A DNA stretch of 64,000 nt, taken from Isoetes taiwanensis (lineage: Eukaryota; Streptophyta; Lycopodiopsida; Isoetales; Isoetaceae). Under the pieces are notes generated by a model, which saw nothing but the letters and a program-made list of their open reading frames with translations, searched no databases and was not told the DNA's origin. The stretch's first letter is position 1. Every line of letters starts with the position of its first letter. The stretch is taken from NCBI GenBank assembly GCA_021234155.1, contig JAJEKV010000213.1:124001-188000 (forward strand), in the 5' to 3' direction. A program made the translations under genes and the position numbers. This document shows positions 1 through 64,000 of this stretch, piece after piece.

Positions 1-1002
1 GCCCACACGCAGTGGCAAGCCATCAGACCTAGTCACAATGATCCGTGGTAGGCTTTACACACCAGAGGGATCGTTCAAGAGTCAGGACATGAACCTCCTT
101 CTCAGCCAGTCTGGCCCCTTCACCCACAACCCGGTGTGGCTGCGACACGTGCCAATCTATAGTGTGCTAGAGAGGCTACTCTAGGAGCATCTACTACCAA
201 GCTTTAGGTCTCTACCCCCCTTCCCAATACAAGGGGTTCATAGAGAAACATCATCCACATATTATGTAAGAACTAAAGAACTATATCTAATCTACATCAT
301 AGAGTTAGGTTCTTTAGTTAGAGGCTGGCATCTAGAGATCTAGAAGGTCGCTATGGCCAATTTAATAGGCTAAACCACCGATTCTATGACTGAAATAGGG
401 TTTAGACTATCTAATTGGCCAAATACCTGATCCTTGAGTGGCTCCTCCTGACCTGAGCTCGACCATCCTGCTGAAACGCTCGAATCAAGGGAAACTAATG
501 GTGCAATTCTCCCAGCAGAAGTTCTGGAGGCGGTTTTGGCTGTTGAGGCAGCCAAAACAGAGTTCTAAAGCCCTAGAAACTAAAATGGGCAAGTTAGGGT
601 TTCTCACCCTAAATAGACAAGGGGTGGTTAGGGTTTCCAATTATCCCCTTTGGCATGTGGGATAATTGGAAATGGGCCCACTTGCCTTTAAGGGCTAGGT
701 GGCCAAATGTGCCCACATGGAAATGTGTGCATTAATGAATGTGTACATTGGAAAATGTGCACATTAATTGCACCTATGGGTGTGGCCCACTTGGCATGAA
801 ATGGCCATATGGGAAAATGTGCACCTAAGTGAATGTGCACATTGTTTAATGTGCACATTAATAAATGCACACTCCTTGCGCTGCGTTGCCCCTAGGGCTA
901 CTAACCTAGCTACACGCTACGCACACGCCACCGTGGTGGCGGTACGCGCGGACGCAGGCAAGATAGGCGCGCCCCGGGCGATAATCGCGGCCGAACGTCA
1001 CA
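1..1002 (-). repeat. 3' LTR of G1, truncated by window edge
   Basis: It aligns almost end to end with 14,648-15,667. On the minus strand it begins TGTGACGTTC, and its other end is outside the window. The two LTRs differ mostly at CAG/CTG sites, for example position 51 (CCGTGG against CCCTGG), 349 (GGTCGC against GGCTGC) and 376 (ACCGAT against ACTGAT), plus short indels. The last 140 bp (860-1,000) are the most divergent and GC-rich. Short direct repeats of ATGTGCACATT-like sequence occur at 720-870. Confidence 0.9.
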
Positions 1003-1016
1003 TTCTCCCCACCTTG
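1003..1016 (-). other. Polypurine tract of G1
   Basis: On the minus strand this reads CAAGGTGGGGAGAA, directly 5' of the TGTGACG start of the 3' LTR. That is the expected place and composition of the plus-strand primer of an LTR retrotransposon. Together with the tRNA primer site at 13,989-14,000 it fixes the element's orientation. Confidence 0.75.
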
Positions 1017-1382
1017 AAATGATGTTGTCCGCGGCATCGTGGGTCTCCCCACCTTGGGATCATCCTAACCTGCAATCAACTAGATACATACGATAACTAC
1101 TATAATACTTACACATTTATTACGATTACCTTAAGGTAATATTTTTAGGACATTACCATGCCGTTATATTATGAAATAACTTATCAATTCATACATTATT
1201 AAAACAGGTTACTCAAAAATTCACTTGACATGACAATTAAGTTTATCAAAATTAAAATTAACGTCCGAGGTACTCTTCATTCCTTGCAACACATTCCAAC
1301 AAAATTTGTGTTGCAAGTCTTCGTAGCTCGACCTCCTTGCCCTCCGGAGCGCTCTATTGGCCTGCAGGTCGACACTACGTTA
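1017..1382. other. Non-coding spacer between integrase and 3' LTR
   Basis: This is AT-rich sequence with no convincing reading frame. A GC-richer part at 1,260-1,380 borders the chromodomain stop. I see nothing else in it. Confidence 0.5.
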
Positions 1383-2965
1383 TTAACCTACACAAATCGA
1401 CATGCCTGAGCCGATTTCTTCGGAGATGACCTTGCCGTCCCATTGCTCCATAAACTGTGGGTACTGCTTTACTAAATCTTTCTTAAGTACCCACGTCAGC
1501 GTCTTCCATCGGCAAGTGTTTCCACTTGACCAAATCTTTGGAGGAATTCGATCTCCTCGTTTTCTTGAAAGCTTTATCAAGAATCAATTCGAATTATTTC
1601 CAACTGCTTCCTCCGCCATTTCCAACAATGTTGAGTGTCCAAGACTTCGCCCTGATTGGGAGTATGCTTCTTCAACAAACTTACGTGGAAGACTTTATGA
1701 ATCTTTAGGTGTGCTGGCAAGTCTAGCTTGTAGGATTGATTGCCTACTCTCTTGACTATTCGAAAGGTCCAGCCCACCTTGGAGCAAGCTTCTTGCAATT
1801 CCCCGATCCCGAAGCTTTTGCTCGCTTTTACCTTGATCTTGAGCCAAACATCATCTCCAACTTTGAACTCTCTCATTTGTTCGATGCTTGTCTACGATGC
1901 TCTTCTCGACGACTTCTTTGCCGCCAGATACCCTCGAACTTCTTCCACAAGCCGCCGTGATATCGGCCAACATTTGTCGCGAAACTTCCACTTTTGACGG
2001 GGGTTGTGCCAAGTGTCCCGAGTTAGGCAATCGATAGCCGAATTGATCATAAACGGCGACATTTGGGATGATTCCCGCTTGGTGCTATTGTATGCAAACT
2101 CCACCAAGTGAATAAATTCTTCCCACATACCTTGCTTATTCCGCATATAGTTTCAGAGCATGTCTTCTAAAAATCCTCGTTGGTCCGCTTCCATTTGGCC
2201 ATCCGTCTCGAGGATGATATGCCGCGGCTCATGGATAGCTTCGTCAATCGTCAGAAGAGAGGTCTTGCCGTAAGGCACTCATGAACTTCGATCCCTCGTG
2301 GGAGATAATCTCCCTTGGCATGCCATGAAGCCTCAAGATCTCTTTGGTGAAGAGCTTCACTGTATCCATAGCCAGACCGTGGTCCCGCAAGGCACAAAAT
2401 GTGCCATTTTCGACAACTTGTCGACTACTACCATCAACGATCTTTCCCTCTTATGGTCCTTGGAAGTCCTGTGGATGAAATCCATGCTAATCACCTCCCA
2501 CTTAGCGCTTGGCACCGCTTAATGGCTTCTAATGCTCTGGAATTAAGCCGCCTCCGCCTTCGTCACGACATAGCCGGTATTTCTCGATGTAGCGAAGCTA
2601 CTTGCTTCTTCATTCCCCGCCAATAATAGCTGCCGCGACTTTGAAATATGTTTTCATGAACCCGCATGGCCAGCTATTGGGCTGTTTGCGTGTCATGGAG
2701 GATCAATTTCCTTACACCGATGATTCGGCACGCACAACTTGTTCTTATGGTATAACAGGTTGCCTTCCTTCTTATAATGTTTAAAGGCTTCCCGCTCCTT
2801 ATCTGTTCTAGCCTCCCTCGAGAGGCTTGCCCATACTTCCTTGAAATCCACATCCGCTGGCAAAGACTCTTCAATCTTCTTACCAAAGTCACTGGAGAGC
2901 GCCGAAATTGCATTGCAATGCACTCTAGTTGTCGTGGAATGCCTTGAAAGCGCATCTGCTACCAC
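1383..2965 (-). pseudogene. G1 integrase with C-terminal chromodomain, frameshifted
   Basis: The end of the pol polyprotein lies in several minus frames. 2,965-2,693 starts with VADALSR, the linker after RNase H, and continues into the integrase zinc-binding region (GNLLYHKNKLCVPNH). 2,146-1,892 holds the end of the catalytic core (EFAYNSTKRESSQMSPF). 1,876-1,577 holds the C-terminal domain (FKVGDDVWLK, then RIVKRVGNQSYKLDLP and IHKVFHVSLLKK). 1,580-1,383 holds a chromodomain tail (LTWVLKKDLVKQYPQF), with LVKWKH visible in the next frame at about 1,530. The D,D-35-E residues were not all located because 2,150-2,690 is broken. Known role: insertion of the cDNA, with the chromodomain guiding it toward particular chromatin. 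Confidence 0.85.
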
Positions 2966-2989
2966 ATTGAGCTTCCCCGCTTGTAGACT

Positions 2990-3480
2990 ATATCAAAGTC
3001 ATACTCTTCAAGGAACTCCATCCACCTTCTCTGCCTTTAGGTTGAGGTGTGGTTATGTGAATATACATACCGAGGCTCACGATGGTTCAGATCCAATTGG
3101 AACTTCCTTCCCAACGGATAGTGCCTCCAAATTCTTAATGCTCTGACAACCGCAAGCAATTCCTGATCGTGCGTTGGGTAGCGCGTTTTGGCCGTCGTTC
3201 ATCTTCCTGGAATCATACGCTACTACACGCTCTTCTTGCATGAGCATTGCCCCAGTAGCTATCTTTACTTCGGGCCCGCCGCTACAAGCTTGTCTTTCTC
3301 CGGGTCCGCAGTGGTTAAGATCTGGGCGGTTGTTAAAGCTTCCTTCAACAATTCGAACCGCCAAGGCTTTCTTGTGCCAGGCTCAGCCCAATCTTTCACC
3401 TTCTACCCCGCTTCTCGTCAAGTCTGTTAATTGGGCCGCTATCTTAGCAAAGTTCTTCACGAACTTCTCAGAGTACCACT
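2990..3480 (-). pseudogene. G1 RNase H domain
   Basis: The minus frame 3,364-3,077 contains IATGAMLMQEERVVAYDSRK, which matches the gypsy-type RNase H pattern (a vague 'G.vL.Q....i.Y.S.kl' core), followed by MNDGQNALPN, the equivalent of the usual 'a..nY...EkE'. The D.S nucleophile region upstream is altered. It sits correctly between RT and integrase. The frame is lost at both ends. Confidence 0.8.
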
Positions 3481-4200
3481 ACTGCTAGGAGGAAACTTCG
3501 ACTTCATGCACATTCTTTGGGCGCCGCCGAATAATGGCGGCTTCAATCTTTGCGGGGATCCGCCGAGATGCCTTCTCACGAGATCACATGACCGAGATAC
3601 TCCACCTTCCCCTCGCTATGGCGGCACCGACAACTTGGCGCATAACCGGTGCCTCCTCAACTTCTCCGGCCTCTTCTCAAGTGTTGTCTGCGTGTTCTTC
3701 AAGGGATCTGCTATACACCAAAATGTCATCAAAGAAAACAATCACAAAGGTGTCTAAAACTCCTCGAAGATGTCGCTCATGAGCCTCATGAACGCCGCGG
3801 GGCATTCGATAGTTTAAAAGGCATTACCGCGGAACTCATAATGCCCATACCGCTCTCAAGGCTGGTCTTATGGATATCTTCTTTCTTTATCCCGATCTGA
3901 TGATAACCGACCTTAAGTCAATTTTGGAGAAGACCTTTGCACCTTGGAGTTGATCCATCAAGTCATCCGATCCGGGAGCGATACTTGTTCTTAATGGTGT
4001 GCTTATTCAACTGCGCTATAGTCTATGCACATTTTAAACCGCCATCCTTCTTCTTAACGAAGAGAATGGGCGCTCCAAATGGCGTAAACACTAGGTCTAA
4101 TGAAACCTAGGTCAAGCAGCCCCTCGCAGAATCGCTTCTTTAGCTCCTCGACAACTCCCCGTTGTCATTCTATATGGAGCCTTGCTTGTTGGCTTTGTTC
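3480..4200 (-). pseudogene. G1 reverse transcriptase domain, heavily frameshifted
   Basis: Recognisable pieces in order on the minus strand are GAPILFVKKKDGG (about 4,085-4,045; RT domain 1), YGHYEFRGNAF (about 3,855-3,820; the equivalent of 'YEF.VMPFGL') and the adjoining CPAAFMRLMSDIFEEF (about 3,810-3,765; the 'NAPATFM..MN..F' box). The region of the catalytic YxDD-type motif (about 3,740-3,700) reads through broken frames and I could not see it intact. It lies between the protease remnant (4,270-4,669) and RNase H. Confidence 0.82.
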
Positions 4201-4269
4201 CTGTTCGAAAAGTGCTATCTTTCGACTCCCTTTATAAGGAGGGAGCTGCTTGATCTCATCCGAAAGAGA

Positions 4270-4669
4270 TCATGGAACTCCTCGCGGATCAGCTTTAGCT
4301 ATTTGCTTCCGCAACTTGTCGAGCACCTTGTCTTCTTTGCTTCCTTCCGATTCGCCACTAATCTCAAGCTTGAAAATGTATGCCACTTGCTCACTCTTGA
4401 TGCACTTGGAACAGCCGTTTAGAAGACATACACCGCATGATGGGAACAACTTCCTTGCCGCGCTATATCTCAATAATCTTGCCGTCGGTGTTGGGAAGGT
4501 CACCTTCCGCAAGGTTCCCATAATCGATAATGGCCCCCGCTGGTCCAAGGTACTCCATTCCTATAATCAAGTCGACTTGCCAATGCCCATTACTTTAGTG
4601 TTTCAACTTCCCCATCTGGGGGATATTAATCCCCGAGTCGCAAGTCGAAGGTCGGTTAATTCTCTCTCT
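4270..4669 (-). pseudogene. G1 retropepsin remnant and link to RT
   Basis: Minus-strand translation near 4,600-4,500 gives VDLIIGMEYLG followed by GAIIDYG. This is the C-terminal flap and substrate-binding part of gypsy aspartic proteases (the 'DvIlGmdWL..h.a.Idc' pattern). The active-site triad lies upstream, where the nested LTR element interrupts at 4,670, and I did not find it. The frame 4,548-4,270 carries the less conserved link to RT. Confidence 0.65.
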
Positions 4670-5150
4670 TGTTAGATAGACGTTAGTGGCATAGGCCACA
4701 TGTCATCATAGTTAGTGGCACATGGCCACATGTTGTCATCATATAGGGTTGGGGTTTGCTCACTATATAGAGCCCCTTGGGCATTAAGTCCCTAGTGGCA
4801 TTTGGCACCCATGTTGTCATTTGGGTTAGGGCCTCATTTTGAGAAGGTTTTAGCTCATTGTGAAGGTTTTTTCACGTTTTGGGCCTCATTTTGTGAAGGT
4901 TTTAGCTGTTTTGGAAGGTTTTAGCTCACGCCTCTCATTTTGTGGAGGTTTCAGCTCACGTTTTGGGCGCCTCATTTTGGCAATATGATCCACTTTGTTC
5001 ATTTCTTGGCATTTGTGCCTGTTTGTGTTCTTGGGTTTCCTCCCCCTTTGTTTTGTCATTCTTGAGCATTTGTGGCAGCCTTGTTGCATCCGGCTGACCA
5101 TGGTGGTGCTTTGCTGACAAGGTGCATGCCAAGAACCCCATATTTCAACA
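4670..5150 (+). repeat. 5' LTR of nested element
   Basis: About 480 bp, starting TGTTAGATAGACGTTAG and ending ATATTTCAACA. Inside are several short tandem copies of a unit like CTCATTTTGTGAAGGTTTTAG (4,830-4,970). The other LTR carries the same array with a different copy number, which explains most of the length difference. A possible TATA box (CTATATAGAG) is at 4,762-4,771. Confidence 0.85.
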
Positions 5151-5175
5151 CCGGGCGCCCGTCGATGCGGGTTCG
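5151..5175 (+). other. Candidate primer-binding site of nested element
   Basis: The sequence directly after the LTR reads CCGGGCGCCCGTCGATGCGG and then GTTCG. Its complement resembles a tRNA 3' end including part of the T arm. I cannot say which tRNA. The first bases may be miscalled from CTGG. Confidence 0.45.
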
Positions 5176-7837
5176 CTCAAGAATTTCTTGATCCTTCTTT
5201 GTTATCTGTTGTCTTCTTTGCTCTCATGGTTCTTGATCTTTGAAAACTTTGTGTACACTACTCTAAACTCTTTTCCCTTTGCCCAACCAGGCTGAATTGT
5301 CCGGAGGCCTTCTTTGTTCATTTGCCCAACCGGGCCGAATTGTGCGGAGGCCCTTTGTCTTTCAAATCAAACCCGGTGATGATAAGCCGGTGATCCAATC
5401 AATCTTGTTCAAAAGCTGTTTTCAAAACTACGTTCTTCAATTGCGGCAAGCACGATTAATACGTTTACGGCATTTTGGAGTGGTGATGACACTTCATTCT
5501 TGAAAAAATTTTCAGAAAAATGGGTTTCTCACAAGCTTTTTTCGTCCCATTTACGTGCGGAGGGGCGTTTTCTTTGAAAAAGCGCCAAAAATATCATGCT
5601 TTTTCTTTGCCTCACGAAAGCTTTTTTTTCGTCCCTTTTTGGACTTTTTGCTGCTTTTTGTTTAAAATTTCCAAAAATATCCTCTGTTTTCTTTGTCTTA
5701 CGTCATCTGCAAGAAACTATGGGTTATCATACAATCAGCCTGTTTGAAGCGTGCCAAAGGAAGGCTCTTGTTACTCTTGTTACAAATTTTTTCAACACTC
5801 TTCAACAATCATCTTCAAGAAAGCTTGGTTCAGCATTCAAAGCATTCAAAGCATCTCGCAACAACAAATTATCAACACATCGCACAACAATCTACATTTC
5901 GGATCATGCGAGTTCTTGTTCTAAATTTTCAAGAGGGCCGACTTGGGCTAGCCCCCATTCCTCTGTTCAAGCCTATAGAGGCTGCGGCAACAACTCAATC
6001 GATCATCAAGCACATCCACGAAGACTACGGTCGAATCTATCGCAAAAAGCTTTACAACAATCAAATCAACACAACATTTCAGGTATTAAGTTTTTAGGAG
6101 GGCCAGCACCTTGGGCTAGCCCCTTTCCTCTGTTCAAGCACACAACAAAAGAAAACGGCGGCCGGTTTATTTTTCAAGCAAGCAAAGATCTCTCGGCAGG
6201 ACATTTGGCGCTTCGGTTTGGCTGGTGCGCAACATCCGCAAACAAATCTTCAAGTCGACTCATACGCAGCAACAAACACGGCATGCACAAAAAAAAACAA
6301 GCACAAAGATTAACATGGGTATGCCTCGGATTCGATGTCTCCGGATCTAGTATTTTCAAGAATCGATGTTGTTTTTCACCGTTGAAGCAAGAAGCACAAA
6401 CATCCCACTAGCGGGCGGGCGCCTTCAAATCCAACCACCGGTTCGGTCTCTGCATTACGGCAAATCCGGCCACCATTTGCAGCGAATCCGATAAATATAG
6501 CAACTAAGCGTGTTGCTCCAACCAAATCAGCTGCCCTTGTGCGAGAATCATGCAAATATCTACCATCAAACTCGTCTTCCAAGCAAAAACCGGCCCAATA
6601 GCTCGGATCGGCGCCATTCTTGGAACTCCAAAGAACCCACTATGTTTTCAAGCAAATCGGCTATTGAGCCCGGGATGCCAAGATTCAAAACAAAAACAAT
6701 CGAACTTCTCGGCTATTTCAAGCCGCTAGGCCATTTTGACACCAATCCGGCCGCCTCTCAGATTCAAGCGGTACATCAACAAAATCGAGTTACAAACTTC
6801 AGTAGCGGACCCATTTTTGTTGTTCTTGTTGCGGCCAGACCGCCTGGTGAAAGCGAGTAAAAGATTTTTAGGGCAATTTTTTGTTCACGGCTAAGATTTG
6901 GCCGCCCAGCTCTATGGCCCAGATACACTTACATTTTAGGGCATACACTTTCTCACGGAAGTTCATGCAACGGCCCACCCTGCAACACTTTCATCACGCC
7001 CAACCGGACAGCGGCTAGAACAACTTATTTGGTCAACACTTATTTTCCCTACTCAACCACGGGCCATCCGCGCTTATTTGGACCACTTTGCAATTTTTCC
7101 ACTCTTACCCACGGGCCACGCAGAGGTACTTGAAATCTTACCCACGGCCCGCCACGCTTGAAAATCATTTGCCCATAGCCACTCACGCACAGGTGGAGCA
7201 CGCTTATGCACGCCCACGCTAGTCATTTTACCCACGCTGTTAACACACGCACATGTTTGTCACAACCAACCACGGGCCTTGTTAAAACCCACGCCCCACT
7301 ATTTTTTGTTATGTGCATACTCTAACACTTGACACATTTGGCCCACGGTAACTCCTGCAACTTTTTTCCAGCCCACCCACGAGCTACACTTTGGCAGCTT
7401 TTTTTGGTCACGCCCAACCAAGGGCCCCTCTTGCCAAGCATGGGCCCACGCCCACGGTTCACACTTTGAAATACTTTTAGCAACACTTAAGGGCCACGCT
7501 TTGAACCCTTGCAAGTTTTTCTCACGCCCACCCACGGGCCATCCTTACACGCTTGTCCACGCCCGTGGTTGATATTTGGTGCTTACATTTTTGAAGACCC
7601 TCTATCATTATTTTAAGTTGTATTTTTGCCACTATTGGTTACAATTGCCTTCCCCATGATATAAGGGATGGCCATCATTATTTATTGCCCCTATGTGATC
7701 TACACGGCATCAACATTCTTTTTGATCTAATTCGTCACCAACACCTTGAAGAAGACTTTTTGGCAAATATTTTTGTTACTTCCCCTCCGTTTTTGTAAAC
7801 ATGTCAAACCTAATATTATAAAGGTTTGCATATAGTG
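5176..7837. other. Non-coding internal region of nested element, with CCCACGGGCC-type repeats
   Basis: No coding similarity is visible. From about 6,950 to 7,570 a degenerate unit built around CCCACGGGCCA and CACGCCCA recurs roughly every 40-70 bp (for example 7,060, 7,107, 7,143, 7,269, 7,440, 7,530). The segment at 5,270-5,350 has a short direct duplication (GCCCAACC.GG..GAATTGT.CGGAGGCC). A second short duplication, GCTAGCCCC.TTCCTCTGTTCAAGC, is at 5,946-5,970 and 6,113-6,138. Confidence 0.6.
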
Positions 7838-7855
7838 AGGTTTGGTGGGGGGGAG
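7838..7855 (+). other. Polypurine tract of nested element
   Basis: AGGTTTGGTGGGGGGGAG lies immediately before the TGTTAG start of the right LTR. Position and composition fit a plus-strand primer. Confidence 0.7.
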
Positions 7856-8310
7856 TGTTAGCCCCTTGGGCTAAGTCATAGACGTTAGTGGCATAGGCCA
7901 CATGTCATCATAGATGTTAGTGGCACATGGCCACATGTTGTCATCATATAGGGTTAGGGGTTTGCTCACTATAGAGAGAGCATTTCCCCTCATTGTGAAG
8001 GTTTCAGCTCACGTTTTCCCCTCATTTTTGAAGGTTTCAGCTCACGTTTTGGAGCGCCTCATTTTGTGAAGGTTTTAGCTCACGTTTTGGAGCGCCTCAT
8101 TTTGTGGAGGTTTCAGCTCACGTTTTGGAGCGCCTCATTTTGGCAATATGATCCACTTTGTTCATTTCTTGGCATTTGTGCCCTGTTTGTGTTCTTGGAG
8201 TTTCCTCCCCCTTTGTTTTGTCATTCTTGAGCATTTGTGGCAGCCTTGTTGCATCCGGCAGCCATGGTCTGCTGCAGCAAGGTGCATGCCAAGAACCCCA
8301 TATTTCAACA
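7856..8310 (+). repeat. 3' LTR of nested element
   Basis: 455 bp, parallel to 4,670-5,150 over its whole length. It begins TGTTAGCCCCTTGGGC, which the left LTR has only partly, and ends TTTCAACA. It shares the tandem CTCATTTTGTG.AGGTTT units (7,985-8,130). Sequence differences from the left copy again include CAG/CTG positions near 8,255-8,275. Confidence 0.85.
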
Positions 8311-9684
8311 CTCTGTATCTATTGCGGCAAAGATATGACACTCACCCTGAATGTAGTCGCGGGCTTTCGCCGCCGCCGTCGAACGAACCAGTGTCCCAAT
8401 CCCCAATTCGCTAGCCGCACTCATGGCGTAAGGGGCGCCACGGCCCTATGGCCTGGCTGGAAGCACGAAGCAAAGCCGCTTTTCTATGCACTCTGTCTCT
8501 TTTCTTTGGGCATCCTTTTGAAAAAGGATCGCCCTTGCTTTGGAGTAGTTTGACCCCCCCCGCTTGTCCTTGAAGGACACGTGCTTCTTCTCTCGCTGTT
8601 TCCCTTGGTTGCCACCATATGGGGGCTCTAGCCGGACACGATCGGGTCTCTAGGGCTATAGCTCCCTCGTCGCCTTGCCTTTGTCCCGAAATGCTGCTTT
8701 CGCCTCGCTATCCCGAGGTCCCGTCCCTTGCAAGCTTATAGCCTTGGACTCTCGCCGATCTTGTCTTGGGGTTTATTGCCCTCACAAGCTTGCTTGGATC
8801 TCCTCATTCGACCCCTCAATATAGCTTTCTCTGCATGCTTCTCACCCAATTTCGGCACATCTGACCTCGGCCTCATGAATTCCCTCGTATACTTCTGGAC
8901 AGATTTGTTGCCTTCTTTGCAACCAATAGAGAACTGCTGCATCATACTAGACTTATGTTCCCTCGGGACGAATGGCGCTTTGAAGGCTTTAGCAAACTTT
9001 ACGAACTTACAAGCATCCCCGCAAGCCATGTGCCTTTGCATAACCCTTCCACCAAATCCGTGCGGCTCCTTTCAAGTTGGTTGTTGCCACTCTTCCTTTG
9101 TCTTTATCCTTCATGCCATAAGCATTGCCGTACTCACTCATCTCGTCCAGCCATGCCTCTCGCTTCTAATCGACTGTTCTCCCCGAGCTGTTTCGATTCG
9201 GGCCTTCCATACATTGCCCGGTCGCGGAATCTACCTTCTTACGGTAGTCGAGGCCCCGTGTCCCTTTGTCGTCCATCTGGGGTGTTTCTCTGCCTTCCCT
9301 CTTGGTGTTCCTTTGCCTTCCATCTGTTGTTCGTCCGGGCCCGCTCTTCCTCTTCCTGAGAGTGAGTCTGAGTTCGAGCTTGAGTCGGAGGGATCCGAGC
9401 TGGGGGATCTCCTTCTCTTATTCCTCTTCTTGTCCCTTCCCGTTTTCCGAGCTGATGCTTGTGGCAATTGAGCATTGCCCACCGAACCTCGCCTCCGCTT
9501 GTGTGGCTATGTGAGCCTTTATCTGTTCTGTGTCCGTCCTCATCCGGGATATCTCCTCCTCCGGGGTCATGGGTTCTATTTCTTGAATAAGTTCCTTGCG
9601 GGGGGGTGGTCCGGGCGGGGTCTGTTCTTCCCTAAGGTCTTGGCGTTGTCGCTCGCCTGAGCCTAGGCCTCTAACTGCATACAC
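8311..9684 (-). pseudogene. G1 gag, frameshifted
   Basis: A start at 9,684 opens a frame rich in P, E and R (PPGPPPRKELIQEIEPM), followed by a charged stretch in two frames (9,475-9,231). The frame 9,041-8,736 contains FVKFAKAFKAPFVPREHKS and SVQKYTREFMRPRSDVPKLG. These match the retrotransposon gag core ('f...l...f.p......f..l.qg..sv.eY..ef..l'). Near 8,500 a KGCPKKRDR piece suggests the remains of a zinc knuckle, but the full CCHC pattern is not seen. The nested LTR element cuts it off at 8,311. Confidence 0.72.
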
Positions 9685-9853
9685 AAGTAATTCATGGCTA
9701 TATGGTTATTTTTACTTGTTCTCTTGCATTGTTTATGGTTTGTTGGCATAATTGTGGAACAAAATATATCAACAAAACATTTAAAGTGCAAATGTAGATT
9801 ATATTCATATATTATATAATATTTTAGTACAAAAAGTCTCCGGGATCAAGAGT
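9685..9853. other. AT-rich gap between cargo gene and gag
   Basis: There is no reading frame. AT-rich runs (ATATATTATATAATATT at about 9,810-9,830) could serve as a 3' end for the upstream gene or a promoter for gag. This is inference from composition only. Confidence 0.4.
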
Positions 9854-11387
9854 CTAACTAGTCTTGAAATCGCCCGGAAGACGGGTTGTCCTCAAGGAAC
9901 TTCTTAACTTGGGCGTTCTCCTACCGAATGACCCAAGTTCTGAAGACGCTTTGCTCGACGAGCCATTCCGCAAGGCTCTCGCCAAGTCTTCCACTCTGCG
10001 CGGTCGGATGTGACGGCCGCTGCCACCGCTTAATCTCGCCGCCGTCGATGAGGTATGGCTTAAGTCGAAAGAGGTCGAAAGTGCCATTGCTCTCTTGACT
10101 AGGACAAGATAGTCGACATTTGGCGCTATCGCGAGCATGCCGCCGAAGCCTGAGAGTGCAATCAGCATGAACACTCCTTCCTCACCTCTGGGGCTGAACT
10201 TGCGGTATATCACCGCTACTCTCCCGTCCATCAGCAGCGGCAAGTAGTACCTCGGGGATGCAATGGATTTGTCGCGCCATTGTTGATTCTCCACTTGTTT
10301 GGCCTCCACCACGGCCACCATGATGATTCGGTCGACCTCGATCCCGGTGAGCTCCCGTGCATCTTCGATTGTGGAGTCAACTCTCCTGAGGTCAATTCCT
10401 GCTCCTCTTGTGGGAGGTGGTGTTGAGGGACTCGGCATCAGGATGCTAGTGGTCTTGCCTCTGATCCCCAACCGTTTTTGAATGGCGAGGAACTCTTCTT
10501 CAGACGGCAGGTCTCTGGTCTCCATGACTTGCCTTATGTCGCTATATGCCCGGATGCTCCAAGTCGCCCCATTGTAGGTGTCGGCTTCTCTGACTTGAAG
10601 CGGGAAGTCTGAGACTCCCCGGACGATGAAGTCGTCCATGTCGGTTTGCCGCAGCTGGTGGAGCAGTTCATCCAATCTGATCTCCCTCTCCCTGCATTCG
10701 GGGAGGTTCTAGATGTCGCTGAGAAGTAGGAACTCCTCTCCGTTGATGATGATAGGGGCTAGGCTTGTGATGCCTAGCCCGAGTGGGGGAGCAACTCTGA
10801 TGCTCTGCCGGCTCCGCTCGAAGTTGATCAGCTCCTGCTCTGCTTGGCGCCGTTCTTCATCCGAGTCGAGCTCCGTGTATTCCTCGTCGTCCGACTCCTC
10901 TTCTTCTTCTCTTGCTTCTTGTTCCTGCTGATACTGCAGAAGCATCTGCTCTTCTGCTTGGGCTGCTATGGGGTCCACCTCCATCGGAGGGATAGAGGTT
11001 GCCCCCATTGGGTTTTCGGCGCGGTGGGATAAGAAGATAGCTAGGGCAGCGGTGTAAGAGAAATACTTGGTCTGTTGGTCGTCGGGGACCATGTAGTCCT
11101 AGCGATCTGCGCCTTGTTGGTTAGGTACTTGGCGATGTTGGGGACATCGCCAAGGTCTTTTGAAGGGATGGCCGGGGAACGAAATATCCTATGCAAGGGG
11201 GAACCTGAACAAGGGAGGGTCCTACCCTAGCTTGAAACTCTGCTAGCACTTGCCTATATGCCGGGGTTGCATTTAGCGTAGCTTGGATATCAATTTCTTT
11301 CCCAAAGACTTGGAAGATGTCGTTGACATCCGCCTCGGCAGCATGGGCACTGGCGCTGTACCATCGCCCGAAGTCAGCAGTGGCCAT
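9854..11387 (-). CDS. G1 cargo gene 2: unrecognised protein with acidic segment
   Basis: Three minus-strand frames follow one another: 11,387-11,121, 11,092-10,709 and 10,675-9,854. Small frame changes at about 11,110 and 10,690 suggest a single gene of about 490 residues broken by indels. The first ATG (11,387) lies about 115 bp below a TATA box (11,510-11,501). The middle part is strongly acidic (EAREEEEESDDEEYTELDSD and onward, about 10,900-10,850). The last 270 residues look globular (RGVSVSDFPLQVREADTYN-like region, then GMLAIAPNVDYLVLVKRAMA) and end in a basic tail. I do not recognise the family. Acidic tracts of this kind occur in histone chaperones, which is suggestive beside an H3-like gene but is not evidence of function. 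Confidence 0.6.
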
Positions 11388-11500
11388 TGATCTAGCAAAG
11401 AAGGGGGTAACAGACGGATGCGAAGCATTTAAGGAGCTGGAAGATCGCCTAAGCAGTTGGAGAGCAAATTTGGGGTGGTGCTAAATGAGAAATGGGGGAC

Positions 11501-11510
11501 TTATTTATAG
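11501..11510 (-). promoter_or_regulatory. TATA box of cargo gene 2
   Basis: The minus strand reads CTATAAATAA, 114 bp above the ATG at 11,387. The spacing fits a plant core promoter with a short leader. Two 68-bp palindromes lie further upstream. Confidence 0.6.
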
Positions 11511-11687
11511 AATTGGGGGAAACCCTAATTTTTGGATGATCTAGAATTTACTGAGATTAGGTGATTCTAATCTATTAAAGAGTGAAATTGCAAGTTTGAA
11601 GACTACTTCTAGGGTTTGAGCATGCTAAGAACAACTAATGAACCTATTGCAACAACTTGGAGATCATTTGGTGAAGAAATGGTACGA

Positions 11688-11755
11688 GGTCTCACACGTT
11701 GCGCCCAGCCCGAAATTGAGAAAGTCATTTCCTGTCCTGGCGCGACGTGTGAGAC
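11688..11755. repeat. Palindromic repeat, copy 1
   Basis: The left arm GTCTCACACGTTGCGCC and right arm GGCGCGACGTGTGAGAC are inverted and separated by about 33 bp (CAGCCCGAAATTGAG...). It is one of four copies, and two stand upstream of each cargo-gene TATA box. Confidence 0.85.
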
Positions 11756-11886
11756 ATGGGTTCTAATTGGGCTAAACTTAATCAATTGGAATAATCTAAG
11801 GCTGTAATTCTACTAAACTCGTCGAGTTAGGCAGAATTGACCCCTTATTTGGTCGATTTGGAGCTGTTTTGGGCATTTTTGGGCAT

Positions 11887-11954
11887 GGTCTCACACGTTG
11901 CGCCCAGCCCGAAAATGAGAATCTCATTTTCTGTCCTGGCGCGACGTGTGAGAC
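11887..11954. repeat. Palindromic repeat, copy 2
   Basis: It has the same arms as the copy at 11,688, spaced 199 bp from it start to start. The loop (CCCGAAAATGAGAATCTCATT) itself contains the short inverted repeat AATGAGATTCTCATT, present in part in the other copies. Confidence 0.85.
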
Positions 11955-12100
11955 ATCGTCTCCTTTTTGCTCAAAAGCTCCAATTTGACTAAAACAAAAG
12001 CTAGAATTCTATAACTTAACTTAATTAAGCTAGATCAGACATGTTATTCACTCCCAAAATTCTTTATATTAACAAAATTTTCAGTTATTTACAAAATCTT

Positions 12101-13340
12101 CAAGGGCGTTCCCCCTTGATGTGACTGGCAAGATGCATATCCTGCTTCATGAGGGTGACCCTCTTTGCGTGTACCGTGCAGGCCGTCGAATCTTCAAAGT
12201 GCTGCACTATTTTTGCCTCTGCTGCCTCCTGTAAGCACAGCAACATTTCATCCGTCACCCGCATGTCTGTATTATACTCCTGCATGACCTCGCGGACCAA
12301 ACGTTGAAACGGTGCCCGGGGAATCAAGAGTCCGTAGCTCCTCCGAAGTGCGGTTCCTTGAGGGCTCATTCTCCAGCTTCTTCCTGCCAGCCCGCTTCTT
12401 TCCTGGTGCTCTGGGAGGCTTGGGCTTTGGTGGGGGTGGCTTCAGAGTCTGCTTCGGGGGTACTCCACCTTCGACTGCCCTCACCCGATGCTCCTGAAAG
12501 TAGGCATTATATGCCTCCCACTTCTCCATGTAGATGCTGTGCTCCTTAATTCTCTTCTGATAGACCTTGACAGGGTCTATCACATATGCCTCCCGTTGTG
12601 GTCGTGGGGCTTTAACCCTATCCCACGTCGGGAAAGGTGGGGGCTTCGCTACCTGTCCCGCCTCCTCCTGCTCCTGTGCTACCTTGGGGCACTTCCTTCT
12701 CTACAGGCGGGGGTTTTGACGAGCTCGCTCCTTCCGTGCAGCACGTAGTCCCTCGTCCGGAAAACCGTCGGTGGGAGGCGGGGGTCTCTTAGCCTGATGG
12801 TTCGTTGATGTTGATCCGTTCCAAAACGCGACCTTCCGCGACCTTCCTTTTGCCGCCTTAATGGCTTTTGGCCTTCCCTCTTCTTAGGCTTCTTTGGCGG
12901 TGGTCGGGTCGTCTTCCAAAACCTCTTAGATCTTTGCTCCCGGCGGCTCTTTGGCCATTACTGGCGATGAAGCGGCGCCAAGATCTTCTTCTGCCGGGGC
13001 TAAGAGTGTTTGCCTGCTCTTCTCTCCCTTGTTTCCTCCACGTAGGTGGGTCTCGGTAGGGGGTTGCTCTGGGGTGTTGGCCCGCCTATGCGCTCCATTT
13101 GCTCCCTGCTTCTTCTCTCCTCCTCTAGCGATCTCTCAAGGATTGATTGCATGATGTCGGCCCGATTAGGTCCTCTATGAGCTCCGTATAGTGGCTAGAT
13201 CGATCCTGCATCCCATTTCGAAGAAGATTAAGCCTTCATGGAGAAAAGGCGTTCTCGAGAGACTCTCTGAAAGAGGCCGGGCGGGGTTGGAGGATCCGCT
13301 TCGGCCAGGCTTCCTGGCACCATTTGGTGCGGGCCATCAT
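12101..13340 (-). CDS. G1 cargo gene 1: histone H3-like protein with long basic N-terminal region
   Basis: The frame 12,369-12,100 encodes the C-terminal histone H3 fold: helix 1 PFQRLVREVMQEYNTDMR, helix 2 LLCLQEAAEAKIVQHFED, then TVHAKRVTLMKQDMHLASHI and the terminal GERP, followed by a stop. Loop 1 has the canonical H3 length, not the longer loop usual in CENH3. The alpha-N region is shortened (GTALRR then SYGLLI). Upstream frames on the same strand (12,583-12,272 and others up to 13,337) are proline/lysine/arginine-rich (LKPPPPKPKPPRAPGKKRAG). An ATG pair at 13,340/13,337 starts MARTK, the same five residues as canonical H3. If these belong together the protein is about 400 residues, three times normal H3. 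Several frame breaks lie between 13,240 and 12,370, so introns, decay or sequencing error are all possible. Expected role if functional: nucleosome assembly. Confidence 0.85.
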
Positions 13341-13439
13341 TTGGTGGTTCGTCGATCGGAGCTAAGCGCCGGAAGATCGCCTTGGCGGACACGAGCAATT
13401 TTTCTAAGGCAAGAACGTGGAAATGGGAGGGGTCTAGGT

Positions 13440-13449
13440 CTATTTATAG
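13440..13449 (-). promoter_or_regulatory. TATA box of histone H3-like gene
   Basis: The minus strand reads CTATAAATAG, about 100 bp above the ATG at 13,340. Its position relative to start codon and upstream palindromes parallels that of cargo gene 2 (TATA at 11,501). Confidence 0.6.
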
Positions 13450-13522
13450 GGGTCAATTTTAGGTCAACTTTTAAACTACCTTTTTGGGTTGCCTAAAACA
13501 TCTAAAACACCTAATTAAGCAA

Positions 13523-13594
13523 GGTCTCACATCGTTCTTGCCCAGCCCCGAAAAATGAAAAAGTCATTTCCTGTCCTGGCGCGACGTGTGAGAC
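13523..13594. repeat. Palindromic repeat, copy 3
   Basis: GGTCTCACATCGTTCTTGCC and GGCGCGACGTGTGAGAC form the inverted arms. The left arm is altered against copies 1 and 2, whereas the right arm is identical. It lies 74 bp upstream of the H3-like gene's TATA box. Confidence 0.8.
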
Positions 13595-13728
13595 ATCGTG
13601 GGACCCACTACTAAATTTTGTACTTTTGGAACATATAACATGCTAATTCTACTGATTTTTAGCTCTAATTTAGATTTATCAAGTTATTTTACTGTAATTT
13701 ACAACTTTTTGGTGTGTTTAAGCTGAAT

Positions 13729-13794
13729 GTCTCATTGCGTTGGGCCAAATTTAAAATGAGAATCTCATTTCTCGGCAGACGACACGTGTGAGAC
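13729..13794. repeat. Palindromic repeat, copy 4 (degenerate)
   Basis: TGTCTCATTGCGTTGGGCC and CAGACGACACGTGTGAGACC are weakly matched arms. The loop keeps AAAATGAGAATCTCATTT as in copy 2. It is the most diverged of the four. Confidence 0.6.
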
Positions 13795-13988
13795 CATTCC
13801 CTACTTTTTGGATGTTGGCTCACCAATTTTAGTCTTTTTACGTTTTTATTCATTTTAACTGTTACTAGCTTAGCATCTACCACAAAAATGAGAAAAAAAT
13901 TTCCCCTTTTTCGAGGTTTAAGGATCCTATCAAGTTAGTACTACTGGGCACATGGCCAGTGCTTTTGCTCTTGGTCACCAAGAACATT

Positions 13989-14000
13989 GCTCTGATACCA
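13989..14000 (-). other. Primer-binding site, initiator tRNA(Met), G1
   Basis: The minus strand reads TGGTATCAGAGC, one base after the CA end of the 5' LTR (14,002). This is the standard plant LTR-element primer site complementary to the 3' end of initiator methionine tRNA. It proves that 14,002-15,667 is the 5' LTR and that G1 reads on the minus strand. Confidence 0.9.
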
Positions 14001-14001
14001 C

Positions 14002-15667
14002 TGTGACGTCCCCTACTCGTATACGGTGCACTCACCGTATACAAACAGGAGTTCATCCCCCATACCAGCTCCATGCCTGTGGGGCCCTCCACATAACACC
14101 GCAACCGTGGACGGGTTCGATGGGAAGAGTGAAGGGTCATTTACCCCATCTCCCTCAGGGTCTACCTAGCTGCGGAAGCGTAAACATACATGTCAGTATA
14201 TAACATAAGCACATAGCCACCTCGAAGGGTGGTCCATCACATCTGCATAAACAAGGTGAGCACAATACATATGGGGAGTTCTACCCAAGGCTCAGACTCA
14301 AGGGAATGACTGACGGCTTGGGTCTCCAGAGATCATTGCAGACAGAATTCATGGCAATGGATTTGGCTGGCATAAGAACATGGCATAGGGTTGTCCACTC
14401 CATCCGCCCCTCCTGTGCACACTTTGCAGAGTAGGTTGAAAAGTGTTGGGACCCGACTGTAGCCCGCCGGATGCATAGCCAAAAGGGCTATTCCTGGGTT
14501 CATCCTCCCAGTTCCGATGGGGCAGGTAGGGATCACTCCCTCCAGAGGTCTACATGCTGACTCAAGGTGACTAGAGGGCCACTGCCCTTCTTCGACTGAA
14601 CCCACTGGAAAGTGAACACCACTTCACGGGTGTCGAGCCCATGCCTTGCCCACACGCAGTGGCAAGCCATCAGACCTAGTCACAATGATCCCTGGTAGGC
14701 TTTACACACCAGAGGGATCGTTCAAGAGTCAGGACATGAACCTCCTTCTCAGCCAGTCTGGCCCCTTCACCCACAACCCGGTGTGGCTGCTGTACACAGG
14801 CCGAATCTATAGTGTGCTAGAGAGGCTACTCTAGGAGCATCTACTACCAAGCTTTAGGTCTCTACCCCCCTTCCCAATACAAGGGGTTCATAGAGAAACA
14901 TCATCCACATACATTACAGAAGAACTAAAGAACTATATCTAATCTACATCATAGAGTTAGGTTCTTTAGTTAGAGGCTGGCATCTAGAGATCTAGAAGGC
15001 TGCTATGGCCAATTTAATAGGCTAAACCTACTGATTCTATGACTGAAATAGGGTTTAGACTATCTAATTGGCCAAATACCTGATCCTTGAGTGGCTCCTC
15101 CTGACCTGAGCTCGACCATCCTGCTGAAACGCTCGAATCAAGGGAAACTAATGGTGGAATTCTCCCAGGCAGAGTCTGGGAGGCGGTTTTGGCTGTTGAG
15201 GCAGCCAAAACAGAGTTCTAAAGCCCTAGAAACGAAAATGGGCAAGTTAGGGTTTCTCACCCTAAATAGACAAGGGGGGTGGCTAGGGTTTCCAATTATC
15301 CCCTTTTGGCATGTGGGATAATTGGAAATGAGCCCACTTGCCTTTAAGGGCTAGGTGGCCAAATGTGCCCACATGGAAATGTGTGCACATTAATGAATGT
15401 GTACATTGGAAAATGTGCACATTAATTGCACCTATGGGTGTGGCCCACTTGGCATGAAATGGCCATATGGGAAAATGTGCACCTAAGTGAATGTGCACAT
15501 TGTTTAATGTGCACATTAATAAATGCACACTCCTTGCGCGTTGCCCCCTAGGGCTACTAACCTAGCTACACGTTGGCGTACACGTCGGGTCGGGTGGGCG
15601 GTATGCTGCGTGACGAGGCAAGATAAAGATTATGCCCCTGGGGCGATATCGCGGTTGGAACGTCACA
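14002..15667 (-). repeat. 5' LTR of G1 (1,666 bp)
   Basis: On the minus strand it runs from TGTGACGTTCC (15,667) to GGGGACGTCACA (14,002), a TG...CA repeat whose ends are themselves inverted (TGTGACGT/ACGTCACA). It matches 1-1,002 and, inverted, 15,690-16,358 with 19,738-19,946. A diverged copy of the same family is 54,813-56,455. Confidence 0.9.
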
Positions 15668-15689
15668 TGGACGGATGAATTCTGTGGAC

Positions 15690-16358
15690 TCATTGTATTG
15701 GGAGGGGGGGTAGAGACTTAAAGCTTAGTAGTTGATGCTCCTAGCTAGTCCCTCTTAGTGCATTACTAGATTTCGGCCTGTGCACAAGAACCACACCTGG
15801 TTGTGGGTGAAGGGGCCAGACTGGCTCAGAAGGAGGTTCGTGTTCTGACTCTTGACCGATCCCTCTGGTGTGTAAAGTCTACCGAGGATCAATGTAAACT
15901 AGGTCTAATGGCTTGCCACTGAGTGTGGGTAAGGCATGGGCTCGACACCCGTGGAGTGGGGTTCACTTTCCAGTGGGTTAAGTCGAATAAGGGCGGTGGC
16001 CCTCTAGTCACCTTGAGTCAGCATGGAGATCTCGGGTGGGAGTGATCCCTACCGCCCCATCGGGCGGGAGATGCAACCCGTGAATAGCCCGCTTGGCTAT
16101 GCATCCGGTGGGCTACGGTCAGTCCCAACACTCTTCAACCTACTCGCAAAGTGTGCAATGTGGGGGGCGGATGGAGTGGACAACCCTATGCCATGTTGTC
16201 ATGCCAGCCAAATCCATTGTCATGATTCTGTCTGCAATGAACTCTGGAGACCCAAGCCGTCAGTCGTCACCTTGGGTAGGAACCCATATGTATTGTGCTG
16301 ATCTTTGTCTATGCAGATGTTGATGTACCACCCTTCGAGGTGGATATGTGATGATGTT
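15690..16358 (+). repeat. Plus-oriented LTR of the G1 family, first part, 5'-truncated
   Basis: This is the reverse complement of about 14,220-14,880 and begins in mid-LTR (ATTGTATTGGGAGGGG). It stands head to head with the G1 5' LTR across a 22-bp spacer (15,668-15,689). At 16,358 it is split by a terminal-inverted-repeat element and resumes at 19,738. Confidence 0.85.
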
Positions 16359-16867
16359 AACACAGTTGCATATTAAACGGGAGTGTTGCAGCACTCCCGT
16401 TTGAAGATTCCCTTCCAAAAAATATATCAACCATGCAAAACGGCTCTTTTAGGGTGAAGTCCAAAAAATCATGGTGATTACAATTTAATATGTGCTATTT
16501 TAGCAAAAAATTATTTTTTTATCATAGGGTCAACATATCAACACTTTGAAATAGCCCTTTTTAGGGGTTAAGTCCATAACATCATCATGATTACGATTTA
16601 GCATATGCCATTTCCACTATATTTATTTTTTCTGGCAGTGGGTTATTGGGAACACATGACAAAATGAGGTGAATTTGTAATAGATTAGAATTTAAAGTAA
16701 ACAAACGTTGCAGATGAACGTTTTAAGAGTTCAAGGAATACTACTTTTATGTCTAAGTGGCTACGGAATTCAATTAAACAAATAAATGACTTTAATCATT
16801 GCCTTGATGAGTTGCAGCTATTTTATAAGATGGCAGAGGTGAAATATTCTTTGCATTGATTCATTGA

Positions 16868-17870
16868 ATGCTGACCAAATGGTTGAACAATGACTATTTT
16901 TGTGCTTGTGGGAATTTAAAGGCAAAGAAGTTCTTGAGAAATCGAGCAAATTCTCCATCACCTGGGCTGAATTTAAAGCCTAAGAAAATAAATTCGACAA
17001 GAAAGATTTCGTTCAGACATCTCAATAAGTGTGAGCTCTCTTACAATTCTCTACAATTATATTTTATCCTTTGCTGAGGTGATCTTTATTTGCAGTTCTC
17101 AATGCACAAGAATGTCAAGAAAAGTATCATACAGTGGTATCTGAACCTTACAATGTCTACATCAATGCTTGTGAGAATACTGACATGCCTGGTGGAACAA
17201 GGATGAGGCTGAGGACAAGGATCCATGTGACATCACCTCAATAGGGACATGTGTTCCATTGACTCAAATGTTAATAACAGTATTGATATGCTTGGTACTG
17301 CAGGTTTATATGGAACTGTCTTAAAGGAGACATATGTTCCAAGCACATTAGTGACTCCTTCAATGAAGTCATCACTATCTGATGGATCTTCATGTAGGTT
17401 GAGCCGGCATCATGCAATGAGATTCTTCATGTAGGTTGTCGCTCTAGATTCTCAGCCCTTGAAAGGTAACTATTCTCAAGGAGACAAACCAGGTAGTTCC
17501 TGGCCCTGCATGAATCATCGAGATGCAAATCTGGACAAAAATATTATAAGGTCCTTGCCAATCCGTGAGAGCATGTGTCCTGATGGTGGTGCTGATAATG
17601 ATGACGGTGGTGGCTATGCTCTTTCTGTTAGCACAACAGACTATCTCTTTTCTCCAGTACCCAATTCAGGGCTTCAAGTTATTGGTTCAGAATTGTGCCT
17701 AAGTAAGACACCAACCAGATGTGAAGGCATGGACCAGATAAGTTCTTGTGACATTCTTGCTGTTGCAACTTCAAGTAATCATCTGGTTAGCAGGGAATAT
17801 ATCATCTCTTGCTGTATCTATGGCCATTGTGTATGTCTGGTTTTTGCTGAATTGACATGAAAATCCATGC
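16868..17870 (+). pseudogene. Captured gene fragment inside the 3.4-kb element
   Basis: Exon-like stretches follow each other on the plus strand. 16,868-17,027 (ending HLNK, followed by GTGAGC) has a basic composition, with KAKKFLRNRANSPSPGLNLK. After a pyrimidine-rich tract and CAG at 17,094 comes LNAQECQEKYHTVVSEPYNV, ending at a stop near 17,248. Frames at 17,249-17,434 and 17,459-17,860 (133 residues, CPDGGADNDDGGGYALSVST) follow. The GT and AG borders suggest a former spliced gene carried by the transposon. I do not recognise the protein. Confidence 0.45.
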
Positions 17871-19700
17871 TACATATGATTAATTCAAAAGTAAATTGCA
17901 TACCCAAACAGCAAATATAAAGAGTAAAGTGGCTCCAATTATACGATTGGAGGATGGAAATTGCACTGTAAAAAAGTTAAACTTCATCATTTCTCCATCA
18001 ACTCTATAGCCGAAAGAACACAACGTAAGGATTTTTTCTGCATGTTCTAGTCATAAGTTCTTCCAAGGCAAGATTTATTCCAAATGAAAATACTGCTTCT
18101 AACTCCTTGACTGAACCTCAATCCATAAATACCTTTAGGTAATAAAAATACTAGTGCATCTCCAGACCTGCGAAACATTCCAGTCCTAGACTTTCTTGTG
18201 GATCCAAAATAGCTTCAGCATGAAGCTTTGATGTCTGGGAGGTTTTCTCAGACCCAAATCCAGCCCTAAGAATGGATTTCGGCTTGATTCAAAGTAGTAG
18301 CTCTTTGGCCTAATCCATTGGAATGATGCCTACATCCGAAATGCCCTGCACAAGCACATGAAAGTTTGCATAACAGTAGGAGCGTCTGCATAGAGAAAAT
18401 ATAAGAAAAGAAGAGGCTAACAATGCAAAATATGGAGGTCTCGATACCGTTCAAAGCAGCTTGTTTGACATGCCTCACCATAGCCGAAACTTCCTCAATC
18501 CGCCATCGTCCCTTGCTCCTTATTAACTTCTGCATATGGCTTGAAGCCTTTACACATCAGATGTGGCGTCCAACTCCTGATAGGATTCTGGCATCCGACC
18601 TACAATTTGATTCTAGCATCCAACCTACAATAAGAGCTACCGTAATGAAAAAAATAATTTTGAAAGATGCTTAGCCAGCGCCTTAGGTTAACCTTTAGCC
18701 AATGCCATAGGCTTACCCAATCTGAAACTGAAATGGTGGTGTGAGCTCCAGAGAGAAAGATCGCCAGAGCGAAAAGGGCAAAAAAAACACGTCTCTGCCC
18801 TTCTGGGAAAAAAAAATGTATTCTGGAATACAAAGTGTATTCCGGAATACATTTCCCTCTTATGATTTCGTACCAAGGTCCAGTATCCCTAGTCTTATAA
18901 ACAAAAAAATCAAAATCCCTTTATTATTTGAAACTATGTCCCTGTATCCACACAAAACAAATAAAAAAAATTGAAAGGTCATCCAAATAAATTGAAAATA
19001 CCAAAAAATCTAGTCGTTGTTGGTTTGTTTTTCCCTTTCGCTAATCCCTTCATTATTTAAAACTATGTTCCTGTATCCTCACATAAAAAACAAATAAAAT
19101 CGCAAGGTCATTCAAATCAATTGAAACAAAAAAAAACTGCAAGGTCATTGAAAATGCCGAAAATCCCAAAAGCCTGAAAAATTGCAAGATCACTGTTGAT
19201 GCTCAAAAACTTGTACAGCAAAAGTGTATTCCGGAATACACTTTGGATTTTGAGAAAAACCAAAAGTGTATTCTGGAATACACTTTGACTTTCAAGAAAA
19301 GCAAAAGTGTATTCCGGAATACACTTCTGTTATCCTCGAATAGCAAAAGTGTATTCCGGAATACAATTTTGGTACTTTGAAATATTATATCATTAAAAAA
19401 TGACTCATTGTAACTTCAAAGTATCTTTTTGTGGAATACAATCCAAGCTAACAAAATGTTGTGTAGGATCGACACTTAAATTAGTGGTTTTCTCTAAAAA
19501 CACACTTCAGGTAAATTCTAACTGTTAGGAAAAGTGTCACTTTGACACAATCAATTTTCTCTTTGCACAAAAAAATGAGTGATTTTGGGGGGGTCAAAAT
19601 TCAATTTTATGACCAAAATAAATTTTTTACCTCATTTTAGCTCTTTTTTTGAAAAAAAAAAGGGGAATCTTTGAGGAATATTCCATTTGCTCCCGTTTCG
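17871..19700. other. Other non-coding part of the 3.4-kb element
   Basis: This is AT-rich sequence without convincing frames outside the palindromes. Around 18,900-19,190 a unit like CCCTTTATTATTTGAAACTATGT..CTGTATCC is present twice (18,917 and 19,045), each followed by ACAAATAAAA-type sequence, an imperfect tandem repeat of about 130 bp. Confidence 0.45.
18817..19368. repeat. Six copies of a palindrome, GTGTATTCCGGAATACAC
   Basis: Copies are at 18,817-18,832, 18,835-18,851, 19,221-19,243, 19,262-19,286, 19,303-19,326 and 19,344-19,368. Most read AAGTGTATTCCGGAATACACTT, and two have CTGG instead of CCGG at the centre. The last four are spaced about 40 bp apart, near the right end of the 3.4-kb element. 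Confidence 0.85.
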
Positions 19701-19737
19701 ATGATTCGCTCCCGTTTAATACGCAACCTTGTTTGTT

Positions 19738-19946
19738 ATGTACTGACATGTATGTTTACACTTCCGCAGCTAGGTAGACCCTGATAGAGACGGGGTAAAA
19801 TGACCCCTTCACTCTTCCCACTGGGACTCGTTACGGGTGCAGTGATATGTGGAGGGCCCTGTATCAGCATGGAGCTGGTATGGGGGATGAACTCCTGTTT
19901 CTATATGGTGAGTGCACCGTATACGAGTAGGGGACGTCACAGCAGC
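19738..19946 (+). repeat. Plus-oriented LTR of the G1 family, last part
   Basis: It continues 15,690-16,358 after the insertion and ends GGGGACGTCACA at 19,942, the LTR terminus seen at 14,002. No primer site follows; LINE A sequence begins at once. So this LTR is solo or was cut when LINE A arrived. Confidence 0.85.
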
Positions 19947-19960
19947 GGCAATCACGGCAG

Positions 19961-20179
19961 ATGGGTGCTGGACTGGTGGAGGAGCGGCTGGTGCAGTCGT
20001 CGGACTCTGATGCTGTATCCACCCAAGCCTCCTCGGAGGGGATGGATCTGGATGCAGAGGTTGCACTCACAGATAACCCGCTCGCTCTTGTTCCATACAA
20101 CTCAGATCAGGAGCCTGCTTCACCGGCAAGACGAGGGCGGAAGAAGAAGCATCGTAAGAACCCTTCTTCTCATTTGTAG
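19961..20179 (+). pseudogene. LINE A ORF1, C-terminal remnant
   Basis: A 72-residue open frame ends in a basic stretch (RRGRKKKHRKNPSSHL) three bases before the ATG of ORF2 (20,183). Its N-terminus is missing. The tight ORF1-ORF2 spacing is usual for plant L1 elements. Confidence 0.6.
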
Positions 20180-20182
20180 TTA

Positions 20183-21010
20183 TGAACAAAAAGATTGTGA
20201 GTTGGAACGTTCGTGGTGCGCTCGTCACCCGCGAAGAGAACGAGAGTGGCATTGGCGGTTCGTAGGTTGGATTCAGATATCTTGTGTCTTCATGAGCATA
20301 AATGTCACAGGGGGGACTCTCGGGCATTGTTGGATATGTTTGGGCCGCAATACGCTGCTGCGGTTGCCATCTCTGGGGCCTCTAAGGGTGGGACTGCCAT
20401 TGCGTGGAAGATGCATGTGCAGGTGACTTTTACCATGGCTGACCGTTGGGGCAGGTGGGTCATCATCAAGTGGCAGGATGGGCCACGCGAGTGGGGGATT
20501 GTGAATGTCTATGCCCACAACAGCGGCGGGAGAGAGGGGCGTTGTGGGCGTCGTTAGGACATAAGATCGCATCCTTGAGGGTGGATGTGGCTTGGCTGCT
20601 GTTGGGCGACTTCAACATGGTCGAGTCCGTTCATGATAGGTGTGGCAGAGGTGCGAAAGTTGTGCAGGGTTTTGAGCGGCAGCAGTGGGTATTGTTGCTG
20701 GACTCCTTGCATCTGGCAGAGGCGGCGGTCGACTCTTCATTCACGTGGTGTAATCGATGGGGGGGGGCGGTCGGGCGACGCCGACACCTACGTGATGCTA
20801 TGCTAATACCCTAGCAGCGGATCAGACGCCTCAGCTCAGGCGGACGAACATTCTATCCACCGCGATTTCTGATCATTTTCTTAATCTTCCCGTGGAGCCA
20901 TCGCGCAGCCGCATCGAGCCGCGACTGCGGTTCGTTAAATATCGCCATCTAAAGGATGCTGATTTCTCTTGGGGATGCCAAATGATTTGGTTTAGCGACC
21001 TTCGATAATT
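20183..21010 (+). pseudogene. LINE A ORF2 endonuclease domain
   Basis: It starts MNKKIVSWNVRGA, the usual start of the EEP-type LINE endonuclease. Further motifs are CLHEHK (metal-binding E; 'LQE.K' in the family), WGIVNVYAHN, LLLGDFNMVES and ISDHFLNLP. All are present, but in three frames (breaks near 20,220, 20,540 and 20,810). The endonuclease nicks target DNA for target-primed reverse transcription. Confidence 0.82.
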
Positions 21011-21244
21011 TCGATGGCGGGAATAGTGCGTGCCTTAGCTCAAAGTTAAGGCGCATTCGCCAAGTCGTGGGGCAGTCGGAGAGCACGTCAAGAGAGGGAG
21101 GTGTTAGACGCGTTGTATCGCGAGTTGGCGGATCTGAGGTCTCAGCCATCTGATGGGGTGCGGGAGAATGAGATTTTGCATTGCATTGCAGCAGATGAAT
21201 CCAGGAGGGCTGCTCAGGCAAGGGTGAAGACAGGGATCACCTAG

Positions 21245-22920
21245 TTGCGGGAAGGGGACACTAATTCTCGAATGTTCTTCAGGGCGGTGCGGCAGAAGAA
21301 GTATGCAGCCTCTATGTCGTCACTGGCATTGGCATTGGCTGATGGTCGTATTCTGAATTCGCCGGTGGACATTAAGCAGGCAACTTTTCATCACTTCTCT
21401 CAGTTCTTCCAGGAGAAGAGATACCCTTACACAGACGTAATGGAGGAGATTGTTCTTAGTAGGTGTCGGTAGAGAGGAGGCAGATGCTGCAGCGTCTGCT
21501 CACAAAACAAGAGCTTGAGGAGGCTTGCCGTGCCTTAGCCCCTCACAAATGTCCTGGTCTGGATGGCATTCCGGTTGAGTTCTTCCAAGAGTATTGGGAT
21601 TGGGTGGGGGACTCGGTGCTGCAGACCTATCAAGATCTGCTTCAGGCAGAAGCGTTGGACTATAGGCTCAACACGGGCTGCATTTCGTTGATACCGGAGG
21701 TGAAGGAGCCAGCTGGCATTTCTGATTGGCACCCCATCACCCTTCTGTCGGCAGTTTACAAAATTATTGTGAAGGCACTTTCGCTTAGACTGCAAGTTGT
21801 CTTGAAAGAGACTATTAGTACCATGCAGTCTGGCTTCATTCCGGGCAGGCAGATTCTCAGCAATGTAGCAGCAGCATTCGATGGCATTCATTGGGCACGC
21901 AGAACAGGTCAGCAGATTGTGTACTTGAAGCTGGATTTCGCAAAGGCCTATGATAGTGTTTGCTGGACGTTCTTGAAAAGGATGATGTTAGCCTTTGGAT
22001 GTGGGGAGGCCTTTACAGCAGTGGCTATGAAGCTCTTAGTGTCCGCCAGAGCAACCCTCCTGTGTCACGGCGAGTCATCTCCGATATTTAGGGTGGGGCG
22101 TGGAGTTCGCCAGGGATGCCCTTTGGTGCCCTTTCTCTTCACCATTGTAGCGGAGGCCCTCTCGCAGTTGTTGACTTCCGCACTGGAGGCTGGTGTAGTG
22201 GAGGGGCTGAGGATGGCAGATGGATCGCAGCAGATTGGGAGTCAGTATGCTGACGATTCATTCCTCTTCCTGCAGGCTGATGAGGGGAAACTGTTAAACA
22301 CGAAGGAGCTACTGGACACATTTTCCCTTGCTTCTGGCTGCCTCATGAATTGGTCAAAGTGCTCGGCACTGTGGCCGGTGGCTGAGCCCATGCCGGTGGT
22401 GGTGTCCCAATTCCCATGGCGAACGCAGCCGCAGGGCACGTGCTCTAGGCTTTTGGGTATTCCGTTCGGCATTGACATCTCAGCGTCAGCGGTGTGGGAG
22501 GACATTCTGGTAGGACTGCGTCGGCATCTCAATTGGTGGAAAGGGGGGAAGCTATCCATGGCTTGGCAGGGTCACAGTGGCGAAGTCCGTCCTATGATCG
22601 ACTCATATTTATATGGCCTCTATCATCCTGGCGCCGGAAAGCAAGGTGCAGGAAATCTCTTCTATGGTTCGTAACTTCGTATGGGGAGGCAATGAGGAAG
22701 GAGCGGTAGTGAAGGTGGCCTGGTGGAAGTGCATCCGCCCCAAGGCTGCGGGTGGACTCGGCTTCTTTGATCATGGCAAGGTCCTCTTGTCTAAGTTTGT
22801 TTTTGCCATTTTTGAGAATGCGCTCGAGTCCCCGGGCATGGTCTTGCTTCATCAGTCGCTGTCTCACTCCATAGTTTTCCACAAGCCGTCCGTGTCCGCG
22901 TGGCTCCCTTGGGGGCATAA
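21245..22920 (+). pseudogene. LINE A ORF2 reverse transcriptase domain
   Basis: 21,245-21,472 carries the linker (REGDTNSRMFFRAVRQKK, equivalent to 'eGD.NTkfFH'). 21,463-22,674 is a 403-residue open frame with all main RT boxes: CPGLDGIPVEFFQEYWD, ISLIPEVKEP, FIPGRQI, LKLDFAKAYDSV, RGVRQGCPL and the catalytic SQYADDSFLF. The thumb continues in the +2 frame to 22,920 (GGLGFFDHGKVLLSKFVFAI). Only two frame breaks make this the best-preserved polymerase in the window. Confidence 0.92.
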
Positions 22921-23790
22921 AATTGATACTGGGTAGCAGAAATCACCGTCCGGACGTCGTTTAAAGTGCTTAAACGCAGCGATTTTTCAGCACATAATAA
23001 GCATTTAACGTGCGGTGCTTATTTAGACAAGCACCTGATGAAATATTTTTTGGTTGATTCACAAAAATTCTTCACGAAAGTGACTCAAATTTGATCTCCT
23101 AATACGTTTTTGCATGTCCAATCTAATGGAAGAGACGGCATTAGATTTTATGAAGCCGTTTGTGAGATATAAGCTTTTCCCTTATAGATACCAGAAATCG
23201 TTTTTTAGCTTTTTTCACTATCAATCCTCTATGGAATGATCTGAAACTTGACCTCCAAAGACGTTTTTGCATCACGAATCTAATGGAATAGACGGCATCA
23301 AATTCTGTATTGTAGTTTGTAAGATATTATGCTTTTACGGTAAAATATCAAAAATCGTTTTTTGGCCTCTTGCAGTGAAAATACTCAATGGATTTAACTG
23401 AAACTTGGTGTCCTAGGACGTTTTTGTACTATGAATCCATAGGAACTGACGGCAATCGGTTTCGTCAAGTAGTTTATGAGATATTGGCTTCTACTCTATG
23501 GCAACCTTGATCGAATTTTTCATGATTGTGCTCAAAATATGCACAGGTAGAAGCTGCAATTTCATAAGGATTCTTAGTTTTGGATGCCGATTCCAATGAG
23601 CCATAGCTTGCTGTATTTGGTGAAGTAGATCAAATGCCACAAATGGAGTGTCGCTGCTGTTACAAAGCATCGGGCTCATATCAAGAAATTTTAGCCGTTG
23701 ATTGATTTTGACGGTCCTAATGGTCCAGGTCTTCTCATAGTGTCCATTTATTTACGTGCTTAATATGTGCTTCGCCAAAAATTGTACCCC
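22921..23790. repeat. Insert in LINE A with three 157-bp tandem repeats
   Basis: Non-coding AT-rich DNA interrupts ORF2 between LPWGHK and the downstream coding part. Three units starting near 23,091, 23,249 and 23,405 share a pattern: TTG..CTCC, then GACGTTTTTG, AATCTAATGGAA.AGACGGCAT, a GAGATAT stretch and AATCGTTTTTTGGC. Similar AAAATTG bases border both sides, but no inverted ends are clear. Confidence 0.7.
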
Positions 23791-24601
23791 ACTAGCAATT
23801 TTGTACCCTTGGGCGTTGTTTGTGGATATCAGGCCGTATGCTCATGCCTCTCCATTTCTGAAGGGGCTCCTGCGAGCCTGGGAGCAAGTCCGTCCATTGT
23901 TTGCAATTGACGCCACCAGCTGCATTCAGATGGAGGCATCATCGTGGTGGATCCCGCTTGGACCACGCACACCTGTGGTTCTGGCAGCCTTCGTTGATCC
24001 CCGAGTTCAGCGCAGATGGGCGCAGTGTGGGGTTTCGACGGTGGCGGACTGGTATATGGATGGGCAGCTGGCACTCTGGCAACTGTTTTGCCACAGATTT
24101 CGGCTTCAAGGACAGGATTGTACTATCTGGGCGCGGGTGGCTAATGCTCTACCACTGCACCCTCCGCAGGCATCAGGGCATGTGTGGAAGTGTCACCTGA
24201 AAGTAGATCCCTCAAATTTTGTGAAATCCTGTTATGAGCTTCTGGCAATTCAAGATGAGCTGCCTCCCTCGGACGGGTGGAGTCTTCAGGTGCCCGGGGA
24301 GGAGTGGGGCATTATCTGGAGATGGGTGTGGAACCCAATCTCGCCTCCTAAGATTCGGGTATTGCTGTGGCAGATTGTGCACCGTTCTCTGAGGGTGAAC
24401 ACGTGGGTTCACAGGATCAACCCGCGGATCAGCGACTTGTGTCCTATGTGTGGTGACTATGTGGAGACCCTGGAACACTGCATGTTTCTCTGTTCAGATA
24501 TCCAGCCGGCGTGGCAGTGGGTTCAGCGCCTCTTTCATACCTCGCTCCGCAGTCAAGATGTTCTTTTGGGGGTGTACCCCAGCGGTGGTCCCGGCTCGTG
24601 A
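23791..24601 (+). pseudogene. LINE A ORF2 C-terminal zinc-ribbon region
   Basis: An open frame runs to 24,601. It contains DWYMDGQLALWQLF, WSLQVPGEEWGIIWRWVWN, PPKIRVLLWQIVHRSLRVN and the zinc-binding cluster CPMCGDYVETLEHCMFLC (C-x2-C...H-x4-C type). This is the zinc-binding domain that follows RT in plant L1 elements. It ends early against relatives; remnants of the last part lie in other frames up to about 24,830. Confidence 0.88.
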
Positions 24602-24941
24602 GTCCGCCTTTCATCCATGGTAAAGCCCTCGGTTGTTGTGGCTCATCCGGAAGCTTAATGACGCATGAAGGTGTTCAGAATGCAGATGCAGCCTCGGGCT
24701 TTGGTCCCGCGGTGAGGTACAAACTATATCTTTCGCACTGGCGCCCCTCGGAAAGAGTGAGGTTAAAGCGCTAAATTGGGAAAGAACCCTCCACATTGTA
24801 GACACTTTGGGGAGATTTGTGGCATGAGTTGTAGATAGGTACACATGTTAGGTGGGTGCTTGCTCTGGTGTGGGCAGGAGTACCCTAATACCGCTTCTTC
24901 TTGTATTTTTTTCTGGATTAATATTAGTTAATGTGATCATT

Positions 24942-24974
<33 letters not shown>
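24602..24974 (+). other. LINE A 3' UTR and poly(A) tail
   Basis: Decayed final coding bases and a 3' UTR are followed by an uninterrupted run of 32 A (24,943-24,974). The sequence directly after the run (CATAAGAATAGGGCAACG) is the same that follows the poly(A) of two other LINE ends in this window. Confidence 0.85.
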
Positions 24975-24975
<1 letters not shown>

Positions 24976-25650
24976 ATAAGAATAGGGCAACGAATAGAAT
25001 GAACATGCATAACCTGTTCTCGGGCGGAATCGCTGCTTTGCATCCGAGTCCCTTTCGACCGCTTCTTCCGACTGTGGATCCAACAAGCAATCTCCGGTGG
25101 ATCGCCAAACCGACCTCTTGGGCGATTCCGGATCCGGCAACCGTAAAAATGCAAATCATGATTGTTTTTTCAGATATGATTGCCGCCATATCTTGGAGCA
25201 TCGATGGAGATCATTTTCGTGGTTATGTGGTAGACAAAAGGCGTAAATCATTCCCGCAATGTTCTATTTAGAAGTTAATCCGGTTCATGAATCTGGTCAC
25301 GGGCTATAAAATCCGAAGTTTCCACAGTTCGTTTGGTTATGATAGAACGAAGAGATTCATACGGATACCGGTTATGATTCCGGTGGTTATGCTTGTGGTT
25401 ATGGAAACTTGTCTCACGGTTATCCTGGTCATGAAAATAATTATTGTGGTGTATGTCTTGTGATGCAGACATGGATGTGATTGAGCAAGGAAGCATAAAG
25501 GAAACTATTAATGGACGGACTAATTGGCAGGCCCTTAATGATAAGATAGACTTACCCGGGTCAGATGTTCTTATTTTGCAAAGCCGCTGTTACTCGAGTG
25601 AGAGACCTGGAGGGTTAACATTGGTTACCCATTCTTTGGGACCAAGATGT
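24975..25650 (-). pseudogene. Gene-derived segment R, copy 0
   Basis: It is homologous to 43,462-44,090 and 53,736-54,060. It lacks most of the exon seen at 44,336-43,909 and has no long frame of its own. Differences from the other copies sit at CTG/CAG sites (for example CCGGATCCGGC against CCAGATCTGGC near 25,128). It is taken as a truncated copy of the 3' portion of the multi-exon minus-strand gene described at 56,575-57,290. Confidence 0.55.
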
Positions 25651-25679
25651 TTGGTTGCTTGGTTTTCTTTGAGATGAAA

Positions 25680-25985
25680 TTTTGTTTTTCCTTTTGCTGT
25701 TATCAAGAAAATTTCTGTTCAAACCAGCAAATGGAAATGCAAAGAGTAATTATAAAGGACATTGCTGTTCAATCCAGCTTAATGTGAGATAAATTTTTCG
25801 TTTGCTGTTGTAACAGAAATGGCTGTTCAATCTAGCCAATGGGAAATTCAAAGTTAATTGCTGTTAAATCCAGCAAATGAAAAATGCAAATGTTATGAAC
25901 ATGACAGCAGTTCCAATAATCCTTCTTGCCTGAAATCCTGTGATAATGCATGGTCATAATGTCTGCATTATGTTAATAGCAAGTG
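25680..25985. repeat. Imperfect tandem repeats before the gag-protease element
   Basis: A unit around GCTGTTCAATCCAGC followed by AAATGGAAATGCAAAG recurs four times (about 25,697, 25,762, 25,816 and 25,860), spaced 45-65 bp. No gene is seen. Confidence 0.6.
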
Positions 25986-25986
25986 C

Positions 25987-27650
25987 TTGATGTACAAGAG
26001 CCTTGCCGAGGAAAAAGAGAAAAGGCTTGAAAGGAGATTAAAACAAGAATTGGAAAGAACAGAAAGGCGTAAACGTAGAGAGAAACAAAAAATTGAGGCT
26101 GCAAGACAGTTTGAGATATTACCTGATATCAAACCTTTGTTTGGTAATATGGCTACTTCTTCAAAAAATCATATTCCATATCCAAAATTTGGAGCTGGAA
26201 AATCCTCCGACTCAAGCAATAACCCATGTCTATCAATTTGAAGGAATAAGTTCCCTCAATAATCAGACTGATGATGTTGTCCGTATTACTTTGTTCCCTG
26301 CTACGTTGGAGGGAAAACCCGCAGACTGGATGTATAAGAACATGAGTAGTATTAGTAGTTGGGATGAGCTTAAGACGAGGTTTCTTACCAGACTACGCCT
26401 ATTTATCATGAGCTCAAGGATGAGTTCAAGAATATTAAGATTAAAAACGAGGAGGATCCTCGGAAGTTTGCTCTACGGGTAAGCCAGCTAGCCAGTGAAC
26501 TGGACCCAAAGCCACATGAACTTGACATAGTTTCTTGGTATGTAGATGGATTTCCGGCTAGAGTTAAGCAACAATTAACTCTAGAGGCTCCAAAAACATT
26601 GGATCAAGCCATGGAAAGAGCTGTAGTAATACATGGAGTGTTGGGTTCTGAGAAAATCAGCAAGCTTGAGAAAACGAAAACTGATAAGGAAGTGCAAGAC
26701 ATTCAAAGTAAACTTAATGCTATGGAAGAGAATTTGAAAAAGATTGCTCAAGGAGAAACTAAACATAGTTACATTTGGTGTATGCGTTGTAGTAGGCCAG
26801 GCCATTACGCTAATGAGTGTAGAACTAAGCTGGACACTAAGTTTTGTCACATATGTAAAATGAGCAATCATGATACTGACACGTGTCGATTCAATGGAAA
26901 AAACAAAGAAGAAGAAACAGCCCAAGCCTTTGCTGTTACTCCTCACGGGAAAGATAAAAAGATTCTGCGGGATAACACCTATTGGAATTGTGGTGAGAAG
27001 GGACACTTCTCGCGGGAATGTATGCAGCCAAGGAAAAACCATAAAAATGGTAAAGCATTCACTAGTGAAGAAACTAGAGCTCTTGATGCCAGAATGGTAG
27101 GATTGGACTATTCTGTGGATGTTCAGGCTGTGACTAGGCAAAAAGCCAAAGAGCAATGGATTGAAATCCCTAGTACTCAAAATGATCTACCTCAAACAAA
27201 GAAAAAACAATATCCCAACATAGATGAGGAGCGACGAATTTTTGAAAATGTTAGGGAGCAGCTGGAAGATGAATGCTCCAAGGGAGAAAACAATGGCTTG
27301 AGTGGAAATCAAGCACATGACCTGCAGACCCTTAAGGATAAGGTGTCTCAGTTGGTAATTCCCACACCGTTGAATCTCGTTCTGAGTATGTGGCCGGAGT
27401 GGAAGGAATTTGGAAATGTGGCAATAGATGAGAATTGTAAATGGGGAAAGTTTAAGAAGGAAATTGGGGACATGACTGTTCCAGTTCCATTAGCCGCATT
27501 GGGTAAATATTTTCCTCAACTGGGAATACCAAGTGGATACAGTGAAAACAGAAGTACAATTGCTACTTGGAAAACTGAACTAACTGAAAAGCTCAATCCA
27601 GTAGTTCTTGTGAAAATGCATGGAATGGAAGTTCCAAAAGTCCCAGTTGA
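25987..27650 (+). pseudogene. Ty3-type gag with three zinc knuckles (element TR1, copy 1)
   Basis: 25,987-26,241 is a highly charged coiled-coil-like start (EKEKRLERRLKQELERTERR). Frame changes at about 26,230 and 26,440 lead through a gag core (LFPATLEGKPADWMYKNM, SWDELKTRFL, then FALRVSQLASELDPKPHELD) into an open frame from 26,599. Zinc knuckles follow: CMRCSRPGHYANEC, CHICKMSNHDTDTC and a third (YWNCGEKGHFSREC) in which the first cysteine is tyrosine. This packages RNA in the family. It is fused in frame to the protease. Confidence 0.88.
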
Positions 27651-28461
27651 TGGAGGCGCAGGAGTAAACATCATGACTAATGTTTTTAGAAAAAAACTTA
27701 AATTGCATGACTTACAAAAAGCGCCATTCGATGTGAAAATGGCAGATCATCGAAAAGTGGAACCTGTAGGTATGTTTTTACGATGTGAAAATGGCAGATC
27801 ATCGAAAAGTGGAACCTGTAGGTATGCTTAAAAACATCAGTTTCTCTATTGGGAATTTAGAGTTTGAACAGGATTTCATAGTCTTAGAGACAGATCCTAA
27901 AGCAATAGATTATCAACTATTGCTCGGTAGACCCTGGCTTAGGGCCTCCAAGGCAGTCCATGATTGGTCAAACAATACTCTGACTCTAGCAAAACAAGGG
28001 AAAGAGGCTATGATCAATTTACGGACTGGAAATATAACCATTATGCAAGAAGAAACATTGTTCTCCGATGAAGAAGATGAGGACATTGAGGAAGGAGTAA
28101 TGGACGAAATTGTCGACGAAGATAATTTCGATGGCATTGATATCGACGGTGAATCGGATGAATTATACTTTAGGGTGGAAGAAACAAAAGAGTACCCTAA
28201 ACATTTCGTGGAGGCAGTGGAAAAAGAAATTACTTTGGAACCAACAAAAGCTCACAAGTTGGAAGATGGAAAACTTGTTCCATCTATGGGACTCCCAGAG
28301 CTAACAGAGCGAAACTTAGGAACAGAAGAAGAGCCTAAATTCATCAAGATTGGAGCTCATCTTCCACCTGTCCTTTTACAATGTTCTCTTTTGTTCCTTG
28401 TTATCTTTTGTTCCTTGTTATCTTTTGTCCTGTTATCCCAACCAAAAGTTAATAATGCTTT
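27620..28461 (+). pseudogene. TR1 aspartic protease, copy 1
   Basis: VPVDGGAGVNIMTNVFRKKL is the active-site region (DGGAG in place of the usual D-S/T-G-A). YQLLLGRPWLRASKAVHDW is the second conserved block of plant gypsy proteases. A 45-bp segment is present twice (27,729-27,773 and 27,781-27,825), which breaks the frame, so gag stops at 27,829 and the protease reopens in another frame. After IKIGAHLPPVLL the frame continues into unrelated hydrophobic sequence, with no RT. At 28,461 the 12.35-kb transposon interrupts. The second copy is 51,040-51,850. Confidence 0.85.
27729..27825 (+). repeat. 45-bp direct duplication inside the protease
   Basis: GATGTGAAAATGGCAGATCA...GGTATG occurs twice, separated by 7 bp (TTTTTAC). 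It repeats the codons FDVKMADHRKVEPVG, adds a frameshift and splits the polyprotein. Confidence 0.92.
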
Positions 28462-28492
28462 AACCATCATCCAATTAAATTGGGATTATGTC
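28462..28492 (+). repeat. Left terminal inverted repeat of D1
   Basis: It begins AACCATCATCCAATTAAATT and ends TTATGTC. The inner CCAATTAAATTGG is itself palindromic. It differs from the right end at positions 10 and 24 only. The CTTT target duplication precedes it. Confidence 0.95.
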
Positions 28493-29100
28493 AACTCCAA
28501 AATCACGCCAACCTGCTATTGTCTTCTAGGGGGTTTTTGTTTTTTTTAATCTTTTTTTTTGGACTTCAAAAATAACATAAGGTTGCGATTCACGTGTGAC
28601 TTTTCATATGCGAATTGAAATATGTAGAAATGAAGAGCAAGTTGCTAACATAGATGAGACAAATATTGCTTGCTCAATAGATGATAATATTAGGTTTGAT
28701 AATAACAAATTGCATTATTTTATGAGGCAATTCGGACGAAAATTATCGATACATGGCACAAATATCATACAAAATATATCATATATTCCAATAAAACATT
28801 AAGGGATCAATCCATGTTTTTCCACGTATTTAACAAGGTGTGGTTCCATGTCACCGTTCTATCGGTTTGGGTACCGAATCTAACACTTCACCCACGGGTC
28901 ATCCCCATAGCCAAATTATGCATAATAGACACAAACTTCACGTAGAAAATCATCTCATCCCCAAAGTTTTGGATCGTGAAGATGGTGGATTGTGGGCGTG
29001 TGTTTGATTGTAGAAGCATTTGAGAGCATCATCATCCACTATGATTATATCATCCTTATTCTCGATACCAAGTTAGGTCCATCATGTTACTCAAGTGTTT
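28493..29100. other. D1 left subterminal region
   Basis: This is AT-rich non-coding DNA. A short plus-strand frame at 28,596-28,802 is probably chance. Possible continuation of the minus-strand gene's 3' end lies at 28,880-29,100. Confidence 0.4.
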
Positions 29101-32100
29101 GATGAAGATAGGCTTGCCTGTTGGATCCTTGGGATTAGTGAACTTCACACATTTGTTCGATCCCAAAGGGTCAACCAATTTCTACGCATTTCCCCGGTGC
29201 CTCCAAAGTATCCTTGATGTTCCTTAGTTCCATGGATGACCAAATACCAACTCGAAATAACCTGAATGCCTCGCCTAGCATCTCCTTCAAGTGCTTGTGG
29301 CGGATAGATCCACTTGGTGTTTGATTCTACCGGTGTCCGATGAAACTGTTCTCTAGCCACTTTATTTTTCGGAAAATTCTTGCAAAGGACTCGTTTAGGT
29401 GAACACCACAACCTTCTTAGAAACGCTAATGGAAGCTGAAACATCAAACATGTATCCGTCACCAAGATACGATAACACAAACAATACAAACGCCAAGCGT
29501 GATTTGAAATAGTCATAACCAAATCGGCATTTCGGCGTGATTTAGTTTGACAACGAAAAATAATCAAAACGCTTGGCTTGGCGATTTAATTCAAAGGTAA
29601 TACAAATTAAATCACGATGGCGCTATTTCGATGGGCAAGGCCATACCTATCATCTTCAGTTTTCTTTGCCATCGGCGTCATTCTCCCCCTCCGCCACCCT
29701 TAATCTTCGTCTTCTTACATTTGTTAGAATTGTTATTTTCTATTAGTTCAGCTGCGTCCTTCACAACCGACATTATTTTACTATTGATTTGGCAAACCTG
29801 GGTGAATCACTAGAGCCGCCTTCGTTGCCTTCATTTTTCGGTTTCCACTGTCCAATTATTTCATTGTTAAACTGTGAATCTACTCTATTGTTGCTTGCAT
29901 CACCCGCAATGTGGGCAAGGATATTCCCTAAGTTCGCCGCCATCACAGGTACTTTGAGCAACCGGTTTAGCGGCTATTTGTTATTACTTGCTTTTCCTTA
30001 TCAAGTAGATTACTAGTTCCCTCTCCGGGAGCAACGTCCACTTTCAAATTGGACAAGTCTACTTAGACTTTTGATTGCCGATGATTTCAGGTTGCCATAA
30101 GGGCCTTTAGGAGACTTGGCAAGCACATGCATGAGGAATGGTTCAAGAAAGTCTTTGGCCTGCTCATCACTCACAAAGCGGTGACATCGCCTTGCACCCA
30201 TAAGAGCCTCTCGGGCAATATAACCTCCAACATGAAGCTCCAAGCAGTGTTGTATCAATTGGAGCAAATGCCTCGACGAGGTAAGTAGCCATAGGCGGGG
30301 AAATCCATTTTTATTTAAGGGCCCTTCTCCTTAGTTTGTAGCTCAGAATTTGATTTCCCCACTTAGAGGGGGTCCCGATCCTCATCCTCTTTCGACTCAT
30401 CCTCGCTCGACCGATCCCGATCCGTATGAAAGAATATAGTTCTTAAGTCGGATCATCTAGAAGAAAACATTCCCATGCACCGCTATTGTCACCCTTGGCC
30501 TTAGCAATATCATATTCCTCGCCCCGACAAAGATGGATATCATAATAAAGATCACATGTGCCATCTTCCATTACGTTTGCAGACTCATTATCCTTAACAT
30601 CATATATTAGGCATCCCTCCCTAATAACTTTGAGGCACTCGGATCATGAGCAGTGAGATAGTGCATGCAGATGTGACTCACCTGAAGGACAAACGATGAC
30701 AATAGTGAAGGACCTCTCAGTTGTCAATCCTATACAGCTGGTAAAGAAGCTGTTGTAGTCCTTCTGGTTCATGCCCATATCTCCTCTCCCACCCCTGCTG
30801 TCCAACACAAAGAGTGATATATTTTTAAGGCCAGAAGTTGATTCTGGCAAGAGACCTTTGTACCCAATGGAGACCGGAATCTTCGGATGATGTCGTCTTC
30901 TCCAAAGAATCTTCTTCACAAGGGCCACTTTTCTTCTCAACTCAGCCAGTACCTTAGGGGGTAGAGTCTCCTTATGTTTTGTATTTTTAGCCTTCCAATT
31001 CTTTAGGAAGTCCTTTGACCAGAATACAAACTTCTTGATGTCATCATTACTGACCTTGTATTTGTCCAGCAATCCAATTTCAGATAATGCCACATCCCCC
31101 GATAGCCTTTGTAACTCAGCTCCTACAGCTGACTTCATTGTACGTACATCCTTTACATGACTGCAGCACTCAACGAAGGACATCCTATCCTTGGTGAAAG
31201 CACCCTTCTTGTATAAGACTTCCTTCTTTAAGCTCTGGTCTAAAACCCAAATGGTCTCGGCCGCCTAGCCTAGCCCCCGAGTCTTTCTCATCTCTGTCAC
31301 ATTCAAGTCAAAGATGCTTACATCAACAGGAGGCACCCTACCCATAGTATCTGGCAGCTTCCCTTGTGCATAAGCGTCCCAGAATTCATTCCACTTGAGC
31401 CATACTGCCTCCTTACAAAACACAATCTTATACGAGTCTGTTGGTCCGACTGGCTTTGGATGAGCTTTCGAAGGATCCGCAATGTCATCACCACCTTTTT
31501 CTTTGATTTTCTTGCGGTCTTCTTCTTCTCAGTATAATTTATGCATGGCGAGTCCGCTCCAAAGAGCTTGAATGCTCGGACTTTGACCATACCATGCGGT
31601 GGGCAATGGGCAGCCATATTCCACCCATCGTTGACGGGCGTGGCGCAGCTTGTTCAACGTATGGACCGCAATAGTACGGACATTGAATCGATATCATAGA
31701 ATAGAAACACGGGCGCGATTTGAATAGAATTGATGAAGAGAAAATCATGCCCGGCATGAAATGAATAAAGTTACTAATGCAATTCACGCGAGGCGTGCTT
31801 TTAATCAAACCAATTCACGCCGAGGGTGTGTTTTCAAATCAATCGACCACGCGCGTGTTTTCAAATCAATTGGTTGACTTGAAAACACCGGGCGGAATTG
31901 ATTGATTTCAAAACGCCCTGGCGTGAATTGGTTTGATTTGAAAAGCACTGGCATGAATACAATTTATGAAACCAAGTTGATTACCTTTTGTATAGAAATG
32001 TCTTCCCATTTCATTCAAAGTTGCACTAATCTCAAACTAAATCTGCAGGTGAAGTATTGGCATCCAAGATAACGACACCTCCTATAATGCATAGTGATTG

Positions 32101-33797
32101 TAGAACACTTTTTGGCCTGTTTGTTCGCCTGCACCGATGATGGCCTTTTGTGCCTCAACGGAATCTTTGCCCGCCGATGATGACATATTTAATATCATCA
32201 CTTGATAATAGCTCCTCGACGTTCGTCCCACACAAGAGCTTGTTCAAGATCATATCCCAAGGTAGCACATCCGCCGGGCATAGGCATTTGACCCGGATTA
32301 CTAATCATGCTCAACAATCTCCATGGCATGTGCCGGATCATATCTCCCGCTAACATAAATGGAGCTTGGTGAACGGATGAGGGACTTCACATGGATCGCA
32401 TAAAAAGTTTCCTTAAGACCCAATGGATAATGGTCGGCGTACTTATTCAAATTTTTGTTCATGGCCTCTAGTCTGCGCCACTCTGTCTGTTCATTCTCAA
32501 AACAAGCCTCCATGCCTTCTCGATAACCGCAGTTGAACATTCTTCCCTAGATCTAGGACCCTTTTAGAAGCTTTCAAGTCGGCTAATTCCCTAGCTTGCC
32601 GCAAATAGTGACTTGGTGTGGGTTTAGTGAACATGCCTCTACGCATACCAGAACCCTTGGCAAATAGATATTGGCGTGAATCGCTACATTGGTTGGTCAA
32701 CCATACTTAAAACATGTCTCACCGCTCACATCTGTCTTCATGAACGTGATCCTTGTATGCGAGTTCTACAAAGTGAGTAAGTCGAAAGCGTGATCTTTCT
32801 TTTCTTCGCTTCGTGGTAATCTCCAAGAGCAATTTGCGCTTGGTGTCATCCTCTTCCTCACAAGAGATTAGGATCCCTTGTTTGGCCATCTTGTTCCGCT
32901 TCCTTTTTCCTCGAGAAGAGAGTTAAGTCGAAGCTTGCCATTTGTCTTGGCAAGGTCAACGCATCACTAAGCACCCTCGCCCATTTCCTCTTCGTATGTG
33001 GGTGGTCGAGTGGTTGCTATAAGAATCGGCCCTTCATCATCTAAGGTGAGATCATATGGTAACGCATGATCCGGTCGTCGGCCCTTGCTTTCTTGGCGGG
33101 ATTAGAACCCGAATTAGTAGGGTTTTCTTCCTCTTGAGCATCGCAAAATGAAGATGAGCACTTTTAGAGTACTTTTCGTAACAAGAGATCACGCCATGCA
33201 TTTAAACCTAAATTAGTACAAATCACGCTTAGCGTGTTGGTATCTCCTATTATTGACCATGCTATCGTTAATTTGAAACTAAATTATTTTGCATCCACAT
33301 TTTAAGCTACATACCCTTCATGAATCCATATTTCACACTATTTAACCTCATTGAACATTGCTATCTCCAACTGCCTAACACCGCTATATTCTATATATAA
33401 AACAGAGCAAAATTATGTTCTACGTAATCGGACAATCGAGCATTAATCGATGTTAATACTTAAAATTCATGCAAAGCATAATAACTCAAACTCATGCAAA
33501 GCATATTAAGTGAAAGGAAATATCTCAAATTCATGCAAGCATAATACTCTCCACACAAAGGTGTATTCTCGTGGCAAATTAAATACCTTGAATAGGGTTC
33601 TCGTGGTATTCTGTGGTATTCGATCAACGCCCTCAAACTTGAGAAGAGCCGGGTTTAGAGATTCCTCTTCCACCGCTTCCTCTGCCCCGTCCCGACCTCG
33701 ATTCGCTTTAGAAGACATCTCCGAGTCACCTAGTAACAGAGCCCGTTGTCGCCGGATACGCCGAAGCTGCTCAAGAAATAGCTTTTTCTACCTGACG
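29100..33797 (-). pseudogene. D1 accessory gene on minus strand; possible methyltransferase-like fold
   Basis: Coding-like pieces on the minus strand run from 33,797 down. The exon 33,797-33,583 follows a TTTCTCGTCAG acceptor, is basic then acidic (RDGAEEAVEEESLNPALLKF), and ends at AAG/GTATTT. Further pieces are 32,900-32,500 (charged, NKMAKQGILI then LYLFAKGSGMRRGMFTKPTP-like sequence), 31,617-31,318, 31,183-30,644 (179 residues: KNISLFVLDSRGGRGDMGMN, then TIVIVCPSGESHLHAL), 30,640-30,430 (GCLIYDVKDNESANVMEDGT), 30,267-30,013 (LELHVGGYIAREALMGARRC) and 29,961-29,567. The VLD...G segment followed later by a VGG...ALMGARRC segment recalls the motif IV then motif I order of some amino-methyltransferases, but the catalytic DPPY-type motif is absent. 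I cannot assign a function. Confidence 0.5.
31700..31970. repeat. Array of CACGCC..GGCGTG palindromes in D1
   Basis: A unit of roughly 36 bp, CAATTCACGCC.GGCGTG followed by TTTTCAAATCAATT, occurs about six times in both orientations (31,708, 31,748, 31,783, 31,813, 31,845, 31,900-31,950). The centre varies and often has lost an apparent CAG. Related single palindromes lie at 33,190-33,235, 35,207-35,285, 35,448-35,505, 36,107-36,140 and 37,330-37,445. Confidence 0.7.
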
Positions 33798-34179
33798 AGA
33801 AATAGAGAAATTTGAATTTCAAGAAAACACAAAATGCGTTTCAAATATTCTTGATACATACAAATAATAATGACGAAGACCATTCACGTGACTTCTTTCA
33901 TTAAGTTTTTAAAATCCCGCCAAATTTATCCCGCCCTAAACGTAGTTAACCTAATCTTTCTTCTAATTCGAATTTTCCCGACCGCCAGAGTTTCCATAGC
34001 GCCTTCAGCTTCTCAAATCAGCTTCAGGAGACTCAAATCAGCTTCTCAAGAATGGCTCTGTAATTCGGGTACTCATCTCATTCCAATAGCTTGAACATTA
34101 ATTTCCAATAGTAGGTGTCGAATAGCAATTTTCTCGCAATTGTCGAAGATGAATGTTTCATGTTAACTACAAATCAGAA

Positions 34180-34391
34180 AAGGAAAGTAGGATTATGCAA
34201 GATCGACTCCATCGATCCGATCGTCAAACCGCCATGGAATTCGCCGGGGGATAAGTATGTCCGAAAGTTACAGTGATTAATCACCGCGCTATGGATGAAG
34301 CTTTACCTCGGCAGAGACATTCCTTGGGGATACGGTTGGAGAAAGTGTTGGAACATTTGTTGCATGGCCAAGAAACCGCTTAAAAAAAAGG
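34180..34391 (+). other. Possible plus-strand exon in D1
   Basis: One frame gives WNSPGDKYVRKL, then ITALWMKLYLGRDIPWGYGW and a basic end KKPLKKK, stopping exactly at a consensus donor (AAAAAG/GTATGT, about 34,390). One internal stop is present. It could be an upstream exon of the transposase gene or chance. Confidence 0.3.
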
Positions 34392-34404
34392 TATGTAACA
34401 TGTA

Positions 34405-35177
34405 TTACATTGTAGAAATATAGAAGTAGACAAAATTTGTTGTATTCATTGGAAAAAGATTACAATTGTATATAATGCGGATAAACCGGATAAACCGCAT
34501 AAAAATCCCGTGACTATGTTTCAAGCCCGCCCATCGAGTATTTTGGGCTATCGATACTCCCATTTCCATTGCAAGGCATAGTGAATTCTTCCGTAAAAAC
34601 CCCAAAGAAAAACACCGTGCTCTAGCTCCACCACCCCCTCCCGCTCCACCTCCACCTCCTCGCCGCTCCTCCTCCCGCTCCACCCCCGCCCATTGGTTGA
34701 ACCTCCAATGCATCAGATAGCCTGCGTAGTGGTTCCATTGGTTGAGCCATCTCCATTGCATCAGATACACTTTGTGGTAGTGGTTCGTGTTGGGGCATCG
34801 GGCATAGAGGCTAACCACTAAGAAACGCAGCCCTCATTTTGAATCTCGAGCCGACGGATGTAGATTCACTCTCGATCAATGCATGTACCTTGCATTCTCG
34901 GAAGTGATTAGATAAGAGGGCGAAGCCTCCGGCGATTGGAAGCAAGGGCCCCGTGAGCCCGTGATCTATCATTGCCCTGGCGCTCCGCCGCCATCATCAT
35001 TACTTGATCCAAGTACTCCTGTGGGTTGCAAGATCGGTGCTCCAGCCGAATCGGTGGTTCGGCCGGTTCAACCGACTGGAGATTGAGCCTAAAACCGAGT
35101 CGGGCTGTGTGATTGCTGGCCCAAATGTAATTCCAATCCATCTTCGCCACCAACCGGATGATTAATGTAACCCGCAT
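34405..35177 (-). other. Unassigned minus-strand open frames in D1
   Basis: Two frames, 137 residues (34,818-34,405) and 89 residues (35,177-34,908), are open but resemble nothing I know. The first includes a glycine-rich run encoded by a C-rich stretch at 34,620-34,690. They may be exons of the accessory gene. Confidence 0.25.
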
Positions 35178-36860
35178 CTATCAATAGGAAGTGAGCTTGA
35201 GTATCGTGATTCACGCCCGGGCGTGTTATATTTCTTTTATTTATAAACTTAGAAACTAAGAGACACGCCCGGCCGTGTTTAGCGTAAAAGTTGAAAGTAG
35301 GGATACAATTGTTTGCACGCCGTGTAAACCGCTATATAGGAAAACTATACACTTTCTAAGTGTATTCAAGAGGCGCGGTAAATAATTGCCCGGCCTTTAT
35401 CTATTTACTTATCTATCTGCATTGTGTTTTTTTTTCTCCTCCTCACGAAATGAGCGTGTATTCATGTTGAAGGCTAATGTTACCCTAAAACACGCTTTTA
35501 GCGTGTTTCAAATATTATCTTCAGATTTTTCTAATGCTTTCTACTACACTTATTCATAATAGAAACTTGCATGCAATAGCATGATTAATTCAGATGAGAA
35601 ACTCAAGAATTTACTCGAACAAAGAAGCGGATGAAGTTTATAAAAACTATTCCGGTTTTCATAAACATCATCGCTTCCTCTAGCCGAAAGCAAATGCAAA
35701 AGCTTGTCTTCTTGGATTAAACCCGCCATTGAGATGCAACTTAAAACTAAAATGAAAACTAACCTTGAGTTCGAGGCTGGAAGGATTCAAGAACGGAGGA
35801 CTATGCTTGTGGTTTTAATTCGAGGCTTTTCGATTCTGCACCTTAGTCCTCTGCTTTTGGTTTTAATTCGAGTCTCCGATTTCCTCCGCTATGATGCTCT
35901 GTAACAAAAAGGCGAGTCTTTTAGTAAGTTAGGAATTGCCGTAAACCAAACATCTAACATTGATGAATATAAATCTGCTCACCAAGATTTCGACGGCGGA
36001 TCCAAACACGCAGGTTAAAACGCAAATCGTATGAAGGAAGGAAGAAAATGTAGGAACTTTGAGAGCGTAAAATGGATTTATATAGGCACAATTAGAAAAA
36101 AGTTAGCGTGAATAATTGATTGCTTGATTAACACGCCATGCATCGGCCTTCCCTACGGACATGACATGTATATGGTATATATGGAGAATATTGCATTTCA
36201 TGCAATAAATTCTCACGCATTTTATTCCATTTATTGCATTCGAAAAAATAGAATTTAGAAATTTTATATAGGCTACATTAAAAATGATTGTAAAGGCAAA
36301 ATTATGAAGGCTAAAAAATGACTTGTAAGGTTGGGGAATTGTTTTAGGTCGATAGGAAAATTTCCTATGGTTCTTGTGACTAATCGTGAGAGATTTCTCA
36401 TGTGGTTGATTTATAGTGTTCCCGGAGACTTTGTTGAGACAAAATTTGCAGATACAAAATTCTAGAGAGACAAAATTTTAGAGAAAACAAAAGCCTTTGG
36501 AGCCAAAATAATTGAGAATACAGTTTGATTTTATCCAAAAAATTTATGTACGTAAAAACTGCTTTGAAGAAAACTGTTTGAAGACAAAGTTTATGAAGAA
36601 AAACTGCTTGATTTCATTAAAACAGCTTGTATGTACAGATGCCCGAAGGCTTGGAAGCAAATGGTTCAAGGCTTTTCACACAATTTAGAAAAAATGCCCG
36701 GAGGCGTGTCCAAAACTTCGTAAGAATGGAAACAAAAAATGGGCCTTGGGGATCTGCAGATCACTCTTCTTCCACGCCCGCAACAAAGAAGAAAGAAAGG
36801 TGTTAGAAAAGAAAGAAAGGTGCAAAAAACAAAAACAAAAAGAAATCACATGCAAACCTG
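35178..36860. other. D1 intergenic or intronic region with promoter-like block
   Basis: Mostly AT-rich, without reliable frames. At 36,060-36,145 a block on the minus strand contains TATATAAATCC and then ACGCT..CAA-type sequence. It resembles 37,300-37,375 closely, so two related minus-strand promoters seem to exist. Below the first, a GT donor (CTTG/GTGAGC at about 35,980) suggests a short leader exon. Confidence 0.4.
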
Positions 36861-36869
36861 GTTCATCTC

Positions 36870-37275
36870 TTAACCACTCCAAAAACCGGGTCGAATTGTC
36901 GACCTTCTTCCTCCTCTCCTCCTCCTCCTCCTCCTCCTCCTCCTCCTCCTCCTCCTCCTCCGAGATTTCATTCTCTGCTTGTGGTCAAGCCAACCCGGAG
37001 CAGAGCTGTTTCATGCTCTTGGGAGGACATCTCCTCCTCTTCCTCCAACTCCTCCTCTTCCTCCTCTTCGTAATCGAGGAATCGGAGGAGCTCAACTCCT
37101 CCTCTTCCATAACGGGAATCAATCATCCTCCTCAACCTAATCGAGGAGAATTGGGGAAAGAAAATCAATGAGGGGGAATTGAGCTGGGTTCTTCAACCCG
37201 ACGCCTCTTTGAGGAGACCTCGGGTTCTTCATGAAGGTCGAAATACCGAGGCTGAACGCTTCATGGCGGGTAAAA
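36870..37275 (-). pseudogene. D1 minus-strand exon encoding a glutamate-rich protein
   Basis: It starts at an ATG near 37,275 (MKRSASVF). After frame breaks it continues through RRMIDSRYGRGGVELLRFLD and two poly-glutamate tracts, encoded by CCT/CTC repeats at 37,020-37,085 and 36,905-36,962, to STRFLEWLRDEPG at a CCAG/GTTTGC donor (about 36,868). A TATATAAA box lies at about 37,320. It may be the first coding exon of the accessory gene at 29,100-33,797. Confidence 0.45.
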
Positions 37276-37849
37276 AAAAATTGGGACAGTAATGGAGGTC
37301 TTGAGAGCGTGAACCGATTTATATAGGGTTAATTAGCTCTTAGCGTGAATAATTTATTGCCTCAAATAACACGCCAGCGCATTTAAATTTCCCAGCCTAT
37401 ATTATCTAGTCTAGGTATATTATTATGGATAATAAATTCTCACGCCTATTAGTTATATGTCTTTTTCAGAATCATATATCCAAATTTTCGATAATTAAAA
37501 TTTGATATATTTATATAAATGTCATTTCCTTTGTTGTTGCCATGAAAATTTTGTTTTAAATGATTTCGTTTTACGCCCATTGTTATTATTATATTAAACC
37601 TATTTCCAAGGAATTTCTTGCTTTTAAAAAAATTTGATTTACCTCTACATATTCCATAAATGTAACGTGACTTTTTTTTATCTTATGGTGTAATAATTTT
37701 TCTTACTCATTGACTAAAAAGGGTGCAATTTGCCTAGGTCAATGGTGCCCTCCAACTCAAGATGGTGAAAAGAGCAATATCAATGAAAACCAACTCCTAG
37801 CAAGAATGTTGAAGAAAAACAATTAGTCCTCTATAGTAGGGTGCAATGG

Positions 37850-40620
37850 AGGAACAAGAAGGTGAGAATCATGCACAAGTGCAACAAGGAAATAGTAGGC
37901 CAAGGAGTCATTGTGCTAGCGAGATCATGGTCAAGCCGTTAATGATGAAAGGCTAGGGGAAGACAATATTGGTATTGCAATTTCGATGTTGGAAGACAAC
38001 TGAAAGGTAAAGGTTTGGGTGACAAGGAATGTTTTGGTTGTGTCAAGCAATTGAGGTTCCTTGCATCATGGCATGGCCTATAAGTAGTGTTCAATTTGTG
38101 GAGGATTATATTTTTCCAGAGCCCGAGGTTGTTGGGGACAATGATTGTCTTGATATTGATCCATTGGCGCTTGGAACTCTAAACCTAGGCAAAAGGGGAG
38201 AAGTATCACGGTTGCCATGACATTATCCTAGCAAAAGAGCCAAGTTGATTAGTGACACCAAACGCGGAGACAATGGTGAAGGTTAGGGGCTCAGATTGTT
38301 GTTGGAGTGATTGTATGCAATTCTTCACAATAGAACAATTGGTGGAAGCAAGAGCCACTTTTCAAGAGTACACCGCTGATGAGAGGAGGACCTACATGTA
38401 CACAATCTTGAGCATGCACTTCAAGATGAAAGAAACCCAAACAGAAAAAGATACCCTTTGCTAGGCAAATGGATATGTGCAAAAGCATGGCAGAGTATCC
38501 ATGCAATTCCAACTTCTTCATGGCATAATTGGCAAAAAAAAACAGGCAGAGGGGAACAGGATTGCTTTACATGGAAATAATGGTTTGTTGAGACCAACAG
38601 CTAGGACCGGGCTGCCAGGGGAGATATTTGAAAAATATATTGATTTCAATGCAGTCTATGCCACACAAAAAGCAGAAGGGATGAAAAGGGAAGAGCAGTT
38701 GTTGAGAAAAGGTTGCCATCACATTGTACTCAAAAGAGTATTTTGGAAGAAGTGAATTCCCTACTTCGAGAATTGGGAATTCTTCCAATATCCCAACCTA
38801 GCTTTAGTAGGTTATGGAAGAAGCATTTCAATCATGTCACCATAGCAACTTCAAACAACTTTGCAAAGTGCAATTTATGTGCTAAGTTGAAGGAGACTCT
38901 TGATAAGACTGTGCAACCTAGTCAAAGGGCTAGGATAAGGGAGCATATGAAGGACCATATGACTGACCAACTATCATGTAGATCATGTTATTGGATGTGG
39001 AGGACTTTATCTGCATTGGAACCCAATAACTATTTATGTATTATACATGACAAGATGGACCAGCAAAAGACTTGTCTTCCACAATTCAAGTACATACCAA
39101 AGTCATGTGGAAGATCATACCCTTTACAGATCTCAATGACTGGGGCAATCTTGCATGGGCAGAATCAAACCTACTATGGCCATTTTAGTTTGGAGTTGTG
39201 GAGTGATGGTCCAGATTTTCATATTGGGAGTATCATGAGGTGTTTGAGAAACTATGAAAATGGATACAATGGTCACCTCAGGACCTTACATAAAATTAGC
39301 CAGTGCACTACATAGAGCATTGTTAGATGGAAACCCTAACAATATTGAAAAGTTCAGCAAGGCAAGGTTTAGGAAGCATGGGTCTAATGAACATGTTGGA
39401 GCTTCAACTTCACGTGCTAAACCTCAAGATCTACCCAAAAGGTTTCTCTTGCAACTTGATAATTGTGCCGGCCAAAATAAGAACAGGTGGATGTTTTCTT
39501 TCCTATCCTACTTAACAGCTGTGGGGATATTTGAAAGAGTTAATTTAGGGTTTCTTATGCCCGGGCATACCCATGAGGATGTGGATGCATTATTTGGCAA
39601 ATATAGTTGTATACTGAAGCAGCAAACAGTGACCAACTTTCCTAGGCTAATGGAAATCTTGCATGAATGCACTACTCCAAACCCTATAGCTTCTCTCATA
39701 GAAGAAGTGCCCGATTGGAAGAGCTTTGTGGATGGTTATACATTGGATCTTGAAGGTCATTCCAAGCCTCTGCAGTTCACTTTTTGGGTGAGAGATGGGA
39801 TTCCAATCTTCCAATGGAAGATGAGACCTTCAGAGGATGAGTGGAGAGGAGGGGAGGAAATATGGCGTAGAGATGAGAATGGCAAGCCTATGATACCTCT
39901 AGGTCAACCAAAAGCTAAGCAATTGGGATTGACTAAGGAAGGAATCCAAGACTATATAAAGCATTGGCAAACCAATCCAGATGACACCAACCGTGCCTTG
40001 GTGGCTTACCGAAGAAGGTGATTAACCCTGTTGGGGAGATAGACACATCCTCGGATGAATTGAAAGAAGGGTGGTTGCCTAAGACTAGGTGGAAGACCTT
40101 AGCAGTCTGCCGAGGATTTTGATGACACTATAAGTAGCATTCATGCAAGCAATATGCTCCTCCTCCTTCGACAAACACTATGTTGGTCCTAAGAACAATA
40201 GGCCAAAGTTTCTAGGCATGGATGCTTATGAACCTTCCATCGACTTGGAATGCCACCAATTTGTGGTAGTAAAGCCATCAGATTTAGATACATATCCGGT
40301 GTGGTTGGGGTTCACTATCTCTCGATATTTGCAAAGAAGAAGGTAATATTAACTTCAACCATGTGTGGGTGGAATGGTGGGTCCAAAGGCATCGAGCTTG
40401 ACCAACGTGATCGGATAAAGAAAGGTACTCAGATTGTTGGACAAAGAGATGGAGGAGAAATGAAAGTGATCCCGATCTTTGGCTAGACTATGAAAGTGTT
40501 TTGTACTCATGGACTCCAAACACTATTCCAGCAAGAAATGCGAGAATTACAATACCCGGGATGTGGGGAAGAAGGCTATGATATCATTGGGGTGCTTGAA
40601 GAAAGTTGAATAACTATGTA
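37850..40620 (+). pseudogene. D1 transposase, DUF7869-like
   Basis: A plus-strand gene ends 190 bp before the right terminus. Early parts (37,850-38,720) are in several frames. 38,713-39,315 contains a two-cysteine zinc motif (AKCNLCAKLKETLDKT...DQLSCRSC) and LCIIHDKMDQQKTCLPQF. 39,254-40,021 contains KRFLLQLDNCAGQNKNRWMF and FLMPGHTHEDVDALFGKYSC. 40,143-40,480 contains FVVVKPSDLDTYPVWLG and an INFNHVWVEWW-type end. The D..., LDN and HEDVD positions fit an RNase H-like DDE nuclease. The arrangement matches what I know as DUF7869 proteins of plants and animals (family name from memory). Being inside clean TIR and target-duplication borders supports a transposase role. At least four frame breaks are present. 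Confidence 0.8.
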
Positions 40621-40778
40621 AATTTTTGTTATCACGTTTTTATGATATGGTGCTATATTGTGAAATATTGACTATTTTGTAAATAACATGATATTACGTT
40701 TTCATAATTTTGAGGTGAAATGTGTGAATTTGAATATGCTACTAAAAACATGCAATATGAAATTTGTCCCAAAATTAA

Positions 40779-40809
40779 GACATAAACCCAATTTAATTGA
40801 ATGATGGTT
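40779..40809 (-). repeat. Right terminal inverted repeat of D1
   Basis: It reads GACATAAACCCAATTTAATT and onward to ATGATGGTT on the plus strand, inverted against 28,462-28,492 with two mismatches. The CTTT target duplication follows at 40,810. Confidence 0.95.
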
Positions 40810-40813
40810 CTTT

Positions 40814-42110
40814 GGTTGAGGAGTTTCTGGAAAATTGCAACATGGAAACACACCATGGTTTCACTCACGCAACTGGTTCAGTCCAAATCCCTTTGGAAAT
40901 AATAGCAAAAGCTCTCAGAATACCAAAAGCAGAGGATACTATCAAAAACCTCACAAAGTTTATTAACAGAGCAGTTGAGAGTCCGGATCCTCTCATGCAT
41001 TAGGAATTTTTTGAGATCATAAAAGGGCCTTCTAAGAACTGCTGACTAAGCTATATGGACTACCAATCAGAAAACAGAACTGGTAATCTAGTCAGCAAAA
41101 CAGTTATAACTAACTCACTGGATCACATTTTCTAGCATAAGTGTTGATAGAAAAGTCCAAATGAGCTCTTGTTTGGTGCAATAGATAGATCTCATTGAGA
41201 TCTTTCCAACCTTGGGTGGTTTTGCATATTTTTTAGCCTCGTAGGATAGTAAACCATTTTTTTTGAAGTTTTGACAATCATAAGTGGTTAAAATATGTAC
41301 AAAGCACCTAAGGTTGGAAAGATCTCAACAAGATCTATCTATTGCACTAAACGAGAGCTCATTTGGACTTTTCTATCAATAGTTATGCTAGAAAATGTGA
41401 TCCAGTGAGTTAGTTATAACAGTTTTGCTGACTGGACCCGTCAGGCTCTGATTTCTGATTGGTAGTTCATTTATCTTCATTTGGCTTAGTTGGCATGTTT
41501 TGAAGGCCCTTTTTTAATCTCAAAAAAGCCCTAATGGTATGAATAAGCACAGTATTGCAAGTTGTTAGAAATCATTATAGCCCCTTATCCAGGAGCTAAA
41601 GAGCACCTGATAAATATAAATCCAAATAAGTCTTGCCAGGAAACCATGATGGACGTGGCTCTCTTTATCAAGGTCAATCATTTACCCTTGGTTTGCATTC
41701 AATTATTTGAACAAATGTGTACAAAGGGGTTTTTGATCGATGCAAGTAAGAGCTTCTCTATTGAAGAACAAGCTTTAACAGGAGTTAGAAGAAGGAACGC
41801 CTATTATTTCCATAAGAGATATCGAGTCATTTATGTTACAACCCTCAGGTTAAGCAAGAAGACCCTAAGAAAAACCCCAAAAAGGGGGATAAGGTGAGTG
41901 AAGATCCCAAGATCTTCACTAAAAAGGGGGATAATGTATATGACCATGACCGGCGACGTCAACAAAAGACCGAAGAGGTGGTCGTCGATAGTAAGGACCG
42001 AAGCAGAGTACTGGAAGCTGTTAGAAGTTTACAAGAGGACGATAGTTGGGGCTGGGCAAGCGGATCAAGCGAGAAGCGACCAAAGAAACAATAAAGGCCA
42101 TGGGGTTGTC
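40814..42110 (+). pseudogene. TR1 downstream coding region, copy 1 (no RT)
   Basis: After D1 the TR1 element resumes (VEEFLENCNMETHHGFTHAT, VQIPLEIIAKALRIPKAEDT), is split by a foldback element (40,998-41,536), and continues with a 111-residue frame at 41,562-41,897 and basic/acidic frames to 42,094. Copy 2 (51,655-52,395) has the same layout and the same stops, so these are fixed features. No RT, RNase H or integrase exists here. The VQIPLEIIAKALRIP stretch faintly resembles the start of plant-mobile-domain proteins. Otherwise unrecognised. Confidence 0.65.
40998..41536. mobile_element. 539-bp foldback (MITE-like) element
   Basis: The ends CATTAGGAATTTTTTGAGAT and, inverted, CATTAGGGCTTTTTTGAGAT open arms of about 230 bp that pair along almost their whole length (GATCACATTTTCTAGCATAA at about 41,123 with its inverse at 41,400). 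The centre is near 41,250. It is absent from the homologous site at 51,838 (CTCTCATGTATGAATAAG), so it is a recent insertion. Target duplication is unclear, at most a G or TG. No coding capacity. Confidence 0.9.
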
Positions 42111-42262
42111 CATGGTGCAACAAGTTCATGTAACTTTGAAATATGTTTTAAAAAAATAACAAGTTAGCTTAGTAAATATTTAAATAGATGTGCTTTGGAC
42201 ATGTGGCCAAAAGGCACTAGGTTACAGTTAAGATTAAATATTAGAAAACACAAAAAAATAGA
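42111..42262. other. TR1 3' non-coding region
   Basis: A short AT-rich spacer. Copy 1 has 20 bp (CTTAGTAAATATTTAAATAG) that copy 2 lacks at 52,467, between similar TTAG/ATAG bases. Confidence 0.5.
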
Positions 42263-42507
42263 TGTTGGGGATTATCCCAACTTAGGATTGCAATGTTGGA
42301 CGGCATAGATTAATTGTTTGGCATTATAAATAGAGAAAAGAAACGTTGTGTATGTTGAGGAAAAACTTTGGAATAAAAATTGTGATGATGTTTTCTCCTT
42401 GACGTTGCTTTGAGGTTTGTGTATGGCGTGTTGCTTATGTTAATTGTTAAACGTCAAGATGTTTTAAATGTTTTATAACAAATAACATAACAACTCACCT
42501 TGGAGGA
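42263..42507 (+). repeat. Candidate 3' LTR of TR1, copy 1, truncated by LINE
   Basis: It starts TGTTGGGGATTATCCCAAC after an A-rich tract. It has a TATAAATAG box at 42,325-42,335 and an AATAAA at 42,373. A LINE end adjoins at 42,508. No matching 5' LTR was found upstream of gag, so this is tentative. The second copy is at 52,545-52,786. Confidence 0.4.
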
Positions 42508-43461
42508 TTGGTATTGGGATGGTCAGTTAGCTTCGTGGGAGTTCTTTCGAGCTCGCTTTTGCCTGAGGGGCAGTGACTGGGCTATCTGGGAACAAGTGGC
42601 GATGAGTATTCCACTGCACATACCTATAGTCCCTCAGGATTATGTGGTGGTGCAGGTTTAGAAGATTCATCCGGATGTTGTGTCTTCTTGTTTTGTGCGG
42701 TCTTGTTACCGGGTGCTGGCTATTCATGACACATTGCCCCCTTCGGGCAAGTGGTCTCTGGAGCTTAGGGTTCTCGATGGCTCGGTTTGGGCGTGGACAT
42801 GGAGCTCACTTCCCCACCGAAGGTTAGGGTGCTTCTTGGTGGTGTGGTGCAATCACCGTCGACGTGGTGAATGCCCTTGTGAGTCGGGGCTTTAGGGTGT
42901 GAGCCCTCTACGCCCCCTTGTTGTGGCCTTCATCGAGACCGTGGAGCATTGTGCGGGTTTTATGCCCTCACTTGCGTGCTGCTGGGATTGGGTTAGGGGC
43001 TCGGTTTGGTGAGATTGACTATCCGCCAGATTGCCGCCTATGTGTATCCTGGTGCTTGGCAGCTCTTATGAAGCAAGCCTTGCATCCGTCGCGTATTTGG
43101 TTGGTGTGGCTGATTTGGAAGCGGCGGCGGTTGTGGATCTTCGGGGGATTCAATAGCTTGCGACCTCTTTGATTCCTCGACTTCGTACAAAATTTGTTTC
43201 AAAGCTTTTACGGTGTTCCCGGGATTGGTAGAGCGGAAGTTTGCTATTTGGCGAGGACTTCTTGGGTGTTGTAGATGGTGATGGTCGGGTTTGTACTGTG
43301 AAGTAGAGTTTGCGTTTTTCTATGAGTTTGTTATGGAGTGTCGAGGTATCATTTGTCTCTTTGAGGCAGTTCTCCTTCCTCCTCACTTGCTTTGTAACAT
43401 TACTATTCTTTTAATATATTGACGACATACGTTCTTCAAAAAAAAAAAAAAAACAAAAAAA
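42508..43461 (+). mobile_element. LINE A-type 3' end, copy 1
   Basis: It begins in the C-terminal ORF2 region (DWYWDGQLASWEFFRARFCL) and has the zinc-ribbon core with many frame breaks, a 3' UTR and a poly(A) run (43,438-43,461). AACATAA bases before the start (42,495) and after the tail (43,461) may be the target duplication. It is the same insertion as 52,787-53,735. The two differ mostly at CAG/CTG sites. Confidence 0.85.
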
Positions 43462-44340
43462 CATAAGAATATGGCAACGAATAGAACGAACAGACATAAC
43501 CTGTTCTCGGCCGGAACCGTCTGCGCTTGCATCTGGACTCCCTTTCGACTGCTCTTCTAACCTGTGATCCAACAAGCAATCTCCAGTGACTGCCAGACCG
43601 ACCTCTTCAGCGATTCCAGATCCGGCAACCAGGTAAAAAATGCGGTCCATGATTGTTTTTAGGATATGGTTCTTTGCCATCTTGTGAGCATCGATGGAGA
43701 TTATTTTCGGTGGTTATGTGGTAGACAAAAGGCAGAAATCATTCTCGGCAATGTTCTATTTAGAAGTTAATCTGGTTCATGAATCTGATCACGGGCTATA
43801 AAATCTGAGTTTCCACAGTTCGTTTTGGTTATGATAGAACGAAGAGATTGTTACGGATATGCTTGTGATTATGGAAACTTGTCTCTGGTTATCTGGTCAT
43901 GAAAATAATTATTGTGGTGTATGTCTTGTGATGCAGACATGGATGTGATTGAGCAAGGAAACATAAAGGAAACTATTAACTGGATAGACTACCTGGACAG
44001 CCCTTAACGGTAAGATAGACTTACCTGGCTGTATGTTCTTATTTTGCAAAGCTGTTACTCCAGGGTGAGAGACTGGAGGGTTAACAACTGTACCATTTAG
44101 CTCTTCATCCTTTAATTCGCTTACAACCTGAACACCCTCTGCTGCTTTCGGATTTGCTGTCATGATTGATTGCCATCTGTGCAAATCAGCTCTAATTTCT
44201 GATGCTTTATGCTCCATCAACTCAATCTTTCTTTTGATATCATTTTTCCTATCCTCGTTTGCTTGCAATCGTTGCTTGCATCTATCAAACCTAGTTGATG
44301 TTGCAGCCAACCATTCCTTCACAAGTCTGCCATAGTCTGC
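43462..44340 (-). pseudogene. Gene-derived segment R, copy 1, with a coiled-coil exon
   Basis: On the minus strand a TTTTGTTTTGCAG acceptor (44,337) opens an exon of about 130 residues: DYGRLVKEWLAATSTRFDRC, then KRKIELMEHKASEIRADLHR (helical, coiled-coil-like) and SIMTANPKAAEGVQVVSELK. The frame runs on to 43,909. Below it, 43,900-43,462 has no long frame. Because the same segment occurs three times and joins the exons at 56,575-57,290, it is read as the 3' part of that gene. The protein family is unknown to me. Confidence 0.6.
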
Positions 44341-44403
44341 AAAACAAAACACTGCGTATATGTCAGCTTCCTAACATAGTAAGCCACGTACTAATGGAAG
44401 ACC

Positions 44404-44955
44404 ACAATCACACACCACACAACACACTCTCTACACACCACCACATACCACACACCACACAATATACGCTGCACAGTACACACCACACAACACACTGTGG
44501 TGGTAGCAAGGAGTGGTGGGACATTGTGCAGGGTGGTGAAGTGTGGTGGTGGTGTGTGGTGGTGGTGGTGGTGGTGGTGGTGGTGGAGTATGTGGTGTGG
44601 TGTGGTGTGGTGGTGGTGGCGTGGTGGTGGTGGGGTGTGGTGTGGTGGTGGTGGAGTGTGGTGGTGGTGGAGGAGTGTAGTGGTGGTGGAGTGTGGTGGA
44701 GGGGTATGGTATGGGACATGGTGGAGTCGGGTGGTGTGGTGTGGTGGTGGTGGAGTGTGGTGGTGGTGGAGGAGTGTGGTGGTGGTGGTGGAGTGTGGTG
44801 AAGGGGTGTGGTGTGGGACATGGTGGAGTGTGGCGGTGGGAGATGGTAGAGTGTAGTCGTGGGAGATGGTGGGGTGTGGTGTGGGACATGGTGGATGCCA
44901 ACAATTCACCATTCACCAGACCACACATACCTCATCTATCATTCTGGCATACATT
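44404..44955. repeat. GT-rich minisatellite with CA-rich inverted start, copy 1
   Basis: 44,404-44,500 is CA-rich (ACACACCACAC type) and 44,515-44,890 is GGTGGTGTGGAGTG-type repeats, so the two parts can fold back on each other. Higher-order units of about 60 bp (GTGGTGGTGGAGTGTGG...) are visible. It lies in an intron of the minus-strand gene, between the exon at 44,336 and a GAG/GTATGTG donor at 44,931. The dense GG runs could form G-quadruplexes on the plus strand. Confidence 0.85.
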
Positions 44956-45339
44956 TTTGTTCATATCTATTTCTCTATGACTCGGTTTCTGACAAAATTT
45001 ATATCTTTAGAGAGCTCTCTCAGAGTTATTTCAAAGATATTTTATGTTGCTGATGTTTGAACAGGATTTCAGGGTGAAAACAACAGATTTTCAGTGCTGG
45101 ATTTAGGGTTTCCATTGTTCTATTTTTCAGCACTATATACTTTTCTTCATATCTATTGATCTGCAGCTCTGTTTTGGGAGCAATGCATATCATTAGAATG
45201 CTTGTTCTGTGATGATTCTAAAGACATATGGTTTATCCACATTTGCTTAAGATCTGACAGGAGAAAACAGCCAGTTTTTGCAACCTGATTTTAAGGCAGG
45301 GTGTGATACCATCCAATCACCTTGGACTAAAACATTTGC
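44956..45339. other. Unassigned AT-rich DNA before LINE B
   Basis: Homology with copy 2 of the gene ends at about 44,955. A weak duplication (TTCATATCTATT with TCTG..CT) occurs at 44,960 and 45,153. No gene is seen. Confidence 0.4.
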
Positions 45340-45830
45340 ATGCTAAAGCCTTGCGGACGTGCGTCTGTAAGAGGGAAAGCCATTGCTTATTTTCATTTCG
45401 CATAAGTGTCCGTAAGGTGGCAAATGGTTGAACTTGAGGTCGCGCTTGATTTATGCACTAGAACACTTTCGCATTGTGTCTCAGAAGGTGAAAGAGCCTC
45501 GCGACACTTCTTGCACTTGGAAACTGCTACCGCTGCCGACACGTGGAAGCTTTGGACCGGGCGCCCGTAAAGGGGACGAGGTTTCATTTCAGACAAGTGT
45601 CCGTAAGGTGGCAGAGGTTGAACTTGAGGTCGCTTTGATTTATGCACTTGAACACTTTCGCAGTGTAATACGTAAGGTGAAAGAGCCCCGCGACTTCTTG
45701 CACTTGAAGCCTCGCTACCGCTTCCGACATCGGAAGCTTCTCGGACGGGCCCCCAGAAGGGCGAGAGGTTGTGCGTGATCAAAGTGCTTGGAGGCTTTCA
45801 GACAAGCGTCTGTAGGGTGACACCCTATTC
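45340..45830 (+). repeat. LINE B 5' tandem monomers
   Basis: Two full units of about 190 bp (about 45,395-45,586 and 45,587-45,782) and a partial third (to about 45,825). Each contains TTTCA/G.ACAAGTGTCCGTAAGGTGGCA, TTGAACTTGAGGTCGC, GAACACTTTCGCA and GAAAGAGCC.CGCGAC. They end just before the ORF1 start codon, so they may act as repeated promoters, as 5' monomers do in some mammalian L1s (analogy only). Confidence 0.75.
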
Positions 45831-47150
45831 ATGGCAACTCCAGTGATAGAAGAGCCGGACGAGCCCTGCGTCCCTTCATCCAACCCCACAGATATGCATG
45901 TGGATGGTGCAGATACGCAGTCCCCTCTACCTAGTGCAGATATGGCAGCAAAACTTCTATTGGGAGAGTACATAGATGCCATCCCCAATCGCAGACCAGA
46001 TGACACTGGCAAAATTGATAGGTGCACATTGAAAAGAGAAGCGCGGGCAAAGTCTCGTGCAACAAATATAGCTCGACAGGCCTATGACAGATACTCTAGC
46101 CTAGCGGCAAGCCGTATCCGGGCTTCACCACCACCAAACCAGGCAGTTGAGGAGCACTGGAAACAGGTTCAAGCAATGGCAGAGGGCAACAAAGCTCGAA
46201 TTGCTTGCTTGGCAGAGGAAATGCAGGCCTCCACACCCAAATTGCTCAAGAAGTACTGGCCTCTAAAAAAAGCGGCGTGTTTCGCATGGAGACCCGCGAT
46301 ACAAACACCTAGAAGATGGCCTTCGCCTAGTGCACTGGAAAAGGCGAAGGACAAGAAGAGTCTTGTCGACATGCAGCCCGCATGGATTCCATGTCCACCG
46401 CCATTGAAACCATGACACAGGAAAAGCAACGTGTTGAGCAAGAGACAATGGCAACCATCTCCCGCCTTCAATCAGAGGCTGAGGAGGCTGCTACTGTGAT
46501 GCGAAAAGTTCAAGTCGCTTTTGAAGAGAGCCACCACAATTGAGAGCTCTTCAAACTAGGGTTGAGACACAAGAAGTGGCCTGCGAATGAACCCTATCTT
46601 TGGACTCTCGCCAGAATGCGGAGCATAGCCCGTACCGAGATCGAAGGTGCAGGAGCCGAGGGCAGCCATCATCGAACAAGGCAAGGGCCTCAATGCGAGA
46701 GGCTCATGAGCAATTGCAGCGGTGCATGCGTGAATTAAAAAGGCAAAGAATAATTTCAGCAGGAGCTAAGCTCCCGCCCGAAGGAAGAGAGGCGCTATAC
46801 CGCCATGGCAGTCCCACCGCCCCCGTGAGTGCGCAAGGTGTCGGCCCGGGGCCCGTCAAGCTACTGCACCCCCCAAGCCACTCTATGCCACCCCGGCCTA
46901 ACGTAGGCCACAGCCCTATGCTCGCCGACAACAAACAACTCTGTTGTCTTAGAGGCGCAGGATTGACCCAAAAATCGAGAGTTCCGAGCCGAGTATGGAG
47001 AAGCCACAATGTGGTGGTAATGCGGTAATGAAGAGGCAAGGGGGAGGACCTCATTAACCGCTCCAAATATTGATTCTTGCTCGAATGACATTCCCTCGTA
47101 CATTACATATTATTAGGGCGAGAGCGCCATGGCGCAATGCGACCGGCCCA
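45831..47150 (+). pseudogene. LINE B ORF1
   Basis: ATG at 45,831. 194 residues stay open to 46,415 (DKIDRCTLKREARAKS-like basic helix region, RNIARQAYDRYSSLAASRIR). They continue in the next frame with a coiled-coil stretch (MTQEKQRVEQETMATISRLQ) to about 46,540. After that, up to 47,150, coding traces are broken into short frames. Presumed RNA-binding ORF1 protein by position only. No zinc knuckle or RRM was recognised. Confidence 0.6.
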
Positions 47151-47560
47151 CGTGGTAGTCACGCTCACAAAGACGAGATGCGCCAAGTGAAAGCAGCTAT
47201 CCTCCACGCCCGAAGGTAGGCAGCTGAAGGAACCGCTTTGTATATTGACCGAGACCTCGACCCCATTTCAACAAGAAGACCGCAGGCACGAAGTTGGCCA
47301 AAGTTAAAGCATTCGCATGACGTGGAGGAGCTGCGGGGCTGATTGGGGGTAAGATGCAAATTTTCAAGCCGCCAAATCTTTGCTGCGAATCTCGCTAACC
47401 CTCCCGGTAGCTCGACCATGCCACTTCTTACTTTTGCTACTGACCGCCGCGCCGCTCAAGTTGCTTCACCTTACATTTGCTCGCACATCTCGGTGCCTCT
47501 TATCGCCATCCCCATACGCTGCTTTGCTTGAATCCCAAGCCGCCGCCCGCCGGCAAATAG
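47151..47560. other. LINE B region between ORF1 and endonuclease
   Basis: Only short broken frames are seen. CAG/CTG trinucleotides are sparse here while CGG/CCG are frequent, as in the rest of LINE B. Confidence 0.4.
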
Positions 47561-48450
47561 GAATTGTGCCTCCATGGTCTCACGGAATTGCGGGGCTTCC
47601 CATGGCGAAGGGAGATAGTCTCAACTTCATTCTTTGCGAGATATGGATCCGATCTTCCTTATGGAAACATGGGAGCATGCGGGACCGGCGGGATACCCGA
47701 CTTGCGGGGATACCGCTACTCAATCTTCAATGATTGCAGGGAAAGCGGGGGCATGGGGAGTTGCCTGCTACTATCGAGCGGCCTTGGCACGGTCGGTTTC
47801 CTTGTTCAAGACGGACAAGCACAACCCGGTGCCTTGTGATTGGCGTGTGCAAACCGCAAAGAGCGTGAGACCCTCTTTGTGGCGTACCGCTACTTTCCAC
47901 ATGCAAAGCAACTTCTATCACACCCACGGGATGTGGATAGGCTGGACCCTATGTCGATCTATATGATGACATACAGCAGCATAAGATTAAGGCCATGTCA
48001 TACCTTGAGACTTCAATGCGCCGCAGACCGGGTAGAACAACCCATGAGATTTGATCCCTTGATCGATGATATATTGCAGCCGCGTCCCGCGAAGCGGCAT
48101 TTTGGCCCGCGGACATCGGATGACAATCAGGTCACACGCTATGGTAGACAATTGCTTTTGCTACGTGGTATCTTTGACTGGTAACTGCAATGGATCGGCA
48201 CGCTGGCCGGCCCACCCGCAAGAGCACTTGTAGACGGGAAAACTGGGGAGGATCTAGTGTGGTGGACTATGTGCTGGCGTGCGAAAGCAGATATGCATGT
48301 CGCCAAGCACTTCCCGTGGGAACAACTAATAGGGATGAAGAGATCGACTCGCACCACTTACCACTTTACTTGAAGTTGGCTTGGCGGGTTGTGCGAACCC
48401 CCTCGCGGCCACGGCTCCTCACATGCCTGTTTGCGATTGGATTATGAACA
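47561..48450 (+). pseudogene. LINE B ORF2 endonuclease domain
   Basis: MVSRNCGA-type start (about 47,573), then DPIFLMETWEHAG (47,640-47,680; the 'i.l.ETw' metal-binding E) and GAWGVACYYRAALARSVSLF, the usual 'GGGVA.y.r..l' core. The C-terminal part around 48,190-48,430 has DYVLACESRYACR and EIDSHHLPLYLKL, the 'SDH.pl' box. Frame breaks occur about every 150-300 bp. Confidence 0.72.
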
Positions 48451-48849
48451 TGCGGGGCTTATGCCCGATGCTTATAGATGACACGGCAGAAATTTTGCAA
48501 TATCCTACACTAGAGCAATGACCTACCGACCGATGTGCTTAGGGCGGCGAGAGAGATGCTTTGGGATAAGCCGCGACGGCGGACCTCGTGAACACAACCT
48601 TCCCACGCGTAATCAATGGTTTGATGCGAGTGCAAGGAATACAAACGCGGCTCCGCCAAGTCACGACCCGCTTTACCCACATGCGGTCCCGAGCGATACA
48701 GCGTCTTCCTTAAAGCTAAGAAAGCCGGGTACATTGCAGCACATCAAAGGGAAATGTTTTATCTCCCGGAACGTCACCAAGGACCTTCGGCGAAGGGTTC
48801 TTAGAAAGCCGGTACAGCCCACGGGGAACATCACTCCCGGCGGTGGAGG

Positions 48850-49720
48850 CAATACTTACCTTGACTATACGACCCTCGGGGGTGCACATGCGGCATTACC
48901 CTGCAAGAAGGCCCGGTCTTTGGAAATCCGCAGTTCGAGGCGTGGAACAAGGCTTCTGGCGTCTTGCCAATGGGAAAGCCGGGACTGGATGGCATGCGGC
49001 AGAATTGCTTTAAGTGGGCGGGGCCGTCCATAATACCGGTCTTGGACCGCCTTGTTCAACAAGGCATTACGGGGAAGGCTTCCGTCTGATTGGACCAATA
49101 GCGAGTTGTTCCCATCTATAAGGCGGGTGACCCGCCTTTGACCAATTACTTAGAACAATCATGGTTAGTTCGGTGTTTGCAAAATTGCTTCTTGGGATTC
49201 TCGAGCAGCGATTGGCAAGGATGGGCGAGGCAAGAGAGATACGGGCCCTCACCGAGGCGGATTCGGACCAGGCACTCAACCATTGACCACATCTTCACAT
49301 TGCGAAGCTCGGTTGAAGACGGCCAGGAACCGCCGGGATCTGGATTTTGCAAAGGCATTTGACACGGTGCCTCGGGGAAAAACTATGGGCAAGATTGCGG
49401 CATTTGGGGGTTCCGTGGATTTGCGCGAATCGGTGTCACGAGGCTTTATGAAAGATGCTCTGGGTCGGTTGCGGCCGACAAGCCAACCATTTGATAGTAG
49501 TATCGGGGTTCGCCGGGGATGCCCTCTCTCCCCCAACATTGTTTGGGCTTTACATTGATCAATTGGAGAGCTGGCTTGGCGATAATGGGGGCGACCGGGG
49601 CTCACCTTCTCTACCGGATCATCAAGCGATTAATATATATCGATGATGTGGACCTCTAGCTTACACACCAGCGGACATGCAACGACATCTCGATGCCCTG
49701 GACACATTTTGTCAAGTTTA
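48850..49720 (+). pseudogene. LINE B ORF2 reverse transcriptase
   Basis: LDFAKAFDTVPRGKTMGKIA (49,340-49,400; catalytic Asp box), SIGVRRGCPLSPNIV and FGLYIDQLESWLG (49,500-49,580) are clear RT motifs. ASVRLDQ-type traces before it hint at the fingers. The second catalytic box (Y/FADD) would be near 49,640, where YIDDVD-like sequence (TATATCGATGATGTGGAC) is seen. Broken in at least five places. Confidence 0.85.
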
Positions 49721-50830
49721 ATCGATATGCGGCGTCAACTTGGCCAAGACTAAGGTGGTTTTCATATCATCTTCCGACGACGGTAGGATCCCTCCTTCCG
49801 TTACAGAGGGCGAATGTGGAAGTAGCATCCACATACAAATATTTGGGAGTGGAGTTTCCGTCTACTATGCTTTGGGACACATCCATGCGGCTACGAAGTT
49901 CGGCGGGCTGGAAAGCACTATATGCAATGCAAAACAATAGTCATAGAGCGGAGTTGTATGATTGGACCCATCAGTCACACCTGTTCAAAGTCTTAGTGGA
50001 GCACGGCCCTTTTATACGGGGGGTTGAAGTATGGGGCCCAATGGTATCCCTCGCTACTTGGAATGACTTGGAGCGGTCGCGAGAAAGCCTTCTTGGTAAT
50101 ACGAGCACTAGGGGTGAAGTCCACAGTCCCATATCAAATTCTCTACTGCAGGAAAGCAGATTCTTGCCTCTTGAGGGGCTGCCCTTGATCGCCACATTGT
50201 CTATTTTCGGAAGGTGGTCAACATGGACGATGCTCGTCTCCCAAAACTAGCTTATATCATGGCAATGGGGCCTAGCGCCTCAAGGCCTCAGGCTGGAGGG
50301 AAAAGAGAGCTCAATGGATGGCTAGATGGAATGTGCAGGAGCGCAGGTGCATACATGTGCAAACAGAGGTGATTGCCATAGCTTGAAGCAATATCTTGAC
50401 GCTTGCTTCATCAGCAAGCTTTGGGATGCCAGTGCCCTTGAACAGGTCAAGACAAAGACACTACCGGCGCCACATAAATCCCACATTGGAGCGAGGCCCA
50501 CAATGCTACTGCGCACCCACTTGTCCATGAAAAGACGCGGACTCATTGCCTCCATTCGCGCGGGGGCACATCATCTTGGTGAGACAGGCAGATGGATTGG
50601 TGAGCCACGTCAGGACAGGCTCTGTCAATGCTGCCAAATGGGAGTCATTGAGGATGAATCTCATACCCTTCAAAGTTGCCCAGCATATGATCAAATCCGG
50701 ACGCTATGCTGAGTTGGCCAGGCCTGGCCAGCCGCTACATGTGACATTGAGCACGGCATCCGTACGGATGCTAGGATCATACCTTCAGGAGGTCATGGAC
50801 ATGCGAGATCAGCTATGTCCTCGGGCACGC
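49721..50830 (+). pseudogene. LINE B ORF2 C-terminal region with zinc finger
   Basis: Frames give STYKYLGVEFPSTMLWDT, the usual 'fkYLGv.f' box, then ELYDWTHQSHLFKVLVEHG, and at about 50,610-50,690 a CCHC-type cluster RLCQCCQ...DESHTLQSCPAY. The order agrees with LINE ORF2 C-termini of non-L1 type. The coding end is near 50,830. Confidence 0.78.
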
Positions 50831-51039
50831 ACTTGACATGTACATACACATTTATTTCATGATGATGTATACTTGTACAGTTTGACAGCATTCTTATTAC
50901 TGCCACGGTTTTTCCCTCGAAAACCCTTTCAAGCGGGGTTTTTAACTTGGGACAAGTAATAAGTTTCTTTGCGCTCCTTCTGGGTCCCATAGGCCGATTG
51001 GTCTCAGTGGACGATAAAAAAAACTATTCTATTCTATTC
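50831..51039 (+). other. LINE B 3' UTR and (CTATT)n tail
   Basis: A pyrimidine-rich 3' UTR ends GACGATAAAAAAAACTATTC, with four CTATT units. The following TGGGAATTTAG continues TR1 exactly where copy 1 reads CTCTATTGGGAATTTAG (27,846), so the junction shares the bases CTATT. Confidence 0.85.
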
Positions 51040-51850
51040 TATTGGGAATTTAGAGTTTGAACAGGATTTCATAGTCTTAGAGACAGATCCTAAAGCAATA
51101 GATTATCAACTATTGCTCGGTAGACCCTGGCTTAGGGCCTCCAAGGCAGTCCATGATTGGTCAAACAATACTCTGACTCTAGCAAAACAAGGGAAAGAGG
51201 CTATGATCAATTTACGGACTGGAAATATAACCATTATGCAAGAAGAAACATTGTTCTCCGATGAAGAAGATGAGGACATTGAGGAAGGAGTAATGGACGA
51301 AATTGTCGACGAAGATAATTTCGATGGCATTGATATCGACGGTGAATCGGATGAATTATACTTTAGGGTGGAAGAAACAAAAGAGTACCCTAAACATTTC
51401 GTGGAGGCAGTGGAAAAAGAAATTACTTTGGAACCAACAAAAGCTCACAAGTTGGAAGATGGAAAACTTGTTCCATCTATGGGACTCCCAGAGCTAACAG
51501 AGCGAAACTTAGGAACAGAAGAAGAGCCTAAATTCATCAAGATTGGAGCTCATCTTCCACCTGTCCTTTTACAATGTTCTCTTTTGTTCCTTGTTATCTT
51601 TTGTTCCTTGTTATCTTTTGTCCTGTTATCCCAACCAAAAGTTAATAATGCTTTGGTTGAGGAGTTTCTGGAAAATTGCAACATGGAAACACACCATGGT
51701 TTCACTCACGCAACTGGTTCAGTCCAAATCCCTTTGGAAATAATAGCAAAAGCTCTCAGAATACCAAAAGCAGAGGATACTATCAAAAACCTCACAAAGT
51801 TTATTAACAGAGCAGTTGAGAGTCCGGATCCTCTCATGTATGAATAAGCA
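51040..51850 (+). pseudogene. TR1 protease and downstream ORF, copy 2, uninterrupted
   Basis: It is virtually identical to 27,849-28,461 plus 40,814-40,997. A 244-residue frame joins the protease (LLLGRPWLRASKAVHDW) to VEEFLENCNMETHHGFTHAT without interruption. This shows the original structure at the D1 insertion site (single CTTT at 51,651). gag is missing upstream. Confidence 0.88.
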
Positions 51851-51862
51851 CAGTATTACAAG

Positions 51863-52544
51863 TTGTTAGAAATCATTATAGCCCCTTATCCAGGAGCTAA
51901 AGAGCACCTGATAAATATAAATCCAAATAAGTCTTGCCAGGAAACCATGATGGACGTGGCTCTCTTTATCAAGGTCAATCATTTACCCTTGGTTTGCATT
52001 CAATTATTTGAACAAATGTGTACAAAGGGGTTTTTGATCGATGCAAGTAAGAGCTTCTCTATTGAAGAACAAGCTTTAACAGGAGTTAGAAGAAGGAACG
52101 CCTATTATTTCCATAAGAGATATCGAGTCATTTATGTTACAACCCTCAGGTTAAGCAAGAAGACCCTAAGAAAAACCCCAAAAAGGGGGATAAGGTGAGT
52201 GAAGATCCCAAGATCTTCACTAAAAAGGGGGATAATGTATATGACCATGACCGGCGACGTCAACAAAAGACCGAAGAGGTGGTCGTCGATAGTAAGGACC
52301 GAAGCGGAGTACTGGAAGCTGTTAGAAATTTACAAGAGGATGATAGTTGGGACTGGGCAAGCGGATCAAGCGAGAAGCGACCAAAGAAACAATAAAGGCC
52401 ATGGGGTTGTCCATGGTGCAACAAGTTCATGTAACTTTGAAATATGTTTTAAAAAAATAACAAGTTAGATGTGCTTTGGACATGTGGCCAAAAGGCACTA
52501 GGTTACAGTTAAGATTAAATATTAGAAAACACAAAAAAAATAGA
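51863..52544 (+). pseudogene. TR1 3' coding and non-coding region, copy 2
   Basis: It repeats 41,562-42,262: a 111-residue frame identical to copy 1 and a 66-residue frame with three residue changes. The foldback element is absent at 51,838. A 20-bp deletion at 52,467 relative to copy 1 is noted. Confidence 0.75.
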
Positions 52545-52786
52545 TGTTGGGGATTATCCCAACTTAGGATTGCAATGTTGGACGGCATAGATTAATTGTT
52601 TGGCATTATAAATAGAGAAAAGAAACGTTGTGTATGTTGAGGAAAAACTTTGGAATAAAAATTGTGATGATGTTTTCTCCTTGACGTTGCTTTGAGGTTT
52701 GTGTATGGCTTGTTGCTTATGTTAATTGTTAAACGTCAAGGTGTTTTAAATGTTTTATAACAAATAACATAACAACTCACCTTGGA
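52545..52786 (+). repeat. Candidate 3' LTR of TR1, copy 2
   Basis: Same as 42,263-42,507: TGTTGGGGATTATCCCAAC start, TATAAATAG box, cut by the LINE end. Confidence 0.4.
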
Positions 52787-53735
52787 GGATTGGTATTGGG
52801 ATGGTCAGTTAGCTTCGTGGGAGTTCTTTCGAGCTCGCTTTTGCCTAAGGGGCAGTGACTGGGCTATCTGGGAACAAGTGGCGATGAGTATTCCACTGCA
52901 CATACCTATAGTCCCTCAGGATTATGTGGTGGTGCAGGTTTAGAAGATTCATCCGGATGTTGTGTCTTCTTGTTTTGTGCGGTCTTGTTACCGGGTGCTG
53001 GCTATTCATGACACATTGCCCCCTTCAGGCAAGTGGTCTCTGCAGCTTCCGGGTTCTCGATGGCGCTCGGTTTGGACGTGGACATGGAGCTCACTTCCCC
53101 CACCGAAGGTTAGGGTGCTTCTGTGGCAGGTGGTGCACCGCTGTATCAGGGTGAATGCCCTTGTGAGTCAGTTTAGGCCGGGTGTGAGCCCTCTCTGCCC
53201 TTGTTGTGGCCTTCATCGTGAGACTGTGGAGCATTGTCTGGTTTTATGCCCTCACTTGCAGGCTGCCTGGGATTGGGTTAGGGCTCGGTTTCAGGTGAGA
53301 TTGACTATCCAGCAGTTGCTGCTTCATGTGTATCCTGGTGCTTGGCCGCTCTTGCGGAAGCAAGCCTTGCATCTGTGCGTGGCTTGGTTGGTGTGGCTGA
53401 TTTGGAAGCGGCGGCGGTTGTGGATCTTTCAGGGGATTCAATAGCCTGCAGCCTCTTTGATTCCTCGACTCAAGTACAAGCTGTTTCAAAGCTTTCTGGT
53501 GTTCCCAGGATTGGTAGAGCGGAAGTTTGCTATTTGGCAGGACTTCTTGGGTGTTGTAGATGGTGATGGTCGGTTTGTACAGCAGTAGAGTTGCAGTTTT
53601 TCTATGAGTTTGTTATGGAGTGTCGAGGTATCGCTGTCTCTTTGAGGCAGTTCTCCTTCCTCCTCACTTGCTTTGTAACATTACCATTCTTTTAATATAT
53701 TGACGACACAGTTCTTCAAAAAAAAAAAAAACAAA
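52787..53735 (+). mobile_element. LINE A-type 3' end, copy 2
   Basis: Better preserved than 42,508-43,461. The frame 52,962-53,444 (160 residues) holds PPPKVRVLLWQVVHRCIRVN, CPCCGLHRETVEHCLVLCPH (zinc-ribbon cysteines and histidine intact) and WLVWLIWKRRRLW. Poly(A) follows at 53,719. It is the reference for the CAG/CTG comparison with copy 1. Confidence 0.9.
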
Positions 53736-54245
53736 AAAACATAAGAATATGGCAACGAATAGAACGAACAGACATAACCTGTTCTCGGCCGGAACCGTCT
53801 GCGCTTGCATCTGGACTCCCTTTCGACTGCTCTTCTAACCTGTGATCCAACAAGCAATCTCCAGTGACTGCCAGACCGACCTCTTCAGCGATTCCAGATC
53901 TGGCAACCAAGTAAAAATGCAGTCATGATTGTTTTTTTCAGATATGGTTGCTGCCATACTGTGAGCATCGATGGAGATTATTTTCGGTGGTTATGTGGTA
54001 GACAAAAGGCAGAAATCATTCTCGGCAATGTTCTATTTAGAAGTTAATCTGGTTCATGACCCTCTGCTGCTTTCGGATTTGCTGTCATGATTGATTGCCA
54101 TCTGTGCAAATCAGCTCTAATTTCTGATGCTTCATGCTCCATCAACTCAATCTTTCTTTTGATATCATTTTTCCTATCCTCGTTGCTTGCATCTATCAAA
54201 CCTAGTTGATGTTGCAGCCAACCATTCCTTCACAAGTCTGCCATA
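53736..54245 (-). pseudogene. Gene-derived segment R, copy 2, internally deleted
   Basis: It matches 43,462-44,340, but about 350 bp corresponding to 43,780-44,135 are missing (junction at 54,058). A 14-bp deletion near 54,182 removes a repeated TTGC(A)TCG unit of the coiled-coil exon. It therefore cannot encode the exon intact. Confidence 0.6.
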
Positions 54246-54299
54246 GTCTGCAAAACAAAACACTGCGTATATGTCAGCTTCCTAACATAGTAAGCCACG

Positions 54300-54812
54300 T
54301 ACTAATGGAAGACCACAATCACACACCACACAACACACTCTCTACACACCACCACATACCACACACCACACAATATCACGGACCCGACACACCACACAAC
54401 ACTGGCGTGGTGGTAGCAAGGAGTAGTGGGACATTGTGCAGGGTGGTGAAGTGTGGTGGTGGTGTGGTGGTGGTGGGGCGTGGTGGTGGTGGTGGTGGTG
54501 GGGTGTGTGGTGGTGGTGGAGTATGTGGTGTGGTGTGTTGTGGTGGTGGTGGCGTGTGGTGGTGGGGTGTGGTGTGGTGGTGGTGGAGTGTGGTGGTGGT
54601 GGATTGTGGTGTGGGACATGGTGGGTGTGGTGGTGTGGTGTGGTGGTGGTGGAGTGTGGTGGTGGTGGAGGGTGTAGTGGTGGTGGGGTGTGGTGGAGGG
54701 GTATGGTATGGGACATGGTGGAGTCCGGTGGTGTGGTGTGGTGGTGGTGGGTGTGGTGGTGGTGGAGGAGTGTGGTGGTGGTGGTGGAGTGTGGTGAAGG
54801 GGTGTGGTGTGG
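54300..54812. repeat. GT-rich minisatellite, copy 2, left part
   Basis: It has the same layout as 44,404-44,820: CA-rich start, then GGTGGTG units with a different number and order of repeats. It is interrupted by a solo LTR and resumes at 56,456. Confidence 0.85.
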
Positions 54813-56455
54813 TGTGGCCGGTCGGGGGGAATATACGCCATAAATACATTATATTCTGGATCCGTCACCATACAAGTCTATCTTCATAGCCTTGTATACC
54901 ATAGATTGTGGCACTAGGGGGCATGGCTAAGTTATTCTCATAACTTAGCCAACCATAGGTTAAGCCATTATCCACGTGGCCTTAACCTATTGGGGCACCG
55001 CCACACGAGGACTCACCCGATTGGTGCCCGCGTGGCATCCCTAGGTGGACCCTAACTTATATAGGCATAAACCCTAACCCTAGACCTCTTTCCAGCCCTA
55101 GCACCCAGAGACTCACCTACTCGTTCGAAACCCCGTTTCGAACATCGTTTGCTGTGGCATAGACTGGTGCAGCAAGCCCCAGCAGGGTAGACTCGTTCTT
55201 GGAGTAGGAGCGGCATCTCGTGAGTCAGAGACCATGGAGGCACACGGATCTGGAGGAAGAGCTTCAGGAGCAGGTATGTAGGATAGTGGTAGTGATAGCT
55301 CATCTGGAAATTAGCATTCCAAATATGCTAGTATTTTGTATCTAGAGTAGAGCCATCCTAGAACCCATATTCAACATCTTGAACCCTAATCAAGGAACCC
55401 TAACTATTAGTTAGATTTGTATGATTAGGTTAAGATGTTCTTCTTATGATTATTCTCATGATGTGATGAGTATGGATGTTGGTTGAACTTGTTTGCTCCT
55501 CTTGTATTGGGAAGGGGGGTAGAGACCTAGAGCCATATGTAGTATGCTCCTAGAGTAGATCCCTTAGTTCCTATTAGTTTGCGGCACCTGTGCATAGGAG
55601 CCCACCAGGGCTATTGAGGCTATGATATGACTCAGCACCATATAACGGGGCTAGAGGGAAAGTGGAGGGAGGATCCTGCCGAGTGGGGGCGGAGGGGGAT
55701 CCCATAGTGGGCTAGGCTTATGGTCGGTCACTTAGGTGTGGGCGAGCATGGGTCAGGACACCTCTGGGGGCAATGGTGTTGCCACGCCTCTCGAGAGCTG
55801 CAAGTGTTGGCTTGGCTCGTTTTGGGGGTTGGTCGGTGCGAATCGTGTGTCGCCCACGATTCTCTAGCCGCCCGGCACCTCTAGATCCAGGAAGGGGAGA
55901 TGCAACCCTTCACGCCTCATCGGACCAGGGAGATGCAACTGGAGTAGTCCCGATGGGTGATGCCATGGGATTGCGTATCAGGAAGGCTAGAGTCTGTCGA
56001 GCTGATCTAGCCCATTTGCAAAGTATGCACGGGAGGGGCGGATGGAGTGGTCAACCCTAGCCATTGTTCTATGCCAGCCCCGCCATTGCCATGACTCGGT
56101 CCTGCTCTATCTTGAGGCCTAGCCGGTCGGTCATCCTCCCACGAAGTCCGGAGCCGGGTAGGAGCTCTCATGTTTTATGGTTCGTGATTATCATCTTTGC
56201 CTTGGTTTATGTGTGATGCACTACCCTCTCGAGGTAGTATTTGTATATGTTGATGCTAGTTACGGCGTGTTATAAACCTTCATTTGTTATAGGAGCCCAT
56301 AGGAAAGGGGGCGCCAAGACACCTTCCAGTATTCCCTTCCGCACTAAGAGTCACCTCGAGTGCGGGTAGAGGCGAAAGGGCCCATGCGGTTCTTGAGCGG
56401 ATGGGGATTTCTGCCGAGTGTACGGCCGGGGCCGTGACGTTTTGTGGGCGTCACA
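54813..56455 (+). mobile_element. Solo LTR of a G1-related family
   Basis: 1,643 bp, TGTGGCCGG...GGGCGTCACA, flanked by the 5-bp direct repeat TGTGG (54,808-54,812 and 56,456-56,460). The empty site is preserved in copy 1 (44,804-44,822). 55,500-56,240 matches the G1-family LTR (15,700-16,345) at moderate identity, and both ends share the ACGTCACA terminus. A TATATAGG at 55,057 may be its promoter. No internal region is present. Confidence 0.88.
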
Positions 56456-56574
56456 TGTGGGACATGGTGGAGTGTGGCGGTGGGAGATGGTAGAGTGTAG
56501 TCGTGGGAGATGGTGGGGTGTGGTGTGGGACATGGTGGATGCCAACAACTCACCATTCACCAGACCACACATAC
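56456..56574. repeat. GT-rich minisatellite, copy 2, right part
   Basis: It matches 44,817-44,930 almost exactly, up to the GAG/GTATGTG splice donor of the minus-strand gene. Confidence 0.85.
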
Positions 56575-57290
56575 CTCATCTATCATTCTGGCATCCATTG
56601 CACGAAATGCCCCACAGATGGCATCATAGAGACACAACATGACAATACAGTCAACATGATGCAAAATGGTAGTAGACATACCTGATTCTAAGTGGATTCG
56701 AGGTTACCTTTTCTGTGTTGATAGAAACAATCTAGGTCAAGCTTGAGATTTTTTTCTGTTGTAACACAACTAATAATTGAACATACCTGCAATGGCATGT
56801 TTTGGTCTCCGAACATTGCTCTGCTTTTCTGTTTTGATTGTGAGTTCGGATTGAATGTGTGGTCTAGAGGAACCTGATTTAGTTTTTTCCCTATCATCTT
56901 CATCATCCCTGTCACTCTTACTACTTTCCTCCTGGTCAGGTTGGATTTGCCTATGCTTTCTCTTGGGTCTAGAACCCCTTTATATGCAGATAATAAGCCA
57001 CTGCCCAGGTTCCAGGAGCCATTCCACCCCATGTATGTGGCTTTCCTGTAATTCTTTTGTAAATTTGCATGAACTCTTTGTATTGTTCATTGCTCAGATT
57101 CTTCAACCTGTACAAGAAAACATATGCCTTAATTTTTCAGTTTGAACAAAACATTTGGGGGAAAATACCTGTAGCTAGATTTATTTGGAACTCTGTCACC
57201 CCAAAGCTTCTTTAGATCTTCATGGGGCACAATCTCTTGTTTTAGGAGAGATTTCATCGTGTAACCAGTGGCATTCAATTCTAACTCCAT
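56575..57290 (-). pseudogene. 5' exons of an unrecognised multi-exon gene
   Basis: Exon 1 (57,290-57,169) starts MELELNATGYTMKSLLKQE and ends at CTACAG/GTATTTTC. Exon 2 (57,107-56,787) follows a TTTCTTGTACAG acceptor in matching phase: LKNLSNEQYKEFMQIYKRIT, then HTWGGMAPGTWAVAYYLHIK. After one frame change comes a charged nuclear-type stretch (DQEESSKSDRDDEDDREKTK), ending GCAG/GTATGT. A 31-nt exon 3 (56,712-56,682) and an exon 4 ending at 56,575 (CGAFRAMDARMIDE) follow. The next exon would lie beyond the minisatellite intron (44,336 in copy 1), though the reading phase there does not match. Clean splice sites argue for a formerly real gene. Family unknown. Confidence 0.6.
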
Positions 57291-57377
57291 TACAGTTCAA
57301 TCGGCAAGAAGCGGCAAAAAAACAGAAGAAGAGGTGATTATTTCTTAATTCAAAATGAGGGACAATGACGTGGCATA

Positions 57378-57690
57378 AAATTCAAAATAACCGACGCTCA
57401 TTAATTCGCACTCCCGCAATCTCCGCTTCGGATGCACCACCCGGTTCTACCACAAAAGTGGTGCCAAAATGTGGCGTCAAAATGCGCGTTTTTGATACAC
57501 CACAGCGTGCTTTTACCCCAATAAGAATATTGTATTCACGATCCAGTACATCACCTCTCTTACATTTGTGTTCTTGAAGGCAACAAAAATTCATAGAATG
57601 GTTGGATAAATAAAGAGACAATCTGCTTCTTTTACTTGGGGAAGAAGCAATGCCGCGAACATTCCAATGACACAATATTCATATTACTGA
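57378..57690 (-). pseudogene. LINE endonuclease fragment
   Basis: The minus frame gives MCHWNVRGIASSPSKRSRLS and NFCCLQEHKCKRGDVLD, the start of an L1-like EEP endonuclease ('WNvRGl', 'lQE.K'), then 45 less typical residues. The rest of ORF2 is missing. Unlike usual LINE remnants this is a 5', not 3', piece. Confidence 0.82.
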
Positions 57691-58263
57691 ATTTGGATGT
57701 TCCACTTCCATACTCACTACCTACGTGTCTATCACATCAGCCCTAGAATATATTCTCCTGGAAGATTTGCCCAACAAGTCCTAGAAAGTGGTAAGGGGGG
57801 GGCTCCTCTCTGCTCCACCCTTCCATTGTGCACTGCAATTCTTGGCGAAAGTGAGCCTCTTCTCTGCTCCATACTTCCCATATATTGTGCAGCTCCACCA
57901 TGATTCTCTATTGGTGAGAGAAAGCCTCTGTTCCACTCTACCCTTCTATATGCCTCTTCTGTGGACAACAGGATTTGCATAGTGAGCATATTTATTTCTT
58001 GCAGCTTTTTTCAAACTGACTTTAGTCCATCCTGCCTAAGCTCTTTCTTGCCGCTCTTCTTGTATTTGAATTGCTTGCAATTTAGCTATAGCGGCATCAT
58101 TGAAAAGAAGGAAGGAAGGAAGGAAGTATATGGCCTATGAGACGGTTTTACAATATAGCGAAAAGTTTCCAAACACAAAATAAAACCACAGAAACCCTGT
58201 ACAATGTGTCTCTACCACTGGGATGAAAAAAGTGTCATGGGTCTCTGTAGGAGGGGAAGGAGC
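57691..58263. repeat. Region with short degenerate repeats
   Basis: At 57,795-57,950 a unit like CCTCTTCTCTGCTCCAC.CTTCC recurs three times about 55-60 bp apart. A GGAA(GGAA)n stretch is at 58,108. No gene is recognised. Confidence 0.45.
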
Positions 58264-59382
<1,119 letters not shown>

Positions 59383-59440
59383 TAGAATAGAATAGAATAG
59401 AATAGTTTTTAGTAATATTTCGTCAATGAGTAGCTTACTC
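59383..59440 (-). mobile_element. Very short LINE B-like 3' end
   Basis: Five AATAG units (CTATT on the minus strand) are followed by TTTTTAGT.AATATTTCGTC, which resembles the last bases of LINE B (GACGATAAAAAAAACTATT). It looks like a severely 5'-truncated copy on the minus strand. Confidence 0.5.
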
Positions 59441-60295
59441 CACCAAAGTTAAAAGTCTTCCGTATTAGCTCCCTCTAATGAGATGTGAAATGTGCATGTG
59501 GAACTTGTTCCTTAGTTCCTGAACTTATTTTTTACTAATTAACCATATTAAAAACTCCTATAACTTATTTTTTGTACCAAAAAAAATCCTACCTATAGAA
59601 AAATGAATCGGAAAAATCCTTATACGCCTCTTTTTGGATCGGCCGTATATCCTACTATATTTCAAGTGAATCGGAAAATCATTTTTTGAACCGGAAATTC
59701 TGTAAAGCGCCTAGGACTTTGCCACACATAGATGCTAGTATCGAAAACTCTATAAATGCAAGCTTCCTTCACGTCCCAAGGAAAGAGTGTCCAAGACATG
59801 GGATTTCCCATAATAAAAATATAAAATTTAATGATGTCTCATTACTATTGTAAAGATAATATGGTTGTGTGCCCCCTTCATATCACTCTACTTTGTGAAT
59901 GGAAAAGTAAAGTAAACAAACCTTTTAAACAGGTGGATGGCTTAGACCATTAAGCCATGGTAACATGCCAACAATCAATGTTTTATATTGCTAGAAGCTT
60001 TTGAAGCACAAATAAAGTGTATAACCGAGAGCATGCAATCAAATTGGATATTATATTGCAACAAAGAATTGCGTTCCATGACTTCGCCATTTAAGAATAA
60101 CCAAATTTGTAGCATTTGAAAAAAATTTGTATTAATTCAAGTCAAATTTTTTTTTAAGTACGATAAGCTCATTTACCAAGGAAAACTATAACAACATAAA
60201 ATGCATAGACAGGATCATAACCNTCCAGCGGACAAACTAATCCAACTGAGCACAACCACCTGTTTATGCATAAGAATGAATAAAAAGAAGAATAA
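59441..60295. other. No gene recognised; contains one ambiguous base
   Basis: AT-rich unassigned DNA. Position 60,223 is N, the only ambiguous base in the window. Confidence 0.5.
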
Positions 60296-60600
60296 TTATA
60301 AGCCAAAACAATTGTATTCTGTCCATTGAAGAAGAATCTCATCTGCAGAATCTATGCCCTTAAAGATAATTAGATAAATAGTCTCCTTCTCTTCCAGATC
60401 AGTTATAAAAGTCGGCCACACGCAAGATGAAAAGCTCATTTTGGCAGTTGTGTCTTGCATTAGGATAGATAGCGAGCAGAATTCACTGACTAAGCCAACA
60501 CCATACCTATTGAACCACTCACAAAAGAAAAAAAAATGCTTAATACTCTCAACCCTTCGCTTACATGAAGAATAGAATATGTAGCACAATAACAGGGGGT
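60296..60600 (-). pseudogene. LINE zinc-ribbon fragment
   Basis: The minus frame (97 residues) contains CKRRVESIKHFFFFCEWFNR, matching the 'C..C....Es..Hlf..C' zinc cluster of plant L1 ORF2 ends, and about 60 residues downstream. It ends near 60,296 without a visible poly(A). Confidence 0.7.
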
Positions 60601-60770
60601 TACTTTTAGATTTTTATACGCTTTTTCACATGGTTTTTCTATGATTTCGTTGTTGTATTCGTTGAAGTGTACTAAATAGTATTTCTAGAGTGCACCCTTT
60701 ATGGGCCGTTGATTTTCATTGGTTGGAACAATCCGAGGGTTGTTGTCTTTCTCTGCATGTGTTTGTGCAT

Positions 60771-60945
60771 GAACACTGCGCATGTTTATGCATGTGCATG
60801 TGCACATGCATGTGCATGTGTGTGCATGTGCATGTTCATGTGCATGTATATGCATGTGCATGTGTATTGTGCATGTGCAAGTGCAAGTGCATGTGCATGT
60901 GCATGTGTGAATGTGTGTGCATGTGTGCATATGCATGTGTACTTG
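60771..60945. repeat. TGCATG-type alternating repeat
   Basis: Imperfect TGTGCATG and CATGTGCA units, alternating purine/pyrimidine over about 170 bp. Reading frames across it are artefacts. Confidence 0.92.
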
Positions 60946-61732
60946 CCCTCTTGGATTCTTATTGCCGGAGTGGATTTTACTACCACGAGATGGATTTTTT
61001 GCTCACACTTACAAAGGTATTTGTTTTTTTAATGTTTCTTCAGTTAGCATAATGTTTTTTTTTACAAGGTATTGGTTTCCTGATTCTACAATGTAGTGCT
61101 GCAAAACCCCCTTTTATTTCCTTCCTAAGATTTGATGCAGATTCAAGTTTAGGCCCTCTGTTTGCTTCCAACTCTTGGATATTCACGGCTGCCGGATTGT
61201 TCATAGCGACCCGACCTTTAGCTTCAATCAACAAAAGGATTCTTATGCACACAACAAAGCGGATTATTCCATGCCCTTTTCCATGTCACCTTGCCAGTCG
61301 GTCAAACGGTGGCCACAAGAATGCATTTATATTGTAGGTTTGGAACTTTAATCGAACCATAAGGTGAATCATGCATTACCTTTAAGCTAGAGATGGAGCA
61401 TCCAAAATCATATGGATTGATAAATAATGGTGTCATTGTGAAAGAGAAATGGCGGAAGTAACAATATGTAGCATAATAACAGGGGGGTTTTTTGTGTTGC
61501 AAACTTTATGACTTTCAGAACAATGGGATCAATCTGCTCTATCTTTATGGTAACTTTTACTTATGTTCTATTTGTTTTATTGTGATCAAATTTAAAAGCT
61601 ACAGGTGATGAAAGCCTCAAATGAATTCTAGTTTTTTCCGGGTTTGAATTCTAAAATTTTTTTTGTCACACCGGGAGGGGGGTGGTGGTGACATCCCTAA
61701 GGACCCGAAGGGGCCAAAAAAATTTTTTTGCA
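60946..61732. other. No gene recognised
   Basis: Unassigned, with a G-rich patch (GGGAGGGGGGTGGTGGTG) at 61,673-61,691. Confidence 0.4.
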
Positions 61733-62196
61733 ACACAAACCATTAACATCCAACATATAAAAATTAAATCCCCCAACACATAACAACCATTGACATTAAC
61801 AACCAACACATAACTACCATTGACATTAATTAACACAACCATTGGGTCCAACACATTTAAATTAAAATCCCCCTTAAACCCCCTTTGGTTTGGGTGCATA
61901 TTCACACGAGGGAGGTGGCGAGGGGGGCGGCGAGCCCTCATAATTGTATTTTTGCACGTCTGAAATCAACACCATATAGTATTCCGCTTTGAAATCTTAT
62001 AGTATTTTGCGAATCTTGTTATACAGTATAGCAAATTTTGTACTTGCATACCCCACAAACGAGGAACTTTACGTACGGTATAGATTAAGGAATAAGGGGT
62101 GAATATACCTTTCCAACAGCTCTGTTGCCCGGTCAATGGTTGTTATGTGTTGGGGGGTTTAATTTTTATATGTTGGATGTTAATGGTTTGTGTGAA
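61733..62196. repeat. Inverted repeat pair with internal tandem repeat
   Basis: 61,733-61,797 (GCAACACAAACCATTAACAT...) is inverted at about 62,131-62,196 (...ATGTTAATGGTTTGTGTG) with few mismatches. Next to the left arm a 30-bp unit (CAACACATAAC.ACCATTGACATTAA) is duplicated in tandem (61,776-61,840). It could be a decayed foldback element. No terminal duplication is recognised. Confidence 0.65.
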
Positions 62197-63010
62197 TAGA
62201 ATGAAGGACAGATCTCTGAAATACCAACAGGTTGACTTTGAGGCATCTATGGATCTATTTGCAACGGGTCTATCTGAAAGTATCAGAGCATTGGGTCTAT
62301 CTGAAAGTATATAGCTGATAGAACTCCTTGTGTTACTACAAAGTAGCAATAACAATACAAAGAATATATCAGATGCCAGATTCCTGCTCTTAAGCTTACA
62401 ATTCTCAAACTAAAAAAAAAAAACCAAAATTCTTCATTCTATTCCTTAATGCACCATCCATGTGATTTTTTGAACATAATATAAGCGAAAAACAAATTTG
62501 AGTACTAGTATCCACCCCTCAAGAGGACGTTTTTGATTGAACATGCAAAAACAATATATACTTTTTTGACTCATTTCAAAATTTGATTCACTAGTTTCTA
62601 CCTCTCAAGGGGATGCTTCTTTTTGACACGCAAAGGCAATGTATGGTGTGTAACTTTTTAAAACCTGCCAAAAGGGCAAGTCTCAATCACAATCTGCTTC
62701 AATCTATTGTGCGAATAACATGTTAAGCCACTACAACAGCTTATCTACTGAGAACAAGAAGCAGACCCCTGCACATGCATAATGACAAAAGTAGTTGGTA
62801 CATGTCATTATAGTTGCTCACGGCCTCCTCGAATAGAGGAGGGACTTACTATTGCTACATCACCCACCCTTTAAAAAACACTGCACCATGGGCTATAACC
62901 ATTGGAGCTGGGAAATACTTAACACATGTTTTTTGTGCAGAATTGGGTCTGATCTCTAGGTAGTACATGATGCCCAAATGCATAGCCTAGTCTTAAATGT
63001 TATTCTGAAT
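62197..63010. other. No gene recognised; weak tandem repeat
   Basis: GGGTCTATCTGAAAGTAT is present twice (62,264 and 62,293). 62,510-62,650 contains two loosely similar units of about 95 bp (CCACCCCTCAAGAGGACG and CTACCTCTCAAGGGGATG). Nothing coding is seen. Confidence 0.45.
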
Positions 63011-64000
63011 CTTTTTTTTTTTTGAAGAATATAAGAATATATTAAACCACTAGAATGCGATCAAGTACAATGATAAGTGTGGTGCTAAGAAATGAAGCGC
63101 CCATCATGATCCACAATCTGTAGGAATGTCGACCAAATTTCCCGCTTAACTGTGCCAGACAAGCTTGAGACTTGGTACGCCTGCCACAACTTGTGCCTCA
63201 AGATCGGAACAAACCGAAAAGGGCTAAGCACTGCATTCTGAAAGACCTTCGCTCTCCGTCTTTTCCAAATCAGCCACAAAAGCCAAGCTGCATAAATGAA
63301 ACGCCTGCCGCTTGGCCACGCCCACCCGGGCTAGGAAGGACTCCCAAGAGAATCTTCGACCGCGATAATGAAGTCCCAAAGAGGGCTCTCACCCGGGACC
63401 AAGCTGCCCCTACCTCGTGCATAGGACAAAGCAAAGTGCTCAATGGTCTCATGTCGCCTCCCACATAAAGGGCATGTTTAAAACACCGAGGCTTGAAACG
63501 TGGACTCGGACATTCACCCCGAGGCTATTGCAAGATCGCCAAAAGGGTACGGATTTTAGGAGGAGGCAATGTATTCCACGCCCACTTCCACATGGCGGGC
63601 CACTTACTCCCACGGAAGCTTAAGTGACCACTTATCCGGCTGGCAACGCGTGTCTGGCGCTAGGAGCCCATAAGCGATGCTACAAACCGAGATGCATCAA
63701 GTCCACTATGCGACTTCCAAAACGCGATTGACTTGAGAAGACAAGCGCAATGGAATAGCATTGGCAATTCCGCCCAAGTCCAGATGTCCCACCGCCGCAG
63801 GCCAAATCTCTCCCTAAAACTCCCATGGCACCGGATGACCTTCCCAATACCGCCACGGATGGTTGTTACCCCTATGACAATCCATCGGCCGAAAGTACCG
63901 GGTGTAGGGAAGAGGCCAAGGGAGATCAGAATCAAGGGTACCCGGAGAAAGGGCGATGAGGCTACCATACATCCGCTAGGGTCCAATGAAAAGAGAACCT
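63011..64000 (-). pseudogene. LINE A-type 3' end on minus strand
   Basis: A T-run at 63,011-63,022 is the poly(A) tail of a minus-strand LINE. Above it the minus frames give MWLIWKRRRAKVFQNAVLSP (63,279), VRALFGTSLSRSKILLGVLP (about 63,400) and, at 63,986-63,660, RFGLRRWDIWTWAELPMLFH, all parts of the region after RT in LINE A relatives. It runs off the window's right end. Confidence 0.8.

Follow-up and report, generated by a model that had tools for sequence, protein, structure and literature searches.

A Ty3/gypsy chromovirus lineage in Isoetes taiwanensis carries, as a long-standing and selected gene of its own, an open reading frame with the fold of histone H3. The product of this gene, which we call ORF1, is almost certainly a selected, H3-like protein encoded by the element, and the preservation of both the fold and the H3 tail suggests that these elements make their own chromatin protein. 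The initial annotation of the window (the whole stretch of 64,000 nucleotides that was analysed) had described an H3 variant that evolves within the element and is not a fresh capture. This description holds up, as ORF1 is present in many copies, at the same place in the elements examined for this, and with dN/dS far below 1.

The element in the window is a Ty3/gypsy chromovirus, with an LTR pair, a target-site duplication, a primer site and a domain order that includes a chromodomain. It occupies positions 1..15667 on the minus strand, as delimited by the LTR pair and the order of coding relics, and is truncated at the left edge of the window, with about 650 bases of its 3' LTR lying outside. 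LTR alignment places the 5' LTR (1666 bp, ends TGTGACG...CGTCACA) at 14002..15667 and the portion of the 3' LTR within the window at 1..1002, both on the minus strand. The two LTRs are 93.6% identical (1684 columns, 45 gaps), with a K2P divergence of 0.064 over 1,645 sites. A 5-bp target-site duplication, GTCCA, lies at the 5' LTR (15668..15672, minus strand) and recurs after the 3' LTR, beyond the window edge. The primer binding site TGGTATCAGAGC, read beside the 5' LTR at 13989..14000 on the minus strand, is of what we take to be the Met-tRNA type.

Between the LTRs, all on the minus strand, lie relics of ORF1 (12100..13337), of a further frame that we call ORF2 (9861..11420), of gag (8832..9705), of protease/reverse transcriptase/RNase H (2992..4633, with a short start piece of the region at 8311-8400 separated from it by inserted sequence), of integrase (2075..2983) and of an SH3-like domain plus chromodomain (1389..2071). 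The parts were identified by Pfam in a related copy (L015/L016). This copy has PF00125 in ORF1, no Pfam match in its open ORF2 of 528 aa, PF03732 in gag and, in pol, RVP_2, RVT_1, RNase H, integrase zinc finger and core, SH3_Tf2-1 and Chromo; the window relics are collinear with its coding order. Among the 120 protein matches listed for the reverse transcriptase region, identity ranges from 45 to 67%, and those with names come from plants or green algae. As a separate observation, the protease/reverse transcriptase region is interrupted in the window copy by about 3.7 kb without pol similarity (4634-8310), in which 60-bp identical direct repeats lie at 5035-5094 and 8200-8259; the 3.7-kb sequence is probably a nested insertion.

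The window copy of ORF1 is broken, and uninterrupted copies exist elsewhere in the genome. The initial annotation had placed an H3-like gene on the coding strand of the element between the primer site and gag. The placement is right (primer binding site at 14000-13989), with the correction that ORF2 sits between ORF1 and gag. The minus-strand frame at 12369-12100, open for 89 aa (12103..12369, stop 12100-12102), matches PF00125 well above the cut-off (E = 1.1e-22; 81 bits against 26.4) and solved H3 chains in the PDB (best E = 8.8e-23). The long Pro/Lys/Arg-rich N-terminal part that had been noted is also present, but in the window it lies in a different frame from the H3 part. Upstream of it, ORF1 starts with ATG GCC CGC ACC AAA, the ATG being at 13337 with an additional ATG immediately ahead at 13340. 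This start had been read as possibly MARTK, and it is indeed a conserved H3 tail in other copies, although the window tail is disrupted by an indel.

How widespread is the gene? We searched 1,658,258,908 bases in 1,110 contigs and found that the copies of ORF1 number at least in the hundreds. A genome-wide search gave 8,672 candidates, of which 150 were scored; 142 of these 150 were open across the fold, a fraction that is not unbiased because the scoring favours good copies. Uninterrupted ORF1 was recovered in 27 tail-anchored copies of 393-451 aa. Intact copies share one order. They begin with MARTKQTARK, which a long linker with many K, E, R, P and S residues connects to a conserved block (KAPRPQREAYV...YNAYYQEHRVR..EGG); after this block come a Pro-rich stretch and, last, the H3 fold. 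The recurrence between 5' LTR and gag that the initial annotation had posed as a question is borne out, as the position between the primer binding site and the ORF2-gag region is constant in all 11 copies examined for placement. We also read the expected place at four reverse transcriptase loci outside the ORF1 lists and found the H3 fold in three (one of them decayed); the fourth showed ORF2 at that place and does not bear on the question. A one-off capture was rejected on copy number and dN/dS. A search of the protein database gave 741 matches among 7,999 scored candidates but no full-length relative of ORF1; the 120 matches listed cover 20-42% of the query, and their names, where given, are mostly histones.

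ORF1 is under strong purifying constraint in some parts and much less in others. Among 21 sequences of subfamily A (Nei-Gojobori, 210 pairs), dN/dS is 0.01 for the tail, 0.06 for the fold and 0.08 for the mid block, and it rises to 0.26 for the linker and 0.30 for the Pro-rich stretch. Two further subfamilies, B and C, with three sequences each, give fold values of 0.08 and 0.11 and no amino-acid change in the tail; silent sites between subfamilies are mostly saturated. The use of open copies removes stops, yet this choice should not produce dN/dS this low. Values near 1 had been named as the sign of passive cargo, and across copies they are far below it. The tail and the fold are each strongly constrained while the linker is free, a pattern that is expected of a fold-anchored chromatin protein acting through its tail.

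From A1 to K9 the tail is, in most loci, that of H3 to the letter. We surveyed 33 loci plus the window. For 27 of the loci a text search for the tail served as the anchor, a choice that is biased towards intact tails; on this basis the exact A1-K9 tail (ARTKQTARK) is found in 28 of 34 loci of the A-C type. MARTKQTARK is exact in 25 of the 27 anchored loci, the exceptions being one R2C and one A7V, and the six loci aligned without a text anchor comprise three exact tails, one T3R and two indels. On a tree of the 27 ORFs, tail codons 2-10 show 5, 1 and 43 changes at codon positions 1, 2 and 3, and the five position-1 changes are all in Arg codons, so that four of them can be silent. The corresponding counts are 478, 473 and 981 for the linker, which starts at the very next codon, and 102, 56 and 330 for the fold. 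The residue after K9, which is S in H3, is P in 23 of the 27, V in three and T in one, and the remaining hallmarks of the H3 tail (S10, K14, K27 and K36) are absent from the ORF1 copies compared. Genome-wide, the tail pattern occurs at 1,051 sites (516 + 535) and the reversed pattern at none. This count is of tail matches only, with Ser accepted for Arg, and may include host H3 genes, of which we recognised 15, a number that may miss genes with introns near the start.

The fold is supported by profile, structure prediction and fold comparison. The full-length AF2 model had a pLDDT of 52.6 and no PDB match, and we used the model of the domain alone, a good one but one built from an alignment that contained canonical H3s. 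Residues at the H3-H3', H4 and DNA contact positions are mostly kept in ORF1 folds. The DNA-contact residues R72 and R83 and the L2 loop are retained, but other DNA-contact residues are changed in all 26 A-C folds (K53H, R63P and F84V), with K79 and R129 altered too. With a pI of 8.7-9.7 in four copies, the fold is basic; the linker of subfamily A has pI values of 5.6 and 6.6.

ORF1 also has a promoter-like sequence of its own. The TATA box claimed for the H3-like gene was found as TATAAATA at 13441..13448 on the minus strand, 111 bases ahead of the MARTK ATG, and a second TATAAATA box lies at 11502..11509 on the same strand, 122 bases ahead of the ORF2 ATG (11387). In the window plus ten A copies chosen for a long ORF1, these distances are conserved, at -108 to -113 before ORF1 and -121 to -123 before ORF2 (11 of 11 in each case). 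Repeat comparison located 70-base palindrome-like repeats upstream of the ORF1 promoter (13527..13596, with a second, more diverged copy near 13725-13793) and of the ORF2 promoter (11688..11757 and 11887..11956). A 10-base mark of the repeat is present before ORF1 in 9 of the 11 copies and before ORF2 in all 11. The repeats could be regulatory elements common to both TATA boxes, and from this arrangement we infer that ORF1 and ORF2 would have separate transcripts. ORF2 is itself a second extra protein ahead of gag, fast-changing and without a Pfam match, and it was also located on the minus strand at L015:3411-4994, L060:5790-6851 and L061:3828-4526.

How did the element come to carry an H3 gene? 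The tail-bearing copies form three subfamilies, A, B (L042-L044) and C (L045-L047). B and C have the tail in common with A but mostly not the linker, their ORF1 being 39-42% identical to the first A sequence, and they emerge from within A in a tree of the fold. In one C copy we found gag, integrase and chromodomain along with an ORF2 that is 49% identical to that of A. A genome search with canonical H3 returned the 15 host H3 genes at 90-91% identity to the query and 135 other scored loci at 68-82% identity, with alignments starting at residues 3 to 35. Four of these 135 loci were read (L056-L059), and they define families D and E, with open frames of 441-567 aa. Their folds are 85-88% identical to host H3, compared with 50-60% for A-C, and all four carry E105G and lack MARTKQTARK. 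In place of the tail they have a different N-terminal part of about 250-300 aa, which is conserved in its own right and matches no Pfam profile. The fold is constrained here too (D pair, dN 0.010 and dS 0.65; E pair, dN 0 and dS 0.21).

Family E, and probably family D, belongs to the same kind of element. Downstream of ORF1, one E copy has an ORF2 that has diverged to 24% identity with that of A (E = 2e-7), gag, a reverse transcriptase 79% identical to that of A and an integrase zinc finger, in a layout that matches that of A. Between ORF1 and gag, this E copy also resembles one D copy, in stretches that are 71% and 54% identical. In the unrooted fold tree, A, B and C form one clade (100/98) and D and E another (98/92), the latter on the side of canonical H3, while the reverse transcriptases of A and E are close to each other. 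The gene may go back to a single old capture, after which it changed fast in A-C, or it may have been replaced later. D and E keep the fold without the tail, and therefore some use of the fold must be independent of the tail.

The components of this lineage, a chromovirus chassis and an H3 fold, are of known kinds. With plant chromoviruses the element has in common its LTRs, primer binding site, gag, protease, reverse transcriptase, RNase H, integrase and chromodomain, to which it adds ORF1 (an H3 fold, with the exact tail in A-C), ORF2 and the internal TATA boxes. Host H3 has both the A1-K9 tail and the fold in common with A-C, but in A-C a linker of about 300 residues stands where H3 has its residues 10 to about 46; D and E differ from it by the missing tail and by G at E105. 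The influenza protein NS1 is a viral histone mimic with a short H3-tail-like motif only, a tail-like motif in a foreign protein, whereas ORF1 joins tail and histone fold in one protein.

Another parallel is the H4 of bracoviruses, which is reported to join host nucleosomes and to act through its tail (PMC5423620, PMC9145170). Like ORF1, it is a single core histone from a mobile or viral genome, and ORF1 is under constraint; unlike ORF1, it is an H4 and comes from a DNA virus, whereas ORF1 is an H3 from a retrotransposon and has a long linker between tail and fold. In the 2022 review of viral histones (PMC9145170), 'retrotransposon' is absent and 'transposon' and 'transposable' occur once each, in other senses. 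The initial annotation knew of no LTR retrotransposon with an H3 variant, and in the open-access literature searched we likewise found no report of a transposon-encoded histone. Transposons are mostly viewed as targets of chromatin marks, and a core histone with a selected, exact tail would make the transposon a direct actor on chromatin. The ORF1 family is also a natural, much diversified set of H3s with the tail set apart from the fold. It opens to test how mobile elements act on H3K4 and H3K9 marks and whether a foreign histone can join the nucleosomes of a plant host.

What might ORF1 do for the element? On balance we favour an element-encoded H3 variant that acts in host chromatin. ORF1 would be made from its own internal promoter, would pair with host H4 through the kept fold and would be placed in or on the chromatin of the element or of its target; that it pairs with H4 or enters chromatin is probable. 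The free tail, in which residue 10 is P, V or T and not S, would then meet the host writers and readers of H3K4 and H3K9, an engagement that we consider fairly likely. The likeliest purpose would be to disturb host silencing of the element, with ORF1 serving as bait or taking the place of a nucleosome component, although we put forward anti-silencing as its main purpose only tentatively. Against the chromatin model count the DNA-contact residues changed in all A-C folds and the D and E folds that do without the tail. The VANC proteins of VANDAL transposons, which counter silencing, offer a functional analogy only, that of an anti-silencing transposon protein; VANC proteins bind DNA sequences, unlike the action proposed for ORF1. 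More speculatively, and with confidence somewhat short of even, the element H3s and host H4 may form transposon-specific chromatin that the H3K4/K9 machinery mistakes for the host's. A-C and D-E would then be two solutions within one lineage, with the gene diversified over at least hundreds of copies.

Several other functions are conceivable. Chromatin-bound ORF1 might guide the integrase, for example if the chromodomain reads the methylated tail. The element's integrase does carry a chromodomain. However, in an alignment to the aromatic-cage positions of HP1, this domain keeps the tryptophan without the other two cage aromatics, and thus lacks the three that mark group I. The partnership of H3 variant and chromodomain suggested by the initial annotation is therefore unsupported by sequence, and the loss of the cage makes a simple self-recognition of the tail less likely. 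PMC3350952 reports that group I retrotransposon chromodomains, such as that of MAGGY, read H3K9me, and describes group II/Galadriel chromodomains with an incomplete cage resembling the one found here. We regard integration targeting as unlikely. We hold the same view of a soluble decoy, in which ORF1 would stay outside nucleosomes and titrate host H3-tail enzymes or histone chaperones. The conservation of tail and fold as two parts and the replacement of S at residue 10 would suit such a decoy, but it has no obvious need for the kept DNA-contact residues.

Less probable still is a role in packaging, with a basic histone-fold protein condensing element RNA or cDNA in particles or before integration. 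The pI of the fold fits this role; yet the subfamily A linker is not strongly basic, the exact H3 tail is left unexplained, and a nucleocapsid seems to exist already, given the CCHC knuckle in gag of 6 of 10 A copies. It is very improbable that ORF1 derives from CENH3 and marks or targets centromeres. The stretches ALKEIRHFQ and LLIPRAPF resemble CENH3 (compare P0078 and P0097), but the tail is that of H3 and not of CENH3, and loop 1 is as long as in canonical H3, one residue shorter than in the two CENH3s compared. Measured against these two sequences, neither of them from the host, the fold is 46-56% identical or less, which is no nearer than to host H3 (50-60%), and it does not group with them in the tree. 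A search of the genome for host CENH3 returned only the 15 host H3 genes and other H3-like loci. Finally, ORF1 might be passive cargo, the functionless remnant of a histone gene picked up on a single occasion. This would suit the broken window copy but is exceedingly improbable given the many copies, several subfamilies, constant place in the copies examined and low dN/dS.

The window holds further repeats. More LTR-like pieces of the same family adjoin the element in inverted orientation (19734-19942 and 14289-16284) and may be solo LTRs or fragments of LTRs. At 27770-28549 and 50993-51847, about 23 kb from each other, are two protease-like retroelement frames that are nearly identical, and long simple repeats, open in several frames and with a flank in common, are found at 44300-44930 and 54200-54890.
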